Of a stretch of 64,000 nucleotides of DNA, positions 1 through 64,000 are shown in pieces. Source of the stretch: Denitrovibrio acetiphilus DSM 12809 (GTDB lineage Bacteria; Chrysiogenota; Deferribacteres; Deferribacterales; Geovibrionaceae); the NCBI RefSeq assembly GCF_000025725.1, contig NC_013943.1:1674001-1738000 (forward strand). Reading direction: 5' to 3'. The translations under genes were made by a program, and so were the position numbers. Each line of letters starts with the position of its first letter. Position 1 is the stretch's first letter. Below the pieces are notes generated by a model, which saw only the letters and a list, made by a program, of their open reading frames with translations, did no database searches and had not been told where the DNA came from.

Positions 1-1066
1 TGCTGCTGTATCTGAAAAATACATTTTCAAACACAACAGATGAATCCTGTGGTTCTTTTGGGGTTTCACTGACAGACAGAACGGGAGAATTGAGTACTTC
101 ATTTATTCTGAAAGCCCCCGCCTGAGATTTTTTTATAAAATTATTCAGCCACATTAAGGGCATCATAGCATCAGCCATACCTGTACTCATCATAAGTGCC
201 GCTACAAATGCAGAGAACGACAAAGTTCCTGCCGATTTGAAATATATACCCGCAGCGGTTACAGCCAGCAAAGTAGGAATGGGGCTGAGTATGAGCAGAC
301 CTATCCTTGCAGGAATGCCCGTGGCATTTATCCACTCTTTCAGCCCTTTCTTATAAATATCCAAAGCGGTCTGATATCTCATAAAAGAGCTTTTACCATC
401 GTCAAATGTTCGTACCACAGGCATTGCCTGAACGAACTCTATGACGGCAGAATTTATCATCTCCTGCCCTTCTTCATATTTTTTTCGGTATGATGCGGCA
501 TCACGCATTACAAACCCCATCACAGTGAAACCGATAACCAGTACAATCGTACTGACAAGAGCTAGCCGCCAGTCAATTATAAACATCAACGCCATAGACG
601 CTACGGGCGCAGCTATCGTGCGTCCTATGAAAGGAGTGCTGTCCGCTACGAACGCATGCAGACTCATCACATCATCCACCATAACCTTTTTCAACGCACC
701 CGACCCTGTTGTTAAAATATACCCCATAGGAACCTTTGCTAAATGACCGGCTATTCTGGTACGAAGGATCTCTTCCAGAGCAAAAGCACCGTTGTGCGAA
801 ACTTTAAAAGCATAGGTTCTGAAAATAAAAGCGATTGCTGTCAGCAGTATGGTTAACCATACTGATTCCCACACTCCGAACCTAAAACCGATAAACTCTG
901 TCTCACCGCCGTTTACCAGCGCACCAACAGCCAGTGCCATAAAAAGCATGGCTCCTACAGCAGAAAATGCGCTGAGACCAGCAAGTGTTATACCTGCTTT
1001 GATTTCAAACATAACAGGAGCCATGATGCTCCACAGCCCCTGTTTCATAGTATTATTCTTTTTCAT
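1..1066 (-). CDS. ABC transporter, fused membrane/ATPase subunit of the siderophore-import (IrtA/YbtP-like) type, partial at window edge
   Basis: The reading frame is open from an ATG at 1066 to the left edge, about 355 codons, so the C-terminal ATPase domain lies outside. The translation has several hydrophobic segments in the first 300 residues, typical of the six-helix ABC exporter-type membrane domain. It ends with VFENVFFRYSS, the usual start of an ABC nucleotide-binding domain. The gene follows a TonB-dependent receptor with no gap: the receptor stop at 1073-1075 lies just upstream of this ATG. In yersiniabactin and mycobactin systems such exporter-fold proteins import ferric siderophore across the inner membrane, and the neighbours here (receptor, HemP, TonB, AraC regulator) support that role. 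The substrate is inferred. A second half-transporter may lie beyond the edge. There is no strong ribosome binding site, so translational coupling to the receptor is likely. Confidence 0.8.
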   Translation of the reverse strand, partial: MKKNNTMKQGLWSIMAPVMFEIKAGITLAGLSAFSAVGAMLFMALAVGALVNGGETEFIGFRFGVWESVWLTILLTAIAFIFRTYAFKVSHNGAFALEEILRTRIAGHLAKVPMGYILTTGSGALKKVMVDDVMSLHAFVADSTPFIGRTIAAPVASMALMFIIDWRLALVSTIVLVIGFTVMGFVMRDAASYRKKYEEGQEMINSAVIEFVQAMPVVRTFDDGKSSFMRYQTALDIYKKGLKEWINATGIPARIGLLILSPIPTLLAVTAAGIYFKSAGTLSFSAFVAALMMSTGMADAMMPLMWLNNFIKKSQAGAFRINEVLNSPVLSVSETPKEPQDSSVVFENVFFRYSS

Positions 1067-1072
1067 TTTGCA

Positions 1073-3259
1073 TCAGAAATAATATGCGGCGCCAACGCCA
1101 AGGATACGCCCTCTGGAAGGCATGCCAACGATAACATCCGCGCCATCCACCATAGATGCTCCGTAGTTCCAGCCATAGAGGTCATAAACTTTATCCAATA
1201 TGTTATCACCCCACACATAGACTTCTAAGTTTTCACTCATTACTCCTATGCGGAAATCAAGTTTGTTATAAGAGTCAAGTTCAAATGTGTTTGCAGGATC
1301 CCCTTCTCTGCTGCCGATATACCTGTTTGTCACAGTAGTAACAAGAGCAGGTGCTTTAAATCCCCAGAAAGGCTTCAGCGAAAGACTGTGAGCAATCGAA
1401 ACTGTTGCGTTCCACTCGGGAGAGTTTGGAATACTGTTTCCTTCCTTCGCACCTGAGGTTGAGCCGCCCGGCACAGTTTTGATCTCTGCATCGGTGTAGC
1501 CAAAACCTGCTGTGATGGTGAACCCGCCCCCCGGTTTAACAAAACCGCTGAACTCTGCACCTTTGCTCTCTGTATCAAAATTCTCCACGTCAGATACTCT
1601 ATCCATGTGGTTCCATACCATCACATGGTCATCTTTTATATCGTTATAAAAGAATGCAACGTTTAAGCCTGATTTACCATTCGGAGCTTCAAACTTTGCC
1701 CCCAGTTCAAAACTATCTATTTCAGCTTCGTCATATATAAGATCGTTATCGTATCCGTTTATAAACGCGTTTCCCCAGTCGTTATATCCTTTTGCCTTAT
1801 GCCCTCTGGCATAAGTAAGATAAACATTCGTATCCTCACGCACAGCATAGCTTACAGAAACTCTCCCTGTTCCATAGGATTCAGACATTTCATCAGAATC
1901 AGAGGCTGTTCTGATTGTGCTGGGGTTTGATGGATTAGCCGTCCAGTCTGTATCATACTCCTTTTTATCCCACGTATAACGCAAACCGCCGGTAAGTTTC
2001 AGTTTATCAGTTACAGGGTATGTAACCTCACCAAAAACGCCAATGTCTGTGGTTTCGAAAGTTTTATACAGATCAGCATTGTACCAACCAATACTGTAAA
2101 ACGTGTCGTAAGCATCAACATTATTCAGGTCTCTTTCAGACCTGTAATAGTTTGCTCCGGTAACCCAGAAGATATCACTTCCGGACTTTGAGCTTAAGCG
2201 CAATTCCTGACTAAAAGCCTTCTGTTCTAGCTCTCTGGTCATAGACCCTTCGGGTACGAATCCATAAAATTCTCTATATATCATCCCGTTATAGATATAC
2301 TGCTGCTGGTTTGCATCGGTGTGAACATACCCGGTAACAGAAGTAAAATCAAAAGCGCTGAATTCATGCTCGAAAATAAGAGTAAATCTATCAACACTCT
2401 TCTCAGTATCATAACTGTCTTTTGGAATATCAGTTTTCTGTTCGTCATCATACGGAGCAAGGATATCAGCTCCTGTCATGTTGTCTATATCTTCATGACC
2501 TATAGAAAACGTTACATCAGTTTTGTCTGTTGGTTCCCACAGCAGTGTAGCTCGGACAGCAAAGTTCCGAGGTTCTGTGATGGGTTCAGTAGAATTATAA
2601 TACTCGACCTGATTGTCATAGCCCGAATACTTCGCAGCCAGACGCATACTTACAGTTTTGGAAACAGGACCGCTTACAGCACCTTCTGTGAGAAACGTAT
2701 TTTCTGTCCCATACTCTCCTTTAAGATACCCTTCAAGATGTCTGGTAGGCTTCTTGGTTATAATATTAATCGCACCTGCTTCACTGTTTCTGCCCATCAG
2801 AGTACCTTGCGGACCTTTCAGGATCTCAACACGCTCTATGTCCATAATATTAAGTGTTGCTGATGCTACAGCCTGAGGTACACCATCTACATTGATAACA
2901 ACAGATGTGTCATCCATGCTAACTGATTCGAGGGAACCCACCCCTCTTATTCTTATATTCCGCGTATCAGAACCGCCATAGGTGTCAACTTCTATCCCCG
3001 GAGTCTGCCGCAAAGCGTCTTCCAGATTGGCAAGTCTGCGGTTTTCAAGTTCGTTTCCGCTTATCACACTCAGGCTGAAGGGAACGTCTTTTGCGGACTC
3101 TTCCGCCTTTCTGGCAGTCACTGTCGTAGACTGAAGTGTCTGCACTTTCTCCGCTTCCGCCACCCCTAAGCCTTCTTTCCCCTCCTGGGCAAAAATGGTG
3201 AAAGGTACGAGTAAAATTATCAACAAAAAGCTAGATCTGCTTAATGCACCAATATTCAT
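1073..3259 (-). CDS. TonB-dependent outer-membrane siderophore receptor
   Basis: About 728 residues, a normal length for the family. A signal peptide (hydrophobic stretch ending FTIFAQ) is followed by a plug domain with the typical RIRGVG and GPQGTLMGRN segments (roughly residues 100-165), then a long beta-barrel ending in a C-terminal aromatic residue (AAYYF), as outer-membrane proteins do. An in-frame ATG lies 15 bases upstream at 3274, but GGAGGA sits just before the ATG at 3259, so I place the start there. It should bind a ferric chelate at the cell surface and pass it to the periplasm using energy from the TonB complex encoded upstream. The ABC importer gene follows directly. Plug wording resembles FyuA-type receptors, but ligand identity cannot be read from sequence. 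Confidence 0.9.
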   Translation of the reverse strand: MNIGALSRSSFLLIILLVPFTIFAQEGKEGLGVAEAEKVQTLQSTTVTARKAEESAKDVPFSLSVISGNELENRRLANLEDALRQTPGIEVDTYGGSDTRNIRIRGVGSLESVSMDDTSVVINVDGVPQAVASATLNIMDIERVEILKGPQGTLMGRNSEAGAINIITKKPTRHLEGYLKGEYGTENTFLTEGAVSGPVSKTVSMRLAAKYSGYDNQVEYYNSTEPITEPRNFAVRATLLWEPTDKTDVTFSIGHEDIDNMTGADILAPYDDEQKTDIPKDSYDTEKSVDRFTLIFEHEFSAFDFTSVTGYVHTDANQQQYIYNGMIYREFYGFVPEGSMTRELEQKAFSQELRLSSKSGSDIFWVTGANYYRSERDLNNVDAYDTFYSIGWYNADLYKTFETTDIGVFGEVTYPVTDKLKLTGGLRYTWDKKEYDTDWTANPSNPSTIRTASDSDEMSESYGTGRVSVSYAVREDTNVYLTYARGHKAKGYNDWGNAFINGYDNDLIYDEAEIDSFELGAKFEAPNGKSGLNVAFFYNDIKDDHVMVWNHMDRVSDVENFDTESKGAEFSGFVKPGGGFTITAGFGYTDAEIKTVPGGSTSGAKEGNSIPNSPEWNATVSIAHSLSLKPFWGFKAPALVTTVTNRYIGSREGDPANTFELDSYNKLDFRIGVMSENLEVYVWGDNILDKVYDLYGWNYGASMVDGADVIVGMPSRGRILGVGAAYYF

Positions 3260-3321
3260 CTGTGAGTCCTCCATATTTTATAGCTGGCTACAGGCTGGTG
3301 CTTTGGCTGGCTTATTCGTTT

Positions 3322-3471
3322 CTATTTGGTGAGAAGAAGTTTCCTCTCTTTCGTCATACGTAATGTATACATCTGTCCTTCATGTTCGATGTATACCAGT
3401 GACCTGTTTTCCAGCAGAGCTTTACTGTTTATGATCTTTGTCTGCTTATCTGTGTCAAAGTTTTTCTTCAT
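3322..3471 (-). CDS. hemP: HemP-family hemin/iron uptake protein (49 aa)
   Basis: A 49-residue reading frame starts at the ATG at 3471 with GGGAG a few bases upstream. Its core (INSKALLENRS, then VYIEHEGQMYTLRMT, ending KLLLTK) matches the HemP pattern: a short N-terminal linker, a conserved S.xLL.G segment, then a beta-hairpin ending L.LTK. HemP proteins are small and often encoded just before TonB-dependent heme or siderophore receptors. In some bacteria they act as transcriptional activators of the receptor gene. Here it lies between the TonB/TPR genes and the receptor, exactly in that position. It is short enough to be missed by length cut-offs. Family assignment is by motif and place; the mechanism is not shown by the sequence. 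Confidence 0.8.
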   Translation of the reverse strand: MKKNFDTDKQTKIINSKALLENRSLVYIEHEGQMYTLRMTKERKLLLTK

Positions 3472-3490
3472 TTTATGTCTCCCTACCCCA

Positions 3491-4624
3491 TCAGTTAGCA
3501 TCAGCCATAAGACTGTTTACGGCATTAAGTCCGCTTTGAGCAGTTTTCCGGAAAGCAGGTATTGTCAGTGCCTTTTCGTATGCCGTCTTAACTGTATTCA
3601 GATCGTTTACATGCCATGCACATACAGCCAGAAGCATAAGGGAATCACCGTCCCTCTGTTCGGAATTTTTAAGAGTTTCCAATGCTCTGCTGTACTCTCC
3701 TGCCTGATACAAATACTTCCCTTTCAGTTTATAATACTTATCTCTGTTTTTGCCTGACTCAATAAGACCATCAGTTATCCTGACAGCATTTAAATAATCC
3801 CCGCCAATCGCATAATGTTCTGCCAGATGTATCAGCTCTTCCTCTGTTCTGCTTATTTTCGCAAGGGTTTCCGCTGCTCTGACAGGCGCACCTGCATAGC
3901 TGTATATGTCTGCGAGATTCATAATATCACCCCGCTTCGGAGATTCTATACTGTAAGCTGTTTCAATAGCCGAGGCGGCATTACTGAACTGCTCCATATT
4001 AAGGTAGACCTGTGCCGTCACCCGCCACATTTTTGCGTCTTGTGGAAACTTTTCAAGATAATCTCTCAGCAGCACAGATGCTGAACGCCATCGTTTCATC
4101 TCCATTTTCACCGTAACAGCGAGTTTAACCCATTCGGTTTCCGGTTCTTTATTCTTTGTCATCAGCTCTTCCAGCAGCCTGTCGGCTCCCTGCATATCCT
4201 CAATGAGATACAAAGAGACTGCGGCACGGAAAAGGTGCTCAGGATTCACTGTCATTCTATATAAACGATAAAAGTATTCATGAGCAGCAGAGTAATTTTT
4301 CAGCTCATATGCCGCCACAGCAGAGTTTCTGCACAGATCTTCATTCTCACTATATCTGCTTAAGCCTGCTGAAAATGCTGTATAGGCATCACGTACCCTC
4401 CCGTCTTTATAGTAAGCGTTCCCCAGTACAAGATAATAAAGACCTGCATCTTCGGAATTTGCCAACCTGTAGTCTTCCAGCTTAAGTATCGCTTCCGCAT
4501 ACTTATCCGCCCGCATCATCTGTTGTGCCTCATACAAAACTTTTGCGAGCTTCACAGGGAGCTTTTCTTCAGCTAAAGCGTAAACACTCCAGAACATCAT
4601 AAAAAAAACAATAATATATTTCAT
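3491..4624 (-). CDS. Periplasmic TPR protein of the TonB2-type cluster
   Basis: 377 residues with an N-terminal signal peptide (hydrophobic run ending YALAEE). The rest is a chain of tetratricopeptide-like helical pairs, for example the stretches with LVLGNAYYKDGRVRDAYTAF and YKLKGKYLYQAGEYSRALET. It starts 3 bases after the TonB stop codon, so the two are co-transcribed. Vibrio TonB2 clusters have the same order, with a TPR protein right after tonB2, where it contributes to iron uptake, probably by binding the cell wall or other TonB components. That role is carried over by synteny. No catalytic motif is visible. Confidence 0.82.
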   Translation of the reverse strand: MKYIIVFFMMFWSVYALAEEKLPVKLAKVLYEAQQMMRADKYAEAILKLEDYRLANSEDAGLYYLVLGNAYYKDGRVRDAYTAFSAGLSRYSENEDLCRNSAVAAYELKNYSAAHEYFYRLYRMTVNPEHLFRAAVSLYLIEDMQGADRLLEELMTKNKEPETEWVKLAVTVKMEMKRWRSASVLLRDYLEKFPQDAKMWRVTAQVYLNMEQFSNAASAIETAYSIESPKRGDIMNLADIYSYAGAPVRAAETLAKISRTEEELIHLAEHYAIGGDYLNAVRITDGLIESGKNRDKYYKLKGKYLYQAGEYSRALETLKNSEQRDGDSLMLLAVCAWHVNDLNTVKTAYEKALTIPAFRKTAQSGLNAVNSLMADAN

Positions 4625-4626
4625 AA

Positions 4627-5301
4627 CTACATCCTGAACTCAAAAGGTGCTACCACCCATGTATTCACAGGTTTACCGTCATATATCCCCGGTTTGAACC
4701 TCCAGCGAGCTATTGCGTTCCTCACTGCTTCGTCAAAGACGCCTTCAGGCTCAGAAGAAACGATCTGCATATCACTGACCTCTCCTGAACTTTTCACCAG
4801 AAATTTCAAAATGACTTTTCCGGTGACCTGTCTCCTCTTTGCCGTAAATGGATATACGGGGTCAGTCTTGTAAACAATAGAAGGCGGTGTATCAACCTCT
4901 CCTATATCGAAATTCAGCTTCACCCCTCCGGCAAAAGACCCGCCGCCCGCCGGTACACTGACAGCAACCCCGTCTGAAAGACTGGCATTTATATCAAACG
5001 ACAGATCAGGGAGTGAAACATCCAGCTTAGGTCTTGTCAGTTTATGAGCGGTATGTTTCAGGTTCATCTCCGGCAGTTTTTCAGGCTTCTTCTCTTCTTC
5101 CCTCTTTTTCTCTATCTCTTCATCCTGTCTTTTCATTGGCTTTTCCATGCTGAAACTGACAAAACTATCAATTATATCGCCGGGCTTCCCAGCCGTTGCA
5201 GCGGACAGAAAAGGGATTCCTATGAAAATCAGTAGATTTATCAGCACAGCCAGCACTACTGCGGAAAACAGGGTTATGCTGCCATTCAAATGCTTTTTCA
5301 T
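4627..5301 (-). CDS. tonB: TonB energy-transducing protein
   Basis: 224 residues: one N-terminal membrane helix (about residues 8-33), a charged Lys/Glu-rich spacer (residues 55-85) in place of the usual proline-rich one, and a canonical TonB C-terminal domain with DPVYPFTAKRRQVTGKVILKF and the ARWRFKPG motif near the end. It couples the proton motive force harvested by ExbB/ExbD to the outer-membrane receptor. It overlaps the exbD stop by one base and is followed 3 bases later by the TPR gene, so it is part of a tight operon. The short charged spacer resembles TonB2 proteins of vibrios. Confidence 0.92.
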   Translation of the reverse strand: MKKHLNGSITLFSAVVLAVLINLLIFIGIPFLSAATAGKPGDIIDSFVSFSMEKPMKRQDEEIEKKREEEKKPEKLPEMNLKHTAHKLTRPKLDVSLPDLSFDINASLSDGVAVSVPAGGGSFAGGVKLNFDIGEVDTPPSIVYKTDPVYPFTAKRRQVTGKVILKFLVKSSGEVSDMQIVSSEPEGVFDEAVRNAIARWRFKPGIYDGKPVNTWVVAPFEFRM

Positions 5302-5711
5302 TACTCTTTTCTCGCTGCTACGCTTATATTTTGCACACCTGCAAGACGACAGGCATCCAGAACATGTATAACCTCTCCGGTACGGCTGTTTTCATCTGCC
5401 GTTATAACAACGGACCCTTCTGGGGTTTCTGCCAGAAACCTTTCCATAAAACCTCGGACAGAGCGGATATCCGTTAATCTTCCATCCATATAAATCTGCC
5501 CCTCTTTGGTAACAGCAATTATCACATTTGTCTTTTCCTGTGTAACAGCACTGGCTGCTTTTGGTCTCTGGACATCCACACCGGATTCCTTGACAAAGCT
5601 TGTTGTTACTATAAAAAAGATCAGTAATATAAATATCATATCTATAAGGGGCGCCATATTTATCTCAACGGTACGCCCTCTTCTCAGGGAACTGTATTTT
5701 CTGTTTCTCAT
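5301..5711 (-). CDS. exbD: Biopolymer transporter ExbD
   Basis: 136 residues with the ExbD/TolR plan: a short cytoplasmic N-terminus, a single membrane helix preceded by NMAPLIDMIFILLIFFIVTT, and a periplasmic domain. The aspartate in PLIDMIF is the protonatable membrane residue of the family. It forms the proton-driven stator with ExbB and acts on TonB. The start codon overlaps the exbB stop in an ATGA arrangement, which suggests translational coupling. Confidence 0.93.
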   Translation of the reverse strand: MRNRKYSSLRRGRTVEINMAPLIDMIFILLIFFIVTTSFVKESGVDVQRPKAASAVTQEKTNVIIAVTKEGQIYMDGRLTDIRSVRGFMERFLAETPEGSVVITADENSRTGEVIHVLDACRLAGVQNISVAARKE

Positions 5712-6304
5712 TTCTCCAGCTCCTTTATCAGCATATGCCCAAAGAGATGTATTCTGTCCTGAGTAACAGAAGCTCTCCTGCGCAGAAAACTCCCCATAAC
5801 AAGCCCCGGCACCGCAACCACCAGCCCTGCCTGTGTCGTAACAAGGGCTACAGAAATCCCGGATGCCATCGCTCTCGGGTTGCCTGTTCCGTAGTATGAA
5901 ATAACGTTAAACGTATCTATCATCCCTGACACTGTCCCGAAAAGACCGAAAAGAGGCGCGGCAGATGCCAGTATCAACACAGTATTCACATGCTGAGAGA
6001 TACCGCTTGTCACAGTGCTAAGATAGCTGTTAAGCATCCTGTTGCGGTATTTCCCCGACAGAAATATGGACTCCCTCGCAAACTGCATTACATCCTTCTG
6101 CCATGCAGCACCTACGTGCGTACCCGCTCTGAAACCTTCCATGCACTCCTCAAAGCTGACTTCGCTCTTCCTTATCTGCACGAACTGAAATGCCTTCATA
6201 AATATCAGAAGCCACATAAACAGCGATGAAATCAGGAGAGCCGGCATAACGATACCACCGCTCTGGAAATGCTGAATAGTGTTCTCAAAGGTCTCAGACA
6301 GCAT
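5708..6304 (-). CDS. exbB: ExbB / TolQ / MotA family proton channel
   Basis: 198 residues. A membrane helix near residues 18-40 is followed by a cytoplasmic loop and two further helices. The conserved PLFGLFGTVSGMIDTF motif (around residues 115-131) and the GISVALVTTQAGLVVAVPGL helix define the MotA/TolQ/ExbB domain. Together with ExbD it forms the proton channel that powers TonB. The start overlaps the stop of the larger TtpC-like gene by one base. It is short and lacks the periplasmic N-terminal extension of enterobacterial ExbB, as in Vibrio ExbB2. Confidence 0.92.
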   Translation of the reverse strand: MLSETFENTIQHFQSGGIVMPALLISSLFMWLLIFMKAFQFVQIRKSEVSFEECMEGFRAGTHVGAAWQKDVMQFARESIFLSGKYRNRMLNSYLSTVTSGISQHVNTVLILASAAPLFGLFGTVSGMIDTFNVISYYGTGNPRAMASGISVALVTTQAGLVVAVPGLVMGSFLRRRASVTQDRIHLFGHMLIKELEK

Positions 6305-7683
6305 CAGAAGCTCCTTGTACTGTCTTTCTTAAGAAGGGCAACAGCAAAACGTGTCCCCTTCTCTTCTATGTCATTAAGTATCCTATCCACCCTGCGCTCA
6401 AGCATATGGTGGAAAAGCATAACCGGAATTGCAACGGCAAGCCCTAGCTGTGTTGTAACAAGAGCCTCGGATATCCCCCCTGACATCATACGGGGATCAC
6501 CTGTACCAAAGATTGTGAGGATATTAAATGTGTTTATCATTCCCGTAACTGTCCCCAAAAGCCCCAGAAGGGGCGCAACGGCAGCTAGTATGTTCAGAGT
6601 GGGCAGAAACCTTTCCATCCTCGGCAGCTCACGAAGTATCGCTTCCTGCATGGCGTTTTCTATAACTTCCTGAGTTTCACCTATATAGCCCATTGTGCTT
6701 TTAAGTATTCTACATGTCGGAAAGGCAGAGTTTTCTGCACAAAACTTATCACAGCCCTCCCAGTCGCTCCTTTCTGCGAACTCCATTATCATGTCCATCC
6801 TTTTACCGGATGTAGATTTTATCCGGCTGAGTACAAAAGCTCTCTCCAGTATGAGAATAAGAGCAATAAGCCCCACACCAAGAATAGGATAAACAAGAAT
6901 CCCGCCAGCCTTGATTGTGGATAAAAAGGATGCTCCGCCATCTTCGAACTGCTTGAACATAAGCCCGCCGGAAAAGTCCAGCGGAAACACCTTCGCCTTC
7001 TTCAATGCGTTCTCGGCAGATGAGGGGAGCTTACCGCTTAATGCCAGCAGTTTATCCCCCTGCTCGTTGGGCTTCAGCAGCCCGTACCTGTTGTCATTTT
7101 TAAAATAAGTAACAAACCGCCCCAAGCGTATTATCTCAGCACTTTCAATGCTTCCGTCAGGAGCAATAACATCCCCTTCATAGGTAACCACTTCTCCTGA
7201 AGCCGACATCTCGTGAAAGTAAATATCCACAAGTTTTCTTATGTTTGCTATACCCGGAAACCTGTCGTCATCCAGCATAGTCTGAACCTCAGCAATCCTT
7301 TCGGGTCTGGCTGCCGTAACGGGGTTGGCATGAATCATCTCATCCGCTTCTTTTGCAGAGGCTCTCACAGCCCCTTCCAAAGCTTTTATTTCATCCTGCC
7401 TGCTTGTCAGCTCTTCTGAAAGTTTATTCTCCACATCCAGCAGTTTTTCAAATTCACTGCGTTTCGCTTTGTATTCCCTCTCCAGAATAGACACTTCTGC
7501 TTTTATACTTTTAAGACTCGCCTTTGATTCCTTCTGCTGTTGATTAATCCTCTCCGAAAACTGAACATTTTCACTTTGAACAGCTTTTATATTCTCCTTC
7601 ATCTTTTCCGCAGGTGTCCCCTGCGCGAAAACGAAGGAAGGGAGCGCTATCAGAACGAATAAAAGAATTCTGCTATTTGACAT
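6304..7683 (-). CDS. TtpC-like protein: coiled coil fused to a MotA/TolQ/ExbB domain
   Basis: 459 residues in two parts. After a signal peptide (ending SFVFAQ) residues 25-125 form a predicted coiled coil rich in Lys, Glu and Gln. The C-terminal third carries a complete ExbB-like domain with PLLGLLGTVTGMINTF and GISEALVTTQLGLAVAIPV. In Vibrio the equivalent protein, TtpC, is a fourth essential member of the TonB2 complex, and the order DUF3450-TtpC-ExbB-ExbD-TonB-TPR is the same here. The long periplasmic part probably spans towards the outer membrane or peptidoglycan. The start overlaps the DUF3450 stop by 11 bases. Confidence 0.88.
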   Translation of the reverse strand: MSNSRILLFVLIALPSFVFAQGTPAEKMKENIKAVQSENVQFSERINQQQKESKASLKSIKAEVSILEREYKAKRSEFEKLLDVENKLSEELTSRQDEIKALEGAVRASAKEADEMIHANPVTAARPERIAEVQTMLDDDRFPGIANIRKLVDIYFHEMSASGEVVTYEGDVIAPDGSIESAEIIRLGRFVTYFKNDNRYGLLKPNEQGDKLLALSGKLPSSAENALKKAKVFPLDFSGGLMFKQFEDGGASFLSTIKAGGILVYPILGVGLIALILILERAFVLSRIKSTSGKRMDMIMEFAERSDWEGCDKFCAENSAFPTCRILKSTMGYIGETQEVIENAMQEAILRELPRMERFLPTLNILAAVAPLLGLLGTVTGMINTFNILTIFGTGDPRMMSGGISEALVTTQLGLAVAIPVMLFHHMLERRVDRILNDIEEKGTRFAVALLKKDSTRSF

Positions 7684-8434
7684 TCTGCACCCCTTTTGCA
7701 GACACAGGCAGATAGATAACTTCCATCACCCTCTTTCTGTCTGCGATTTCAACAGCTTTTACCAGCTCAGACTTATATTTTTCTTCCATATCAATCCATT
7801 TTTGTTCGTTATATGAGTAATACCCGTAACGCTTTTTATCCGGTGTCATATAGTAATAACCTAATCTGCCGAACCGGATCACCTCAGCGGTGAGCATACT
7901 GCCGTCTATCTCCAGCTCCGTTACTCTGCTTTCAATACTTTTGCCGTACTCTGACTCAACCTGAAGAGCCTCCAGCACACGCCTGAGCTTCTCACCTGCT
8001 GACAATTTATAATCAGCAAGAGAGGTTCGGAGCATATTCAGCCTTGCACGCCGCTCCTCCTCGAGAAATGGTATGTCCTCTGCAACAAAGCCGTTTAATC
8101 TGTCCACTGTCTCATCAAGATAAGGCTCAAGCTCTTCGGCAATCTTAGCCAGTTCATCTTTCTTCCGCTTAAGTTCTTCGATATTTTCCCTGATAGTAAC
8201 GATATACCTTTCATATTGCTCTATACGTTTCTCCAGCCATACCTTCTGACTATTCATCTCCCTGATCTTTTCTTCATTTCCTGCTTTCTCACCTTGAAAT
8301 TTAACATTCTTGCTGTTCAGCTCTGACTGTTTATCAACTTCACTTTTGAAAGTCTTATTAAGGTTCGTCAGTTCTGCCGCAAAGCTCCCGGTTACCGCGA
8401 AAATTGTTAAAAATAATACAGTTATCAGTTTCAT
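7673..8434 (-). CDS. DUF3450-family periplasmic coiled-coil protein
   Basis: 253 residues with a signal peptide (LFLTIFAVTGSFAA) and a long charged coiled coil covering about residues 25-130. A small C-terminal domain has LEIDGSMLTAEVIRFGRLGYYYMTPD, closely paralleled in the middle of the next protein (VIAPDGSIESAEIIRLGRFVTYFKND), which suggests the two share a periplasmic module. DUF3450 proteins open TonB2-type clusters in marine gammaproteobacteria, and their role is not well defined. As first gene of the run it sits directly below a Fur-box-like site and a direct-repeat operator, so it marks the start of an iron-regulated operon of at least nine genes. Confidence 0.85.
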   Translation of the reverse strand: MKLITVLFLTIFAVTGSFAAELTNLNKTFKSEVDKQSELNSKNVKFQGEKAGNEEKIREMNSQKVWLEKRIEQYERYIVTIRENIEELKRKKDELAKIAEELEPYLDETVDRLNGFVAEDIPFLEEERRARLNMLRTSLADYKLSAGEKLRRVLEALQVESEYGKSIESRVTELEIDGSMLTAEVIRFGRLGYYYMTPDKKRYGYYSYNEQKWIDMEEKYKSELVKAVEIADRKRVMEVIYLPVSAKGVQNVK

Positions 8435-8462
8435 AAACTTCCCTATTTATATTTCATTTTTT

Positions 8463-8481
8463 GATAATGAGAATCATTATA
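8463..8481. promoter_or_regulatory. Fur-box-like operator upstream of the TonB operon
   Basis: The sequence GATAATGAGAATCATTATA matches the classical 19-bp Fur consensus (GATAATGATAATCATTATC) at 17 of 19 positions. It lies 29 bases before the DUF3450 start, where a promoter is expected. Iron-loaded Fur should repress the operon here. Confidence 0.85.
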
Positions 8482-8500
8482 CATATTTACAATATGTTTA

Positions 8501-8528
8501 ATACCCGATAACGGATAATTTATACCCG
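8501..8528. promoter_or_regulatory. Direct-repeat operator, copy 1 (probable AraC-family site)
   Basis: On the minus strand CGGGTAT occurs twice with a 21-bp period, separated by an AT-rich spacer containing TTATCCGTTATC. The same arrangement occurs at 12915-12942 before the RND operon. Two heptamers spaced by two helical turns on one DNA face is the usual binding pattern of AraC-family activators, and such a regulator is encoded at 13125. This copy lies just upstream of the Fur-like site, as expected for an activator. Confidence 0.7.
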
Positions 8529-8535
8529 CATATGT

Positions 8536-9753
8536 TCAAAAACTGTATTTAATCTCAGTATAGATGTGATCGTTGTTCCTGAACTGACCGTAGGCACTGT
8601 CCTTTTCACCATAGAGAGCCATAGCTCCGAAATTAAATGTGACGGCATCACCATACTTATATTCGCAATAAGTCTCGAAAGTTCCGCTTTTATCGTTCAG
8701 GTAATGAAATCCACGAAAACCCGCCTTAATATCCCCGCGAAAGTATTTATCATAAGCCTCATAGGTCACGCCGTACGTCTCTTCTTCAGCGTTATCTATA
8801 AAGAACTGGATATTTAAGTACCCCTCGTCATCGAAATTTCTGTCAAACCCCATGACGCCAATAATGTAATCATGCGCATAAATGTCACTCTTTTTATAGG
8901 CAAGCTCGCCCCTCCATGTACTCTTTTCGAGCCCTTTCGCAAAATTAAAACCATATGCTGTCAACCTTTCGTACCCCGGAACGAGCATATTGTCCTTCTG
9001 TCTGAAAACGGCATCGTCAGCGTATCCGTTAAAATAAAGTATGGAAAAATCCCACCCATTTGCTGTGGTAATAAGCCTGAAAGCTGCCTCTGGGGAATCC
9101 GGCTCATCTTCATTCGTTATTTGAAATGAGCTTCGTAATTCTCTCAGATATGAATATTCCCAGGGACTTTCATCTTCCGGCAGTTCATTTACTGCAGCAG
9201 ACGGGATTATGACCACCTCTGCAATGAACCTGTCTGCCGTATAGACTGAGTTCAGCAGCAGGACAGGCAGCCGTGCATCAGATCTCGCACCCGCAACAGG
9301 GTTAAGGTGATCTTTCGGATTTATAAGATCCATGGGGTTTATGCCGTCCCCCGCCCCCCACCGAAGCATCTTCATCCCTGCATCAATGTTCCACCTCACG
9401 CCGCCGTAGCCAAGGTATGCTTCATACACATCAGCTTTCGCAGCAGTTCCATTCCACTCCTCTGGTGCATTGTCGTATGAGGCATATGCAGAACCATAAA
9501 ATTTGTATTTTCCTATTTCATGATTATATTCACCAAAAGCTTTCCCCCTGTTATTCAGGTATTCTCCTGAATCCCATGCATATTTAGCAGTGTATTCCAC
9601 ATATCCGCCGAATTTGTAATGTCTGTCATCAGAAGCTGAAAGTAACTCAGCACCCATGTCAAACCCTGCCAGCGGATCAATGCCAACAGGGTCTGCCCAT
9701 GCCTTCAGGAGAAAGGTGAAGAAGATAAGTATGGAGAGTGCTTTTCTGTGCAC
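8536..9753 (-). CDS. DUF1302-like outer-membrane beta-barrel protein
   Basis: 405 residues with a signal peptide (FTFLLKAWAD) and many alternating aromatic strands, ending YTEIKYSF, the C-terminal pattern of outer-membrane barrels. The segment RWGAGDGINPMDLINPKDHLNP (around residues 132-153) is characteristic of the DUF1302 family, whose members are often encoded next to RND exporters and LolA- or DUF1329-type periplasmic proteins. That is the case here: the start is 3 bases from the LolA-like stop codon. It is likely the outer-membrane part of a lipid or siderophore export/transport pathway. The substrate is unknown. Confidence 0.72.
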   Translation of the reverse strand: MHRKALSILIFFTFLLKAWADPVGIDPLAGFDMGAELLSASDDRHYKFGGYVEYTAKYAWDSGEYLNNRGKAFGEYNHEIGKYKFYGSAYASYDNAPEEWNGTAAKADVYEAYLGYGGVRWNIDAGMKMLRWGAGDGINPMDLINPKDHLNPVAGARSDARLPVLLLNSVYTADRFIAEVVIIPSAAVNELPEDESPWEYSYLRELRSSFQITNEDEPDSPEAAFRLITTANGWDFSILYFNGYADDAVFRQKDNMLVPGYERLTAYGFNFAKGLEKSTWRGELAYKKSDIYAHDYIIGVMGFDRNFDDEGYLNIQFFIDNAEEETYGVTYEAYDKYFRGDIKAGFRGFHYLNDKSGTFETYCEYKYGDAVTFNFGAMALYGEKDSAYGQFRNNDHIYTEIKYSF

Positions 9754-9755
9754 GA

Positions 9756-10517
9756 TTATCTCTTCAGGTTACTTTGTTCAAAAACAGTATCAGGTATCTC
9801 TTCGTTATATCTGATACCACTCCTTTCAAGATATGTCTGAGTCTCTTCTCTTGGTGTTTCCATCAAAACTTTTGTATAAGTAGTAATGCCGCTGATAGTT
9901 TCGAAGCCTCCGTATGTAGCTTCTTTCAGCAGTCTGCCTCCTTTGTCATAGTATTCTGTTTTCAACTGCTGGAATATCTCTGGGTGCACCCACACAACTC
10001 TTCTGCTGTAGCTGGTATCATTTTTCTTAACAGGCTCGCTTTCCACAACATAACAGCTGACTCCGGCAAAATCTTTTCGTCCCAACAGCTTATGCACGTC
10101 ATCATCAACTTCACGCTTCTGTATATCTTCATTAGCAAAGTCAGAACGCATAAAAGCACCTTTTTTACCTCCGCCAGATATCCTGCGAACGAGACTTTCC
10201 GCAGGGAGATACATCCACATGTCATCTTCTCGCTCTATATCTTCGTAACTCCATGTAAGGTACATTGTGTTCCGTACATCCGCCGGCTGTTCAAATTTAA
10301 TAAGTGTTTTTTCATCTGCGCCATATTTTTTCCTGTGATTGATCATCTTGCGTATAAGCTGCTGCTTCCCTCTTTTTATAACCATGGCAATGTCCATTAC
10401 AGATGTTTCTGAAGCATCGTTATCATCAACCTTCAGCATTATATCCCGCCCTGTAATATCCTCTGCCATCAGCGGAAGAGCGGACATCACCAAAAGTATT
10501 ATTAAAAGTTTTTTCAT
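9756..10517 (-). CDS. LolA-like outer-membrane lipoprotein-sorting protein
   Basis: 253 residues with a signal peptide (LLVMSALPLMAED). The body (RKMINHRKKYGADEKTLIKF, then DDMWMYLPAESLVRRISGG) matches the LolA/LolB-fold proteins annotated as outer membrane lipoprotein-sorting proteins that accompany MMPL/RND exporters. The unclosed barrel fold carries a hydrophobic ligand across the periplasm. It sits 4 bases after the RND gene and just before the barrel gene, giving inner-membrane pump, periplasmic carrier and outer-membrane barrel in one operon. It is not the housekeeping LolA. Confidence 0.8.
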   Translation of the reverse strand: MKKLLIILLVMSALPLMAEDITGRDIMLKVDDNDASETSVMDIAMVIKRGKQQLIRKMINHRKKYGADEKTLIKFEQPADVRNTMYLTWSYEDIEREDDMWMYLPAESLVRRISGGGKKGAFMRSDFANEDIQKREVDDDVHKLLGRKDFAGVSCYVVESEPVKKNDTSYSRRVVWVHPEIFQQLKTEYYDKGGRLLKEATYGGFETISGITTYTKVLMETPREETQTYLERSGIRYNEEIPDTVFEQSNLKR

Positions 10518-10521
10518 TCGT

Positions 10522-12858
10522 TTATCTCCTCTTTTTACCCATAGGTTTCAGTATCATTATAAGAGCTGGTGCAAGGAAGAAATCGGCTATCAATGCCCAA
10601 CTGAACGCCCAGCCCATCATAAAGCCATTCTTCACATATCCTGTCAGCTGAGAAAGCATGAAAGGAGCGAATCCTAAAGCAAGCACCATCGTTGAAAACA
10701 CTATCGGTCTGCCTACTGTCATATATGTCTTTTTCAGGGCATCTTCATAGCCGCTACCCATATCAAATTCACGTTTAAAACGGGTAAAAAAATGTATGGT
10801 ATCATCAACCGCAACACCTATTATCACAGGAGCAAAGCTCATGAGTATTACATCAACATAAGCACCTGCAAGCCCCAACAGACCAAGGGATATCATTACC
10901 GGAAACACATTAGGTACAAGGCTGATAATCCCAAGCAGAGGTGAACGCATCAGCAGAAGCATTATGATGCCCACTGCTATCATCGCAGCGATAAAACTGT
11001 TCCTTTGCCCCTCACCCAGAATATCGTTCAGACGAATGTACCTGTACATACTCCCGGAGGTCAGTACACTTACTTCATCTCCGAAAATCTCTTCCGCTCT
11101 CATTTCTGCATATTCTTTTATCTTTTTAAGCTCGTAGGTTGAAAGGGATTTTGTTTTGACAGTGACTCTTGCTTTATCTGATAAAAACGTGACCATTTTA
11201 TCCATCTCATCTCCACCTGATGTTTCATACATAAACAGGTACTGAGATACTGCGGAATCTGCACCTGGGATCTCATAATAGTCCATATTGTTATTGTGAA
11301 GAGCCTTGCGCATTTTCTTGATCACACTGGTAATACTGGAGACTTTTGTAACGTCCCCGTATGACTCAACATCCATATGAAATCTGTCCAGCTTCTTCAT
11401 AAAATCGGATGTTTTTATACCGTTATCACGACCGGTATCCAGCATAAACTCTAGTGAGAGAACACCGCCCATGTTAGCATCTATATAGTCCAGGCTGTCA
11501 CGAAACGGATTGCCCTGCTTGATAAGCTTCATTGTGTTTGATTCGACTTTAACAAGAGTCAGACCATACACAGACATACCTACCAGAAAAACAAACACAA
11601 CAACAATCTTCCATGGATGCCCCGTTGTTATTTTGAATATGCGGTAAAGTATTTTGTCAAAGATATCGTTCCGGTGCTCCGTTCCCCCTCCTGTGACGAT
11701 GCCTTCTCTGCCGAATGAAAATATCGAAGGAACCAGCATAACAGTTGCCACCATTGCAAAAAAGACACCAAGGGCAACATAAAGCCCCATCTCTCTGAAA
11801 GGCTGAACATGGGTTGTCAGAAATGACAGGAAACCAACCATTGTCGTAATTGTCGTGAGCAGTATTGCCCTTCCTGTTATGCCTAAACCTCTCTTCAGGC
11901 TTTCACGTCTGCCAAACCCGCTATCTGTGTAATCATGAAATGCAGAGATATAGTGCATAGAGTCAGCTATGCCGACGCATATCAGTATTGTGGGCAATGC
12001 CATTGTCAGAAAATTCACCTTGAACCCCATCAGGGGTATCGCACCCATTGTCCAGAACACCGGCAGGACAACAACGACCAGAGGGAGGATAACACCTCTG
12101 AACCCTCTGCCGACCCATGCCAATAAAGCAAACATTACTATCACGGTCATCATAAAAAACTTTTTGCCGTCCTGAGCAACAAGCTTGTCGTACTTATAAG
12201 ACATAGCCGGACCGCCAGCCGCCAAAATATCAAGATCAGCATATCTGTCCGACTCCAACAGCTGATAAAGGGGCTCTGCCACTGAATATCTTGGGTTTCT
12301 GTCTTCACTGTCCAGCCCATAGTGGTAAAGCTCTATATGCATCGCAAGAAGGTTTTTACCCCTGTTCAGAAAAGCATTAACGTAGGACGGCTCGGTAAGA
12401 GCCATGTCGAGAAACGCGTTAATCCTATCCTGAGAATCTGGGATTGGATCCATGAAACCACCGACATCCAGACCTTCTGAAGTTGATTCTATCCATTCAA
12501 CATTCCCAAGCCATGTTACCTTTTTAACATAAGGGACTTCAGTCTCGATTTCATACATCAAATCCTGATATTTCCTAAGCATCTCAGGGGTAAATCTGCC
12601 GTTAGCATCAGCCTTAAGGAAAAGACTGAGGAACTCATCGTTACCAAATGCCTCCTCGAACTGCTCCATAATGACAACGGATTCATCACCTTCTACAAAC
12701 CAGATATCTGAGGAATTATCAAAAGTCAGATTTTTCATACCAGACACGAATAATAGGGTTATAAATACAACTGCTGCCAGTACAAACCAGCGAAATCTTA
12801 CAACCAGTCCCGCAAGACCGCTGAACCACTCAGAAATTTTTATATAGTTCAGTTTCAT
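10522..12858 (-). CDS. RND/MMPL-family exporter
   Basis: 778 residues with the duplicated RND plan: a membrane helix at residues 20-42, a periplasmic domain, a five-helix bundle, and then the same again in the second half (helix near 415-435, periplasmic loop, C-terminal bundle). Visible family motifs include GIADSMHYISAFHD in the first bundle and GVAVDDTIHFFTRFKRE in the second, which is the sterol-sensing/MMPL pattern with proton-relay aspartates. With the LolA-like and DUF1302-like genes it forms a three-gene operon. A Fur-like site and a repeat operator upstream, and the adjacent AraC regulator, tie it to iron. Export of a siderophore or of an outer-membrane lipid are both possible. Confidence 0.82.
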   Translation of the reverse strand: MKLNYIKISEWFSGLAGLVVRFRWFVLAAVVFITLLFVSGMKNLTFDNSSDIWFVEGDESVVIMEQFEEAFGNDEFLSLFLKADANGRFTPEMLRKYQDLMYEIETEVPYVKKVTWLGNVEWIESTSEGLDVGGFMDPIPDSQDRINAFLDMALTEPSYVNAFLNRGKNLLAMHIELYHYGLDSEDRNPRYSVAEPLYQLLESDRYADLDILAAGGPAMSYKYDKLVAQDGKKFFMMTVIVMFALLAWVGRGFRGVILPLVVVVLPVFWTMGAIPLMGFKVNFLTMALPTILICVGIADSMHYISAFHDYTDSGFGRRESLKRGLGITGRAILLTTITTMVGFLSFLTTHVQPFREMGLYVALGVFFAMVATVMLVPSIFSFGREGIVTGGGTEHRNDIFDKILYRIFKITTGHPWKIVVVFVFLVGMSVYGLTLVKVESNTMKLIKQGNPFRDSLDYIDANMGGVLSLEFMLDTGRDNGIKTSDFMKKLDRFHMDVESYGDVTKVSSITSVIKKMRKALHNNNMDYYEIPGADSAVSQYLFMYETSGGDEMDKMVTFLSDKARVTVKTKSLSTYELKKIKEYAEMRAEEIFGDEVSVLTSGSMYRYIRLNDILGEGQRNSFIAAMIAVGIIMLLLMRSPLLGIISLVPNVFPVMISLGLLGLAGAYVDVILMSFAPVIIGVAVDDTIHFFTRFKREFDMGSGYEDALKKTYMTVGRPIVFSTMVLALGFAPFMLSQLTGYVKNGFMMGWAFSWALIADFFLAPALIMILKPMGKKRR

Positions 12859-12914
12859 AGAGAAACTCCTTATTCATTGCTGTTTAACTATTTAGAACTT
12901 TTAATGAAAGGTTT

Positions 12915-12942
12915 CTGCCCGATAATGGATAATAAATACCCG
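12915..12942. promoter_or_regulatory. Direct-repeat operator, copy 2 (probable AraC-family site)
   Basis: The minus strand has CGGGTAT and CGGGCAG with a 21-bp period and the spacer TTATTATCCATTAT, closely matching the element at 8501-8528. It lies 57 bases upstream of the RND start codon, a position similar to copy 1 before its operon. Confidence 0.68.
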
Positions 12943-13009
12943 TTTTTTGTAATCAGTGACGTTATCTATTCTATTTTTGCTTGCCAAACCCTCTGTCAGT
13001 CAATATAAT

Positions 13010-13028
13010 GATACTGAAAATCATTATC
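13010..13028. promoter_or_regulatory. Fur-box-like operator between the RND operon and the AraC gene
   Basis: GATACTGAAAATCATTATC matches the 19-bp Fur consensus at 17 of 19 positions. It is 97 bases before the AraC-type start and 152 bases before the divergent RND start, so it may serve either or both. Confidence 0.75.
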
Positions 13029-13124
13029 GAACAATCAGACTATTTATCTGACGCTTTGTAATTAAGTGCCTTTGAGCGTCGCAAAGCAAAGCCAAAACTG
13101 TACTTTCAAAAACGGAGATGAGTC

Positions 13125-14165
13125 ATGAGCAAACCAAAAGCTCCAATCAGAATGTCTATGGATAAAGACTTTGCAACATATAAAATTAAGAATAGCGACG
13201 GATCTTATACCGAGACAACCATAGGATGCCCGAAACAGGAAATGGATGTTATGAGCCGCTACACAGAAAGCATTGAAATACAAACAGGGCTTGTCCTAAA
13301 CATAATTGATATCCCCGCCGATGTCGAACTCAGCACCGAATTTGAATATCTGGAGAGCCCCTTATATATTGGATGTTCATTACAGTGTGATTATGAAATG
13401 GATTTTTTCAAAGATGGAGAACTCCTGCGGAAGGAATACACCAAGGGAGCAAAATTCTTCATCTCCAAAACATCCAACATCAGCGGACATGTTATAAAAA
13501 AGTCAACAACAAATGTTCAGGGGCTCAGCCTGTCATTTGACAACCGTTTAGCAAAATTGCTTTTCGGCAGCAGCCTGCTCTACCTTAAGGATAAATATAG
13601 ACCTTACTTCGAACAGAACTCTGATTTCCTTCTGGATATAACAGAAGTGTCACCTCTTTTGAAAGCTGTGGCAAAATCTATTATATTTTGCCAGTATTCC
13701 GAGCCCCGCAGAAGCTTATTTATTAAAGCAAAGGCTTACGAGATTTTAAACTATGCGTTCTCTGAGCACCTTATGGCAAACATCTCATCAAACAAATCTG
13801 TCTTACAGCCGAATGAAATAAAAAAAATGATGGATATCCGGCAGTATATCTCCAGCCACATAGAAACTCCGCCAAGTCTGCATGAATTATCACGCTTTTC
13901 CGGAATCAACGACTTTAAGCTCAAAGCTGGTTTTAAAGAGATGTTCGGCACAACAATATATGGCTATATACAGTCTGAAAAAATGTCAAAAGCAAAACAG
14001 ATGCTTGAAACAGGTAATTACAGTGTCAGCGAGGTTGCATGGGACATAGGCTATACAAACGTAAGTCATTTTATCACTGCATTTAAAAAGAATTACAAAG
14101 TAACACCGGGACAACTGCTCTCGCATATCAAAAGCAATATCACACAATTTAAAACGATACAGTAA
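13125..14165 (+). CDS. AraC-family regulator, PchR/YbtA-like
   Basis: 346 residues. The C-terminal 100 residues form a double helix-turn-helix AraC domain: SLHELSRFSGINDFKLKAGF for the first and NYSVSEVAWDIGYTNVSHFI then FKKNYKVTPGQLL for the second. The N-terminal part has no cupin motif I can recognise and resembles the ligand domain of siderophore-sensing regulators such as PchR. GGAG lies 8 bases before the ATG. It is divergent from the RND operon and has a Fur-like site upstream. I infer that it senses a ferric siderophore and activates both minus-strand operons through the CGGGTAT repeats. Confidence 0.85.
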   Translation: MSKPKAPIRMSMDKDFATYKIKNSDGSYTETTIGCPKQEMDVMSRYTESIEIQTGLVLNIIDIPADVELSTEFEYLESPLYIGCSLQCDYEMDFFKDGELLRKEYTKGAKFFISKTSNISGHVIKKSTTNVQGLSLSFDNRLAKLLFGSSLLYLKDKYRPYFEQNSDFLLDITEVSPLLKAVAKSIIFCQYSEPRRSLFIKAKAYEILNYAFSEHLMANISSNKSVLQPNEIKKMMDIRQYISSHIETPPSLHELSRFSGINDFKLKAGFKEMFGTTIYGYIQSEKMSKAKQMLETGNYSVSEVAWDIGYTNVSHFITAFKKNYKVTPGQLLSHIKSNITQFKTIQ

Positions 14166-14345
14166 ACTTAACCTGTACTCTGCGACTCTAAAATAAGGCT
14201 TTTCATGTTATTCTTATATTTTAGGATCCCCTCTGGAATAGTAGCCTCTTTTACGTTATAAAAAAGTAACTGCTGAAAAGGCTTAAGGGGGCTTAATTGC
14301 CATATCAATACCATTTAGACTTTTCAGAAATGAATAAGGTGACAT

Positions 14346-15575
14346 ATGCAAACAAAAGAGCGCAAAAAACTCTGTATCGCAATGATGGGCTTACCCGCCA
14401 GAGGCAAATCCACCCACGCCAAGAAAATCCTTGAGAATCTCTCTAAAGAAAACCTTAATGTCAGAATTTTCAACAACGGTGACTTGCGGCGTAAGTATAT
14501 AAAGGAAAATACAGCTTCTTTTGAGTTCTATAATCCGGATAACCATAAGGCAGTTAAGATCAGAGAAAATATTGCTTTAGTAAATATCCGTGACGCCAGA
14601 GATTTTCTTAACGGCATAGGGCATATAGCTATTATTGACGCTGCTAATGTCACGAGCAACAGAAGGCAGACTATCATTGAGGAAATGTCCGACTACAACA
14701 TTCTTTTTATTGAGTGTGTTAACGAACAGGAAGACTTTCTGAAAATCTGCATCGACACCAAAACAGAACTTCTGGAATTCAGCCATTTACCCAAAGAAGA
14801 AGCTACACAAAACTTTCTGAAACGTATCGAATATTATAAGTCCAGATATGATAATCTCACCGATGAGCCCAATTATATTGTAATCGATTCACTTAACAAC
14901 AAAATTATCAGAGAAAAAGATGCGGGCATCCCCTATTATCACCTTATCAGAGACATTCTGGTTTCAGGCTGGATCCATAATCTTTATCTGGTTCGTCACG
15001 GGCAAACTTATTTCAACCTTGATAACCGCATCGGTGGTGATTCAGAGCTCACTGAACGTGGGATAAGACAAGGTGCGGATCTTGCAAAACATTTCAGAAA
15101 CACTGATATCCACTATATTTTTACCAGCACTAAAAAGCGGACAATGGCGATTGCCTATGAGATAAAAAAGGAAATTCCGGATGTTGAAATCGTCCCGTTT
15201 GAAGAGTTTGACGAAATTAATACAGGTGATTGTGACTCCATAACTTATGACGAACTCAGATTGAATTTTCCTGAACTGTATGAAGCCAGATCAAAAGATA
15301 AATATAACTTCACCTACCCTAATGGTGAAAGTTACAGAACAATGAGGGAGAGGGTTCAGTTTGGGCTTAAAAAAGCACTGTTTCTCAGTGGCGGTGCAGA
15401 GAATATTGTAATTATAGGTCATCGCGGCGTTAACCGGATTATCCTATCTCTGTTCGAGTTCAGAGATGTGGAGGATGTTCCATATATCTATATCCCGCAG
15501 GATAAATATTTCCAGATCACAGCAACACAATATAAAAAGCTGATCGAAATGAAGAAATTTACTGAATTCGATTAA
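14346..15575 (+). CDS. Bifunctional 6-phosphofructo-2-kinase / fructose-2,6-bisphosphatase-like protein
   Basis: 409 residues with two domains. Residues 1-210 are a P-loop kinase of the PFK-2 type, with Walker A GLPARGKST at 15-23 and NGDLRRKYI following as in eukaryotic enzymes. Residues 213-409 are a histidine phosphatase with LVRHGQT (catalytic His218), the acidic residues of EFDEINTGDCD, and a second histidine in IIGHRG (His359). This is the architecture of the enzyme that makes and degrades fructose 2,6-bisphosphate in eukaryotes. Bacterial homologues exist but their physiology is little studied. AAGGTG precedes the start. The gene stands alone between the AraC gene and the tRNA-Pro insertion. 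Confidence 0.85.
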   Translation: MQTKERKKLCIAMMGLPARGKSTHAKKILENLSKENLNVRIFNNGDLRRKYIKENTASFEFYNPDNHKAVKIRENIALVNIRDARDFLNGIGHIAIIDAANVTSNRRQTIIEEMSDYNILFIECVNEQEDFLKICIDTKTELLEFSHLPKEEATQNFLKRIEYYKSRYDNLTDEPNYIVIDSLNNKIIREKDAGIPYYHLIRDILVSGWIHNLYLVRHGQTYFNLDNRIGGDSELTERGIRQGADLAKHFRNTDIHYIFTSTKKRTMAIAYEIKKEIPDVEIVPFEEFDEINTGDCDSITYDELRLNFPELYEARSKDKYNFTYPNGESYRTMRERVQFGLKKALFLSGGAENIVIIGHRGVNRIILSLFEFRDVEDVPYIYIPQDKYFQITATQYKKLIEMKKFTEFD

Positions 15576-15589
15576 TACTTCTGTAAATT

Positions 15590-15655
15590 GCCATGTGCCC
15601 TAACGAAAAAAGGGCATCAATCGATGAAGATTAATGCCCATTCTGTATCGGGATG
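15590..15655. repeat. 66-bp direct repeat, left copy (displaced tRNA-Pro 3' end and terminator)
   Basis: This segment repeats 18815-18881 with one substitution and one missing A. It contains the last nucleotides of tRNA-Pro on the minus strand (CATCCCGA) and the tRNA terminator hairpin, but no tRNA body. It begins 14 bases after the kinase/phosphatase stop. The arrangement is that of an attachment-site duplication made when an element integrated at the tRNA 3' end. On the plus strand the hairpin has no T-run, so it is unlikely to end the upstream gene. Confidence 0.85.
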
Positions 15656-15688
15656 CCCCATACCTTGCAAGGCATAAGCAGTATGCAT

Positions 15689-16976
15689 GAGCCTGTCATA
15701 TTAACTGTGTAAAGTCGTAATTCTGTCTTCATAGTTGATATATAGCTGTGAGTATATTACACCCCAATCCCTGATTGGCATAGTCCATTTCTTTTCGATA
15801 CCTAAAATAGCTAAATATAAGAGCTTTACAAGGGAGTCTTCCGTCGGGAAGGCTCCCTTTCCTTTAGTCGATTTCCTGATGGCAGAATGGAAGCTCTCAA
15901 CCGGATTCGTGGTATAAATCAGTTTCCTGAGCTCCTTGGAATATTTGAAATACGTAGAAAGCTCAGTCCAGTTGTTCCGCCATGATTTCGAGATGTTAGG
16001 ATATTTGCTGTCCCACTTCTCAGCAAAGGCATCCAGCTCAGCTCTGGCTTGTTCCTCGGTCGCTGCGGCATAGATTTTCTTGAGGTCAGCAGCCACAGTC
16101 TTACGCTCCTTCCAGGGCACAAAGCGGAGAGAGTTGCGTATCTGATGGACTACGCATTTCTGAATCTCAGACTGTGGAAAAGCGGCTGTTATAGCTTCTG
16201 AGATGCCCTTGAGGTTGTCTACGGCAAAGATAAGAATATCCTGTACTCCACGGTTCTTTAGCTCGTTCATAACTGTCAGCCAGTATTTAGCGGATTCTGT
16301 CTCGGCAAGATATAGCCCCAGACAGGATTTATGACCTTCCATGCTGATGCCGATCACAAAGTAGATAGTGACGTTGCGAACAGCTCCGTCCACACGCATC
16401 TTTAAAACCATGCCGTCCATAAAGACGATGGCGTATATCTCTTCCAAGGCTCTGTTCTGCCATTCTTTAGCCTGTGGGAGAATCTTGTCTGTAATAACGC
16501 TGACTGTCTCCGGCGATAGCTCATGACCGTAGATATCAAAGATGTGCTCTTTGATGTCACGGTTACTCATACCCTTGGCATACATGGAAATTACTTTAGC
16601 TTCAATGCCTGATATATCTGTCTGGCGTTTCTTGACTATTTCAGGCGAAAAGGTTGATAGGCGATCACGGGGTACTTCGAGTTCCATTTCGCCCATTTGT
16701 GATTGTACTTTCTTGGAAGAACGACCGTTACGGCTGTTGCCGTCACTTACGTTCGGTTCATGTTTCTTATAGCCTAAATGGGCTTCAAGCTCACCTTCGT
16801 AGAGCGTTTCTATGACTTCTTTCATCATGTCACGCATAAACACCTGAAGGTCTTCTGTGGTTTTTACATCGCTTTCAGCAAGCAGTTCTTTCAGTTTGTC
16901 CTTGTCTAATTTCATCATAAACCTCGCATGTTAGTTTAACACATACGACGTTTACACACTTTTATTTACACGCTCG
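15689..16976. mobile_element. IS256-family insertion sequence, complete
   Basis: The ends form imperfect inverted repeats that begin GAGCCTGT on the left and GAGCGTGT (reverse complement) on the right. Both are followed about 9 bases later by TGTGTAAA and GTCGTA. The element is about 1.29 kb and holds one transposase gene. The flanks share GTATGC (15681-15686 and 16977-16982) within otherwise imperfect 8-bp flanks, consistent with a decayed target duplication. Exact tips are uncertain by two or three bases. Confidence 0.78.
15701..16918 (-). CDS. IS256-family (mutator-type) transposase
   Basis: 405 residues, the usual size for IS256 transposases, and uninterrupted. Family segments are clear: LEAHLGYKKHEPNVSDGNSRNG near the N-terminus, FSPEIVKKRQTDISGIEAKV, the first catalytic aspartate region VFMDGMVLKMR, VDNLKGISEAITAAFPQSEI, and IYTTNPVESFHSAIRKSTKG near the C-terminus. 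It moves the element by a DDE mechanism. A second ATG three bases downstream is also possible; GAGGTTT precedes both. The last codons lie inside the left inverted repeat. Confidence 0.95.
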   Translation of the reverse strand: MMKLDKDKLKELLAESDVKTTEDLQVFMRDMMKEVIETLYEGELEAHLGYKKHEPNVSDGNSRNGRSSKKVQSQMGEMELEVPRDRLSTFSPEIVKKRQTDISGIEAKVISMYAKGMSNRDIKEHIFDIYGHELSPETVSVITDKILPQAKEWQNRALEEIYAIVFMDGMVLKMRVDGAVRNVTIYFVIGISMEGHKSCLGLYLAETESAKYWLTVMNELKNRGVQDILIFAVDNLKGISEAITAAFPQSEIQKCVVHQIRNSLRFVPWKERKTVAADLKKIYAAATEEQARAELDAFAEKWDSKYPNISKSWRNNWTELSTYFKYSKELRKLIYTTNPVESFHSAIRKSTKGKGAFPTEDSLVKLLYLAILGIEKKWTMPIRDWGVIYSQLYINYEDRITTLHS

Positions 16977-17085
16977 TATGCCATGAAGTCAGACTTTATG
17001 TTCCTGACATATCTGAATGAACCGTTTTGCCAGATTCAAAATATTTTAAAAACAATTGAATTGCACAAATTGAGGTATTAAACAT

Positions 17086-18198
17086 TTATGCAGATTCTTC
17101 TCGCCATTTATAATACACTTTTAATTTCTTAGTAAGCACATGTTGATAAGGTAACAATTCTTTCTTTTGTAACCTTCCCAAGACTATTCCTGGAGCAACA
17201 CCAACTTTGCTGGCAAAATCAACGATACTCTTTTGATCAAATCTACCTACATATTCAAATCTATCCCAATTTGATTTTGATATTAAAGTATTTGAAGCAA
17301 AATCATCTGCTTCTTGTTCTTTGACTACATCGCGACTATTTTTATCTTCGATAAAAGTATCTTTTTTGCCATGTAATAAAATATGACCAAACTCATGGAA
17401 GAAAGAAAACCAAAAATGATCATTGGTTTTATGTCTTAAGCTTAACAACAACATAACCTTATCTGAATTAAGCCATTTCGTTGCTCCAGAAGCGGTGCAT
17501 CCTTGAATAGAAGGAATCAAAACTACAGCTATACCGACAGAACAACAAAGCTCAAGAAGTTTAGGAATAAATATTTCTGGATTTGGTTCCATCGTTAGCT
17601 TTTTAATTTCAGGAATAATATTCTTTGCTTTTTGCTTATCGAATAGTTCGCAAGCAATATTCTCTGCTTGTATAATACCTTGTCTAAGCCACATAGAAGC
17701 CGCAAAAGGATTGTTCTCATAGGCAGGACTCTTCCTGTACGCAACAGAAGGGTTCAACCACATTTCTTTCCATTGCTCAACAGAAGAGACCTTAAAGTAT
17801 TTTAAAAAGTTATCATAAAGTTCATAAGGATCTCTTGTTTTAAAGGGAACCACGAAATTGAACTTGAACGCTTTAGCAAAAGGAAATTGTTTTAAAAATT
17901 GAAATTGTTTTTCAGCTTCATGTCTCTTTTTTGCCTCTGAAATATAATCCATATAACGATTAGACTTATCCATCCAGAAATTAGCAGACAATCCGAATAT
18001 TGGCTCAAATTTATCAGCAGTTTCTCTACTTGGCAAAGCCTTCCCTTTTACAATCTCATTAATTGCTTTTGGAGAAAGCCCTGTTCTTAGTGCAAGCTCC
18101 TTTTGAGACATTTCTCTCTCATCCAAAAGTTCAGCAAGTGTCTCTCCTGGGTGAGGTAAATAGTCTGGATAATACTTATTTCTTGTTTTTGCCATCAT
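17086..18198 (-). CDS. higA: HigA-type antitoxin fused to an ImmA/IrrE-like metallopeptidase domain
   Basis: 370 residues. Residues 15-75 form an Xre/HigA helix-turn-helix (PHPGETLAELLDEREMSQKE, then LALRTGLSPKAINEIVKGKA). The C-terminal half carries an ImmA/IrrE domain with the zinc motif HEFGH in SFFHEFGHILLHGKKD and a downstream acidic segment (EQEADDFASN) that supplies the usual third ligand. Its start overlaps the toxin gene by 23 bases. In HigBA systems the antitoxin binds the toxin and represses the promoter; the fused peptidase may control antitoxin turnover, as ImmA does for its repressor. That last point is inference. The gene looks A+T richer than its neighbours, which fits transfer. 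Confidence 0.85.
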   Translation of the reverse strand: MMAKTRNKYYPDYLPHPGETLAELLDEREMSQKELALRTGLSPKAINEIVKGKALPSRETADKFEPIFGLSANFWMDKSNRYMDYISEAKKRHEAEKQFQFLKQFPFAKAFKFNFVVPFKTRDPYELYDNFLKYFKVSSVEQWKEMWLNPSVAYRKSPAYENNPFAASMWLRQGIIQAENIACELFDKQKAKNIIPEIKKLTMEPNPEIFIPKLLELCCSVGIAVVLIPSIQGCTASGATKWLNSDKVMLLLSLRHKTNDHFWFSFFHEFGHILLHGKKDTFIEDKNSRDVVKEQEADDFASNTLISKSNWDRFEYVGRFDQKSIVDFASKVGVAPGIVLGRLQKKELLPYQHVLTKKLKVYYKWREESA

Positions 18199-18523
18199 GG
18201 GTATCTTTCACTCCTTGTATCTCAACGATTGTGATGCTGGAGTATACAAACCCTCCATCCTCTTTTCTCTCATACGGTTCGCTAGGCTTATATAAAAGAC
18301 GACTAGGATGTTCTAAATCTATCGAAAACTGCCCCTTTTTATCTCCAGTCAAGGGATGATGTCTTCCTGGCAGATCCCTAACTTCATCCATACTTTCTAC
18401 AGATCTCATATCGTCCAATCTACGATTTATAAGCTTTGCGTTCTTATCCCCATACTTCTTGACGAGTTTTTTGAAATTATTACACTCATCCTCCAATTTC
18501 TTGGTCTTATACTCGATATCCAA
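18176..18523 (-). CDS. higB: HigB/RelE-superfamily toxin
   Basis: 115 residues starting at TTG, with AGGAGGT 5 bases upstream, a strong site that decides this start. The segment LPGRHHPLTGDKKGQFSIDL followed by PSRLLYKP is the core of the HigB/plasmid-killer branch of RelE toxins, which cut mRNA at the ribosome. It precedes and overlaps the antitoxin gene, the usual toxin-first order of higBA. It is about 20 residues longer than typical HigB because of an N-terminal charged helix and a C-terminal extension. Confidence 0.8.
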   Translation of the reverse strand: MDIEYKTKKLEDECNNFKKLVKKYGDKNAKLINRRLDDMRSVESMDEVRDLPGRHHPLTGDKKGQFSIDLEHPSRLLYKPSEPYERKEDGGFVYSSITIVEIQGVKDTHDGKNKK

Positions 18524-18595
18524 ATCGACCTCCTAATTTACTATCAACGTCAAGAAGTTAAACTCAATATACATCATATTCGGCCATAACTCAAG

Positions 18596-18624
18596 TTTTA
18601 ATTAACCTTAGAGGTTAATTAAAA
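18596..18624. promoter_or_regulatory. Perfect 13-bp-arm palindrome upstream of higBA
   Basis: TTTTAATTAACCT and AGGTTAATTAAAA are perfect inverted arms around a 3-base centre, 72 bases before the toxin start. HigA-type antitoxins repress their own operon through such palindromes, so this is the likely operator. Confidence 0.65.
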
Positions 18625-18738
18625 TAATTTTATCGATTTTGGTTTTACAAAATTGTTAGAGATAAAATTTATTCTGATTGAAACATTATGGATTCTACAT
18701 AAGAAAATACTAAAAACTGTGACAAATAAAAAAGCCAG

Positions 18739-18754
18739 CCTATAAGTGACTGGT
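18739..18754 (-). other. Stem-forming sequence followed by a T-run on the minus strand
   Basis: In the stretch 18720-18815 the minus strand reads CCAG, an A/T-rich loop, then CTGGC and TTTTTT. It could act as a weak intrinsic terminator for transcripts leaving the tRNA side. The pairing is short, so confidence is low. Confidence 0.3.
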
Positions 18755-18814
18755 TTAAAAGGATTTAAAAACAGGAATGACTGGATTGAAGCCGAAACAA
18801 GTTCGCCTAATCTC

Positions 18815-18881
18815 GCCATGTGCCTTAACGAAAAAAAGGGCATCAATCGATGAAGATTAATGCCCATTCTGTATCGGGATG
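18815..18881. repeat. 67-bp direct repeat, right copy, overlapping the tRNA-Pro 3' end
   Basis: Right-hand partner of 15590-15655. It covers the last eight tRNA nucleotides and the sequence just downstream of the tRNA gene, including its terminator. The two copies bracket about 3.2 kb that contains the IS256 element and higBA. Confidence 0.85.
18831..18866 (-). terminator. Intrinsic terminator of tRNA-Pro
   Basis: On the minus strand GGGCATTAATC pairs with GATTGATGCCC around a TTCATC loop (11-bp stem, one mismatch) and is followed by seven T residues. It ends the tRNA transcript 8 bases after the mature 3' end. Confidence 0.85.
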
Positions 18882-18947
18882 ACTGGATTTGAACCAGCGA
18901 CCTCTCGCACCCCAAGCGAACACGCTACCAAGCTGCGCTACACCCCG
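18874..18947 (-). tRNA. tRNA-Pro (anticodon GGG)
   Basis: The 74-nt cloverleaf folds fully: acceptor CGGGGTG with CATCCCG, D arm beginning TAGCGCAGCTTGGTAGCGT, anticodon stem TTCGC/GCGAG around the loop TTGGGGT, and T arm GCTGG-TTCAAAT-CCAGT. Loop positions 34-36 read GGG, so it decodes CCC and CCU proline codons. The discriminator base is A and no CCA is encoded. The gene is the target of the insertion to its left. Confidence 0.95.
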
Positions 18948-19205
18948 AAATATCCATCTGATGCGGAATAACGTTATAACAAAGACTTCCGGCAAAATCA
19001 ATAATTTTCTAACTCTAAAAATAACTCAACACTACTTATTTGCTGCCGTAAAGAACAGCCGGTATGATATTGTAAAGTTATTACCAGAAAGCGAAACGGA
19101 TATTTATACTAAAGTTATCAACGTTAATACCGCCTCAGACTGTCTGCTCCGGAATCATGCCACGACACTTTGATGTACAACTTCACTTAAATAAAGTTAA
19201 TAGAT

Positions 19206-19241
19206 AAAAAAAGGCGGAAGCTATTGCCCCCGCCTTTTAGC
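19206..19241. terminator. Bidirectional intrinsic terminator
   Basis: GGCGG (19213-19217) pairs with CCGCC (19230-19234), with an A-run before and a T-run after. On the minus strand it ends the small exported-protein gene. The rest of the 18948-19267 gap shows no further gene or motif that I can support. Confidence 0.8.
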
Positions 19242-19267
19242 AGATATAGGTAGTTGGTTTGGTATGC

Positions 19268-19444
19268 TTATTTTGCAGGTTTTTCAGTTGGGACTGGTTT
19301 CTCTACTGGCTTATCAGTAGTTGTAGTATCTGTCTGTGCTGTATTTGGAGCGACAGTAGTTTTATCTGTCATTTCCCCTGCCATAGCAGAAACAGATGCG
19401 AGTACGAACATTCCAGCCATTGCGATAGTCATAATTTTTCTCAT
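19268..19444 (-). CDS. Small exported Thr/Pro/Lys-rich protein (58 aa), unknown function
   Basis: 58 residues with a clear signal peptide (MRKIMTIAMAGMFVLASVSA, cleavage after AMA). The mature part is only about 36 residues, low in complexity and rich in Thr, Pro, Lys and Glu. It has no hydrophobic residues after position 32, so it is probably an unfolded periplasmic or secreted peptide. CAGGAG lies 7 bases before the ATG. A sigma-54 promoter stands directly upstream and the divergent genes encode a sigma-54-dependent two-component system. I do not recognise the family; its gene position makes it the likely main target of that system. Confidence 0.75.
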   Translation of the reverse strand: MRKIMTIAMAGMFVLASVSAMAGEMTDKTTVAPNTAQTDTTTTDKPVEKPVPTEKPAK

Positions 19445-19480
19445 GAATTACTCCTGTGTTTTTTCTTAAATTTATATAAA

Positions 19481-19496
19481 GCACAAGCTGTGCCAA
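19481..19496 (-). promoter_or_regulatory. Sigma-54 (-24/-12) promoter
   Basis: The minus strand reads TTGGCACAGCTTGTGC followed by TTT. The GG and GC elements are exactly 10 bases apart, and TTGGCAC is a perfect -24 element. The predicted transcription start is about 12 bases beyond the GC, leaving a leader of some 25 bases that contains the CAGGAG site. Two dyads further upstream (CATGCA-N11-TGCATG at 19555-19577 and ATGGATTTCCAT at 19575-19586) are candidate activator sites. Confidence 0.8.
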
Positions 19497-19744
19497 AACA
19501 TTAAAAAACTATAAGATACTGATAAATAACATTTCATCAAAAAACACAGCTATTCATGCAAAACATCAAACTGCATGGATTTCCATACAAATAAAACCAA
19601 TTCTTTTATTATAAACGACTTAAACTGTATGAAATTTCCTGCACCCATAAACAATTGATGAGTCAGAGAAATAATCTTAAATTTCAGCATTTATTTATGC
19701 TGTTGGCTGTTGTATAGAACTGCTTAAAATGCTAAACTTCTTTC

Positions 19745-21163
19745 ATGAAACGGACTGGAGTTTTCGGAAGACTTATAGTTGCAAATCTTATTTTACTGAT
19801 TTTTCTTTCTATCTTCATAACCTATATCTTTAACAAAACTCAGAAACTCAACTCTCTGCTGCGCCAGATAACTTCTATAGAACTCCCCATAATAGAAAAT
19901 ACCGATAAACTCAGGAATACAGTATCAGGGCTGGCAGGGTTCAGAGAAAAGTACCTGATATCTATGGACAGCGACTTTCTCAGCAGATACACAGACTACA
20001 CAGAGGCATCCGACAGACTCGTTAACGATATCAGAACACTGATAAATGATAACACTAAACTAAAAGCCTTTGAGAGTCTCCAGACTGCTTACACTGAATA
20101 CATTACTGACAGCGAATTCTATCTTCTGAACAGGAGCAAGGAGACTATTCAGCCGGATATACAGCCTGTTGCCGACGCCATCGCAGGGCTCAGGGACATT
20201 GCAATGAAAGAGAGGAGCAACAGCCTGAAAATCTCAGGAATACTATCTGAACAGGTGAAGGTTGCGGCATTCATATTTATATTCTCAGGCTTCATATTAA
20301 TTGTGCTTCTCGCTTTTCTGAATACCAGAAATATTGTTATTCCGATAAAGAAACTCAGGGGGAACACGCACCTTGTAGCAAAAGGGAGCTACCCCGACAA
20401 TATAAACTCTGATGGTCCATACGAAATAAGCCAGCTCGCAGAGGACTTCAGCGTAATGGTGCACAGACTGAAGGAAAACGATGAACTACGGTCAGAATTC
20501 ATCGGAAACGTATCACATGAACTGCGCACACCACTGACATCTATCCGTGAAGCTTCCGAAATGCTGAAAGAAGAGTATTTCAGAGGCGATAAAGAAACGT
20601 CAAACAATCTACTGAATATCATAAGCAGCGAAAGCGACAGAATGATAAATTCTGTCAACAACATACTTGAGATAACAAGACTTGACATGGCAAAAGAGTA
20701 CTATGACTTTGAACAGACAGACATAGGAAAAATAGCTCATTCAGCAATAGAAAAAACTGCTCCTATAGCCGAGAGAAGGAATATAACTGTAACGTCACTC
20801 ATAAGCAAAGGTGAAGTCCAAGCGCTTGTGGACGTTGAAAAGATAGCTGTAGTTTTTGTAAATCTTCTGGGCAATGCACTTAAATACTCAGACCAAAACA
20901 CACATGTGACCATCTCTGCTGATAGATGCGGCGAATTCCTGTGTGTCTGTGTAAAAGACGAAGGGATAGGGATATCTCAGGATGAACTTTCAAAAATATT
21001 CGAGCGCTACAGGCTTGGAAGCAACAGATCTACTGAATACAAAGGCACAGGGCTGGGACTTGCTATATGCAAAAAAATAATAGAAAGACACGGAGGAGAG
21101 ATATGGGCAGAAAGCTCCAAAGGGGAAGGAACCCGATTCTACTTTACTCTGCGCTATGCCTGA
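19745..21163 (+). CDS. Sensor histidine kinase, GlrK/QseE-like
   Basis: 472 residues. A membrane helix at about 9-28, a helical periplasmic domain (30-175), a second helix near 178-197, a HAMP linker, a HisKA dimerisation domain with the phospho-accepting histidine in VSHELRTPLTSI (His258), and an HATPase domain with NALKYS, DEGIGIS and GTGLGLAIC. The last 61 bases overlap the lipoprotein gene. The order kinase, lipoprotein, sigma-54 response regulator is that of enterobacterial glrK-qseG-glrR (qseEGF). The signal is probably an envelope state, by analogy only. Confidence 0.88.
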   Translation: MKRTGVFGRLIVANLILLIFLSIFITYIFNKTQKLNSLLRQITSIELPIIENTDKLRNTVSGLAGFREKYLISMDSDFLSRYTDYTEASDRLVNDIRTLINDNTKLKAFESLQTAYTEYITDSEFYLLNRSKETIQPDIQPVADAIAGLRDIAMKERSNSLKISGILSEQVKVAAFIFIFSGFILIVLLAFLNTRNIVIPIKKLRGNTHLVAKGSYPDNINSDGPYEISQLAEDFSVMVHRLKENDELRSEFIGNVSHELRTPLTSIREASEMLKEEYFRGDKETSNNLLNIISSESDRMINSVNNILEITRLDMAKEYYDFEQTDIGKIAHSAIEKTAPIAERRNITVTSLISKGEVQALVDVEKIAVVFVNLLGNALKYSDQNTHVTISADRCGEFLCVCVKDEGIGISQDELSKIFERYRLGSNRSTEYKGTGLGLAICKKIIERHGGEIWAESSKGEGTRFYFTLRYA

Positions 21164-21699
21164 TATTTTTATCCGGCGGGTGCGCACTGCTTCCGGACAA
21201 ATCAGACAAAATATTCAGAACCTACATGAACAGAGGAAATTACAAACAGGCATATGCTACCCTCGAACAATCTCATAAACAGCAGGAGGACAAACGGATG
21301 TTCGGATATATCCTTTTGTTTGCAGACCCCCAAAGCCCGTACTTCAGCAAAGAGAAAGCAATCTTTACCTCAGACAGGCTTTTAGAAAAATATCCCGAAA
21401 GTGCTTTTGCCGTATATGCTGAAAAGATAAAAAGGCTTGTGGAACGCATAATATGCTCTGAAATGCTGAATGCAGAACTAAGTGAAAAGCTGGAAGAATC
21501 TGCGGATATGCTTAAAAATCAGAATGAAATACGTGAATATATGGAAACCCACGAAGAGCTGAACAAAAAACTAATTGCAGAGAATAAAGAACTTTATAGA
21601 AAAAACAGACTCCTTAATAAAGAAAACAATGAAATCAAAAGACAGCTTGAAATGATGAAAGAAGTCGATCTCAACGCTGATGATAACATAATTAGGTAA
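21103..21699 (+). CDS. QseG-like outer-membrane lipoprotein
   Basis: 198 residues if started at the ATG at 21103, which is preceded by GGAGGAG. An upstream ATG at 21067 has no such site. A lipobox (LSGGC) follows a hydrophobic segment, so the mature protein is a lipoprotein. The middle has short TPR-like helices (RGNYKQAYATLEQ), and the C-terminal 70 residues form a coiled coil rich in Glu, Lys and Asn. In enterobacteria QseG links the kinase to the outer membrane. The gene is embedded between kinase and regulator with overlap on one side and a 5-base gap on the other. Confidence 0.8.
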   Translation: MGRKLQRGRNPILLYSALCLIFLSGGCALLPDKSDKIFRTYMNRGNYKQAYATLEQSHKQQEDKRMFGYILLFADPQSPYFSKEKAIFTSDRLLEKYPESAFAVYAEKIKRLVERIICSEMLNAELSEKLEESADMLKNQNEIREYMETHEELNKKLIAENKELYRKNRLLNKENNEIKRQLEMMKEVDLNADDNIIR

Positions 21700-21704
21700 C
21701 CTAA

Positions 21705-23054
21705 ATGACAAAAGTCTTATTAGTAGATGACGACAACAGCCTTCTGGAAATTTTGCGGCTCAGGTTTCAAAGTTGCGGATACACCCCGTTTGCAGCAGAC
21801 AACAGCCAAAAAGCTGTTTCACTGATAAAGAGTGATGTTTTTGATGCGGCAGTTTTCGACATGAGGCTTGACGACGGCAAAACCGGACTGGAGCTTCTGC
21901 GGGAGATAAAAGAGATCGACAGCGAACTGCCCGTAATATTTCTAACCGCCTACGGAACCATAGACGACGCTGTACAGAGCATGAAAGAAGGCGCATTCAG
22001 CTATCTGACAAAACCGTTCGACTATAAAGAACTTATTGCTAAGGTTGAAAAAGCAGTTCAGCAGTGCAGTTTCTCAAGACAGCTACTCCGCATTAACGCA
22101 GAAGAGAGCGACTCCCCTATTTCTAAAACTATCATAGGCAAATCTTCGAAAACGAAAATGATCAGAGAAAGAATAGCTATCGCCGCAAAAAGTGACGCAA
22201 ATGTTTTTATTTACGGAGAGAGCGGCACAGGGAAAGAGCTGGTGGCAAGGATGCTGCATCAGTCAAGCCTTCGCAGTGACAAACCATTCGTAGCGTTTAA
22301 CTCCTCTGCCATACCTGAAACACTTATGGAAAGTGAACTATTCGGTTACGAGAAGGGTGCATTCACAGGAGCGGATAAAAAGAAAAAAGGATTCTTTGAA
22401 CAGGCACAGGGCGGAACAGTCTTCATAGACGAAATATCTGAAATGCCTGTTTCCATGCAGACCAAACTTCTGCGGGTTCTTGAAAACAGAGAAGTATCGC
22501 CACTTGGCAGTGAAAAGACTATCAAGCTTGATATCAGGCTTGTCACAGCGTCAAACAAAAACCTGAAAGACAAGATAGAGAATGACGAGTTCCGGGCAGA
22601 CCTGTTTTACCGTATACATGTTATAGAGATAGAGGTTCCCGCCCTCCGAGACAGAAGGGAAGATATCCCTTTGCTCTGCGGTCACTTTCTTAAAAAATAC
22701 ACTGACAGATACTCTCTCGGCACAAAATCCTTTTCCGGAGATGCCATAGATAAAATGGTAAACTATGACTGGCCGGGAAACATACGTGAGCTTCAGAATG
22801 TAATAGAATGCGCAGTGGTGCTTACGTCTGTCGGTACAATCAAAGGTGACAATATCAAGCTTGCTCATGAATCTGAAACCTATACTCAGGTTTACAGAGA
22901 GGCTAAAAAAGAATTTGAAGCATCCTTTCTAAAACAGCTGATGGAAAGAGCAGAAGGCAACATAAGCAAAGCATCAAGGATATCAGACATATACAGAGCT
23001 GACCTATATGACCTTCTCAAAAAACACTCCATTGACCCTGCTGACTTCAGATAG
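21705..23054 (+). CDS. Sigma-54-dependent response regulator, GlrR/QseF-like
   Basis: 449 residues. Receiver domain with the acidic pocket VDDD and phospho-acceptor Asp52 (VFDMRL), a sigma-54 AAA+ domain with Walker A GESGTGKE near 170 and the sigma-54 contact loop GAFTGA at about 218-223, arginine finger region LFYRIHV, and a C-terminal Fis-type helix-turn-helix (EGNISKASRISDIYRADLYDLLKK). It should activate sigma-54 promoters when phosphorylated by the kinase two genes upstream. The nearest such promoter is the one at 19481-19496. All functional residues I can check are present. Confidence 0.93.
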   Translation: MTKVLLVDDDNSLLEILRLRFQSCGYTPFAADNSQKAVSLIKSDVFDAAVFDMRLDDGKTGLELLREIKEIDSELPVIFLTAYGTIDDAVQSMKEGAFSYLTKPFDYKELIAKVEKAVQQCSFSRQLLRINAEESDSPISKTIIGKSSKTKMIRERIAIAAKSDANVFIYGESGTGKELVARMLHQSSLRSDKPFVAFNSSAIPETLMESELFGYEKGAFTGADKKKKGFFEQAQGGTVFIDEISEMPVSMQTKLLRVLENREVSPLGSEKTIKLDIRLVTASNKNLKDKIENDEFRADLFYRIHVIEIEVPALRDRREDIPLLCGHFLKKYTDRYSLGTKSFSGDAIDKMVNYDWPGNIRELQNVIECAVVLTSVGTIKGDNIKLAHESETYTQVYREAKKEFEASFLKQLMERAEGNISKASRISDIYRADLYDLLKKHSIDPADFR

Positions 23055-23102
23055 CTGATGCTATAAAGATAAAGGGGAGCGAACAGCCCCCCTGTGAAAA
23101 TA

Positions 23103-24521
23103 TCAGTTAAGGTTAAACATGACAGTTTTAAGCTCTGTCATCTCTTCCACTGCAAACTTCGGACCCTCACGCCCTGTGCCGGAGAGCTTCAGTCCGCCGT
23201 AAGGCATCTGGTCAACACGGAAGGTGGGCATATCATTCACCATAACACCGCCAACCTCCAGCTCATCTATAGCCTGAAAAGCGTTCTGGATATTATTAGT
23301 GAATATCCCCGCCTGAAGTCCGAACTGGGAATCATTAACACGCTCGATAACTTCATCAAGAGTTTTATATTTCATGATGCACACGATAGGGGCAAAAACC
23401 TCTTCCCGCACAACAGTCATTTTCTCGTTAGTATTTTCAAGTACAGTCGGCTCAAGCATTGTTCCTGTTCTGCTGCCGCCTGCGGCAAGCACTGCACCAT
23501 CCGCCACTGCTTCTTTTATCCACCCCTCGGCTCTAATCGCTTCTTTCTCATCAATCATAGGTCCTACGAGTGTTTTCTCGCTGTTAGGGTCGCCAAATGT
23601 GCTTGCTTTCACAGCATCAACAAACATGTCACGGAACTCATCATATCTGTTCTCATGAATGTATATGCGCTGTATGGAGATGCAAACCTGACCGGAGTTG
23701 GCAAAAGCACCTACGACACATTTTGGTACAGCATATTTTATGTCAGAATCTTCGTGTATTATCGCAGCGGAATTAGAGCCAAGCTCAAGTGTAACTTTTT
23801 TGATTCCTGCTTTCGCTTTAATGCTTAGCCCCACACCCGGTGAACCGGTAAATGTCAGCATATTAATTTTGTCAGATTCAACCATCGCATTCCCCACAAC
23901 AGAACCGGCACCAACGACAAGGTTTATCCCCTCTTTCGGAAGTCCCGCCTCAAGGAGAAGCTCAACAACCTTCACAGCGGTGAGCGGTGTGCTCGATGCA
24001 GGTTTCAGTATTATAGAGTTGCCCGCGGCTATTGCAGGTCCTACTTTATGCGCTACCAGGTTCAGAGGGAAATTAAAAGGGGTGATAGCCCCCACAACAC
24101 CGATAGGGTATCGTTTAAAGTATCCGAATCTATTCGCTCCGCTGCCAGACGCATCATATGGAACAAGTTCACCGCCCAGTCTGCGTGCTTCGTCCGCAGC
24201 GAATTTGAAATTCTCGCCTGTTCTGCCTGCTTCCCCTCTGGAGAACATCAGCCCCTTCCCCGCTTCAGCGGTTATAATCCGGGCGATCTCTTCCTGATCA
24301 CGTTCTATCAGAGCACACATGTTGTCCAGTATTTTTCCGCGTTCAGCAGCTGTAAGCTTCTTCATGACAGCTTTCGCTCTGAAGGCAGCATCTATTGCTT
24401 TTTCTGTCTCTTCAATTCCAGCCTCGCAGATGGTGTCCACAACAGACCCGTCAAAAGGGCTTAAAACTTCGATAGTCTTTCCCGTATCGACCCATGCGCC
24501 GTCGATAAACAGTTTCTTCAT
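23103..24521 (-). CDS. NAD(P)-dependent aldehyde dehydrogenase
   Basis: 472 residues with the full ALDH fold. N150 is in TPFNFPLNL, the general base Glu246 is in TLELGSN, and the catalytic Cys280 is in FANSGQVCIS. Wording around the cysteine resembles lactaldehyde or non-phosphorylating glyceraldehyde-3-phosphate dehydrogenases rather than betaine-aldehyde types, but the substrate cannot be fixed. It is convergent with the response regulator gene and separated from it by 48 bases containing a GGGG/CCCC hairpin without a clear T-run. It appears to be a single-gene unit. Confidence 0.88.
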   Translation of the reverse strand: MKKLFIDGAWVDTGKTIEVLSPFDGSVVDTICEAGIEETEKAIDAAFRAKAVMKKLTAAERGKILDNMCALIERDQEEIARIITAEAGKGLMFSRGEAGRTGENFKFAADEARRLGGELVPYDASGSGANRFGYFKRYPIGVVGAITPFNFPLNLVAHKVGPAIAAGNSIILKPASSTPLTAVKVVELLLEAGLPKEGINLVVGAGSVVGNAMVESDKINMLTFTGSPGVGLSIKAKAGIKKVTLELGSNSAAIIHEDSDIKYAVPKCVVGAFANSGQVCISIQRIYIHENRYDEFRDMFVDAVKASTFGDPNSEKTLVGPMIDEKEAIRAEGWIKEAVADGAVLAAGGSRTGTMLEPTVLENTNEKMTVVREEVFAPIVCIMKYKTLDEVIERVNDSQFGLQAGIFTNNIQNAFQAIDELEVGGVMVNDMPTFRVDQMPYGGLKLSGTGREGPKFAVEEMTELKTVMFNLN

Positions 24522-24742
24522 CTAAAGCCTCCCTGAGTATATAGTTTCCTGTTAATGCAGATATGTCACATATACTGCCTTTCTACTTTACACCATTACA
24601 CTATAAACAGTGAACATCTTTTTAACGTGTGTAATGAACATCTGCTTACTAATTTGCTCATCCATTAAGCTCATATCCCTTGTGTTGGAAGCTTCCGGAG
24701 CAAATTGATGCGGTACGCTCCATGCGAACCAAACCGTAATTT

Positions 24743-25744
24743 TCAGAACTGAACCGACACGCTCAGAGCACCGAAGTCATGGCTTGTGCTGTCCTGATCA
24801 GCAAATTCTTTTGAGCGTAGTACATTAGTATAGCTGAAACGATAATTACCTTTTGTAACTGCAAGTCCGTACTGAAAATCAGCTACAAAAGGTTCTTTGT
24901 CGACACTGCGGCTGTCTGCAAAGGTATTCCCATCTAGAAAAATATTTCTTAAAACCGCTCTCCCCTCTAACCCTGCAAACAGGTACCATCCGAATTTTTC
25001 CTGTGGGACAAAAAAACCTGATCCCGGCAGGTTCGGCTGGATACGAGGAGGACCATAATCCTGCGGGAGCCTCATGCCGTAGCGTATAACAAAGCCTGTG
25101 CTGGCATAGGTAAATACATTACCAAGGGCAACGCCCGCATGGGGAGTTATGTCGTAAGGAACACCAAGCATTGACTTTGATACATAGCTTCTCCAGCTCC
25201 TTTGGTAAGTTAAAACAAACCCGGGTTCATTCTTAAGCTGATGATCCCACCCTTCCGGTCTGGGGGAATCTATCATCCTGTGCACTGTCTTTTGTGTCTG
25301 CTCAGCCAGAGACGCCGGACCAACAACACCGACAGTAAGCTCAAGCTGGTCGAGCCTCTTACCTGTTTCAGCAATAAGCCCTACGGAACCGTAAAGCCAG
25401 CCGGCATACGGACGGTCATTCTTGGGCGGATTTTCTATTTTTATATCTGTGGGGGTATACATGTTCTGTCCAAAAGAATATGTTGTACGCACAGACGAAC
25501 CGGCAGGGAAGAAAGGAACATATCCCGCAGCACGAAGAGCCAGTAAGGATATTTTATCCGGTTCTGAAAGCCATGAAGCACGAACGCCGTTCGTATAATA
25601 TTTATCACTGTGAAATATGTCATTTTCATAAACCAGACTGAGAGTACCATTTTCAACATTCTCTCCGGCAACAGCACTGACAGGCAAAATCAACAGCACT
25701 GCACATATGAACATCATAACCAGCAACTTTGACAGTATTTTCAT
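24743..25744 (-). CDS. Lipid A deacylase LpxR family outer-membrane protein
   Basis: 333 residues, signal peptide (LLILPVSAVAGE), and the LpxR/DUF2219 hallmarks: LVYENDIFHSDKYYTNGVRASW at the mature N-terminus, then NDRPYAGWLYGS and the later segment with TPHAGVALGNVFTYASTG. LpxR cleaves the 3'-acyloxyacyl chain of lipid A in the outer membrane. The Asn and Asp of ENDIF and the DRPYAG region supply known active-site residues in the family. The C-terminus ends in Phe, as expected for a barrel. It lies alone; the 220 bases upstream of the ALDH gene show no clear motif. Confidence 0.85.
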   Translation of the reverse strand: MKILSKLLVMMFICAVLLILPVSAVAGENVENGTLSLVYENDIFHSDKYYTNGVRASWLSEPDKISLLALRAAGYVPFFPAGSSVRTTYSFGQNMYTPTDIKIENPPKNDRPYAGWLYGSVGLIAETGKRLDQLELTVGVVGPASLAEQTQKTVHRMIDSPRPEGWDHQLKNEPGFVLTYQRSWRSYVSKSMLGVPYDITPHAGVALGNVFTYASTGFVIRYGMRLPQDYGPPRIQPNLPGSGFFVPQEKFGWYLFAGLEGRAVLRNIFLDGNTFADSRSVDKEPFVADFQYGLAVTKGNYRFSYTNVLRSKEFADQDSTSHDFGALSVSVQF

Positions 25745-25932
25745 CCAGTCCTCACTAACACAGCAATACTAACCTGCCGTGTAGAAAAATGATTTAAAAT
25801 ATCTACATAGAAAGTGGCTACACCATAAGAGCAGCCACTTGGTGATTATATCAAATTTTGATTGTAATGTGCAGTCCTTATCAGAGTTACAGTATTAACT
25901 TCTTTTTTTTTAATTGACTGAAACCTGAAAAA

Positions 25933-26559
25933 TCAATCAGTTGAGCATTCCTCTAAAGCTCTGATTTCCTCATCAGTTGCATCAAATGTGAACTCTCGGC
26001 TTCCATCCGTACTTCTGCCGAAATTCTCTACTGCATATTTTATCAGCACAGGCATTACCTCAGCCAAAGTCATATTTTCGTCAGTGCTGACAATCTTCCC
26101 CTGCCATAAAGGTGTTGAATCTGTCCTGTCTTTTTCAAAAAGTTTTACATCCAGAAACTTAACGTACTCTTTCCCTCCGGAAGAACCCGATGAGGATCCC
26201 AGAAATGTTCCCAGAGAGATTCCTGACCCCATGCTCCCGCCAAAAAATCCTATCCCGCCGCCAACACGGGCTTTCGGTTCGTCGCTCTTCTCTGCCCCTG
26301 TGACACCAAATGCCAGAGCAATCACGTATTCAGATGATTTACTGTTTCTTATCCAATTGATACACTTAAGCTGATTTTCCATGGATGCAACATACCCCAT
26401 TGCCTCCAGATCAGTTCTGATATTATCTGTAATGATAAAATCGTATGTCATGTCCCCATACGTACCCTGTCCTCCATAGCCTGTTACAGACCCTTTATAA
26501 GTCGTGGCACAGCCGAATATAAACATCAGCATAAAGCTGTAAAATACTATTTTTTTCAT
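25933..26559 (-). CDS. Lipoprotein of unknown function (possibly DUF4136-like)
   Basis: 208 residues with a lipobox (FIFGCATT) after a short hydrophobic leader. The mature part begins with glycine- and tyrosine-rich sequence, contains DFIITDNIRTDLEAMGYV, a Gly/Ser-rich middle (roughly residues 98-128) and a C-terminal TPLWQGKIVSTDENMTLAEV segment. The layout, with a Gly-rich loop and a WxG motif, resembles DUF4136 lipoproteins, but I cannot confirm this by eye. It has its own start signal (AAGGAG upstream) and no operon partners. Confidence 0.6.
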   Translation of the reverse strand: MKKIVFYSFMLMFIFGCATTYKGSVTGYGGQGTYGDMTYDFIITDNIRTDLEAMGYVASMENQLKCINWIRNSKSSEYVIALAFGVTGAEKSDEPKARVGGGIGFFGGSMGSGISLGTFLGSSSGSSGGKEYVKFLDVKLFEKDRTDSTPLWQGKIVSTDENMTLAEVMPVLIKYAVENFGRSTDGSREFTFDATDEEIRALEECSTD

Positions 26560-26679
26560 ATCTGTTTCTCCTTAAGGTTTAATCATACCAAAACCTTCTT
26601 ATTATTAATCTATGTTAATAAAAGATATTTTCAACCGAACACTATAGCAATTGGTAATAATAACAATAATATCCTGCAA

Positions 26680-26940
26680 TAGGTCCCTACGTGTAAACCC
26701 GTGGTTCTATTGCTTCGCACGTGCTTAACACGCGAATTTACAACTTCGTTGTCACAGCTAAAGCATATGTAAAATACGTCACTGCGAAGCCCGCAGGACT
26801 GTGGCAGTCTCCGGGCTCGTTAGTTAATCCTGAGATTGCTTCGTCGTGACATTCCTCACAATGACTTATAAGCTCTATAGCTGTGATTAGCTCATTCATA
26901 CAAGCATAAATGCGTGGTGTTCTGTCTTCGGCCGCATAAA
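26680..26940. repeat. Dispersed hairpin-rich repeat, copy A
   Basis: About 260 bases, highly similar to 37153-37383 and 58441-58702. Shared landmarks in order are TAGRYTCCC, GTAAACCCGTGGTTCTATT, ACAACTTCGTTGT-type hairpins, ACGTCACTGCGAAGC, CTGAGATTGCTTCGTC, CAATGACTTATA and ACAAGCATAA. It fills much of the gap between the lipoprotein gene and pstS. No open frame of note is present. Confidence 0.9.
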
Positions 26941-27074
26941 CACCAACCTCGACTTCCAGCGGACAGAGTTGTTAAAATTATGTCTGATACCGGCCGACAT
27001 CCTCTGAACATTTCTCAAACATAAACATATAATAAACTGAGAGTTTTACGGATTGTTTCAGGTTTTATCAAACT

Positions 27075-27092
27075 CTGACATCGATTTGACAA
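27075..27092 (+). promoter_or_regulatory. Pho-box-like direct repeat upstream of pstS
   Basis: CTGACAT and TTGACAA are spaced with an 11-bp period, as in PhoB binding sites (CTGTCAT-N4-CTGTCAT). The site lies 72 bases before the pstS start. Confidence 0.55.
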
Positions 27093-27163
27093 GTATTTTA
27101 CAAAAATAGAGTAAACCTTTTTTAGCGGACAAGAAATCAAAACCCTTTCAGGAGGATATGTAA

Positions 27164-28180
27164 ATGAAAAAGTTTCTCACACTCGCACTTGTTGCTGCTT
27201 TCATGACAATGTCAACAGTAGCAGCTCACGCAAGAGACCAGATCCGGATCGTAGGTTCCAGTACAGTTTACCCTTTTGCCTCTTATGTAGCTGAAGAATT
27301 TGGAGCTACAACAGGCAACCCTACCCCAATCATCGAATCAACAGGTTCAGGCGGTGGTCATAAACTCTTCTCAGCAGGAGTAGACATGAACACACCCGAC
27401 ATAACAAACTCTTCAAGAAGAATGAAAACTTCTGAATTCGACAAAAACATGGCTGCAGGCGTTAAGAACATCACAGAAATCGTTATCGGTTATGATGGTA
27501 TCGCTATTGCATTCAACAAAACCAACCCCGACATCAACTTTACAAGAAAAGACCTTACACTTGCTGTTGCTGCTGAGGTTCCTGTTAACGGCAAGCTGGT
27601 AGCAAACCCATACAAAAAATGGAATGAAATAAACCCTGCTCTCCCTGCTAAACCAATTCTTGTTTACGGCCCCCCTACATCATCCGGGACAAGAGACGCT
27701 TTCGAAGAGCTGGTTATGGAAAAAGTTACAAAGAAAATGGCTGAATATGGTAACAAAGGTTACGGCAAAATCCGTCAGGACGGGATATATGTCCCCGCAG
27801 GTGAAAACGACAACCTTATTGTTCAGAAACTCTCTAAAGATAAAGACGCTTTCGGGATCTTCGGTTACTCTTTCCTTGAAGAAAACGCAGACAGAATCAA
27901 AGGTGCTTCCGTTGACGGTGTAGACCCTGTTCCTGCGAACATCTCCAGCGGTAAATACCCGGTTTCCAGATCTCTTTTCTTCTACGTAAAACTTGCTCAC
28001 CTCGACAAAGTTCCGGGTCTTGAAAAATTCGTAGATATGTTCCTCTCAGAGCAGATGATAGGCACAAACGGTCTCCTTAAGACTATAGGTCTTATCCCGC
28101 TCCCTGATGCAGACAGAGACGCTGTGAGAGCCAGATGGTCAAAACGCCAGAACCTCACAAAAGCTGACCTTGCACATTAA
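27164..28180 (+). CDS. pstS: Phosphate-binding periplasmic protein PstS
   Basis: 338 residues with a signal peptide (VAAFMTMSTVAAHA) and the PstS family opening IRIVGSSTVYPFASYVAEEF. Later segments STGSGGGHKLFSAG and PPTSSGTRDAFEEL hold phosphate ligands. AGGAGG stands 8 bases before the ATG. It captures phosphate for the PstCAB transporter. It is separated from pstC by a strong terminator, so this first gene is probably expressed far above the rest. Confidence 0.95.
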   Translation: MKKFLTLALVAAFMTMSTVAAHARDQIRIVGSSTVYPFASYVAEEFGATTGNPTPIIESTGSGGGHKLFSAGVDMNTPDITNSSRRMKTSEFDKNMAAGVKNITEIVIGYDGIAIAFNKTNPDINFTRKDLTLAVAAEVPVNGKLVANPYKKWNEINPALPAKPILVYGPPTSSGTRDAFEELVMEKVTKKMAEYGNKGYGKIRQDGIYVPAGENDNLIVQKLSKDKDAFGIFGYSFLEENADRIKGASVDGVDPVPANISSGKYPVSRSLFFYVKLAHLDKVPGLEKFVDMFLSEQMIGTNGLLKTIGLIPLPDADRDAVRARWSKRQNLTKADLAH

Positions 28181-28199
28181 TTGACACACTAACAACCTG

Positions 28200-28229
28200 C
28201 CGACCTGTATTCAATACAGGTCGGTTTTT
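28200..28229 (+). terminator. Intercistronic terminator between pstS and pstC
   Basis: A perfect 12-bp inverted repeat (CCGACCTGTATT with AATACAGGTCGG) around a single central C is followed by TTTTT. It should stop most transcripts after pstS. Confidence 0.88.
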
Positions 28230-28250
28230 CCTTATCAACCGGAGTGTTAA

Positions 28251-29492
28251 ATGCTTAAAGTTCTTTTATATTTTGTGATCGGTGTTCTGCCTTTATGCTA
28301 TATGGCATTTTATCTAGGCAGAAAAAAAGCACGAACAGGTGAAATGAAAATCGGTCAAAGATTTCACTCCAGACCAGGTCATTACGGCTGGTATACTGTT
28401 ATATGGATGGCACTTCCATCTATGGCGGTATCTCTCCTTTTCAGCATCCTCGGCTCATCACGCATATTTGCTGTGCCAGTTAGTATGCACATTGTTACGA
28501 TACTTCTTATCGCTGCCGGCGGTCTGTGGTTTGCTCTGCGTACCATAGAGGAAAACCTCCGTGCACGAAACTTTATAGAGAATACAATCAAGCTTTTCCT
28601 CATACTGGCATCGCTTGTTTCAATAATAACAACAATAGGTATAGTCATATCTATCCTGTTTGAGTCGATGAAATTTTTCTCACATGTAAACTTCTTCGAC
28701 TTCATCACCGGTACTAAATGGAGCCCTGACACTGCATTCCTTGAGGGAGCAGGCAGAGACGGCGCTTCCGCTGCTAAACCGGAGTTCGGCTCTGTGCCCA
28801 TCTTTGCCGGTACTTTCATGATAACATTCATAGCTTTGTCTGTGGCTGTTCCGGTCGGGCTTCTCTCAGCTATATATATGAGTGAGTACGCCACCCCTAA
28901 AGTCAGGGGCACAGCAAAGCCTATCCTTGAGATACTTGCAGGTATTCCCACAGTTGTTTACGGTTTCTTTGCTGCAATAACCGTCAGCCCGCTGGTTGTA
29001 AAATCAGCCGAAGCGCTCGGTCTGAATGCTGACTACACCAACGCACTCACACCTGGGCTAGTAATGGGGATTATGATAATACCTTTTGTCTCCTCTCTTT
29101 CTGACGACGTGATAAACGCTATCCCGCAGAACCTTCGTGAAGGCTCACTTGCACTGGGAACAACAAGGTCGGAGACGATGAAACACGTCATGCTTCCAGC
29201 AGCGCTGCCCGGGATAATTTCCGCTGTTCTGCTGGCTCTTTCCAGAGCAATAGGCGAAACAATGATTGTTGTGATGGCGGCTGGGCTTCGTCCAAACCTG
29301 ACATGGAACCCTCTGGAGGGTATGACAACAGTTACAGTACGGATAGTTGATGCGCTTACCGGAGATCAGGCTTTTGACAGTCTTGAGACTCTTTCGGCAT
29401 TCGGGCTTGGCTTTGTTCTGCTGATAGTGACACTCTTCCTTAATATAATTTCGAGTGTGATCATCAGAAAATTCCGCAAACAATACGATTAA
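28251..29492 (+). CDS. pstC: Phosphate ABC transporter permease PstC
   Basis: 413 residues. Extra N-terminal membrane helices precede the permease domain, which includes SVAVPVGLLSAIYMSEYA, ILAGIPTVVYGFFAA and the EAA-type loop LREGSLALGTTRSETM...LPAALPGIISAVLLALSRAIGET. GGAG lies 8 bases before the start. It is longer than enterobacterial PstC because of the N-terminal extension (residues 1-115). Confidence 0.93.
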   Translation: MLKVLLYFVIGVLPLCYMAFYLGRKKARTGEMKIGQRFHSRPGHYGWYTVIWMALPSMAVSLLFSILGSSRIFAVPVSMHIVTILLIAAGGLWFALRTIEENLRARNFIENTIKLFLILASLVSIITTIGIVISILFESMKFFSHVNFFDFITGTKWSPDTAFLEGAGRDGASAAKPEFGSVPIFAGTFMITFIALSVAVPVGLLSAIYMSEYATPKVRGTAKPILEILAGIPTVVYGFFAAITVSPLVVKSAEALGLNADYTNALTPGLVMGIMIIPFVSSLSDDVINAIPQNLREGSLALGTTRSETMKHVMLPAALPGIISAVLLALSRAIGETMIVVMAAGLRPNLTWNPLEGMTTVTVRIVDALTGDQAFDSLETLSAFGLGFVLLIVTLFLNIISSVIIRKFRKQYD

Positions 29493-29510
29493 TTAACGGT
29501 GTGAATAAAC

Positions 29511-30674
29511 ATGGATAAAGAAAAAAGAAGACTAAGACTCATTAAACGAAGATACAGACAGGAAAAGCTTTTCCGCTTTTTGGCTATGTTTGCCATAATA
29601 CTTGCAACATCGTTCCTCGTCTTCTTTCTGGCTGACATAACGAGAACAGGCTACTCAGCTTTTCAGCAGACAGAAATACAAGTTGATGTGACATATAACG
29701 CTGAAACAAGCAAATTCACACATCTCGCTGTTCCCAAAGATTATCAAAGACTCATAAGCCGCGGCTTTCTAAGGCTTATTCCGTTGGAGATCAAGGCTAA
29801 TCCGGAGCTTATGAACACAACTGTCAAACGCTGGATAATAGCAACAGCGGAAGTTGACCAGTATATGAAAGATAAGGTAAACAGACTAAAACCTGACCAG
29901 AAAGCATTTGTGGAAAGCCTGAAAGCTAATGGAGATGTCAGGATGTCCTTCAACACAGGCTTCTTCACTAACGGGGACTCTAAGCTTCCTGAGATAGCGG
30001 GTATATTTTCTGCTGTGATAGGGTCTGTCTATGTTCTGCTGCTTACCATGCTCTTCTCTGTTCCTGTGGGAGTCATGACAGCTATCTATCTTGAGGAATT
30101 CGCACCAGACAACTGGTTCACCAGAACTATAGAGGTTAACATCAATAACCTTGCAGCCATTCCGTCTATTATTTTTGGTTTACTTGGTCTGGCTATTTTT
30201 ATAAACTTTTTTGGAGTACCCAGATCTTCTGCACTTGCAGGGGGTCTTACTCTCGCACTTATGACACTGCCTGTGATAATCATAAGCACAAGAGCCGCTC
30301 TCCGCTCTGTTCCCGACAACATCCGTCAGGGTGCACAGGGGGTGGGTGCTTCCGGCTGGCAGGTAGTCTGGCACCATGTGCTTCCGCTCTCTCTGCCCGG
30401 CATACTGACAGGCTCTATCATCGGGCTTGCACAGGCGATGGGCGAGACAGCACCGCTTCTGATAATAGGTATGCTCGCATACATTCCGGAAGCTCCGGGC
30501 GGTATAACAGAAGCTGCGACAGTTCTTCCGGCGCAGATTTATACATGGTCAGGAACATCACTGCGGGCGTATACTGAAAGAACAGCTCTCGGCATTATGG
30601 TTCTGCTGTCAGTGCTTCTGGTGCTTAACGCATGTGCTGTGTGGATAAGAAATCGATTTGAGCGTAAATGGTAA
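29511..30674 (+). CDS. pstA: Phosphate ABC transporter permease PstA
   Basis: 387 residues with an N-terminal helix near 25-45, a large periplasmic loop (roughly 50-155), then the PstA permease domain: [34 protein letters not shown], and the cytoplasmic coupling loop [20 protein letters not shown] followed by [20 protein letters not shown]. The gene starts 18 bases after pstC. The large loop is a feature of the longer PstA type found in many non-enteric bacteria. Confidence 0.93.
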
Positions 30675-30711
30675 TGAAAAGAATATTCAGCCTCTATGGA
30701 GTAGAGATATA

Positions 30712-31476
30712 ATGGAAAAAAACATTAAGATGAAATCTGAAAACCTGAACTTCTACTACGGGAGCTTTCATGCCTTGAAGGACATAAACCTTGTCTTCCC
30801 TGAAAAGCATGTGACAGCCCTCATCGGCCCTTCCGGCTGCGGTAAGTCAACTTACCTGAGGTCTTTTAACAGGATGAACGACTTGATAAAAGACATCAGA
30901 GTAGAAGGAGGAATTTATCTTGATCAGCAGGAGATCCATGACCCGAAGCTGGATGTCGTTGAGCTGAGAAGAAGGGTCGGTATGGTTTTCCAGAAGCCCA
31001 ACCCCTTTCCGAAGACAATATATGAAAACATAGCCTATGCACCCAGGATACACGGTCTAGTTTCCAAAGGAAGCGAGATGGATGATCTGGTTGAAGGTTC
31101 TCTCATAAAAGCTGGACTTTGGGAAGAGGTTAAAGACAGGCTCAAGTCTCAGGCGACAGCTCTTTCCGGCGGACAGCAGCAGAGACTCTGCATAGCAAGG
31201 GCACTCGCTATGGAGCCGGAAGTTCTGCTTATGGATGAGCCGGCATCAGCCCTTGACCCCATAGCAACACAAAAGATAGAGGAACTCATTTACGAGCTTA
31301 AAGAGAGGCTCACTGTTATAATAGTTACGCATAATATGCAGCAGGCTGCCAGAGTGTCAGATTTTACAGCTTTCTTTTATATGGGGGAGCTCATAGAAGT
31401 TGGCGACACAAGTACTATTTTTACAAACCCCACTGTCAAAAAGACAGAAGATTATATTACCGGACGTTTCGGTTAA
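30712..31476 (+). CDS. pstB: Phosphate ABC transporter ATPase PstB
   Basis: 254 residues from the ATG at 30712, which is preceded by GGAGTAGAG. A frame extension to an upstream ATG-less start at 30658 has no ribosome site and is not needed for the fold. Walker [10 protein letters not shown] at 39-47, signature [15 protein letters not shown] at about 152, Walker [14 protein letters not shown] and the switch histidine [13 protein letters not shown] are all present. It ends the operon; phoU and phoBR are not in this window. Confidence 0.95.
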
Positions 31477-31489
31477 AATACCTACAGGT

Positions 31490-31514
31490 GGCGGCTGTTA
31501 TGCCGCCTTTTTTT
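31490..31514 (+). terminator. Intrinsic terminator after pstB
   Basis: GGCGGC and GCCGCC flank a 6-base loop and are followed by seven T residues. Confidence 0.9.
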
Positions 31515-31603
31515 CTCTACAAACATTTAAAAACAATCTTACAAATATCTGACATCACGCACATATCATCTGTATAAAATAATATTCCAGTGTGCGGTGG
31601 TAA

Positions 31604-33589
31604 ATGAATATCAAAGATATGCAGATCAAGACCAAAGCCCTTATACTTTTTATAACATTCATCATTATAAGCATGGCTATTACTGTCGTTTTTGTTATCA
31701 AGATAGCTGAACATCACTTTTCCAAACAGGTTGAAGCGCTTCTTGTTTCTGAAGCAGAATCTATAAATGATAAACTGAATAGCTTTGATATGGTCTCAAA
31801 AGAGCTGAATAAATATATATCCAACGACATAAACAGACTGCTCACGAATGAAATCGATGCAATGATTGACACATCAGAACGGGTGGCATCAGCATATATG
31901 ATCTCCGGTGAAGGTGAGATGGCGATACAATTCCGTGTGATGGATATCATAGATAAAAAAACAGTGGGCAAATCAGGGTTTGCTTTTGCTCTGGAACCTG
32001 ACGGCACAATGTCTGTCATGCCTGACAAGAAATTTGCAAAAGGCTCAGACAATCTTCTGAAAAAGCTGGCAACCGAAGAAAACATAACATTAACGATACC
32101 ATTTCAAAGAAGAGGCTCTGCAATAGTTTCATGTAAACCCAGCGAACGTTTTAAGCTGATAATTTGCGCTGCAATACCGGAAAGTGAAACATCAGCCAGC
32201 TCAGACTTTATTGATAAATACGCGAAAAGCAGCTTTGAAGATTTTGTTCAAAACAAAAAAATAGCCCAAACAGGTTACTACTACCTTATAGATCAGTCAG
32301 GAAAACTCCTTATCCACCCTGACAAAGAACTTATCGGAACCAGCCTTGCAGATAAAAACTTTATTCGGGAAATCCTCAAAGAAAAGACAGGAACAATTAA
32401 ATACAGATGGGACGGAATCAAGAAACTCGCCGGATTCGCCTATATCAAACAGATGGACGCGGTACTCGTAGGCGGTGCTCAGATAGATGAATTTTTGGGC
32501 AGTATGAAAAGGGACATAATCATGCGCCCTTTCCTTATAGGTCTTTTTGTTATCGTGATAGCTTCACTTCTGGTAAATACGCTTTTTAACAGAACGATAG
32601 TAGCCCCTATCAAACACCTCGGTGAGTACATCGAAAAAATATCAGAGGGAGACCTGACGGCACAATGCAGACTTATTCACCATGACGAAATAGGAAACAT
32701 AGGCAGATATCTTAACAGCATGACGGATCACATACACGACACTCTGAGCAACGTTAAGCACTCTGCTGCAAATGTAAAAGAGCATTCATCCAACCTCTCA
32801 GAATCAGGAATACAGCTTTCAGAGGCAATCAAAGCTCAGTCAGAGAGAACAACTAGTGTGGAGCGTTCCATACAGGAGATTCTCTCCTCCTTTGACGAAG
32901 TCTCCGGAAATATTCATGAGATCAGTACTGAAATCAACACAATACGCAACAGTGCCCAGGTAGGACACACAGTCCTCCGCAACACTGTAAAGGGGATAAG
33001 AAATCTTGCAGACACAGTTATAAACACATCGGGAACAATAAACAGCCTCGGTGATTCATCCAATCAGATAATAGAAATAGTCAAGGTCATATCAGACATT
33101 GCAGACCAGACAAACCTCCTTGCTCTAAACGCTGCCATAGAAGCGGCAAGAGCTGGCGAACACGGTCGGGGCTTCGCTGTAGTTGCAGACGAAGTGCGTA
33201 AGCTTGCCGAAAGAACTGTTATAGCCACAGCGGAAATAAATGAGATGACTGTCGGCATAAGCGGAAATGTCAATAAATCCGTTAAAGATATGCAAACGGG
33301 CGCAACACTTGCCAAAGAGGGCGAAGTGCTCGCCGAAGAACTCCAGCACAGCCTCGAGGGGATAGTTACCGGTGTTATCGAAGCTGCGGAAAAAGTTGAG
33401 TCTGTGTCTGTTGCAATAAAACAACAGAACGAATCCAGCCGTAAAATATCTGAGGATTCCTCAACCATCGCCGGATTCTCTCAGAATAACGCAGAAATAG
33501 CAGCAAGTAACAGACAGCAGGCTGAAATGCTGAATGAACTTGCCAAAGGGCTTCAGGAGGCTGTCGGGAAATTCCGCTTGAACAGTTGA
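31604..33589 (+). CDS. Methyl-accepting chemotaxis protein with a periplasmic Cache-type sensor
   Basis: 661 residues. Membrane helices at about 11-33 and 310-328 enclose a 270-residue periplasmic domain with two Cache-like repeats: [18 protein letters not shown] and [16 protein letters not shown], the latter typical of the membrane-distal/proximal dCache pocket. A HAMP domain follows, then a long signalling coiled coil whose tip holds [19 protein letters not shown] (about 500-520). It should bind a small ligand and control CheA. It lies directly downstream of the pst operon terminator, but no link to phosphate can be claimed. Confidence 0.93.
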
Positions 33590-33640
33590 TAGGTTTGGGA
33601 TAAAGTCGTTTCCTGTCCAACAATAGATAAGGAAACGATC

Positions 33641-34540
33641 TTGAAAAACGGAAAACTGCTCGAGTACACCGCTGACGCATCTATCATTCTCATATCTCTC
33701 ATATGGGGAAGCACATTCATTATCATTAAGAAAGGTGTGGACACTTTCGAACCCATAACTTATCTCTTCCTGCGCTTTATGGTGGCATCTGTTTTCCTGT
33801 TCATCATTACACTCCCTCTGATGAAGAAGATCAACAGAAAACTGCTGAAAGACGGTATTATACTCGGCTCTGTGCTATTTATCGTTTTTCTCTTTCAGAC
33901 TCTGGCTCTCAAACTTGCAACAGCTACTGAGGTTGGATTTCTTACAGGTCTTTATGTGCTTTTCGTACCCGTTTTCTCCGCACTCATACTTAAAAAATAC
34001 CCGCACATGTTTTCTGTTCTTGGTGTTCTGCTCTCCGCAGCCGGAATGATGATGGTCACTCTCGAATCCAGCATAGGGCTTTCTACCGGACAGATTTTCG
34101 GTATTATAAACGCTCTTTTTCTGGGACTTTACATTATACTCATTGACGTATATTCAAGACGGCATCATGTAGTCCTGCTTACAACTGTACAGATACTGAC
34201 AGCGACAGTTCTTGCGGGGGTCTACTCATGGCTTTTCGAGGAGCAGAACTATTCCGCTGCGCTTGACCCGTATATGCTGTATACAATTCTCTTCACAGGG
34301 CTGATAGCAACTGTTTTCTGCTTTTTCGTACAAACAGCAATGCAGAAGCACACAACTCCCACAAAAGCAGCAATCATGTTTACTCTGGAGCCGATATCCT
34401 CCGCTTTTTTCAGCTTCTTCATAGGGGGCGAAATTTTAAACAGCAGACAGTATTTCGGCGCTGCATTGATTGTCATTGCCATACTCGTGGCGGAAGCCGG
34501 AACAGCAATGCGTTACTCTGTAAAAAAACTACACCGTTAA
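33641..34540 (+). CDS. EamA-family (DMT) transporter
   Basis: 299 residues, ten predicted membrane helices in two EamA repeats, opening with ISLIWGSTFIIIKKGVDTFEP, a typical EamA first helix. The second repeat includes IFGIINALFLGLYIILID and ends with FTLEPISSAFFSFFIGGE. The start codon is TTG with AAGGA 9 bases upstream. Substrates of this superfamily range from amino acids to nucleotides and cannot be read here. It is convergent with metE. Confidence 0.85.
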   Translation: MKNGKLLEYTADASIILISLIWGSTFIIIKKGVDTFEPITYLFLRFMVASVFLFIITLPLMKKINRKLLKDGIILGSVLFIVFLFQTLALKLATATEVGFLTGLYVLFVPVFSALILKKYPHMFSVLGVLLSAAGMMMVTLESSIGLSTGQIFGIINALFLGLYIILIDVYSRRHHVVLLTTVQILTATVLAGVYSWLFEEQNYSAALDPYMLYTILFTGLIATVFCFFVQTAMQKHTTPTKAAIMFTLEPISSAFFSFFIGGEILNSRQYFGAALIVIAILVAEAGTAMRYSVKKLHR

Positions 34541-34549
34541 AGAACATTA

Positions 34550-34588
34550 GTGCCCGATCATCACTTCCGTGAAAGAACAACCGGGCAC
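34550..34588. other. Stem-loop between convergent genes
   Basis: GTGCCCG and CGGGCAC form outer arms, with an inner TCACTTCCGTGA hairpin. It lies 10 bases after the EamA stop and 9 bases before the metE stop. It has no real T-run, so it may act as a barrier or as a weak two-way terminator. Confidence 0.5.
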
Positions 34589-34596
34589 CTATTAAA

Positions 34597-36864
34597 TTAT
34601 TGATATTGTCTTCTGATCTCTTTAACAGCCTGAACCATGTTATGCAATGATTCCATAACCTCACGCCATTCTCTGGTTTTTAATCCGCAATCAGGGTTGA
34701 TCCATAACCTTTCCGCAGGTATTTTCTCAAGAGCACTGCTTATAAGTCCTTTGATCTCTTCTACTGATGGGACTCGCGGACTGTGGATATCATATACCCC
34801 TGGACCGATATCTCTTGGATATTCAAAGTCATTAAAAGCATCCAGAAGAACCATTCCGCTCCTGCTTGACTCAATGCTTATAACATCGGCATCCATGTCT
34901 GCAATAGCCTCTATAATCTCATTAAACTCGCTGTAGCACATATGTGTGTGTATCTGGGTTTTATCCTGCACACCAGAAGAAGCAAGCCTGAAGGCGTCTG
35001 TTGCCCACCTGAAGTATCCATTTCTATCCTTATGCTTAACAGGCATACCTTCGCTGAATGCTGCTTCATCTATCTGAATAATATTGATTCCGGCTTTTTC
35101 CAGACTCATAACTTCTTCTCTGACAGCAAGAGCTATCTGCCTGCAAACTTCAGCTTTTTCTATATCATCCCTGACAAAGCTCCAGCAAAGTATTGTAACA
35201 GGTCCTGTCAGCATCCCCTTAACCGGCTTCCCTGTGAGTGACTGCGCATAGGTTATCCAGTCTACTGTCATATCCCCCCTGCGGAAGACATCCCCATAGA
35301 TTACAGGAGGCTTAACACAACGGCTGCCGTAACTCTGCACCCATCCGTTCTGTGTGAAGCAGAAGCCGTGCATCTTCTGCCCGAAATATTCGACCATATC
35401 GTTTCTTTCGGGTTCACCATGTACAAGCACGTCAAGATTCAGCTCTTCCTGCTTTCTTATGATCTTTTTTATCTCGTTTCTGATAAAGAAATCATAATCC
35501 TCTATGAACACTTCGCCGTTTCTGAATTTTCTGCGCTGATTTCTTATCTCATCAGTCTGCGGAAACGAACCTATTGTAGTGGTAGGGAAGAGCGGAAGGT
35601 TAAGCCAGCCCTGCTCTTTCTTCCTTTTGCTATATGGGCTTTTACGTTTAAGCATGCTGCTGTCGATACATTCAGTAAGTTCTTTAACTTTTGCACTGTG
35701 AACCTTGCTGCTCTCGTTTCTGCTGCGAATTATCTCCTGATTATGTTCGATCTCTCTGCTGTATTCACCGCCCGACATAACCGCCCCCAGCAGTGCTGTC
35801 TCTCTGCACTTCTGCACAGCAAAGGACATCCATGTTTTCAGCTCTGAATCTATTCCAGCTTCTGATGTTATATCCACAGGGGAATGCAGCAGAGAACAGC
35901 TTGAGCCTATCATAAGCCTTTCATGGGGCACTTTCTCTTTTATGTTTTCAAGCTGTTTTCGGGCTTTGACAAGGTCTGTTGTCCAGATATTCCGTCCATC
36001 CACAACACCTACGGACAAAGTCATAAAATCAGGAAGATTATTCACTATGTGCTCCGCAGCACCCCCACCCCGTATCAGGTCAATATGTAGCCCTGTGCAT
36101 CCTGAATTAAGCGCAAGGTCAGCATTATCATCAAGGTTATCAAAATATGTGGTAAGTAGAATTGATCCGCTGTCCGGTGAACTGTTTAATTTTTTATAAA
36201 TTTTCTTAAAAGCCTCCGCTGCTTCCAGCTCCATATCTGCACAGAGAATAGGTTCATCTACCTGAACCCAGCGGCACATACTGCTTAGCTCTGCTATAAC
36301 CTGCACATAAATATCACCAAGTTTATCAGCGAGAAGCCACTTGTCAAACCCGTCAACAGATTTGCTCAGTGAAAGATAAGTGACAGGACCAAGTAAAACG
36401 GGCTTAGCGTCATATCCTGCATCAACAGCCTCACATGTCTGATCAATAATATCTCTCCCTGAAAATTTCAAAACTGTCGAATCTGACAACTCCGGAACAA
36501 TATAGTGATAATTTGTATCAAACCATTTAGTCATTTCCATAGCAGAAACCTGAGAAAAAGCATCTCCTCTTGCCATTTTGAAATATACATCAAGGTCAGA
36601 TTCGCCGGCGGATATTTTGAAGCGTTCGGGCACAGCACCAATCATCATTGAAACATCAAGAACATGGTCATAGAATGAAAAATCTCCGGTTGTCACATAT
36701 GACAAACCTGAGTCTTTCTGAATTTTCCAATGCTGTTTTCTGAGTTCCGATCCGGTCTGCTGAAGGTTCTGAAGAGTGATTTCCTTTTTCCAATAGAGTT
36801 CAAGGGCTTTTTTGAGCTCCCTGTTCTTCCCGATACGGGGGAAACCTAAGATGTGTGTTTGCAT
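34597..36864 (-). CDS. metE: Cobalamin-independent methionine synthase MetE
   Basis: 755 residues, the full length of MetE. It transfers methyl from methyltetrahydropteroyl-triglutamate to homocysteine without B12. The N-terminal barrel begins with LGFPRIGKNRELKKALE. The catalytic barrel has LPLFPTTTIGSFPQT, the zinc-binding HTHMCYSEF, VISIESSRSG, and the final zinc cysteine in NPDCGLKTR. GGAG lies just before the ATG and is caught in a hairpin. A cobalamin riboswitch occupies the leader, so the gene should be silenced when B12 permits a MetH enzyme, which must be encoded elsewhere. Confidence 0.97.
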   Translation of the reverse strand: MQTHILGFPRIGKNRELKKALELYWKKEITLQNLQQTGSELRKQHWKIQKDSGLSYVTTGDFSFYDHVLDVSMMIGAVPERFKISAGESDLDVYFKMARGDAFSQVSAMEMTKWFDTNYHYIVPELSDSTVLKFSGRDIIDQTCEAVDAGYDAKPVLLGPVTYLSLSKSVDGFDKWLLADKLGDIYVQVIAELSSMCRWVQVDEPILCADMELEAAEAFKKIYKKLNSSPDSGSILLTTYFDNLDDNADLALNSGCTGLHIDLIRGGGAAEHIVNNLPDFMTLSVGVVDGRNIWTTDLVKARKQLENIKEKVPHERLMIGSSCSLLHSPVDITSEAGIDSELKTWMSFAVQKCRETALLGAVMSGGEYSREIEHNQEIIRSRNESSKVHSAKVKELTECIDSSMLKRKSPYSKRKKEQGWLNLPLFPTTTIGSFPQTDEIRNQRRKFRNGEVFIEDYDFFIRNEIKKIIRKQEELNLDVLVHGEPERNDMVEYFGQKMHGFCFTQNGWVQSYGSRCVKPPVIYGDVFRRGDMTVDWITYAQSLTGKPVKGMLTGPVTILCWSFVRDDIEKAEVCRQIALAVREEVMSLEKAGINIIQIDEAAFSEGMPVKHKDRNGYFRWATDAFRLASSGVQDKTQIHTHMCYSEFNEIIEAIADMDADVISIESSRSGMVLLDAFNDFEYPRDIGPGVYDIHSPRVPSVEEIKGLISSALEKIPAERLWINPDCGLKTREWREVMESLHNMVQAVKEIRRQYQ

Positions 36865-36866
36865 TT

Positions 36867-36898
36867 GTTACTCCTTTTTAAATAGTGAAAGGAGCAAC
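36867..36898 (-). promoter_or_regulatory. Shine-Dalgarno-sequestering hairpin of metE
   Basis: On the minus strand GTTGCTCCTTT pairs over 11 bases (one G-U) with AAAGGAGTAAC, which contains the metE ribosome binding site, around a 10-base loop. It directly follows the riboswitch aptamer and ends 2 bases from the start codon. It looks like the expression platform, acting on translation. Confidence 0.78.
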
Positions 36899-37100
36899 GA
36901 CAACTCGCAGTTTGGGTAGATAATAAGGTTAACTGCGCCATACGAAAGCACAGTTCTATTAACACCAGTCCGTCTAGTCGCGAGACAGTCGTGCTCATAC
37001 GCAGCAGGACGTCTCCTGACTTCTGACCTCTATGTGTCAGTTACAGTGGCGCGTCCGTGATGGATTTTCACCATCTTCCGTTTCCTGTGCGCTAAAATGT
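36893..37100 (-). ncRNA. Cobalamin (B12) riboswitch
   Basis: The minus strand contains the family's conserved blocks in order: GGTGAAAATCCATCACGGAC, then GCGCCACTGTAA (the B12 box GCCACTG), then AGTCAGGAGAC. Helices between these blocks are visible, and CGCAGTT/AACTGCG forms a stem further downstream. The element lies just 5' of metE, a known target of this riboswitch class in bacteria that have both methionine synthases. Outer boundaries are approximate. Confidence 0.92.
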
Positions 37101-37152
37101 AAACTAAAGTAGAACAAATATTCTATTATGGCAAGCTAAAAACCAGTCCGTC

Positions 37153-37383
37153 TAGACTCCCACGGGTAAACCCGTGGTTCTATTGCTTCGCACGTGCTCA
37201 ACACACGCAGTTACAACTTCGTTGTAACTGCCAGAGCATATGCAAAGTACGTCACTGCGAAGCCAGCAGGGCTGTGGCAGTCTCTGAATTCGTTAGTTAA
37301 TCCTGAGATTGCTTCGTCATTACATTTCTCGCAATGACTTATAAGCTCTAAAGCTGTGATTAGCTCATTCATACAAGCATAAA
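37153..37383. repeat. Dispersed hairpin-rich repeat, copy B
   Basis: About 230 bases. It has the best-preserved left hairpin (CCACGGG-TAAA-CCCGTGG at 37160-37177) but ends earlier than the other copies, just after ACAAGCATAA. It sits immediately upstream of the metE promoter and riboswitch region. The remaining 80 bases to the DUF3124 stop hold nothing I can identify. Confidence 0.9.
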
Positions 37384-37462
37384 ACCACTATAAGCACAGA
37401 GTATGCTTCTTATAATGGAGATACAGCTTCAGCAATGATACAGAATAACTATATCTGAAAGA

Positions 37463-37918
37463 TTAGTCTTCTATAACAACGCCTCTTGATGTGAAAGATA
37501 TCCCCTGTGACGATCTGGTTCCTATCATTACAGATTCAATAACGGGGGGGTGGACTTCCTTATCGGCGTGCCATTTAACAAGGAAATTTGCACCTGAACC
37601 GCCGGTTTTGTCATACTCGCTGACTTTGTAGCTGACAGTAGCAAAAGGCTTCAGGATAATTGTTTTATCAATGAATTGTTTGATAAGCTTTCCGTCGCTG
37701 TTGTAGTAATCCGCAACAGATACGCTGATGGGTTCTGCGGCGTTAGTATTGCGTATGCTGAGAGTAACGGAAAGTTCGAAAGGTGACACTTTCGGACCGA
37801 CATATATATGAGAATAAGCGGGGACATAGACCGTCTGTTTTTTATGCTTAGACACCTGAGCAAATGCAAACTGTACAAGCAGCAGAGCTATTATAACTGT
37901 AAACGAAATTTTTTTCAT
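37463..37918 (-). CDS. DUF3124-family exported protein
   Basis: 151 residues with a signal peptide (ALLLVQFAFAQV). The body matches DUF3124 closely: KQTVYVPAYSHIYVGPK, LSVTLSIRNTN, GGSGANFLVKWHA and MIGTRSSQGISFTSRG. The function of this family is unknown; members are exported beta-sandwich-like proteins. It is divergent from the acyl-CoA ligase gene, and an FNR-type site lies between them, 108 bases from this start. Confidence 0.82.
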   Translation of the reverse strand: MKKISFTVIIALLLVQFAFAQVSKHKKQTVYVPAYSHIYVGPKVSPFELSVTLSIRNTNAAEPISVSVADYYNSDGKLIKQFIDKTIILKPFATVSYKVSEYDKTGGSGANFLVKWHADKEVHPPVIESVMIGTRSSQGISFTSRGVVIED

Positions 37919-38025
37919 ATTTTCTCCATCATGTTGTATTATATACGATTCCTAACCTGCCCTCAATAGAGATATTAAATGTATAGAGAATGTAAAAAAA
38001 GATAGGTTCACAGGATTATTTTTTA

Positions 38026-38039
38026 TTGATAAACATCAA
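38026..38039. promoter_or_regulatory. FNR/CRP-type operator, perfect palindrome
   Basis: TTGATAAACATCAA is a perfect match to the FNR consensus TTGAT-N4-ATCAA. It is centred about 60 bases before the acyl-CoA ligase start, a typical activating position if transcription begins about 20 bases upstream of the start codon. Confidence 0.75.
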
Positions 38040-38091
38040 CTCAGGCAGTAGCATACTGGTGCATTAAGTTCGTTTTCAGGAGTCACATATT

Positions 38092-39729
38092 ATGGACAAC
38101 CTCATTTCGCAGACACCTTCTGCATATCCTTTTCCAATGCTAATCAAAAACCTTATACAAACACCGCTGGTGCGAAACAGCAAAAACGAAATTACCTATC
38201 GCGGTGAAATGAGATACACGTATGCCGACCTTTATAAGCGCGTATGCAAGCTGGCTAATGCTCTGACAGATATAGGCGTTAAACAGGGGGACACTGTTGC
38301 CGTAATGGACTATGACAGCACAAGATATCTGGAATTCTACTTTGCTGTTCCGATGATAGGAGCGGTGCTTCATACTGTAAATATCAGGCTTTCACCGGAA
38401 CAGATATTCTTCACTATTGACCATGCTGAGGATGATATTATATTTGTTCATGAGGATCTTGTCAGCCTGATAGAGTCTGTCAAAGGACGTATCGCCACTG
38501 TTAAAGATTACTATCTATTATGCGAAACTGAAAAAATACCTGAAACAAACCTCGGGTTCGCCGGAGAGTATGAATCTCTTATCGCAGACAAACCCGACAC
38601 ATACGACTTTCCTGACTTTGACGAAAACACAAGAGCAACAACATTTTACACTACAGGCACAACTGGTATGCCCAAAGGGGTTTATTTCAGCCACAGACAG
38701 CTTGTTATGCATACACTCGCTCTATCTTCCACATTCGGCAGCATAAACACACACGGAACTTTCCGCCGTGATGATGTTTATATGCCTATCACCCCCATGT
38801 TTCATGTGCACGCATGGGGATTCCCGTATGTTGCAACATACACAGGGGTAAAGCAGGTCTACCCGGGCAGATACGCTCCAGACACACTTTTAAAATTGAT
38901 TATAAGCGAAAAAGTAACTTTTTCTCACTGCGTGCCTACAATACTACACATGCTTCTCAGCTCGCCGCTGGCAGAAAAAAGTGACCTGAGCAAATGGAAA
39001 GTTATCATCGGCGGAGCTGCCCTTTCAAAAACACTGTGTCTCAGAGCAATTGAAAAAGGGATAGACATCTTCGGCGGATACGGGCTCAGCGAAACATGCC
39101 CCGTATTAAGTCTTGCTCACCTCACCGAAGACATGCTTGAGCTGGACAATGAAAAGCAGGCTGAAATCAGAACTTACACAGGCACCCCTATGAGCTTTGT
39201 TGATATACAAATCGCTGATGAAGACATGAATTTTCTCCCCTGGGACGGTGAATCCACAGGAGAAATAGTTGTCCGTGCCCCATGGCTGACACAGGGATAT
39301 TTCAAAGATGTAAAAAGCTCTGAAAACCTATGGCGAGGCGGGTACATGCACACAGGTGACGTGGCATTCGGTACACCTGACGGCTATCTGCGAATAACAG
39401 ACAGGGCGAAAGATGTTATCAAAATAGGCGGCGAATGGGTATCATCCCTTGAGCTTGAAGACATCTTCAACCACCATTCAGATGTTGCTGAAGTTGCTGT
39501 TATAGGTGTTCAGGACAATAAATGGGGGGAGCGTCCCCTTGCTCTGATAGTCCTTAAGCCTGAAAAAATAGTTACAGAAAAAGAGCTACTGAACCACGCA
39601 AAAGACTACATCAAAAAAGGCGTACTGGGCAGAGAAGGAATGCTCGTAAAAGTACGCATTATAGAATCCATAGATAAAACCAGTGTTGGCAAAATTGATA
39701 AAAAGCTCCTTCGCCTCAAATACACCTGA
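38092..39729 (+). CDS. Medium/long-chain acyl-CoA ligase (AMP-forming)
   Basis: 545 residues of the adenylate-forming family. The P-loop TFYTTGTTGMPKGVYF, the adenine-contact motif FGGYGLSETCPV, the hinge TGDVAFGTPDGYLRITDRAKD and the C-terminal catalytic lysine region TSVGKIDKKLLR are all visible. The overall wording resembles AlkK-type fatty-acid ligases. It converts a fatty acid, ATP and CoA to acyl-CoA. It stands alone, with an FNR-type site upstream pointing to oxygen-dependent control. Confidence 0.9.
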   Translation: MDNLISQTPSAYPFPMLIKNLIQTPLVRNSKNEITYRGEMRYTYADLYKRVCKLANALTDIGVKQGDTVAVMDYDSTRYLEFYFAVPMIGAVLHTVNIRLSPEQIFFTIDHAEDDIIFVHEDLVSLIESVKGRIATVKDYYLLCETEKIPETNLGFAGEYESLIADKPDTYDFPDFDENTRATTFYTTGTTGMPKGVYFSHRQLVMHTLALSSTFGSINTHGTFRRDDVYMPITPMFHVHAWGFPYVATYTGVKQVYPGRYAPDTLLKLIISEKVTFSHCVPTILHMLLSSPLAEKSDLSKWKVIIGGAALSKTLCLRAIEKGIDIFGGYGLSETCPVLSLAHLTEDMLELDNEKQAEIRTYTGTPMSFVDIQIADEDMNFLPWDGESTGEIVVRAPWLTQGYFKDVKSSENLWRGGYMHTGDVAFGTPDGYLRITDRAKDVIKIGGEWVSSLELEDIFNHHSDVAEVAVIGVQDNKWGERPLALIVLKPEKIVTEKELLNHAKDYIKKGVLGREGMLVKVRIIESIDKTSVGKIDKKLLRLKYT

Positions 39730-39790
39730 CAGGCTTCTTTTGATACATTTCGAGCAAGTGTTCAGTATACAGCAGTAATTACCGGCACGC

Positions 39791-39814
39791 CGTTATACCT
39801 TATACTATATAACG
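39791..39814. promoter_or_regulatory. ModE-box-like operator 1
   Basis: CGTTATA and TATAACG are inverted arms spanning exactly 24 bases, the length and end sequence of the ModE site of the E. coli modABC promoter. Molybdate-bound ModE would repress here. Confidence 0.75.
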
Positions 39815-39834
39815 CTTGACACTAAGCCCTGTTG

Positions 39835-39858
39835 CGTTATATATAACAAAACATAACG
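39835..39858. promoter_or_regulatory. ModE-box-like operator 2
   Basis: A second 24-base element with CGTTATA and ATAACG ends begins 44 bases after the first, close to four helical turns. It ends 17 bases before the modA start, so binding here would block the promoter or transcription start. Confidence 0.75.
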
Positions 39859-39875
39859 AATTCGGAGGAATATTA

Positions 39876-40634
39876 ATGAGGAAACTATTACTGCTCATAA
39901 TGTGTACTACAGCTTTCATGACAGCCAATGCGGAAAAACTGACTATTTATGCTGCCGCGTCCACTACAAACGCTGTAAACGAGATCATAGCCAACTACGA
40001 AGCTGAAACCGGAAACGAAGTTACAAGTTCATACGCATCTTCCGGCACACTCGCAAAACAGATAGACAACAGTGCTCCTGCTGACATATTCATCTCTGCC
40101 AATGTCAAATGGATGACATGGCTTGAGGGAAAAGGAAAAGTCGACAAAACCACTGTTGCACCTCTCCTTGCAAACAGGCTTGCACTCATTGCACCATCAA
40201 AATCTGAGATCAAAGCCAGTGAGACACTGGATAACGACACAGCAGTAAAACTGCTCACAACATCAGGCAGAATAGCAATAGGCGACCCTGCACACGTGCC
40301 CGCCGGTATTTATGCCCAAAAAGCTATGGAAAGTCTCGGTGTATGGGAAGAAGTTTCCGGTACAGTTGCAAGAATGCAGAACGTACGTGTTGCTCTCGCC
40401 ACTGTTGAAAAGAATGCTGTACCTCTGGGTATAGTTTATTCCAGCGATGCAGCAAGGTCTAAACAAGTGAAAATTGTCGGTCTCTTTGACGAAGAACTTC
40501 ACGGAGCCATAAGATATCCTGTAGCTGTCGTTGCGGGGAAAGCAAATGACACAGTAATGAGTTTTTATAACTACCTTAAAACAGAAAAGTCTGCTAAGAT
40601 TTTCGAAAAATATGGATTTAAAGCAGTAAAATAA
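39876..40634 (+). CDS. modA: Molybdate-binding periplasmic protein ModA
   Basis: 252 residues from the ATG at 39876, preceded by GGAGG. Signal peptide TTAFMTANAE, then the family opening LTIYAAASTTNAVNEI with the serines that bind oxyanion, SSGTLAKQID, and GDPAHVPAGIYAQKAM. It delivers molybdate (and tungstate) to ModBC. This serves the molybdoenzymes encoded further right. A longer frame from 39816 overlaps the operators and lacks a ribosome site. Confidence 0.93.
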   Translation: MRKLLLLIMCTTAFMTANAEKLTIYAAASTTNAVNEIIANYEAETGNEVTSSYASSGTLAKQIDNSAPADIFISANVKWMTWLEGKGKVDKTTVAPLLANRLALIAPSKSEIKASETLDNDTAVKLLTTSGRIAIGDPAHVPAGIYAQKAMESLGVWEEVSGTVARMQNVRVALATVEKNAVPLGIVYSSDAARSKQVKIVGLFDEELHGAIRYPVAVVAGKANDTVMSFYNYLKTEKSAKIFEKYGFKAVK

Positions 40635-41336
40635 ATGTTTGAACTGACCAGTTTTGAAACTGAAGCACTTTACCTGAGCCTGAAGATATCCTTATGGGCT
40701 GTCGCAGCAGGACTCATACCCGGTATAGGGATCGCTTACCTCCTCGCCAGAAAAAGCTTCCCGGGAAAACTTCTTCTAGACGGGCTAGTTCACATACCCC
40801 TGGTTATCCCTCCAGTAGTTACAGGCTATATATTGCTTATAGTTTTTAATGACAACGGTCCGGGAGGGAAACTCCTTACAAGTATATTCGGAACCGGCAT
40901 AGCCTTCTCATGGAGAGGTGCTGTGCTGGCTTCCGCAGTTATGGCCTTTCCGCTTCTGGTCAGAAGTGTAAGGTTGTCTATAGAATCCGTTGACAAAGGG
41001 CTGGAGGAAGCATCAAGAACACTTGGTGCAGGGCGTTTACGTGTGTTTTTCACGATCACCCTTCCTCTATCTGTCCCCGGAGTAATAACCGGAACAGTGC
41101 TTGCATTTGCAAGGTCTCTCGGCGAATTTGGCGCAACGATAACTTTTGTGTCTAACATACCAGGAGAAACCAGCACTCTGCCTCTGGCACTATTTAACCT
41201 CACCCAAACCCCCGGAACAGAATATGAAGCAATGAAACTCTGCATCATATCAATCCTCCTTGCACTGATCGCCATAGCAGCTTCCGAATTTTTCAGCAGA
41301 CGCGCGGCAAGCAGACTGAGAGGTGACAATGCTTGA
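40635..41336 (+). CDS. modB: Molybdate ABC transporter permease ModB
   Basis: 233 residues, five to six membrane helices, with the conserved coupling loop EEASRTLGAGRLRVFFTITL followed by LPLSVPGVITGTVLAFARSLGEFGAT. It begins one base after the modA stop and overlaps modC by 8 bases, so the three genes are translated from one message. Confidence 0.94.
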   Translation: MFELTSFETEALYLSLKISLWAVAAGLIPGIGIAYLLARKSFPGKLLLDGLVHIPLVIPPVVTGYILLIVFNDNGPGGKLLTSIFGTGIAFSWRGAVLASAVMAFPLLVRSVRLSIESVDKGLEEASRTLGAGRLRVFFTITLPLSVPGVITGTVLAFARSLGEFGATITFVSNIPGETSTLPLALFNLTQTPGTEYEAMKLCIISILLALIAIAASEFFSRRAASRLRGDNA

Positions 41337-42411
41337 GTTCAGAGCAATCAAGAAACACATCGGATTCACTCTGGACGCTTCTTTTGTATGCGACAGCGGG
41401 ATGGTTACAACACTCTTCGGAAAATCGGGCTCAGGCAAGACCAGCATTATAAATATGATTGCAGGTCTCCAGACCCCTGATGAAGGCAGAATATCAGTAG
41501 GGAGCAAACTTCTCTTTGACAGCTATCAGCGGATCAACATCCCTACCCCGAAAAGACATGCCGGATACATCTTTCAGGACGGCAGACTATTCCCTCACAT
41601 GACAGTGAAATCGAACCTCCGGTATGGACTGCGTAACGAAAGCACATCAACGGAAGAGTTCACACAGATTATAGACCTGCTCGGCATTTCTGAACTGCTC
41701 GAAAGGCGCCCGCACAAGCTCTCCGGTGGAGAAAAGCAGCGTGTCGCTATCGGACGGGCACTTCTCTCTTCACCTGATTTCATGCTTATGGATGAGCCGC
41801 TATCAGCTCTGGACACAGCGAGAAAGCAGGAACTGATCCCATTTATAGGACGCATGGTTGAAAAATTTCATATGCCTGTTGTATACGTTACACACAGTCT
41901 CGACGAACTCCTTGCACTGGGGGATAATGTTGTTCTGATGGATGATGGAAACTGCGTCGATTCAGGCAGTGTAGAGGATGTTGTCTCAAAGCCGGAGAAC
42001 ATGTCTACCCTCGGGCTGACAGGCAGAGTAACAGTGCTGAGAGCAGAAGCAGTGGGTGCACACGAAACTTCCAGCATAATCAGGCTTGAAAATAAAAAAC
42101 TGCTCATCCCTACATCGCAATATAAAAAAGGGACAAAACTCCGTGTAACACTCCACTCAGAAGATGTAACTCTAAGCGTTCAAAAACCCACAGGACTGAG
42201 CTCCAGAAACATAATAAAGGGAACAATTCAGGAAATATCAGTTACTCCGGACGGTGCAATGAGCGTTAAAATAGATATAGGTGTAACAATATACGCGACT
42301 GTAACTCAGGAAGCCGTTAACGAACTAGCCCTTTCAGCCGGAACGCCAGTATATATCATAGTCAAAACCATAGCTATGTCACGCCAGAGCACAGCAACTA
42401 TTAGACAGTAG
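41329..42411 (+). CDS. modC: Molybdate ABC transporter ATPase ModC
   Basis: 360 residues. Walker A FGKSGSGKTS, signature LSGGEKQRVAIGRALL, Walker B FMLMDEPLSALD and switch histidine YVTHSLDELLALGD are intact. The C-terminal 120 residues form the MOP/TOBE regulatory domain typical of ModC (ending with NVIKGTIQEIS-like and VYIIVKTIAMS segments). AGAGGTGA lies 5 bases before the ATG at 41329. A GTG six bases earlier is less likely. Confidence 0.94.
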   Translation: MLEFRAIKKHIGFTLDASFVCDSGMVTTLFGKSGSGKTSIINMIAGLQTPDEGRISVGSKLLFDSYQRINIPTPKRHAGYIFQDGRLFPHMTVKSNLRYGLRNESTSTEEFTQIIDLLGISELLERRPHKLSGGEKQRVAIGRALLSSPDFMLMDEPLSALDTARKQELIPFIGRMVEKFHMPVVYVTHSLDELLALGDNVVLMDDGNCVDSGSVEDVVSKPENMSTLGLTGRVTVLRAEAVGAHETSSIIRLENKKLLIPTSQYKKGTKLRVTLHSEDVTLSVQKPTGLSSRNIIKGTIQEISVTPDGAMSVKIDIGVTIYATVTQEAVNELALSAGTPVYIIVKTIAMSRQSTATIRQ

Positions 42412-42583
42412 TAAAGCTTCTTTAAATCATTCCTCAGCGATATTTATCCACCGTAAGAAAATGATTCGGTGGTATAGTCCGTATCCGCAGTTTTGACATA
42501 ATCATTGTTAAAATTTGTGCTGGTCTGAAGCATGTAGAATCCGAGCTCACGACGATAAAATGACTCCTCTGACATGCCTTCTT

Positions 42584-42821
42584 CTAAGTCTGGCTTGCCA
42601 GAACTTCCTCATCCTCTATTCCAATGGTATTACCAAGACGCACTATAACTCCCCACTGAACATCATTTATCTCTTCATTCGTTTTAGGCTTCTCATATCC
42701 GTTTTTAGTAAGTGTGTTGACCAGCCCGTCGATATTCTCATCAGATGGCATTATTAGTTCATAAAGACCTGTATTCTCTTCAAGTTCTAAAACGTTTTTG
42801 ATATCTTGAACTTTTTTGTGA
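42584..42821 (-). pseudogene. C-terminal part of a small gene interrupted by the IS21 element
   Basis: About 79 codons, beginning NHKKVQDIKNVLELEENTG and ending DEEVLASQT at the stop codon. The frame runs out of the IS21 left end, so it has no start of its own. Joined to the fragment at 45359-45572 after removing the element and one TGA, it would read ...SVENVTKKVQDIKNV... if the run of six A residues were seven. I do not recognise the protein. Confidence 0.7.
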
Positions 42822-43005
42822 TTTTGCAGTTCAATTGACCCCCCTGGCGGCAAATATTTGCAGCTGAATTGACCCCCCATATTTGCAATTCAATTGACCC
42901 CTCTGTGGTGTCAGCTTTTGTAAAAAGTTTTGTAAAAATCTCTCCTTTGTATAATGCCTCCATAGAAAATAACTATGGAGAAATTGAATGCGAAAGGAGT
43001 ACCAC

Positions 43006-44546
43006 ATGCACGACATCCTGGATATTCTACGACGCAGAAAGCATGGCGACGGCTTTAAGACGATCGCCAAGGCTCGCAAGATGTCTAGAAACACCATCAG
43101 GAAATACATAGAACTGGCTGTCACTTTGGGTTTCGAAAGTGACAGTGAGCCACCACTGGAGGAGATCGCATACGGTGTCTACCGCAAAGTATACGGAGAC
43201 GGTTCTCGCCCAGTCAGTGAGTGCCGTAAAGTTCTTATTCCATACAAAGAGAAACTGGAACACTGGCTGAGTGAAGAGCGCCTCACTATGACCAAGATTC
43301 ATTCTCTTCTTAAGCGTCATGGTGTTTCTGTAAGCTATGACACACTGCGCCGCTACCTTCATGAAGATCTTGGTTTCTTTAAGCACAACACAGTCCGCAT
43401 GCCTGAAACTGCTCCAGGCGAATACGCAGAGGTTGATTTCGGTCGTCTGGGGCTTTTATATGACCCTGAGACAGACAGAAGGCGTGTGGTCCATGCATTG
43501 ATAGTGACTTTGCCTTACAGCCGCTATCAGTATGTTCACCTTTGCCATAGCATGAAATTCCAGGAAGTAATCACCGGTCTGGAATCAGCCTGGGAATTCT
43601 TCGGCGGTGTTCCTGCGAAAGTGATTGTCGACAACATGAAGACAGCCATAGATAAGGCAGACCGTTATGATGCGCAGTTCAACCGCTACTTTTATGAGTA
43701 TGCTTGTTACCGTGGATTTATCATAGACCCTGCAAGGGCAGTGCTCCGAAAGACAAGCCTAAAGTTGAAAGAAATGTATCATATGTCAGAGATAACTTCT
43801 TTAAAGGAGAGACATTCAGGAGCCTTTCCCATGCACAGGAAGCAGCAGATGCCTGGTGCAGAACTGTCTCCGGCATGCGTATACATGGCACAACTAAAAA
43901 GCATCCCCGCATTGTATTTGATATGGAAGAGCAGGCGAATCTGCTCCCTCTGGAACAGGAGCGTTACGATGTACCTTTCTGGGGAACCTGCAAAGTGCAT
44001 CCAGACCATCATATCCGTATTCAAAGCGCTCTTTATTCTGTCCCCACTGTATACATAGGCAAAGAGGTTTCTGTAAGGCTGGACAGCAAGCTGGTTCGCA
44101 TTTACCACAAAGAGCAGCAGATAAAGGTGCATAGTCGTATGAAAAAAGGTAAACGCTCAACAGACACCAGTGACTATCCTGAAGAGAAACGTGGATACAC
44201 CATGAAGAGCTGTGAATATCATATTTATAAGGCTAAAGAAGTAGGTTTCTACTGCGGAGAATTTATGGAGCGTCTGCTATCCGGTGACTTCCCATGGCAG
44301 AATCTAAGGCAGGCTCAGAAACTCATCCGGGATGCTGATAAATATGGTCATGGTCGTATGGAGCAGGCATGTCAGCGGGCAGTAAGCTTCGACCTCATCA
44401 ATGTGTACAGAGTAGTAAATATAATTGAGCTCTCTATGCAGAATAATGAGGTAGAAAAATCTTCCTGTAAAGTGCTGAAACCCGCTAAATTTACACGCAA
44501 TAAAAACTATTTCTACGAAGGAGGTCACGATGACACTATCAAATGA
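43006..44546 (+). pseudogene. istA: IS21-family transposase IstA, frameshifted
   Basis: Start at 43006, preceded by AAAGGAG. The first 245 codons are a normal IstA: helix-turn-helix (FKTIAKARKMSRNTIRKYI), YDTLRRYL, the DDE core with YAEVDFGRLG and KVIVDNMKTAI. At about 43736-43746, after FIIDPAR, the frame breaks, and the natural continuation SAPKDKPKVERNVSYVRDNF is found in the next frame down to the stop at 44546. The shift equals the loss of one base. No slippery heptamer is visible, so a plain mutation is more likely than programmed frameshifting. The product would lack its last catalytic region. Confidence 0.88.
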
Positions 44547-45276
44547 ACTGAAACAGACAGTAAAAAAACTAAGGCTGTCGGGAATACTGGCTACTTTACC
44601 GGAACGGATGGCTTATGCCAAACAGCAGCACCTGACATATGCAGAGTTTCTTGAGTTGGTAATGCAGGATGAAGTGGACAGGCGTCTTCATAACCAGGTG
44701 GATAATCAAATGAAAAAAGCTGGTATTAACCCCTTTGAGACACTGGAGAGATATGACTTCGACGCTCCGGTGCAGGTAGACAGAGAAATGATCAAAGGAC
44801 TGTTCGGTCTGAATTTTATTGAGGAAAAAGATAACGTGATGCTGTGCGGACCTGTCGGTGTTGGTAAAACATATCTGGCAAATGCATTGGCCCACGCTGC
44901 TGTGCGAAGAGGTAAAAAAGTCCTGATGGTCAGAGCAGAGAAACTTTTTAAAAGACTGCAGCAGTCCAGAGCTGACTACTCCTATGAGAAGGCTCTGCTT
45001 GGATTTATTACTCCCGATATGCTTATTATAGATGACTTCGGACTGAAGGCATTGAATGAACAACAGTCTACTGACTTCTATGAGATTGTTGTGGAAAGGT
45101 ACGGGAGAGCATCTACTGTGATCACAAGCAACAGGGATACGGATGAATGGCTGGAACTATTCCATGACCCGATTCTCGCAAACTCGGCACTCGACAGGTT
45201 GGTGCATAATGCATACAGAGTTGTCATTGAGGGTGAGAGCTATAGAAAAATTAAATCCAGAAAAAAGTTGATTTAA
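44530..45276 (+). CDS. istB: IS21-family ATPase helper IstB
   Basis: 248 residues, intact. Walker A GPVGVGKTY, Walker B MLIIDDFGLKAL and the arginine/sensor region VITSNRDTDEWLELF are present, all typical of IstB AAA+ proteins that help IstA choose targets. AGGAGG is present upstream, and the start overlaps the shifted istA frame by 17 bases, showing that the shifted frame is the ancestral one. Confidence 0.95.
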   Translation: MTLSNELKQTVKKLRLSGILATLPERMAYAKQQHLTYAEFLELVMQDEVDRRLHNQVDNQMKKAGINPFETLERYDFDAPVQVDREMIKGLFGLNFIEEKDNVMLCGPVGVGKTYLANALAHAAVRRGKKVLMVRAEKLFKRLQQSRADYSYEKALLGFITPDMLIIDDFGLKALNEQQSTDFYEIVVERYGRASTVITSNRDTDEWLELFHDPILANSALDRLVHNAYRVVIEGESYRKIKSRKKLI

Positions 45277-45358
45277 AAAGGAAGATGACGTAAACAAAAA
45301 TTAAGGAGAGAGGGGGTCAATTAACCTGCAAATCAGAGGGGTCAATTGAACTGCAAAA

Positions 45359-45572
45359 TGACATTTTCCACTGAGTCTGAGTTTCGTAGTTTACGCAGAG
45401 TGTTGTCCAGTTTTTTAGCGATGGAAGATAGATTTACTTTGTCATTCTGGGATACATTATTTTCGTTCTTATCCTGTTGGTCTGATACACCTTTAATAGA
45501 GATGTTTTCAGTAGAGAAAATATTTTCAAACGGATTATTAAAGCTTATGTTTATAATGAACCCCTTCGACAA
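45359..45572 (-). pseudogene. N-terminal part of the small gene interrupted by IS21
   Basis: About 71 codons from a TTG at 45572 without a clear ribosome site, ending in the IS21 right end. The sequence is hydrophilic (NDKVNLSSIAKKLDNTLRKL) with a weak likeness to FlgM-type anti-sigma factors. It is too short to name. See 42584-42821 for the other half. Confidence 0.6.
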
Positions 45573-45705
45573 AACAATATGTTAATATAGTTATCGGAGG
45601 GTTTTGGGATTTCTTTAATTAATTCCCGGATTAAAAAATCATCATTTATGTTTTGGGTGTGACTCATAAATTATGAAAAATAACAAATTGCAAAAGAAGA
45701 GATTC

Positions 45706-45712
45706 TAGGTAT
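45706..45712. repeat. 7-bp target-site duplication of the IS4 element, left copy
   Basis: TAGGTAT directly before the left tip, repeated at 47239-47245 directly after the right tip. Confidence 0.85.
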
Positions 45713-47238
45713 CTCAAGTTTCGCACCTTTGAAACATCAGATTCTGTATTGAAAGCCTTACCATTTCCTGTATTCCAGCCAATTTATTCATAAAAACTGT
45801 AAATGTTTCCTTTGCTCCATCAATTATTGATAATAATCGGTTTATGAATTTTTCCATAAACGCCAGAATATTCAGTTCTTCGACCTCATAACGCAGACCC
45901 TCATACAGACTGCCTTTGTGACGGAAATCACCATTTATCCGTTCCATATAGCTCAGGATGATAAACCTAACGAGCGATAGTGTTAGGAAGCAAATAGTAG
46001 CCTCAAAGGTTCTGGATTGATTTTTCCCAAAGAAAAGCTTGCTCTTGGCATCTTTAAACAACACTTCTACTGCCCAACGCTGACCATAGGTTTCAATTAT
46101 TTTTGCCGATGTCAAAGATGTATCCGTAGACAGTAGAATAATAGGCTTCTTTGATTTACTTTTCTCAGATGGCTGACAGAAGACCAGCTTAACCAGAGTT
46201 GAACCGAAAAAAGCATTGATGGAAGATACAGACACCCGATCTTTGCCAATTGTTACTGTTGCCTTAATCAAATCTGGAACAACACATTCCCATAAGCGTT
46301 TGGTTGAGTATACCTTGCCATTTACAGCAACAGTCAATGTCGGTGTAGTTTTAAGCATGGCAATCACGTCATAGCCTATCTCATTATAAATTGACGACAC
46401 CAGCCTCGGCATACAGTACCAGCTGTCAAACAGAACAGCCCCAGCATCCAGACCCTTCTGTTTCGCCCGTTTAAGCATTTCCTTTACCAGTGTTGGTTTG
46501 TCTTTTACTGCTTCCTGTCGACGATGCCACGCCAGCATCCGCTTATCCATTTCAATTTCTGTCGATTGTTTGAATACTTTTCTGCTGCTTCGCTGCAAAG
46601 CAAAATCTACAGGGACAAATGACGCACGATCACTCCAGCCAAGCACAACAGCACTGAAGCCTTTCACGCTTTTACCTTTGCTATGGTCAAACACCCATGA
46701 TACTTCTTCTATCTTTTTGCCGGCTTTCTGAATTACTGTGTCATCAATTACAAGAACACGCTGCTGCCAGCTGCTGAATGATTTGAAATATCTGATCACA
46801 TTAAGCGATATATCCATCATAAAACGCCGCCAATTGATACTTGTACGTGTACTTAAACGATAAAAAACATCTTTACCGCCTAAATCAAATAGACTGTTCC
46901 GGCAATGGGAAACAAAATGGTGAACGCTCTTACCGAGAAAAGTCAGAAAAACTAAAGCCACAAGAATCGAAAACGGCTCGACGCCCTGATTCTTTGAAAT
47001 ACCGCACCTATAGGCAATTGTACGCAGTTGCAAAGCCTTCATTACTCGGAATATCTCAAATTCTTTCCACAATGCCGCTTGTATTTCAGACTGCCATGAT
47101 TTATTCTCAAGCATAGAAAAAGTCTCCTTGATGTAATTGTTATTGGAAAATCAATATACCATCTATGTGAGACTTTTTCTATTGTTATCCTAGCTATAAC
47201 AACAAGTTATCGCACTATATCAAGATGCGAAACTTGAG
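45713..47238. mobile_element. IS4-family insertion sequence, complete
   Basis: 1526 bases. The tips are inverted repeats CTCAAGTTTCGCA..CTT. Exact 7-bp target duplications on both sides and an intact transposase suggest a recent insertion. The last codons of the transposase lie in the left inverted repeat. Confidence 0.9.
45714..47114 (-). CDS. IS4-family transposase
   Basis: 466 residues with the catalytic DDE set: first Asp in VLVIDDTVIQKAG, second in GAVLFDSWYCMP, and the YREK signature (Y-2-R-3-E-6-K) in YGQRWAVEVLFKDAK. The C-terminal FIILSYMERINGD-type helix region is normal. No frameshift is seen, so the element may be active. It lies 350 bases from the IS21 element but is independent of it. 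Confidence 0.95.
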   Translation of the reverse strand: MLENKSWQSEIQAALWKEFEIFRVMKALQLRTIAYRCGISKNQGVEPFSILVALVFLTFLGKSVHHFVSHCRNSLFDLGGKDVFYRLSTRTSINWRRFMMDISLNVIRYFKSFSSWQQRVLVIDDTVIQKAGKKIEEVSWVFDHSKGKSVKGFSAVVLGWSDRASFVPVDFALQRSSRKVFKQSTEIEMDKRMLAWHRRQEAVKDKPTLVKEMLKRAKQKGLDAGAVLFDSWYCMPRLVSSIYNEIGYDVIAMLKTTPTLTVAVNGKVYSTKRLWECVVPDLIKATVTIGKDRVSVSSINAFFGSTLVKLVFCQPSEKSKSKKPIILLSTDTSLTSAKIIETYGQRWAVEVLFKDAKSKLFFGKNQSRTFEATICFLTLSLVRFIILSYMERINGDFRHKGSLYEGLRYEVEELNILAFMEKFINRLLSIIDGAKETFTVFMNKLAGIQEMVRLSIQNLMFQRCET

Positions 47239-47460
47239 TAGGTATTAGTTTAAAACTATCCACAGCGGTTATCAGACAGAAACTTATCCTTTAACACTAG
47301 TCTTTTAACTCGTAATTAACTATATTGCGATATTGTTATTTTTCACAAAGTTATGAACGTATTTTCATTGACCGACCACATTTTAAGCGGTAATTTTAAG
47401 TAGGTGATGTATTAGAAATTAATAACCCCAGTAAAAAAAAGCGGGTAAATGGAGATGAAA

Positions 47461-49173
47461 ATGAAATTGTTTAAAATCCTTGTCCTGCTGCTTTCAATAA
47501 CAGCACTGGCAGCCTGTGGCGGAGGCAGTGGAAGCTCATCAGACGCAGCAAAATCTGATGTAGTCGTCAAAACCCAGATAGACTTCGGAACAGCAGCAAT
47601 AACTAATTCCCAAGGCTATGTCACAACAAAAGCAACTACTGCCATAGTTGTAACTCTCACTATGGAAGACGGAACAAGTTATCAGATGACGGATAACGGC
47701 AACGGAGATTATTCCTGTACCGTATCAAACTACTCATCAGGCGCTGCCGGATATATCGAAGCTCATGCCGGTGATGTTGTTCTCAAAAACTTTTTCGACG
47801 GTCTCACAGACGATAACGGAGAAGCAGATATAGGTGCAACAGACCCCGACACAACTCTTTTTGTTGATGTACTTTCAACTTTCGCAGCGGCACTCACAGA
47901 AAATGAAAACATCGTCACTGCAAGCAAACTCCTTGAAATGTACAGTAATGCTGCACTTGATATAGACGTTGTTGAGCTCAAAGAGCAGGTTGCAAACGAA
48001 GGGACATACGAATCCCTGAGACACACCTATAACGCCCAACTGACATGGGAAAAAGCTGAATCAGGCGAAGGTGTTTCGGCTGCACTGGCATCTGCGCTCA
48101 CTGAATCAACTGTTTATAAAGAGATACACACGGGCGGCATCACTCCACCGCCAGGAGCAACAACTAACGACATTAAAGCAGTGATAACAACTATTTATTC
48201 TGCATATGCAACAGGAGATGTGTCAGAACTCGCAAAAGCAATTGATTCATCTAAATTCCTCATGGATGGCTATGATACAGAGCACTGGCTTGCCGATATC
48301 GAAGAGGAAATTATAGAAGCCGAAGAGGAAGGACTCACCAGAGAAGTTGTAACCCTCGATGTCTCCGGAACCAAAATAGACTCCACAAACCAGTACAAAG
48401 TATTTATCGTTACACACGAAAGAATCAAAAATGCTAACGGTGATATTATAGAAGAATACAGAGACAATGACCACGCAAGCAACTCTTACAAAGCTTCCCC
48501 TACTTTAGTTGAAAATAATGGCGGCACATGGACTCTGATAGGGAATCAGAAAAAATCTGAAACATGGCTCAGCATGAATTTTCATAAAAACGGCAGCAGT
48601 GATGTCAGTAAATCTTTCTGGGCTGAAGTCACAGCAACTGAATCGTATCCGGTTTCTGCTGTAACCATGACATCAGATGCTTTCAGCGGCACAAAAACCC
48701 TCACCGTGCAGGATACCGACGACAATGATGAATATATCCTCTCCATGACAACAGGTGACGACTTACTTATATCAGACCTTTGTAACAATGAGAGTTTTGT
48801 ATTTAACGTTGAATACACGGATGGTACAAACGAAGTCACTACTATAAAGCTTCCCTCATGTCCTACAAGCGCTGAGATAGAGGCAAATACACCAGAAATA
48901 AATGATATTGTGGTTAACTCCGATAATTCTCTGACTGTAAGTTTCGATAAAGGTGCTCTTTCAGACAAACTTAGCTGGCTGTATCTGGAAGTTCTCGACA
49001 GCAACGGTTACGATATAGAAGAAGAGGATGACATACCTTTTGAAGCAACATCAGTAAAAATTGAAGCCGATGATCTTATTAATAACAACATTTATACAAT
49101 AAGACTCACCGCAAGCGACACCGCAGGCAGATCATTTTCAACAGAAACGACTTATCCTTACAACATGGAATGA
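47461..49173 (+). CDS. Large exported lipoprotein, unknown function
   Basis: 570 residues from the ATG at 47461, which has GGAG at proper spacing; two in-frame ATGs 6 and 12 bases upstream are less well placed. Lipobox ALAACGGG follows the signal peptide, then a Ser/Gly linker. The N-terminal third (to about 120) and C-terminal third look like beta-sandwich modules; the last 80 residues (PEINDIVVNSDNSLTVSFDK...) resemble a fibronectin-like repeat. The middle is helical and acidic. I do not recognise the family. It stands alone, ended by a strong terminator. The 220 bases between the IS4 element and this gene show no motif I can support. Confidence 0.75.
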   Translation: MKLFKILVLLLSITALAACGGGSGSSSDAAKSDVVVKTQIDFGTAAITNSQGYVTTKATTAIVVTLTMEDGTSYQMTDNGNGDYSCTVSNYSSGAAGYIEAHAGDVVLKNFFDGLTDDNGEADIGATDPDTTLFVDVLSTFAAALTENENIVTASKLLEMYSNAALDIDVVELKEQVANEGTYESLRHTYNAQLTWEKAESGEGVSAALASALTESTVYKEIHTGGITPPPGATTNDIKAVITTIYSAYATGDVSELAKAIDSSKFLMDGYDTEHWLADIEEEIIEAEEEGLTREVVTLDVSGTKIDSTNQYKVFIVTHERIKNANGDIIEEYRDNDHASNSYKASPTLVENNGGTWTLIGNQKKSETWLSMNFHKNGSSDVSKSFWAEVTATESYPVSAVTMTSDAFSGTKTLTVQDTDDNDEYILSMTTGDDLLISDLCNNESFVFNVEYTDGTNEVTTIKLPSCPTSAEIEANTPEINDIVVNSDNSLTVSFDKGALSDKLSWLYLEVLDSNGYDIEEEDDIPFEATSVKIEADDLINNNIYTIRLTASDTAGRSFSTETTYPYNME

Positions 49174-49181
49174 TCTTTACA

Positions 49182-49210
49182 GGCAGGGTGTAACAGCCCT
49201 GCCTTTTTTT
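49182..49210. terminator. Intrinsic terminator between convergent genes
   Basis: GGCAGGG and CCCTGCC flank an 8-base loop, followed by seven T residues on the plus strand. The T-run touches the stop region of the kinase gene on the other strand. Confidence 0.88.
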
Positions 49211-50546
49211 AAAACGTAAAACTGGCAAACATCCCCCCCTCGCCTTTTATCTGAGAAACCGCATTCAGTTTTTCAGCCATACTGGAAACCAGCATAAGCC
49301 CATAGGAGTCAGGTTTTTTTGATGCCGTATCAAAATCAAAACCGACACCGTTATCTCTATAGGTAAACTCTGTCTTGCCGTCGACACGTTTAAAGGTCAC
49401 AAATATCTTCGGGGCTACGACACTGTCCTTAAATGCATGTTTAAACGAATTTGTAAGAAGCTCGTTTAGTATGAGTCCGCAGGAGAGAGCATGAACGCCG
49501 GACAAAGTAAAAGAGTCAACGTCACTGATAAATTCCACATCACTGTTTCTCCCGAGCGAATGTGTCTGACAGAAACTTTTATATATTTTTGAAATATATT
49601 TTTCCGAATCAATCCCTGTGGAACTGCCAGAAGCAAACATGCTGTGCATATGCGCCATTGATATCATACGATCCTGTATATCCTGCAAAACTTCATTTTT
49701 ATCATGAGTACAGCTTTTTTCCATATGGACATCTATTATGCTTGAAATAATCTGAAGGTTATTTTTGATTCTGTGATTGAATTCCTGCATGAGGATATCT
49801 TTTTCGTTATTCAGGTTTTCTTCTTTTCGCATCATTGCTGTCATCTTAAGATAAGCATAAAAGAGAACAGCTATACCAAAAAACCATATAAGAAAGCTGA
49901 CAATCATATGAGATGCAGACTTGTTCATAAAAGCATCCAGATAACCTTTTAAAGGGATCGCTACGCTTATACCGCCACGGATATCACCAACCTCGTACCC
50001 CTGAAAAGCGTGACACTTAAGGCAGCCCTCCTCTGTAATAAAAGGTTTCATAAAACGCAGGTACTGGACACCGTCGACAACATCTATCCCAGAATAAACC
50101 GACAGCCCGCTTTTAATCTTTGCAAATGCCTCCTGCTCCCATTTATCAGGTTTGTTGGCAGGATTGAGAACAATGTCACTGATGAGATGCCCCTGTGGAA
50201 CTTTACTGTCTGCTAATTCAAAAACCTGCCTTGTCATAAAAGCAGGATTAACAAGGGTCAGCTTCTTGCCGTTTTCGGTTATAATATCCCTGTTGTCGAT
50301 GTTTTCCAGATAAGGGTTAGGCTGCATATCTTCCGTTACAAAAACGTATACGCCACCATGAGAGGCAGACCATCTGCGATATAGGGAATCTTTGAGAAAG
50401 GTAAGATCCGCTTCTTTGACTGCAATATGCATAGCAGCATTTTTATATTCGATATGCTGGAGGAACACATGTGCCAAAACAAGCAATGTCCACGTAATGA
50501 TAAGAGCAACAAAATAGAGTAGAAATTTTCTTGTATTTGTTGACAT
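49209..50546 (-). CDS. Sensor histidine kinase with a Tll0287-like CxxCH sensor domain
   Basis: 445 residues from the ATG at 50546, chosen because GAGGGTGAG precedes it. Membrane helices at about 9-28 and 215-235 enclose a periplasmic DUF3365/Tll0287-like domain (HLISDIVLNPANKPDKWEQE, then EEGCLKCHAFQGYEVGDIRGG). The CLKCH motif (residues about 175-179) is a c-type heme attachment site. The kinase part is of the HisKA_2 type with the phospho-accepting His258 in EFNHRIKNNLQIISSI and an HATPase domain with NELLTNSFKHAF and RDNGVGFDF. It probably senses redox or gas through heme. No partner regulator is adjacent. Confidence 0.87.
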   Translation of the reverse strand: MSTNTRKFLLYFVALIITWTLLVLAHVFLQHIEYKNAAMHIAVKEADLTFLKDSLYRRWSASHGGVYVFVTEDMQPNPYLENIDNRDIITENGKKLTLVNPAFMTRQVFELADSKVPQGHLISDIVLNPANKPDKWEQEAFAKIKSGLSVYSGIDVVDGVQYLRFMKPFITEEGCLKCHAFQGYEVGDIRGGISVAIPLKGYLDAFMNKSASHMIVSFLIWFFGIAVLFYAYLKMTAMMRKEENLNNEKDILMQEFNHRIKNNLQIISSIIDVHMEKSCTHDKNEVLQDIQDRMISMAHMHSMFASGSSTGIDSEKYISKIYKSFCQTHSLGRNSDVEFISDVDSFTLSGVHALSCGLILNELLTNSFKHAFKDSVVAPKIFVTFKRVDGKTEFTYRDNGVGFDFDTASKKPDSYGLMLVSSMAEKLNAVSQIKGEGGMFASFTF

Positions 50547-50841
50547 ATACTCACCCTCAAACAAAGGATATCATACTTTTATATGCACTACGCGTTGAAT
50601 TATCGTCAGCATACTGTAATAATAGTTTATACAAAAAGAACAATTGCAGTAATTAGGTTTGATGACAGTAAACCAGTATTAATAAGGTATTAATAAACAA
50701 AACATTTAACTCACATGCCCTTATCATTCAGGCTATTCATTAACGAATAGCAAAAAAAGAATTATATGTTTGATTTTCTATTATATTAATACTTAACTGT
50801 ATGTAATTAATTATTTTAATGCAAAACGTAAGGAGCTGATT

Positions 50842-52518
50842 ATGTCTTTAAAAATTAAGTTAATTCTGCTGGTTTCTCTGTCAGTATTAACAGCATGCGG
50901 GGTCATAGCCGGAATATCTGTTTACCAATTAAAAAAACTGGGACATGAAGAAACAGCCAGATTCAGAGCAAACATGATGGATGCCAAAAGAGCTGAAGTT
51001 AAAAATTATATGGATGTTGCACTCACTTCAATTAAAAGAGTATATGACGACCCCGTAATAAGTGAGCAAGAAAAAAAAGAGAGGGTCAGCACGATTATAC
51101 GTGATCTGAGATATGGTTCTGACGGGTATTATTTCATGTATACATATGAAGGAAAAAATATCGTTCTAGGCCCCAAACCGGAGCTCGAAGGTAAAAGCCT
51201 CTGGGACATGAAAGATGCTAACGGAGATTATCTCATCAGGGCAATGTCCAAAGTTGCCAGAGAAGGTGGCGGATTTCACCAGTACCCGTGGGACAAACCT
51301 TCTAAAAACGCTGTTGTCGATAAACTTGGATATGTAGTACCGTTAAAGGGATGGGAGTGGTTTATAGGAACAGGTTTTTATATTGACGACATCGACGATC
51401 AAGTGACCATCATGCAGGATGAAACCAATGAGAAAATTACTCAGCTCTTTATATTGATATTTCTCTCTGCCGTCATAGTAACTATTGCCTTTGCCTTTGT
51501 TACTGTAATATTAAGTAAAATCCTGATGAAGAACCTTCTTATCACTGCTGATGTGCTGAAAGATATCTCAGAAGGAGAAGGAGACCTTACCATATCCCTT
51601 GATGACTCCAGCAGGGATGAAGTGGGTATAGTAGCTCATAATTTCAACACATTTCTGGAAAAACTCCGCAGTATCATTATAGCTGTGAAAGAAAGCGCAG
51701 GGAGTGTGGCATCGGGCGCAACTCAGTTAGCTTCTACTACAGAGGAAATTTCGTCAACTTTTCACGAACAGTCAGCGCAGGTATCAAGTGTTGCATCAGC
51801 TACAGAAGAACTGTCTGCTTCATCCAGTGAAGTGCTGGAACTGCTAAACGAAGGCATTGAACGTACAAAGGACGCTGCTAAATTTACAGAAAACGGACAA
51901 ACAACCCTCTCTAATGCTATGACACAGATAGACGGGATAAAATCAAGGGTGGACGATCTTGATAAATCAATAAATTCCCTCTCTGAATCCAGCGGTGACA
52001 TTAGCAATATCATAAACGTGATTAACGATATTGCCGATCAGACTAACCTTCTTGCATTAAATGCTGCGATAGAAGCGGCAAGAGCCGGAGAAGCCGGACG
52101 TGGATTTGCAGTTGTTGCAGACGAGGTTAGGAAACTAGCCGAAAGAACTCAGGGAGCCACAAGTGAAGTCGGTTCAATAATAAGCAACCTTGTGACAGAA
52201 ACCAAAGCAGCCTCAGGAAATATGGAAAAAGCAAGAAGTCAGGTCGGACTCGGCGTACAGGCAATGACAGACACAAGCTCTGCATTCAGAAATATTGTTA
52301 ACTCTATGAGTGAAGTTGAAAGAGTAAATGATACAATCAGCAATGCAGTACATGAGCAGACCACTACTGTTCACAGCATAAATGACAACACTCAGTCTAT
52401 AAGCTCCGGCTTGGAGGAAAGCTCTGTCGCCATGAGCGAAATAACACAGACTATCAGCGACTTACAAATGCAGGCAAGTGAACTGGAGCTTCTGGTTTCA
52501 AAATTTAAAACAAACTGA
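50842..52518 (+). CDS. Methyl-accepting chemotaxis protein with a single Cache domain
   Basis: 558 residues. A helix at 8-28, a periplasmic sCache_2 domain (about 35-190, with the hallmark [20 protein letters not shown] and [15 protein letters not shown]), a second helix near 200-222, HAMP, and a signalling domain whose tip has [19 protein letters not shown] (about 397-420). GGAG precedes the start. The sCache_2 fold binds small carboxylates and similar ligands. It is divergent from the heme-kinase gene, with 295 bases between them that hold no clear motif. Confidence 0.93.
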
Positions 52519-52537
52519 TACGTACTACTAATGATAT

Positions 52538-52570
52538 CCGGCAGGAGCTGATTCACAAGGCTCCTGTCGG
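52538..52570. other. Stem-loop after the chemoreceptor gene
   Basis: CCGGCAGGAGC pairs with GCTCCTGTCGG around an 11-base loop. The following sequence is only moderately T-rich, so termination is possible but not certain. Confidence 0.55.
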
Positions 52571-52700
52571 CTTCAAATACATTTAAGTTATAAAAGTATC
52601 TATTTTAAAAATAAAAAAAAAGATAATGACTCTAGAAAATGCTTTTGAAAATAACAGCGGGTGATATATTGTGTTCAAAAGTAATTTTGAGAGATGACCT

Positions 52701-53375
52701 ATGAGAATTCTTCTTGTTGAAGATGATTTCGATTTATCAGAAAACATTATAGACTTCCTTACAGACTGTGGGTACGACTGCGATTTTGCGTATAACGGTA
52801 TCGTTGCAGTAGACCTCATCAAACAGAATCCCTACGACCTTATAATTCTGGATATAGGCCTCCCCGGGATAAACGGCTTTGAAGTATGCAGGATAGTCAG
52901 ACAGGATCTTAAACTGAATACTCCTGTGATTATGCTGACTGCACTAATATCTCTGGATGATAAACTATCCGGCTTTCAGGCGGGCACAGATGACTATCTG
53001 CCCAAACCGTTCGACATGCCGGAACTTCAGGCAAGGATAGAAGCTCTGGCAAAAAGAACAAGACCTGTACAAAACCATGTACTCACAGTGGGCAGTCTCG
53101 TATACGACGTTGAACAGGGTATCCTGACAAGGAACAACATAGAACTTCAGCTGCCTCCGGTATGTATGCATATATTGCGTATACTCATGGAAGCATCTCC
53201 TAACCTTGTTTCCAAAAGCGAACTGGAATATGCTATATGGGGACATACTCCGCCGGAAACCGATGCCCTTAAAGCACATCTCTATACGCTGAGGAACATA
53301 ATAGACAAACCTTTTAGTAAAAACATGCTCGTTACTGTCAGAGGACAGGGATATAAAGTTGTGGCATCCGAATGA
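52701..53375 (+). CDS. OmpR-family response regulator
   Basis: 224 residues: a receiver domain with VEDD and phospho-acceptor Asp51 (LILDIGLPG), and lysine of PKPFDMPEL at the expected place, then a winged-helix domain ending VTVRGQGYKVV. The kinase gene follows with a 4-base ATGA overlap. The TMAO reductase gene lies just beyond the kinase, so this pair is the best candidate to control it. Confidence 0.93.
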   Translation: MRILLVEDDFDLSENIIDFLTDCGYDCDFAYNGIVAVDLIKQNPYDLIILDIGLPGINGFEVCRIVRQDLKLNTPVIMLTALISLDDKLSGFQAGTDDYLPKPFDMPELQARIEALAKRTRPVQNHVLTVGSLVYDVEQGILTRNNIELQLPPVCMHILRILMEASPNLVSKSELEYAIWGHTPPETDALKAHLYTLRNIIDKPFSKNMLVTVRGQGYKVVASE

Positions 53376-54733
53376 TGAAAGCTGTCAAGTCTCTACGGAT
53401 AAAGATAATCATGGTATTTGCCGGATTCAGCTTTCTGCTCGGTTTCGCGCTTCTAATGGTAATCCTGATTGCAACTCAATACACTGAAGAATACACTCTG
53501 AAAAAACGTCTGCACCTTGAAACAGAAAGATATGTTAAATCAATAGTAAGCTCCCCCGTATCACCCGGAGCAGTTAGCTATGAAGCACCAGTTCCGAAAT
53601 CGTCACTTCTAACCAGCTACATAGGTGATGAGCTTTTACCCGAATGGGCATACAAGGAATTATCCTCACTCCCCGAAGGTGAATACAAAAAACAACACGA
53701 CAATCAGATTTATTATATCACCATAAGCAATCTGGCGAACCATCAGCGTTTCTATCTTATATATAACGTCACAACTATGCTTTCGGGGCATGAAAACATT
53801 GCTATAACAAGAAAATACTTCATGCTTACACTGTTTCCAACTTTCTTTATAGGGCTTCTGTTGGGCATCATTACAGCTTACAAAGCGGTCTCCCCTGTTA
53901 TCAGGCTTTCCAGTATCATCAAAAAAGCTGAGCAGAACAACACTACGCCTGAAAACTTCTCAGCGGATTTTGGTGATGATGAAACCGGTTTTCTTGCTAG
54001 AACTCTCGAACATTCTATAAAAGGAATGCAGTCTTCAATAGACAGAGAAAAAGCTTTTGCAAGGGATGCAAGCCATGAACTGAGAACACCTGTAGCAATC
54101 ATAAACGGTGCCGCAAGCCTTCTGCAAAAAGAGCTGGACGAATCAGATGAAAAAAAACTGGGACTACTTGCAAGAATCAACCGCGCAAACAAAACCATGG
54201 AACATCTGATAAACTCTTTTTTGTGGCTGTCCAGACAAGAAAAATACCATGCTGTTGGAGCAAGTAAAACATCTGTCGTTGTTAAAGAAGTTGTAGAAAA
54301 CATGAACTATCTTGTACAAAACAAACCGATAGAAATTATTGTAGAAGAACTCGAAGAGTCTATATTACCTGTTACCCCCCCTATCCTTTCAATATTAGTG
54401 GGAAACCTGCTGAGAAACGCAATTTCCTATACTGTTGAAGGGAGCGTGGTTATAAGTATATATGAAAAATGTATCGCTGTTAAAGATACAGGACCAGGGA
54501 TACCTAAAGACATACTGAATAATCTTAATATAGCCAACGGTGTACCTCAGGCAGACGGGTTCGGTTTTGGTCTGTCTATTGTTCATCGCATATGTTCGCA
54601 TATAGGCTGGAAGCTAATGATCGACTCAGAAGAGATGAAAGGGTCAACAGTTGTTTTGTGCTCAAGAACTCCAAACAAAAAGACCTGTCTAACCCCCTGT
54701 AAAAAAGGGCAAAAAGATAATACCTTTACCTGA
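53372..54733 (+). CDS. Sensor histidine kinase, partner of the OmpR-type regulator
   Basis: 453 residues. Helices at about 11-33 and 150-172, a periplasmic domain of about 110 residues, HAMP-like linker, HisKA with His235 in DASHELRTPVAIING, and HATPase with NLLRNAISYT, KDTGPGIP and GFGFGLSIVHRI. It is a classical kinase rather than the hybrid TorS type. It ends 76 bases before the torA-like gene. Signal unknown; the location suggests TMAO or a related N-oxide. Confidence 0.9.
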   Translation: MMKAVKSLRIKIIMVFAGFSFLLGFALLMVILIATQYTEEYTLKKRLHLETERYVKSIVSSPVSPGAVSYEAPVPKSSLLTSYIGDELLPEWAYKELSSLPEGEYKKQHDNQIYYITISNLANHQRFYLIYNVTTMLSGHENIAITRKYFMLTLFPTFFIGLLLGIITAYKAVSPVIRLSSIIKKAEQNNTTPENFSADFGDDETGFLARTLEHSIKGMQSSIDREKAFARDASHELRTPVAIINGAASLLQKELDESDEKKLGLLARINRANKTMEHLINSFLWLSRQEKYHAVGASKTSVVVKEVVENMNYLVQNKPIEIIVEELEESILPVTPPILSILVGNLLRNAISYTVEGSVVISIYEKCIAVKDTGPGIPKDILNNLNIANGVPQADGFGFGLSIVHRICSHIGWKLMIDSEEMKGSTVVLCSRTPNKKTCLTPCKKGQKDNTFT

Positions 54734-54808
54734 TCTTTACTTTCAGGCAACTATAAGATGTAAGAATGGCAGTTTTGTGGCTGTGAATACCCAAGGAGAG
54801 TTTACCAG

Positions 54809-57193
54809 ATGACAATAAACCGCAGATCATTTATCAAAATGGCAAGTGCAGCTATGGCTTCCCTTGCATACACACCAGATATTTTTGCATCAGGCGATGA
54901 AACACAGATAATAACTCACGCGACACATATGGGCCCCCTGAAAGGGTATGTCAAAAATGGTAAACTGGAAAAAATACTCGCATCAGAACACGATTTTGAC
55001 CCTGTAGACCTGATGTTCAGCCTGAAAGAAGCAACGTACTCCCCTACACGAATTAAGCAGCCCTGCGTGCGTAAAAGCTACCTCGACGGTTCTGACAAAA
55101 GGAACCTGCGCGGTGCTGAAGAATTTATTCAGGTGAGCTGGGAAAAAGCTTTGGATCTCACAGCTAAGGCTCTTCAGGATGTTAAAAGGATTTATGGTAA
55201 TGAGTCTATATTCCGTACCTCATATGCAAGATGGTCTCACCCTGGACATATACAGCAGCCGGCAAATCTTCTCGGGCGCACACTGGGGCTTTTCGGCGGG
55301 TTTACGGATGTTGTCGGAGACTACTCAGCCGGTGCATCTGTTCAGGTTCTACCATATATTGTAGGGGACTCTGAGGTCTACAGCATGCAGACATCCAGAG
55401 AAGTGGTGCTGGAGAACGTAGAGCTTATCATGATGTGGGGGCTGGATCCTTTTAAAACAAGTAAAATAGACTACAATGTGCCAGACCACAGTACAAAAGA
55501 CTGGTTCCTGCAAATGAAACAGAAAGGGGTGCAGTTTATCACAATTGACCCTACAAAAAATCTGACAACAAGAAAGCTGGACTCAGAATGGGTTCCTATT
55601 AAAGCCGCTACCGACGTAGCTATGATAATAGGCATGTGCCATACATTATATACTGAGAACTTGTATGACAAAGAGTTTATAGCGAAATATACTGTTGGGT
55701 TTACTGCTTTCAGCAAGTATCTAACCGGAGAACACGACGGCATAGAAAAAACTGCTGAGTGGGCAGAAAGCATCTGTGGAGTACCTGCCGAAAAGATTAA
55801 GCAGCTTGCAAGACTTGCTATGACGAAACGAACCACGATTACAGGGAGCTGGGCTCCACAGCGTATCCACCACGGCGAACAATTTCACTGGAGTCTTGTC
55901 GCTCTCGCCAGCATGATAGGTCAGATAGGATTGCCAGGTGGAGGCTTCTCTTTCAACATGCACTTTTGCGGTGCCGGCACATCCTACAGCGGAGCTAAAA
56001 GACCACTGCTTATCCCGCAGGGACGTAACCCGGTAAACACACTCATACCTGCATCCAGAATGGGCGACACGTTTTTGAACCCAGGCAAAACAATAGACTA
56101 TAACGGAAGTAAACTCACTTACCCTAATATTAAACTACTCTACTCCGCCGGACTGAACCCTATCGGTCTACAGCCTGATTTAAATAAGTTAATTGAGGGC
56201 TGCAAAAGAATTGAACATATCATCACCAATGAACCATGGTGGACGCCAACAGCAAAATTTTCAGATATTGTTCTGCCCGTCACTACGAGTTTCGAAAGAG
56301 ATGATATCGCATTCGGCAGTTCATACGGAGTTGAGCACTTATGGGCTATGAAACAGCTGATATCACCATTGTTTGAAGCAAAAGATGACTTCTGGGTATT
56401 TCGGGAGATATCAAAGAGGCTAGGGTTCGAAAATGAATTTACAGATGGAAAGACCATAGAGGAATGGATCAGATGGAGTTTTGAGATGAGCCAGCCGTCT
56501 GTTGACTTTGAAACTTTCTGGGAAAAAGGCTTCGTTTATAACATGACTCCGGAAGAGAATAAAAAATATATAAGACACTCGGAATTCAGAGCAAATCCGC
56601 AAAAAAACCGCCTGAGTACTCCTTCCGGACGCATTGAGCTTTTCTCTGAAAAGATAGCCTCCTTCGGATATGAAGACTGCCCCGGATTTCCTAAATGGAT
56701 AACTCCGGCAGAAGGAATAAACTCTTATGCAAGCAGAAGATTTCCGTATCACCTCATAACACCGCACCCCATGTACAGACTTCACTCTCAGCTTGATAAT
56801 ACCAGAGTAAGCAGAGATCATAAGTTTGACGACAGGGAACCGATGTACATAAATCCTGAAAACGCAAAACAGCTTGGAATTTCACACGGAGAAATTGTTG
56901 AGGTTTACAACAATAGGGGACATATGCTCGCAGGAGCTTTCCTGACAGAAAATATAGTAAAAGACTCAATTGCAATAGATGAAGGTGCGTGGTATGCTCC
57001 TGAAAATCCGCGGGAGAAAAACTCAAGATGCCTCTCAGGACAAGCGAACATACTTACGTCAGACAGACCGTCATCTAAACTTGCGCAGGCAACGACTTCA
57101 AATTCCTGTATGGTAGGCATAAGAAAAGTTAAAGGGAGAATAAAAAGAAACACGGCTTACGATGAGCCGGACATAAGGAAAGGTGATCTATAA
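54809..57193 (+). CDS. torA: TorA/BisC-type molybdoenzyme, probable trimethylamine-N-oxide reductase
   Basis: 794 residues. The N-terminus has a twin-arginine signal (NRRSFIKM), so the enzyme is folded with its cofactor before export to the periplasm. It has no N-terminal iron-sulfur cysteines, as in TorA, DorA and BisC. The molybdenum-coordinating serine is Ser173 in GDYSAGAS, the same motif as TorA. Later conserved blocks include MMWGLDPFKTSKIDY, GSWAPQRIHHGEQFHW and PMYRLHSQLDNTR. AAGGAG lies 10 bases before the start. The next gene encodes a cytochrome that shares an overlapping stop/start. Substrate assignment to TMAO over other N- or S-oxides is by family. Confidence 0.88.
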   Translation: MTINRRSFIKMASAAMASLAYTPDIFASGDETQIITHATHMGPLKGYVKNGKLEKILASEHDFDPVDLMFSLKEATYSPTRIKQPCVRKSYLDGSDKRNLRGAEEFIQVSWEKALDLTAKALQDVKRIYGNESIFRTSYARWSHPGHIQQPANLLGRTLGLFGGFTDVVGDYSAGASVQVLPYIVGDSEVYSMQTSREVVLENVELIMMWGLDPFKTSKIDYNVPDHSTKDWFLQMKQKGVQFITIDPTKNLTTRKLDSEWVPIKAATDVAMIIGMCHTLYTENLYDKEFIAKYTVGFTAFSKYLTGEHDGIEKTAEWAESICGVPAEKIKQLARLAMTKRTTITGSWAPQRIHHGEQFHWSLVALASMIGQIGLPGGGFSFNMHFCGAGTSYSGAKRPLLIPQGRNPVNTLIPASRMGDTFLNPGKTIDYNGSKLTYPNIKLLYSAGLNPIGLQPDLNKLIEGCKRIEHIITNEPWWTPTAKFSDIVLPVTTSFERDDIAFGSSYGVEHLWAMKQLISPLFEAKDDFWVFREISKRLGFENEFTDGKTIEEWIRWSFEMSQPSVDFETFWEKGFVYNMTPEENKKYIRHSEFRANPQKNRLSTPSGRIELFSEKIASFGYEDCPGFPKWITPAEGINSYASRRFPYHLITPHPMYRLHSQLDNTRVSRDHKFDDREPMYINPENAKQLGISHGEIVEVYNNRGHMLAGAFLTENIVKDSIAIDEGAWYAPENPREKNSRCLSGQANILTSDRPSSKLAQATTSNSCMVGIRKVKGRIKRNTAYDEPDIRKGDL

Positions 57194-57717
57194 ATAAACT
57201 AGTTCTTTTATTATTTTTTATTTCATTTGCAGTTTTTGCATATGCCAACACTAAGATGTTTACAAGTTCTCCAATTCAGCTTTCTAACTATAGTGCCGAA
57301 GCCATAGTTTATGACGGTACGCTAATCGAAGCTGTAAAAACCGAAAATGGCTTCAATGTTAAGCTGAGTGTCTGGGTGAATGAACAAGGTGAGCTTTACA
57401 TTGATCCTAAGAATAAACTTCTGGCAGGACACATTCTTTCCGGAGAAAACGTATATAATGCAAAAACAGAATTTGTGGGAACGGTTGATAAAGAATCTCT
57501 GACAGCCGACATCAGAAAAGCTCTTGCTCCGGCTGAAAATCTTTATTATGAAAGATGCGGAACTTGTCACCGTGCGTTTGACCCAGTCAAATATACTAAC
57601 ACAAGATGGCTTGCAGTGATGCAATCAATGAAATCACAGGCAGGTCTTTCAGAAGATGAATATAAACAGATAGTAAGATATCAACACATCTTGACATATT
57701 ATGAAGTCAGCTATTAG
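57190..57717 (+). CDS. Exported monoheme cytochrome c, TorC C-terminal-domain-like, apparent ATA start
   Basis: The frame reads NKLVLLLFFISFAVFAYA, a complete signal peptide, only if translation begins at the ATA at 57190. There is no ATG, GTG or TTG between the in-frame stop at 57184 and the first internal ATG at 57256, which lies after the signal peptide. AAGGTGA precedes the ATA at proper spacing, and ATA overlaps the torA stop as ATAA, where ATGA would be usual. The protein (175 aa) has one heme site, CGTCH at 123-127, in a sequence like the C-terminal domain of TorC/TorY (YYERCGTCHRAFDPVKYT). It likely passes electrons to the reductase. Confidence 0.75.
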   Translation: MNKLVLLLFFISFAVFAYANTKMFTSSPIQLSNYSAEAIVYDGTLIEAVKTENGFNVKLSVWVNEQGELYIDPKNKLLAGHILSGENVYNAKTEFVGTVDKESLTADIRKALAPAENLYYERCGTCHRAFDPVKYTNTRWLAVMQSMKSQAGLSEDEYKQIVRYQHILTYYEVSY

Positions 57718-58217
57718 CAGACTGAAATAAGCAATGGATTTTAACTGGAATAACAACCGAACAAGCCTGTTATTAAGCCCCGGAAATAACACCGAAGTTT
57801 TGATAACAGACTTGTTGTGGTTGCATAAACAGTGTCTGTAGAAAAACCTGCAATTGTGGAATCCTGCCACACAGCAGCTTCAAAACAGGCAATCAGTCGA
57901 TTATTTTGTGCAGAAAATTCAATACACCCCTGAATTTCCCATACGTTATCTATTGTCCTCTGTTTCCTGATCCATTGTAGTGAACGTATCGCAAAAACTC
58001 GACAGTCGTACTGTTTAGCACATTAACGGTAAAGATAAAGTAAAGAATAAGGTATTATAGTTTTTTTTCAATTATGACTGCAAGCAACAAAAAGTATATT
58101 TACAAAACACTTAGCATAGATCACTGAAAATCATTAAGGTAAATACGAAAAAATATAAATTCAACTGACCGTTTCCAGAGATGCTTAAGACTCAGACGCT
58201 CCTGTCATTATTTCAGA
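57718..58217. other. Intergenic region without a supported gene
   Basis: About 500 bases between the cytochrome and the small membrane-protein gene. A minus-strand open frame of roughly 95 codons covers 57722-58016 but has no start codon or ribosome site and no similarity I recognise, so I do not call it. The rest is A+T rich with a run of eight T near 58061. Confidence 0.5.
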
Positions 58218-58349
58218 CTAACACTCGTCGGTGTCCTTCTTTTTCTTCTCCCTACGAAGATACAAATGCTGTCCGACAATGCTAACCAGCCCCACTGCTA
58301 TTATAACGAGCCAGAGTGGATTAATACCTGCCTGCCTGATTGCTTCCAT
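58218..58349 (-). CDS. Small single-span membrane protein (43 aa), unknown
   Basis: 43 residues from the ATG at 58349 with GGGGG 8 bases upstream. A short N-terminus (MEAIRQAGINP) is followed by one membrane helix (LWLVIIAVGLVSIVG) and a charged tail (LRREKKKKDTDEC) that ends in cysteine. The positive tail suggests the C-terminus is cytoplasmic. It lies between torA-type genes and a porin. It is not similar to TorE/NapE as far as I can see. Confidence 0.6.
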   Translation of the reverse strand: MEAIRQAGINPLWLVIIAVGLVSIVGQHLYLRREKKKKDTDEC

Positions 58350-58440
58350 AATAAAATCCCCCAACGTTTTGTCTGTATATCTGTTTCAGTACCTTATATC
58401 AAATTTTTTATATAAAAGATACTCATCAGACTTTCTAATA

Positions 58441-58702
58441 TAGATTCCCACTGGTAAACCCGTGGTTCTATTGCTTCACACGTGATTAACACACGAATTC
58501 ACAACTTAGTTGTGACAGTTAGAGCATATGTAAAATACGTCACTGCGAAGCCCGCAGGGCTGTGGCAGTCTCTGAACTCGTTAGTTAATCCTGAGATTGT
58601 TTCGTCATTACATTCCTCGCAATGACTTATAGACTCTAAAGCTGTGATTCGATCATTCATACAAGCATAAATGCGTTGTGTTCTGTCTTCAACCGCATAA
58701 AA
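58441..58702. repeat. Dispersed hairpin-rich repeat, copy C
   Basis: About 260 bases, similar along its whole length to copy A at 26680, including the right-end part (ATGCGTTGTGTTCTGTCTTC) that copy B lacks. It lies between the small membrane-protein gene and the porin terminator. Confidence 0.9.
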
Positions 58703-58731
58703 AAGCCCCGCCGCTAAAAAACGACAGGGCT
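58699..58731 (-). terminator. Intrinsic terminator of the porin gene
   Basis: On the minus strand AGCCCTGTCG pairs with CGGCGGGGCT (10 bp with G-U pairs) around TTTTTTAG and is followed by a run of six T residues. Confidence 0.88.
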
Positions 58732-58773
58732 AAACTTGTTTCCATTCTGAACTGTTTCAATAACAGCAGGTCT

Positions 58774-60012
58774 TTACCTGCCTTGAAACTGAAAGGAGTA
58801 TGTCAGCAGAATACGTGTATCTGTGAGACCTTCACCGCCATCAACATTCATATCTGCATATCTGTATCTGATACCAAGCCCTTCAAGATATCCGGAAAAT
58901 GCATACTGTATGTTAAAATCAGTTTCATAAGTATCTCTTACTGTAGCAGTTTCATCTACATCGTAGTATGCATAAAACACATAAGCACTGAGACCTTTCA
59001 GACCTAATCCAGAGAAGTCATATGCCACTTTGGCACCCCAGGCATTCTCGTCACCTCTGGTTGCAGATGTCATCACCTGCTGTGCTATGATTTTATCAAA
59101 CCCCCACGGTGTTATCATGCCGTCATCACCTGTCTTAGCATAAAAACCGGTAACGTCGAATCCGGCAAATTTAACCCCTGCTCTGAACCCTGTCTGGCTT
59201 GTGCTCAGGTCTCCGTTAAGCTCGTCCCCCTGAGACTTCTGATAAAGTATCGACGGCTGAAAATACACATTAAACTGACCGATTTCTTTGCTGAGAGATG
59301 CTTTCAGGTATGAAATATCAAATACGTCATCCATTGTATAATACCACCCCTCAACTTTTGTCTGTACTTTCTCAACAGGCAGCTTATAGGCAGCACCCAG
59401 TATCACCAGATTTTTATCATCATCAATACTGTCTGCCCCGCCCGGTTCATTTGCCACAGCTTCCGCAACTGACACAAAGCTATCATCGTTCCACCCCATA
59501 GAGTCAGTTATGTAATAAGCTGAAAGTGTGAGCGAGTCGAAACTGTTATTTACGACAGACAGCCCTTTGTATGTCCGTGGCATCATACGTACATTATCGG
59601 TGTTAAGATAAGGAGTGTTAATCTCCTGAGCACCGTACTTTATTACCGTTTTGAACCACTCTCCCTGAATGTAATATTCCTGATTCCTTGTCACGCTTAC
59701 ATGATCACCTTCATCATCAGCTCCAAGCACACTGTACACACTGTCATCGTCATCACTGTTAATATCGTTTGACGTGCCAAATGCCACACCGAAAGAAACC
59801 CCGTGAAGCGCTGCGGTTTTGTAATACAGCAGCCCGCCTATAGCAACATCCTTTCTGGTGTTTACTGTGTCAAAGTCTCTGGTAAAGTCTAACACCTTAA
59901 CCTCGCCTCTGACAGCCCCCTGCACAAACATCTCCTTCAGGTTGTCTGCGGCAAAGACAGTAAGTGAAAAATTAAAAACCATAAAAGAAATTAGAAAAAG
60001 AATACGTAACAT
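58774..60012 (-). CDS. Outer-membrane porin, OprD/Opr-family type
   Basis: 412 residues with a signal peptide (FNFSLTVFAAD). The mature protein begins with NLKEMFVQGAVRGEVKVLDF, the family's opening, and contains ITDSMGWNDDSFV and many amphipathic strands, ending LLTYSFQFQGR. Ratios of aromatic and acidic residues fit a 16-18 strand barrel. It allows small solutes to pass the outer membrane. It is followed by a good terminator, and it is a single-gene unit. No clear operator was found in the 180 bases before it. Confidence 0.82.
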   Translation of the reverse strand: MLRILFLISFMVFNFSLTVFAADNLKEMFVQGAVRGEVKVLDFTRDFDTVNTRKDVAIGGLLYYKTAALHGVSFGVAFGTSNDINSDDDDSVYSVLGADDEGDHVSVTRNQEYYIQGEWFKTVIKYGAQEINTPYLNTDNVRMMPRTYKGLSVVNNSFDSLTLSAYYITDSMGWNDDSFVSVAEAVANEPGGADSIDDDKNLVILGAAYKLPVEKVQTKVEGWYYTMDDVFDISYLKASLSKEIGQFNVYFQPSILYQKSQGDELNGDLSTSQTGFRAGVKFAGFDVTGFYAKTGDDGMITPWGFDKIIAQQVMTSATRGDENAWGAKVAYDFSGLGLKGLSAYVFYAYYDVDETATVRDTYETDFNIQYAFSGYLEGLGIRYRYADMNVDGGEGLTDTRILLTYSFQFQGR

Positions 60013-60193
60013 AATTTAAACCTCCTTTTGTATCAACAAGCTCTGGCTGTGCAGAGCAAGTCCGCTTTTTTATATAGCCATACCGTCAAACAAAAAACTC
60101 TGACTCGCCGTGACTGACAATACGGACTATATTGTTTCATTTTCGTAAATATCAGACTGTCTTTTATACATATTGACAGCCGTTACCTTCTGT

Positions 60194-61393
60194 TCATTTC
60201 ATCGCACTGTTTCGGAGCGAGGCAAAAAAAGCAGTTAACGCTATTGCGGCAAGCATATAGGACGCCGTACTCCAGCCTGTATGTTCGGCTGTAAAACTGA
60301 AAAGAACCGGTCCGATAAACATCCCTATGTACTGCCCGAAAACAACGACAGCCATGCATGCCCCAGCCTTTTCCGGTTTACTGAAAAGCTCTGTTGCAGC
60401 GGTAAATATTCCTACAGGCATTGCCCCGCCCGCAACACCTATCAGAACCAAAGAGACTGCTGTCCATACAGGTGGAGCATTAAACATTATGAGGACTGAC
60501 ACTATTGCCAGAACACATCCTGCTATCACCGGTATTTTACGGGAGTGAATTTTATCCGATATTATCCCCGCAACCGGAGCTGTCGCCATAGAGCAAAGCA
60601 TCATGATAGTTAATATCCCCGAAGCTTTTACGGTGGAAAACCCACGGACACTTTCAAGAAAAACCGGCAGGTATGATTTAATGGAGATAGTAATGACATT
60701 AAACAACAAAAATATAGCCGCCAGAGACCACGCTTCACGTACTTTAAATACATCAAGCGAATGTCTGTCCTGAGTCTTTGGAGCTATACCAGTTGTTGAA
60801 ACAGGCATACTGAAAAACAAAAAGAACATTAAAAGCATAACCGCCGTATAACAAGATGAAAATATCCAGACATTCCTCCAACCGGACATACTAAAAAACG
60901 GTGCTGACAAAAATATTACAACATTTCCGGCAGGAACCCATGTTGACCAGACCCCCATCGGGATGCCTCGTTTCTCCGGAGGAAACCATGCAGACAGAGC
61001 AGCAGGGGCAGCAACAGAAAATAAGCCCATACCCACACCTTCTACAATCCGGCTGAAAAGGATCAGCGGAACTGAAGAGACTGCCCCGCCGACTGCCGAC
61101 CCGATCAGCAGAATACTCATAGACAAGAGCCCAAGCCTTCTTACTCCCATTTTCTGCAGTAATACTCCGGAAGGCAAAGCGCAAACAAAGCCTGCCAGAG
61201 CAAAGGAAGACATCAGCCACCCTGAAGCAGTCAGGCTTATATCCAGCTCAGATATAAGCCGCTGCATCATCGGAGGAACTTTAAACTGGTTAACAGGTGC
61301 AGCAATACCGGTCAGATACACCAGCGCCAGCATGAAGTAGCTTTTTTTCATGGTTAAATGCGGGTGCTTAAAAACACCCGCAGACATTGTCAT
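60194..61393 (-). CDS. MFS transporter
   Basis: 399 residues with 12 predicted membrane helices. Motif A-like GVLLQKMGVRRLG lies between helices 2 and 3 and a second, degenerate copy (GIISDKIHSRKIP) in the second half. The start overlaps the iron-sulfur gene stop by 4 bases (ATGA), although an internal ATG at 61351 gives a more usual N-terminus (MKKSYFMLALVYLTG). Coupling to a molybdoenzyme operon suggests that it moves the enzyme's substrate or product. In related operons a membrane anchor subunit would be expected in this place. Confidence 0.85.
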   Translation of the reverse strand: MTMSAGVFKHPHLTMKKSYFMLALVYLTGIAAPVNQFKVPPMMQRLISELDISLTASGWLMSSFALAGFVCALPSGVLLQKMGVRRLGLLSMSILLIGSAVGGAVSSVPLILFSRIVEGVGMGLFSVAAPAALSAWFPPEKRGIPMGVWSTWVPAGNVVIFLSAPFFSMSGWRNVWIFSSCYTAVMLLMFFLFFSMPVSTTGIAPKTQDRHSLDVFKVREAWSLAAIFLLFNVITISIKSYLPVFLESVRGFSTVKASGILTIMMLCSMATAPVAGIISDKIHSRKIPVIAGCVLAIVSVLIMFNAPPVWTAVSLVLIGVAGGAMPVGIFTAATELFSKPEKAGACMAVVVFGQYIGMFIGPVLFSFTAEHTGWSTASYMLAAIALTAFFASLRNSAMK

Positions 61394-61953
61394 TTGCCAA
61401 GATAGTAAAGGGATGGATTAGTCTTTGCCTCTGGCTTAAGCTGATATGCTTTGCCGGAAGCTACCAATTTTGCCACTTTACTACTTCTGTCGTTAAGATC
61501 TCCGAAAATCCTAGCCTGAACAGGACAGGACTGGACACAGAACGGTTCTTCATCCCTGTCTACCCTGTCAAAGCACAGGTTACACTTGTTTGACTGTCCA
61601 AGGTCTTCATCCATAACAGGCACACTGTAAGGGCATACCTCACTGCATGTTCCACAGCCGATACATGCACTGTAGTTAACGAAAACAATGCCGTCTTCCC
61701 TCTTTTGCATTGCTTTTGTAGGGCAGCTTGCAACACACATAGGTTTTTCACAGTGGTTGCATGAAAGTGTGCGAGAACGCATCTTAACATTCGGGTACTT
61801 ACCCACAGGCTGATACACATTCGGACTGCCAACAGTTTCAAGCTTACCCCAATAGATTTCGTTCGGCAGATCGTGGTCCACATGGCAGCCAACTATGCAG
61901 GTCTGACAGCCAATACATCTATTCGTATCTACTACAACTCCATAACGCTTCAT
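61390..61953 (-). CDS. Four-cluster [4Fe-4S] electron-transfer subunit (DmsB/PsrB/TtrB-like)
   Basis: 187 residues with four cysteine groups: CIGCQTCIVGCH, CNHCEKPMCVASCP, CIGCGTCSEVCPYS and CNLCFDRV with CVQSCP. This is the full set of four cubane clusters in the electron-transfer subunit of periplasmic or membrane-bound molybdoenzymes. There is no signal peptide; such subunits are exported bound to a TAT-carrying catalytic partner. It starts 11 bases after the catalytic gene. Confidence 0.93.
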   Translation of the reverse strand: MKRYGVVVDTNRCIGCQTCIVGCHVDHDLPNEIYWGKLETVGSPNVYQPVGKYPNVKMRSRTLSCNHCEKPMCVASCPTKAMQKREDGIVFVNYSACIGCGTCSEVCPYSVPVMDEDLGQSNKCNLCFDRVDRDEEPFCVQSCPVQARIFGDLNDRSSKVAKLVASGKAYQLKPEAKTNPSLYYLGK

Positions 61954-61963
61954 AATACCCTCC

Positions 61964-64000
61964 TTATGCTTTTACGATTTCTACAAGGTTGTCATATGCG
62001 GCAAAGTTCGTTTCATCCACTAGTGTCTCCACCGGATTAATAGTCAGGTGAGTTAGTGTCTGATAATGCCCGTCGCTGAAAAACTCAGGAGTCCACCCCT
62101 GCGGTATGGCAACAACATTCGGCATAATACCTTCTGTAACAAAAGCTTTTACGACACAGTGACCACGGTCGTTATAGATTTTTACATTGTCACCATGCTT
62201 AATATTACGTTTGGCTGCATCTACCGGATTTATCTCCAGCATTGGTTCTTTGAAGATACCGTTAATGGCAGGTATTCCTATATGCTGGGTATGCACATTT
62301 GTCCTGTCGTGATACTGAATGAACATCAGAGGGTATTTCTTACCCAGTGGTCCTTTCGGGTCTTCGAGCATAGGTGTGTAAACAGGCAGTTCGTGCCCGA
62401 CAGGTTTCAGACGTTCTGAATAGAACTCAAACCTGCCTGTCTGGGTTTTATATTTCTGATCCATGAAAGCATTGACGATATCAAACCGTCCGTCTTTCCT
62501 GACAAACATTCCTTCTTCAACAAACTTTTTCCAGTTGAACCCTGCCATAGCCGGGTGTTTAGACCCTTCCAGATAGACACGGATCCAATCTTCATCTGTT
62601 CTGTTCCAGTATTTACCTTTTCCAAGTCTTTCAGCCACAGCGGAAAATATTTGTATATCAGATTTGCTCTCTCCATAAGGTTTAAGCATAGGCTGCTGAA
62701 GCATGATCCACGGTGTTTTATCAAATATGTCCCAGTTTTCGAACATATTTGTTGTAGGCAGCACAAGGTCAGCATATTTAGCTGTGTATGTCCAGTAAGG
62801 GTCGGAATGAACAATAAAAGATAACTTAGGAAGAACTTCATTAATAACACGGTTGGTGTCGGGACTTTGATTAAGAAAATTACTGGAAGCTATCCACAGA
62901 AAATCAATCTGATAAGGATCTGCCTTTGATATCATGTCGTAAATCTGGATGCCGTGCATTTTGCTTGCATCCGTACCGCCTGTATCTGCCCATGGGGAAC
63001 TGTTGAAAACAGGAACGTTGATACCGGGGATAGGGTTAACACCGGAAGTACCGCCGGCATGGGACGCTCCGCCACCGTTGACTCCTATGTAACCACATAC
63101 AGCCGCAAGTGTCGCCACTGTACGGAAAGGAGAATGTGAGTTATAAACTCTCTGCATCCCCTGCCCCATACGGATAGCGGAAGGGCTTTGCAGATAATCG
63201 CTGATAAGCTCTTTGATAACATCTTCACTGATGTTAGTTGCCTCAGCTGTCCACTTCAGCGTGTATTGTTTCAGACTATCCTGAAACAGCGCAAAAGAGG
63301 TTGAACACTTTTCACCCTGATAGCTTACAGAGCTGCTGAGCTGTGCTTTAACCCCTGGAGTGTCAGAAGCTACGACCTTACCCTTCTCATCAACAACGCA
63401 GAACTTATCGCCCATTTTCAGATATTGCCCGTCACTTTTCTTAACAAGCAAAGGACCGCAGCTGTTCTGAGTCAGCCACTCTTTATCATGAAGATCTTTG
63501 CTGATGATATAGCTCATCATCCCAAGAGCAAGAGCCGTGTCTCCACCGGGTTTTATCGGAATCCATTGATCGGCGATAGCAGCAGTGGAGCTGAATCTCG
63601 GGTCGATAACGATAACTTTTGTTCCATTCTGTTTTGCGTTAAGATAAAAACGGGCTTCACTGGTGTGAGTGTCTACTAAGTTACGCCCCCACACAATGAG
63701 TGTTTTAGAGTTCATATAGTCTCTGGAGTCGTGCGAACCGCGTTTCTGACCATAAACAAGATCCATCCCCATACTTGCGCCGTGGTCACTCATGATGCCT
63801 TCAGGTGTGAACGAAGTCCCTTCTATCGTTCTGGCGAAACGAAATGGTGAATCCCATGCAAATTTAGCAAGGTTCCCTGTCATTACGAAAAGACCTACGG
63901 ACTGTTTTCCGTATCTCTCCTGACTCTCTTTGATCTTTTCTGTGATCAGATCAAAAGCTTCATCCCATGAAATACGCTTAAACTTCCCCTCGCCTCTCTC
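61964..64000 (-). CDS. Molybdopterin-dependent oxidoreductase of the DMSO reductase family, 5' end outside the window
   Basis: The frame is open through the right edge, about 678 codons visible, starting ERGEGKFKRISWDEAFDLIT. The leader and the N-terminal iron-sulfur motif would lie outside. Conserved blocks include SDHGASMGMDLVYGQ near the expected metal-ligand loop, VIDPRFSSTAAIADQWIPIKPGGDTALALG, IGVNGGGASHAGGTSG, SDPYWTYTAKYADLVLPTT and the cofactor-binding tail HGDNVKIYNDRGHCVVKAFV. With the four-cluster subunit it forms an electron-accepting reductase. The metal ligand cannot be settled by eye, and the substrate is unknown (S-oxide, sulfur or metalloid oxyanion are possible). Confidence 0.9.
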   Translation of the reverse strand, partial: ERGEGKFKRISWDEAFDLITEKIKESQERYGKQSVGLFVMTGNLAKFAWDSPFRFARTIEGTSFTPEGIMSDHGASMGMDLVYGQKRGSHDSRDYMNSKTLIVWGRNLVDTHTSEARFYLNAKQNGTKVIVIDPRFSSTAAIADQWIPIKPGGDTALALGMMSYIISKDLHDKEWLTQNSCGPLLVKKSDGQYLKMGDKFCVVDEKGKVVASDTPGVKAQLSSSVSYQGEKCSTSFALFQDSLKQYTLKWTAEATNISEDVIKELISDYLQSPSAIRMGQGMQRVYNSHSPFRTVATLAAVCGYIGVNGGGASHAGGTSGVNPIPGINVPVFNSSPWADTGGTDASKMHGIQIYDMISKADPYQIDFLWIASSNFLNQSPDTNRVINEVLPKLSFIVHSDPYWTYTAKYADLVLPTTNMFENWDIFDKTPWIMLQQPMLKPYGESKSDIQIFSAVAERLGKGKYWNRTDEDWIRVYLEGSKHPAMAGFNWKKFVEEGMFVRKDGRFDIVNAFMDQKYKTQTGRFEFYSERLKPVGHELPVYTPMLEDPKGPLGKKYPLMFIQYHDRTNVHTQHIGIPAINGIFKEPMLEINPVDAAKRNIKHGDNVKIYNDRGHCVVKAFVTEGIMPNVVAIPQGWTPEFFSDGHYQTLTHLTINPVETLVDETNFAAYDNLVEIVKA

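Follow-up and report, generated by a model that had tools for sequence, protein, structure and literature searches.

Our analysis points to two neighboring iron-related operons that share a 28-bp element, most likely the binding site of the AraC-type regulator encoded beside them. The operons lie in a 64-kb stretch of DNA, here called the window, which spans positions 1,674,001 to 1,738,000 of a genome made up of a single 3,222,077-bp contig. The operator, its conservation and geometry, and the linkage of the genes were established by computation. We consider it likely that the complete circuit has the elements as AraC operators, Fur acting on the AraC gene and the exb operon, and AraC together with a siderophore acting on the uptake and RND operons. 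The original prediction of an operator shared by two operons and read by the adjacent regulator is supported by sequence and comparative evidence.

Coordinates of the genes and predicted regulatory features in the window
Feature	Position	Strand	Remarks
YbtP-like ABC half-transporter	1..1051	-	crosses the window edge
TonB-dependent siderophore-type receptor	1073..3274	-	
hemP small ORF, 49 aa	3322..3471	-	PF10636, E=7.5e-16; unlisted; lies between the TPR and receptor genes
TPR protein	3491..4624	-	
TonB	4627..5301	-	
ExbD	5301..5711	-	
ExbB	5708..6304	-	
MotA/ExbB protein with DUF3450 N terminus (TtpC-like)	6304..7683	-	
DUF3450 protein	7673..8434	-	E=1.3e-74; operon 1, gene 1
Fur box 1, GATAATGAGAATCATTATA	8463..8481	+	17/19; overlaps the exb -10
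Predicted -10 (TATAAT) of the exb operon	8476..8481	-	19 nt past element 1; no recognizable -35
Element 1, predicted AraC-type operator, CGGGTATAAATTATCCGTTATCGGGTAT	8501..8528	-	before the exb/TonB/receptor/YbtPQ operon
Predicted outer-membrane beta-barrel protein	8536..9753	-	first listed start codon GTG
LolA-like periplasmic protein	9756..10517	-	
RND/MMPL-family transporter	10522..12858	-	first gene of the RND operon
Element 2, predicted AraC-type operator, CGGGTATTTATTATCCATTATCGGGCAG	12915..12942	-	before the RND operon
AraC promoter, TTGCCA-17-TATAAT	12981..13009	+	11/12, sigma-70-like; divergent from RND
Fur box 2, GATACTGAAAATCATTATC	13010..13028	+	17/19; abuts the -10 of the AraC promoter
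AraC/XylS-family regulator, cupin-like N-terminal domain	13125..14165	+	proposed binder of both elements

On the minus strand, the RND-LolA-barrel genes (12858 to 8536), from which the AraC-family gene is divergent, are followed by the operon that runs from the DUF3450 gene to the receptor (8434 to 1073). The first description of the latter was incomplete, as the operon continues past the window edge on the same strand throughout, where the YbtP-like gene is followed by a YbtQ-like gene, an RhtX/FptX-like MFS gene, and a second MFS gene. Headed by element 1, operon 1 therefore has the order DUF3450-ExbB-ExbB-ExbD-TonB-TPR-hemP-receptor-YbtP-YbtQ-MFS-MFS, and the four genes downstream of the receptor make it a complete siderophore-uptake cassette. 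The window YbtP-like protein is 63% identical to its orthologue in the related genome G024, whose nearest solved homologue is YbtP itself (6p6i chain A, E=1.6e-161). The MFS gene would work like an RhtX/FptX permease; the second MFS protein of G024 scored 132 against a cut-off of 356 in the corresponding model (TIGR02718, E=2.6e-38), below the cut-off and tied with AmpG. Searches for an NRPS condensation domain and for an NIS synthetase came up empty, both in this genome and in the relatives with the system. Synthesis of a siderophore by either of these two routes is therefore unlikely here, and xenosiderophores are probably what the system takes up.

The two elements are as originally described with respect to their likeness, position, and common orientation, lying on the minus strand before each operon at 66 nt (element 1, to 8434) and 56 nt (element 2, to 12858) from the start codon. 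Element 1 has the structure CGGGTAT-AAATTATCCGTTAT-CGGGTAT and element 2 the structure CGGGTAT-TTATTATCCATTAT-CGGGCAG, with 23 of 28 bases identical; when both intergenic regions were shuffled 2,000 times with dinucleotides preserved, the best shared 28-mer had 22 of 28, a comparison that does not correct for common descent. Searched with up to three mismatches, the 28-mer pattern matched only these two elements in the whole 3.22-Mb genome, and the control gave 0 matches. The genome-wide heptamer scan that had been suggested is not specific by itself: the bare pair with N14 and two mismatches gave 154 matches versus 119 for a reversed-pattern control. The CGGGYAK-N14-CGGGYAK scan was consequently dropped as a specific test, being too loose, and the inner ATTATCC block counts as much for specificity as do the heptamers.

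Further evidence comes from relatives, which include two genomes recorded as Deferribacterales/Deferribacteraceae. Expectation-maximization motif discovery was run on 11 upstream regions of the targets of AraC homologues, a set that excluded the window, included the receptor of the paralogous AraC locus in the same genome, and was trimmed of the conserved HTH coding sequence of AraC genes. It recovered the 28-mer, in a single register, at a log-likelihood of 150.7 versus a mean of 76.5 (sd 3.7, maximum 86.4) for shuffles, and the window elements scored 21.1 and 27.0 under that motif. A position model from which the window sites had been left out placed element 2 first (26.6) and element 1 second (20.8) in the 64 kb, with the next match at 10.5; the top score in 60 random 64-kb windows was 20.5. 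We also scanned 12 genomes with a sequence-only covariance model, with no more than 150 candidates scored in each genome, which means that a weak site could be missed. Among the matches listed for this genome, three sites had E<=10, all before TonB or receptor/RND genes, the third preceding the receptor of the paralogous AraC locus at 1,005 kb. As all three belonged to the training set, the scan adds here only that no other site in the genome scores close to theirs. It also picked up sites outside the training set, 60-odd bases ahead of the YbtP-like operons in three relatives (G024, G026, and G028) and, in G026, ahead of a receptor as well; receptors 55 to 58% identical to that of the window carry the element in relatives. 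No element was detected at the Desulfobacterota loci, whose AraC proteins have diverged further.

The shared element and the gene linkage in relatives support the placement of the RND-LolA-barrel operon in the iron/siderophore regulon. In G024, this operon is divergent from exbB-exbD-tonB, with an element before each, in a cluster with AraC, receptor, two MFS, and ABC genes, and in G021 the genes form one run, RND-LolA-barrel-receptor-ABC-ABC-MFS-MFS, in which RND and the receptor are each preceded by an element. A YbtPQ-like ABC adjoins the RND-LolA-barrel genes of this subfamily in all seven testable loci (LolA identity of at least 50% and enough flank; Desulfobacterota, a Pseudomonadales genome, and two Deferribacterales), compared with none of six loci of distant homologues (LolA identity of 25 to 34%). 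The close RND homologues often adjoin receptor and AraC genes, too. No adaptor or TolC gene was found in the RND operon. The label DUF1302 given to the barrel protein earlier does not apply to the window protein, which has no Pfam match to this family (PF06980), but it does apply to its G021 orthologue (26.7 versus a cut-off of 23.2). A profile search of the barrel protein found no solved relative; its structural model matches porins, and the low confidence of that model (pLDDT 56) means that these matches say "outer-membrane barrel" and no more.

As to what this operon transports, the RND-LolA-barrel set may carry siderophore that is iron-free or harmful back out of the cell, and RND-type siderophore exporters are known elsewhere, namely, MmpL4/5 (PMC12803245) and ApeX (PMC5596346). 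The other reading, to which we give a chance somewhat short of even, is that the operon moves lipids for envelope remodeling under iron stress instead of a siderophore. It draws on the MMPL type of the RND protein, its weak similarity to the hopanoid transporter HpnN (112.6 versus a cut-off of 751.85; the HAE3 score was 220.2 versus 351.9, both below the curated cut-offs), and its LolA-like partner, but it does not readily account for the constant company of YbtPQ-like genes around close homologues or for the MMPL/RND siderophore exporters of other bacteria. More speculative, and in our judgment rather doubtful, is the broader proposal that the RND-LolA-barrel set represents an unrecognized trans-envelope route of siderophore recycling or efflux, standard in YbtPQ-type xenosiderophore cassettes of Deferribacterales, Desulfobacterota, and some Pseudomonadales and induced, like uptake, by AraC and siderophore here and in relatives. 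Such a route would consist of an inner-membrane RND pump, a soluble LolA-like carrier, and an outer-membrane barrel.

With respect to the mode of regulation, conservation of the element falls into three blocks about 10 bp apart (GNNTATT, ATCC[CG]T, and CRGGTAG), and a -10-like hexamer lies 19 to 22 nt downstream (0 of 2,000 shuffles). No consensus promoter was detected at exb, the -10 downstream of element 2 is weak, and the last bases of the element fall where a -35 box would lie. This spacing is that expected of AraC-type activator geometry, as judged from sequence. At E. coli araI1-I2, AraC binds direct-repeat half-sites with a 21-bp period, the promoter-proximal half overlapping the -35, and AraC and other activators that overlap the -35 act from such positions. 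Since the element covers the -35 position upstream of the -10, activation is the likeliest mode by analogy; the overlap of the downstream heptamer with the -35 position likewise suggests that the regulator probably acts as an activator at both promoters, neither of which has a good -35. It would contact heptamer 1, the ATCC block, and heptamer 2 (CRGGTAG consensus), one helical turn apart.

The regulator itself has a C-terminal AraC/XylS domain with two HTH units (HTH_18, E=3.3e-17, plus fold matches) and a separate N-terminal domain predicted as a cupin-like barrel (pLDDT about 80), whose model matches the arabinose-binding domain of AraC (2arc, E=3e-4). The closest folds having both domains are Rns and ToxT, and the NCBIfam RhrA model gave 24 bits against a cut-off of 500. 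Its gene adjoins siderophore receptor and transport genes, an arrangement also seen outside the family in Synechococcus, Azospirillum, and Shinella (but not in Hymenobacter), and a ferric siderophore is the presumed effector. An improbable variant keeps the element as the operator of this AraC protein but has it mainly repress, or both repress and activate, in response to a non-siderophore effector such as heme, a copper chelate, or a lipid. The hemP gene within operon 1, the fatty acids bound by Rns and ToxT, the reported responsiveness of YbtA to a copper-siderophore complex (PMC8725597), and the report that PchR acts both ways (PMC7600106) would fit such a variant; however, the receptor, YbtPQ-like, and FptX-like genes are of the siderophore type, and a site upstream of the -10 and over the -35 is the usual place of an activator rather than of a simple repressor.

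The involvement of Fur that had been proposed is supported by sequence and by comparison, in a different arrangement. Matches of 17/19 are expected 0.01 times in the window and gave 0 genome-wide control matches, and the genome has several Fur-family genes. A Fur match had been placed near each element: both boxes exist, but box 1 sits at the exb -10, whereas box 2 is part of the AraC promoter and lies some 67 bp upstream of element 2. Direct repression of both operons by Fur, as first suggested, is thus not supported, for the RND promoter has no Fur box of at least 15/19, nor do the RND and receptor promoters of relatives; the lone match upstream of the RND gene of G024 is the divergent exb box. 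Before AraC genes, boxes at this threshold occur in G024 (18), G026 (15), G028 (15), and the paralogue in this genome (16), and none was found in the 300 bp searched in G021. Two exb operons, those of the window and of G024 (15/19), carry one. As the RND promoter lacks its own box, Fur would reach the RND operon mainly through AraC, and the best circuit on present sequence evidence would have Fur act on AraC and exb and AraC act on exb and RND.

In such a circuit, Fur with iron would directly repress the AraC gene (box at -10/+1) and the exb operon (box over the -10), and the RND operon, having no box, would follow through AraC. Iron shortage would lead to AraC being made. A usable ferric siderophore inside the cell would then probably be bound by the regulator, and the two together would turn on the TonB/ExbBD energizer, the receptor, the YbtPQ-like ABC pair, and the FptX-like MFS permeases, as well as the RND-LolA-barrel operon.

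We infer that the adjacent AraC protein reads the elements from adjacency and from conservation: AraC homologues in the same family adjoin receptor and/or RND-LolA-barrel genes, and the AraC genes of relatives lie beside their targets, with DNA-binding domains 42 to 70% identical and N-terminal halves 11 to 37% identical. It is quite improbable that another regulator, for example, the paralogous AraC protein encoded at 1005 kb (37% identical), reads them and that the adjacent one controls something else. The paralogue does have a related site of its own before its receptor, but the first heptamer there is ACAGCAC instead of CGGGTAT, and in relatives the site accompanies the neighboring AraC gene at most loci. 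That the shared sequence is a functionless product of chance or of a recently duplicated promoter segment, as two regions 4.4 kb apart in one locus and a bare heptamer pattern that is not rare might suggest, is rejected on comparative grounds, since the motif was discovered without the window, ranks first and second under an independent model, precedes the corresponding genes in other genera of this family, and has flanks that are poorly conserved across loci.

The circuit with AraC as activator would work like the PchR and YbtA systems. As with PchR of Pseudomonas aeruginosa, which responds to ferric pyochelin under Fur, an AraC-family regulator lies beside receptor genes, and the placement is alike, with an activator site (the PchR box) before receptor and transport operons (PMC8477383) and an FptX-type permease in the regulon. 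In contrast to the PchR system, no siderophore synthesis genes of the NRPS or NIS kind were found here, and the regulon also takes in a TonB system of the DUF3450 type as well as the RND-LolA-barrel operon. The yersiniabactin regulator YbtA is similar in that YbtPQ are the nearest solved relatives of the ABC genes, a Fur box lies at the -10 of the regulator gene, and repeats serve as regulator sites (PMC11225919, PMC8725597), whereas the present system shows no such biosynthesis genes and has another gene order and the accessory RND-LolA-barrel operon. E. coli AraC shares the direct repeats with a 21-bp period over the -35, the cupin-type N-terminal domain, and the two-HTH C-terminal domain, but its target genes and ligand differ. 

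The RND-LolA-barrel operon has parallels of its own. TetR-ABC-ABC-MMPL-LolA operons of Bacteroidetes are induced by low iron up to about 136-fold in P. gingivalis and more in P. intermedia (PMC10434189); in described gene content, they resemble the present system in their ABC pair, MMPL transporter, and lipoprotein-sorting (LolA) protein, but they have TetR instead of AraC and no receptor in the operon as described. In Castellaniella, AmeABCD comprises DUF1302, LolA/DUF1329, and RND proteins as a trans-envelope set (PMC6394551), a make-up resembling that of the present operon, but one that serves monoterpene metabolism and not iron. The type of circuit is already known from PchR and YbtA, and the RND-LolA-barrel operon as part of a siderophore cassette is the newer piece: promoter elements and cross-phylum linkage tie operons of unknown substrate to siderophore uptake. 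Our literature search found no AraC-type siderophore regulator circuit for this phylum, for which the newly defined operator and its regulon now offer one that is specific enough to test. Should the RND set export spent siderophore, this would explain how non-producers dispose of the carrier after iron removal, and the low-iron MMPL/LolA operons of Bacteroidetes (PMC10434189) could be read likewise.

Some further observations concern these loci and their surroundings. At G022:C1:2235824-2235847 (L093), a sequence in which CGGGTAG is repeated fits the element model well, with no AraC or receptor gene seen nearby. The paralogous AraC-receptor locus (C1:996000-1020000; L051, L080) carries a related element and a Fur box, together with ECF-type (Trep_Strep, CbiQ, ABC) and ABC half-transporter genes, and then a second DUF3450-ExbB-ExbD-TonB cluster. 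Two Mutator-family transposases, 98.5% identical and in opposite orientation, flank the whole iron locus on both sides (window 15701-16918 and genome C1:1660277-1661494, about -13723 to -12506 in window coordinates), and the locus could have moved, or be able to move, as a unit. Finally, positions 14346-15575 of the window encode a bifunctional 6-phosphofructo-2-kinase/histidine-phosphatase protein of a kind best known from eukaryotes.

Follow-up and report, generated by a model that had tools for sequence, protein, structure and literature searches.

A conserved candidate AUA start codon overlapping the torA stop codon in a cytochrome gene of Denitrovibrio acetiphilus and its relatives

The window, a 64,000-nucleotide stretch of the Denitrovibrio acetiphilus DSM 12809 genome (NC_013943.1, positions 1,674,001 to 1,738,000 of the forward strand), lies within a single contig of 3,222,077 bases and carries, in one direction, a two-component regulatory pair, a torA-like reductase gene, and a small c-type cytochrome gene (Table 1). 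The reductase protein matched the Pfam domains PF00384, PF01568, and PF18364 and scored 898 bits with the NCBIfam bisC_fam model and 701 bits with the torA model. Both scores are under the respective cut-offs, and therefore the substrate is not fixed by these matches; on this sequence evidence the protein is a TorA/BisC-family enzyme.

Table 1. Features at the torA/cytochrome junction, in window positions.
Feature	Positions	Strand	Basis or remark
Two-component response regulator and histidine kinase, 5′ of torA	52701..54733	+	PF00072, PF00486, PF00512, PF02518
torA-like molybdopterin N/S-oxide reductase gene	54809..57193	+	Open reading frame; stop TAA 57191-57193
Shine-Dalgarno site AGGTGATC within the end of torA	57181..57188	+	In-register match of 8 nt, aligned as in infC
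In-frame stop TGA on the 5′ side of the cytochrome frame	57184..57186	+	Sequence; no canonical start from TGA to ATA
Candidate ATA start codon, 4-nt ATAA overlap with the torA stop	57190..57192	+	Sequence; ATA/ATT in 5/5 loci
Predicted Sec signal peptide (M)NKLVLLLFFISFAVFAYA	57190..57246	+	Hydropathy and model; end set by eye
First canonical in-frame codon, ATG	57256..57258	+	Initiation at this codon would leave out the signal peptide and some of the first predicted strand
Monohaem c-type cytochrome (CGTCH), 175 aa from ATA	57190..57717	+	Stop TAG 57715-57717; PF09626

The cytochrome matched PF09626 with 22.7 bits (cut-off, 22.2 bits). Its haem region is weakly similar to the C-terminal part of the profile of the pentahaem E. 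coli TorC, but the score of 36 bits is far below the family cut-off of 478 bits, and the protein has one CGTCH motif and not five haem motifs. The predicted signal peptide has a mean Kyte-Doolittle hydropathy of 3.06 across 11 residues. A structural model built from five sequences (mean pLDDT, 83.5) comprises a low-confidence helix at residues 2 to 16, a beta domain at residues 21 to 99, and three helices, with low confidence over the first 20 residues (block means, 69 and 59); according to this model, a protein begun at 57256 would lack part of the first strand. A search of solved structures with the cytochrome returned a single weak match (3u99; E value, 0.0057), and a fold search found no match at an E value of 0.001 (best, 0.14). 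In its layout, the gene pair resembles the Campylobacter TorA/BisA system, in which a periplasmic N/S-oxide reductase adjoins a 189-aa Sec-exported monohaem cytochrome that is expected to act as its electron donor (PMC10653797). The accessible part of that report mentions no unusual start. By analogy, this system suggests that the window cytochrome may be an electron donor to TorA.

The junction between the two genes is compact. In the cytochrome frame, the stop TGA at 57184-57186 precedes TCT ATA AAT AAA CTA GTT, with ATA at 57190-57192 followed by NKLVLLLFFISFAVFAYANTKM, and no ATG, GTG, or TTG occurs in this frame between that stop and 57256. The original prediction held that this ATA is an apparent start overlapping the torA stop as ATAA, that the signal peptide is whole only if translation begins there, and that a ribosome site has been kept. 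The sequence bears out each of these points: the first ATG lies past the signal peptide, and AAGGTGA is present at 57180-57186, with an anti-Shine-Dalgarno match (AGGTGATC) of 8 nt at 57181-57188. The predicted RNA fold of 57140-57230 is not notable (z score, -1.09).

A search of 12 family genomes at an E value of 1e-100 identified 16 TorA matches in 9 of them, which a midpoint-rooted tree split into two groups of eight loci each (A and B). A cytochrome of the window type (type A) follows torA at five of the eight group-A loci, namely, the window locus (L018) and loci L019, L020, L021, and L022, while none is found within 700 bases after the group-A torA of L023, L024, and L027. Locus L027 belongs to D. 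acetiphilus itself. When 50 genomes of the phylum were searched with a profile, relatives of the cytochrome (E value, 1e-8) turned up in nine genomes, all from the same family. The other two genomes of the genus (G001 and G002) gave neither a TorA match at an E value of 1e-100 nor a cytochrome match at 1e-3.

At none of the five type-A loci does an ATG, GTG, or TTG occur in the stretch from the preceding in-frame stop to the core of the signal peptide. The junction codon is ATA in L018, L019, L020, and L022 and ATT in L021. It overlaps the torA stop, in the same direction, as ATAA in L018 and L022, as TAATA in L019 and L020 (where a second ATA comes next), and as TAATT in L021. A lysine or arginine within two codons of the junction codon, a hydrophobic stretch, and the CGTCH motif are present in every case. 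The first canonical codon comes at codon offset 22 in L018 and 24 in L022; at offset 53 in L019 and L020, which is beyond the CxxCH haem motif at 42; and at offset 7 in L021, where a GTG falls inside the hydrophobic core. The cytochromes of L019 and L020 differ with a Ks of 0.80 and a Ka of 0.071 (Ka/Ks, 0.088; first 36 codons, 0.097), and this extent of synonymous divergence with little protein change indicates purifying selection on the reading frame that begins at ATA. The middle beta domain is missing from these two proteins, which retain the haem motif together with the start codon and the signal peptide.

The TorA of L018 branches off from the seven remaining group-A proteins (support, 100/98), which would place the weak start on both sides of that split, L018 being a long branch and the tree being rooted only at its midpoint. 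Two genera carry the torA/cytochrome pair, and the junction of L019 to L021 is shared by descent, leaving approximately three independent cases. The cytochromes linked to the paralogous group-B torA have a canonical start at all eight loci: ATG in L025, L026, L028, and L029 and TTG in L030 to L033. The start of L026 lies in an ATGA overlap. In L031 and L032, the start was assigned by eye to the TTG closest to the signal peptide, and another TTG lies six codons earlier.

The Shine-Dalgarno site of the window cytochrome is exceptionally strong. Its duplex energy with the 16S rRNA tail, which was found twice in the D. acetiphilus genome, is -17.1, a value equalled by none of 209 ATG genes (median, -7.0) and by none of 326 in a larger sample. 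Strength at the near-cognate starts is nevertheless mixed: L022 reaches -11.9, as strong as which are 13 of the 209 ATG genes, and L019 to L021 have an ordinary -8.2 each, matched by 86 of the 209 and by 5% of 600 random sites. In a sample of 864 kb, or 27% of the D. acetiphilus genome, 81 gene pairs overlap by -4 or -1 with ATG, GTG, or TTG, and only two genes passed the same filter with another codon, the cytochrome (ATAA) and a cation-efflux gene (GTAA). A further survey took in positions where neither the stretch back to the upstream stop nor the next 10 codons hold a canonical start. An in-register anti-Shine-Dalgarno match of at least 6 nt was found at 20 such positions, 18 of which are on codons outside the near-cognate class; the sole ATA, ATT, ATC, or CTG cases are infC, whose stretch had been added to the sample on purpose, and the window cytochrome, both with ATA and 8-nt matches. 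The codon, its overlap with the torA stop, the Shine-Dalgarno site, the conservation, the purifying selection, and the lack of another plausible start are features of the sequences themselves.

Several other readings of this junction have to be weighed. The original prediction allowed for a recent loss of function, in which ATG has become ATA in a decaying cytochrome gene, and for a sequencing error, and a single base does separate ATAA from ATGA. Decay is very unlikely, however, given that ATA or ATT recurs at the same junction in all five loci, that Ka/Ks between L019 and L020 is 0.09, and that all five cytochromes keep CGTCH. A sequencing or assembly error at 57192 has a next to negligible probability: ATG is also missing at this place in four assemblies of other species, and the D. 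acetiphilus N2460 genome is described as finished, with 3,222,077 bp, 35.3x coverage, and a stated error rate of less than 1 in 100,000 (PMC3035293). The comparison with relatives that the original prediction had proposed, with ATGA as the form to look for, gave no ATG at the type-A junctions of four relatives, of which three have ATA and one has ATT. If ribosomes shifted into the -1 frame as torA ends, a TorA-cytochrome fusion would result and no start would be required; the cytochrome does lie in the -1 frame and touch the torA stop in all five loci. Yet the last codons before the stop (CTA, CTG, CTG, CTC, and AAA) form no common slippery heptamer by eye, the in-frame TGA at 57184 leaves an overlap of only two codons at the window locus, and a fresh signal peptide comes after the junction, all of which render this mechanism highly unlikely.

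The weak codon might instead be a by-product of selection for TAA as the torA stop, in which case coupling alone would suffice and the codon would be neutral. TAA ends torA in all five loci, and the ATAA overlap forces NTA in two of them. We regard this account as improbable, as L019 to L021 start within TAATA or TAATT, where ATG and TAA are compatible. Since these junctions could be TAATG with TAA intact, an arrangement present in 15 gene pairs of the 864-kb sample, the torA stop does not force the missing ATG in these relatives. The earlier proposal that ATAA derives from ATGA and saved the stop may therefore apply at the window locus, but it is not needed for the three relatives with TAATA or TAATT. 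The long retention of AUA or AUU although ATG is a single base away, and would fit the overlap in L019 to L021, argues that the weak start itself is being selected.

We consider it quite probable that the cytochrome begins at a conserved weak AUA/AUU codon of the IF3-sensitive class, served by a Shine-Dalgarno site, probably coupled to torA, and yielding little product relative to TorA. The AUA at 57190 would be read by the initiator tRNA as fMet. AUA is among the near-cognate codons against which IF3 discriminates, and initiation would therefore be weak; the strong Shine-Dalgarno site in the last torA codons would make the codon workable, and ribosomes that have just finished torA one base further on would probably assist. 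As a result, the exported electron-donor cytochrome would be made at a low, fixed ratio to TorA, and this ratio might respond to the IF3 level. The rare start invoked in the original prediction thus recurs as AUA or AUU at all five junctions, and the coupling that was thought to sustain it is suggested by the overlap.

The use of AUA for initiation, its low yield, the coupling to torA, and a response to IF3 are inferences, and every start described here is deduced from DNA. IF3 speeds the dissociation of noncanonical initiation complexes (PMC8266586). According to the available text of a Staphylococcus aureus study (PMC13009471), infC of that species has an AUA start and is likely autoregulated as in E. 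coli, and AUA or AUU starts with an extended Shine-Dalgarno site gave approximately 10% of the output of an AUG reporter, with ccpN reaching up to 30% in rich medium; the near-cognate starts of ccpN and cvfC1 are conserved. On the basis of this literature on AUA, AUU, and IF3, AUA is expected to lower the cytochrome yield, with the Shine-Dalgarno site and the overlap securing some of it. The window start resembles those of S. aureus ccpN and citZ (AUA) and cvfC1 (AUU) in combining a near-cognate codon with an extended Shine-Dalgarno site and, putatively, low output. The S. aureus cases belong to another phylum and were demonstrated experimentally, whereas the window start is deduced from DNA, and the accessible part of the report describes no stop/start overlap among them (PMC13009471). 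The cytochrome is likewise similar to infC, which also has AUA behind AGGTGA; the two D. acetiphilus genes read AAAGGTGATCTATA and GGAGGTGACCTATA, respectively, in the same register. The infC gene, however, feeds back on its own factor, while the product here is an exported cytochrome whose start overlaps an upstream stop. In its -4 (ATAA) or -1 (TAATA, TAATT) overlap and its Shine-Dalgarno site within the upstream gene, the junction resembles termination-reinitiation pairs (PMC6728339, PMC12548453), although the pairs named in the available text are ATGA and TGATG (PMC6728339) and the type described here uses AUA or AUU. Two studies recounted in PMC12548453 differ on IF3: in one, its overexpression reduced coupling, and in the other, coupling in vitro depended on it. 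Any IF3 effect on the cytochrome could accordingly have either direction.

A start-codon survey covered 27%, and later 39%, of the D. acetiphilus genome together with 400 kb from each of two relatives, with hits checked in relatives. Within 1,264 kb of the D. acetiphilus genome (1,007 gene calls), the ab initio combination of Shine-Dalgarno site and near-cognate codon was unspecific by itself, flagging AAA in 11 genes and GCT and ACA in 5 each, next to 3 genes with ATA, 3 with ATT, 1 with ATC, and none with CTG. Hits were retained only if confirmed in relatives. By codon-usage gain, the cytochrome was unflagged in the first pass and had gains of 1.0 and 0.3 in later passes. Four candidates were dropped: an NqrF-like gene (L171, 6724) with a canonical ATGATG further in, a RimM-like CTG candidate (L087) that has an ATG, and L134, which has an ATG start (MKKPLIL), all by eye, as well as a transposase remnant without a start (L096, 6837-7604; Mu-transpos_C_2). 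Further rows of the survey include L130 (CTG, 85 aa) and L159 (ATA), and the G006 survey gave 10 rows, one of which pointed to fliP.

Four other genes of the lineage have candidate near-cognate starts in several genomes. The infC gene starts with ATA behind GGAGGTGA or GGAGGTAA in all 12 genomes searched, each of them from this order (L060-L071). The hflX gene (TIGR03156; G000:C1:426729-428477, minus strand, in D. acetiphilus; L146-L157 and L210-L227) starts with ATA or ATT at 28 of the 30 loci read: 11 ATA and 1 ATT among the 12 family loci and, among 28 more matches in the wider order, 11 ATA, 5 ATT, and 2 ATG at the 18 whose loci were read. The two ATG codons stand at the aligned position and thereby mark it as the start. 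Codon 437 of the ATT copy, L151, is an in-frame stop and this copy may be broken, the ATA of L154-L157 was set by eye one codon ahead of the aligned stretch, canonical codons are also present further upstream in L152, L153, L157, L212, L213, L220, and L222, and, on visual inspection, several order loci (L217-L219 and L221) have a poor Shine-Dalgarno site. The fliP gene (TIGR01103; G000:C1:315312-316049, plus strand; L198-L209 and L228-L245), which lies behind a fliO-like gene, starts with ATC at 4 and ATT at 8 of the 12 family loci, with an ATG about five codons in at three loci of the D. acetiphilus genus and a TTG there in L201. The order contributed 26 further fliP matches, 18 of which had loci read by eye: between 9 and 11 start with ATT or ATC, 9 of them with no canonical codon before the hydrophobic core and 2 (L233 and L236) with a TTG or ATG at its edge, while 6 have ATG or GTG and 1 (L245) is ambiguous. 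The CDF cation-efflux gene (TIGR01297; G000:C1:2923-3843, minus strand; L114-L125) overlaps its upstream gene and has ATC (seven) or ATT (one) with no near canonical start at all eight loci of the D. acetiphilus genus and the genus of L019 to L022, and canonical codons in the other four relatives. This case is weaker because the reading frame of the upstream gene also constrains the start bases, and the overlap codon (GTA, GTA, ATA, and five CTG) is a rival start with worse Shine-Dalgarno spacing. In the partial literature collection searched, no title or abstract opening dealt with this cytochrome or with hflX starts.

These genes invite the speculation, which we hold to be doubtful, that infC, hflX, fliP, the torA-linked cytochrome, and the CDF gene form an IF3-responsive translational regulon in the Deferribacterales. 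AUA, AUU, or AUC starts, several overlapping the end of the upstream gene, would have been kept over long times, and the level of IF3, set by the AUA start of infC itself, would tune these genes together. If true, such a regulon would tie factors acting on the ribosome (IF3 and HflX) to respiration, motility, and metal efflux. For annotation, gene callers restricted to ATG, GTG, and TTG would clip the cytochrome to a leaderless fragment and, in two relatives, past the haem motif. The candidate near-cognate starts in several genes of this lineage would make IF3 control outside infC testable in a cultured organism.
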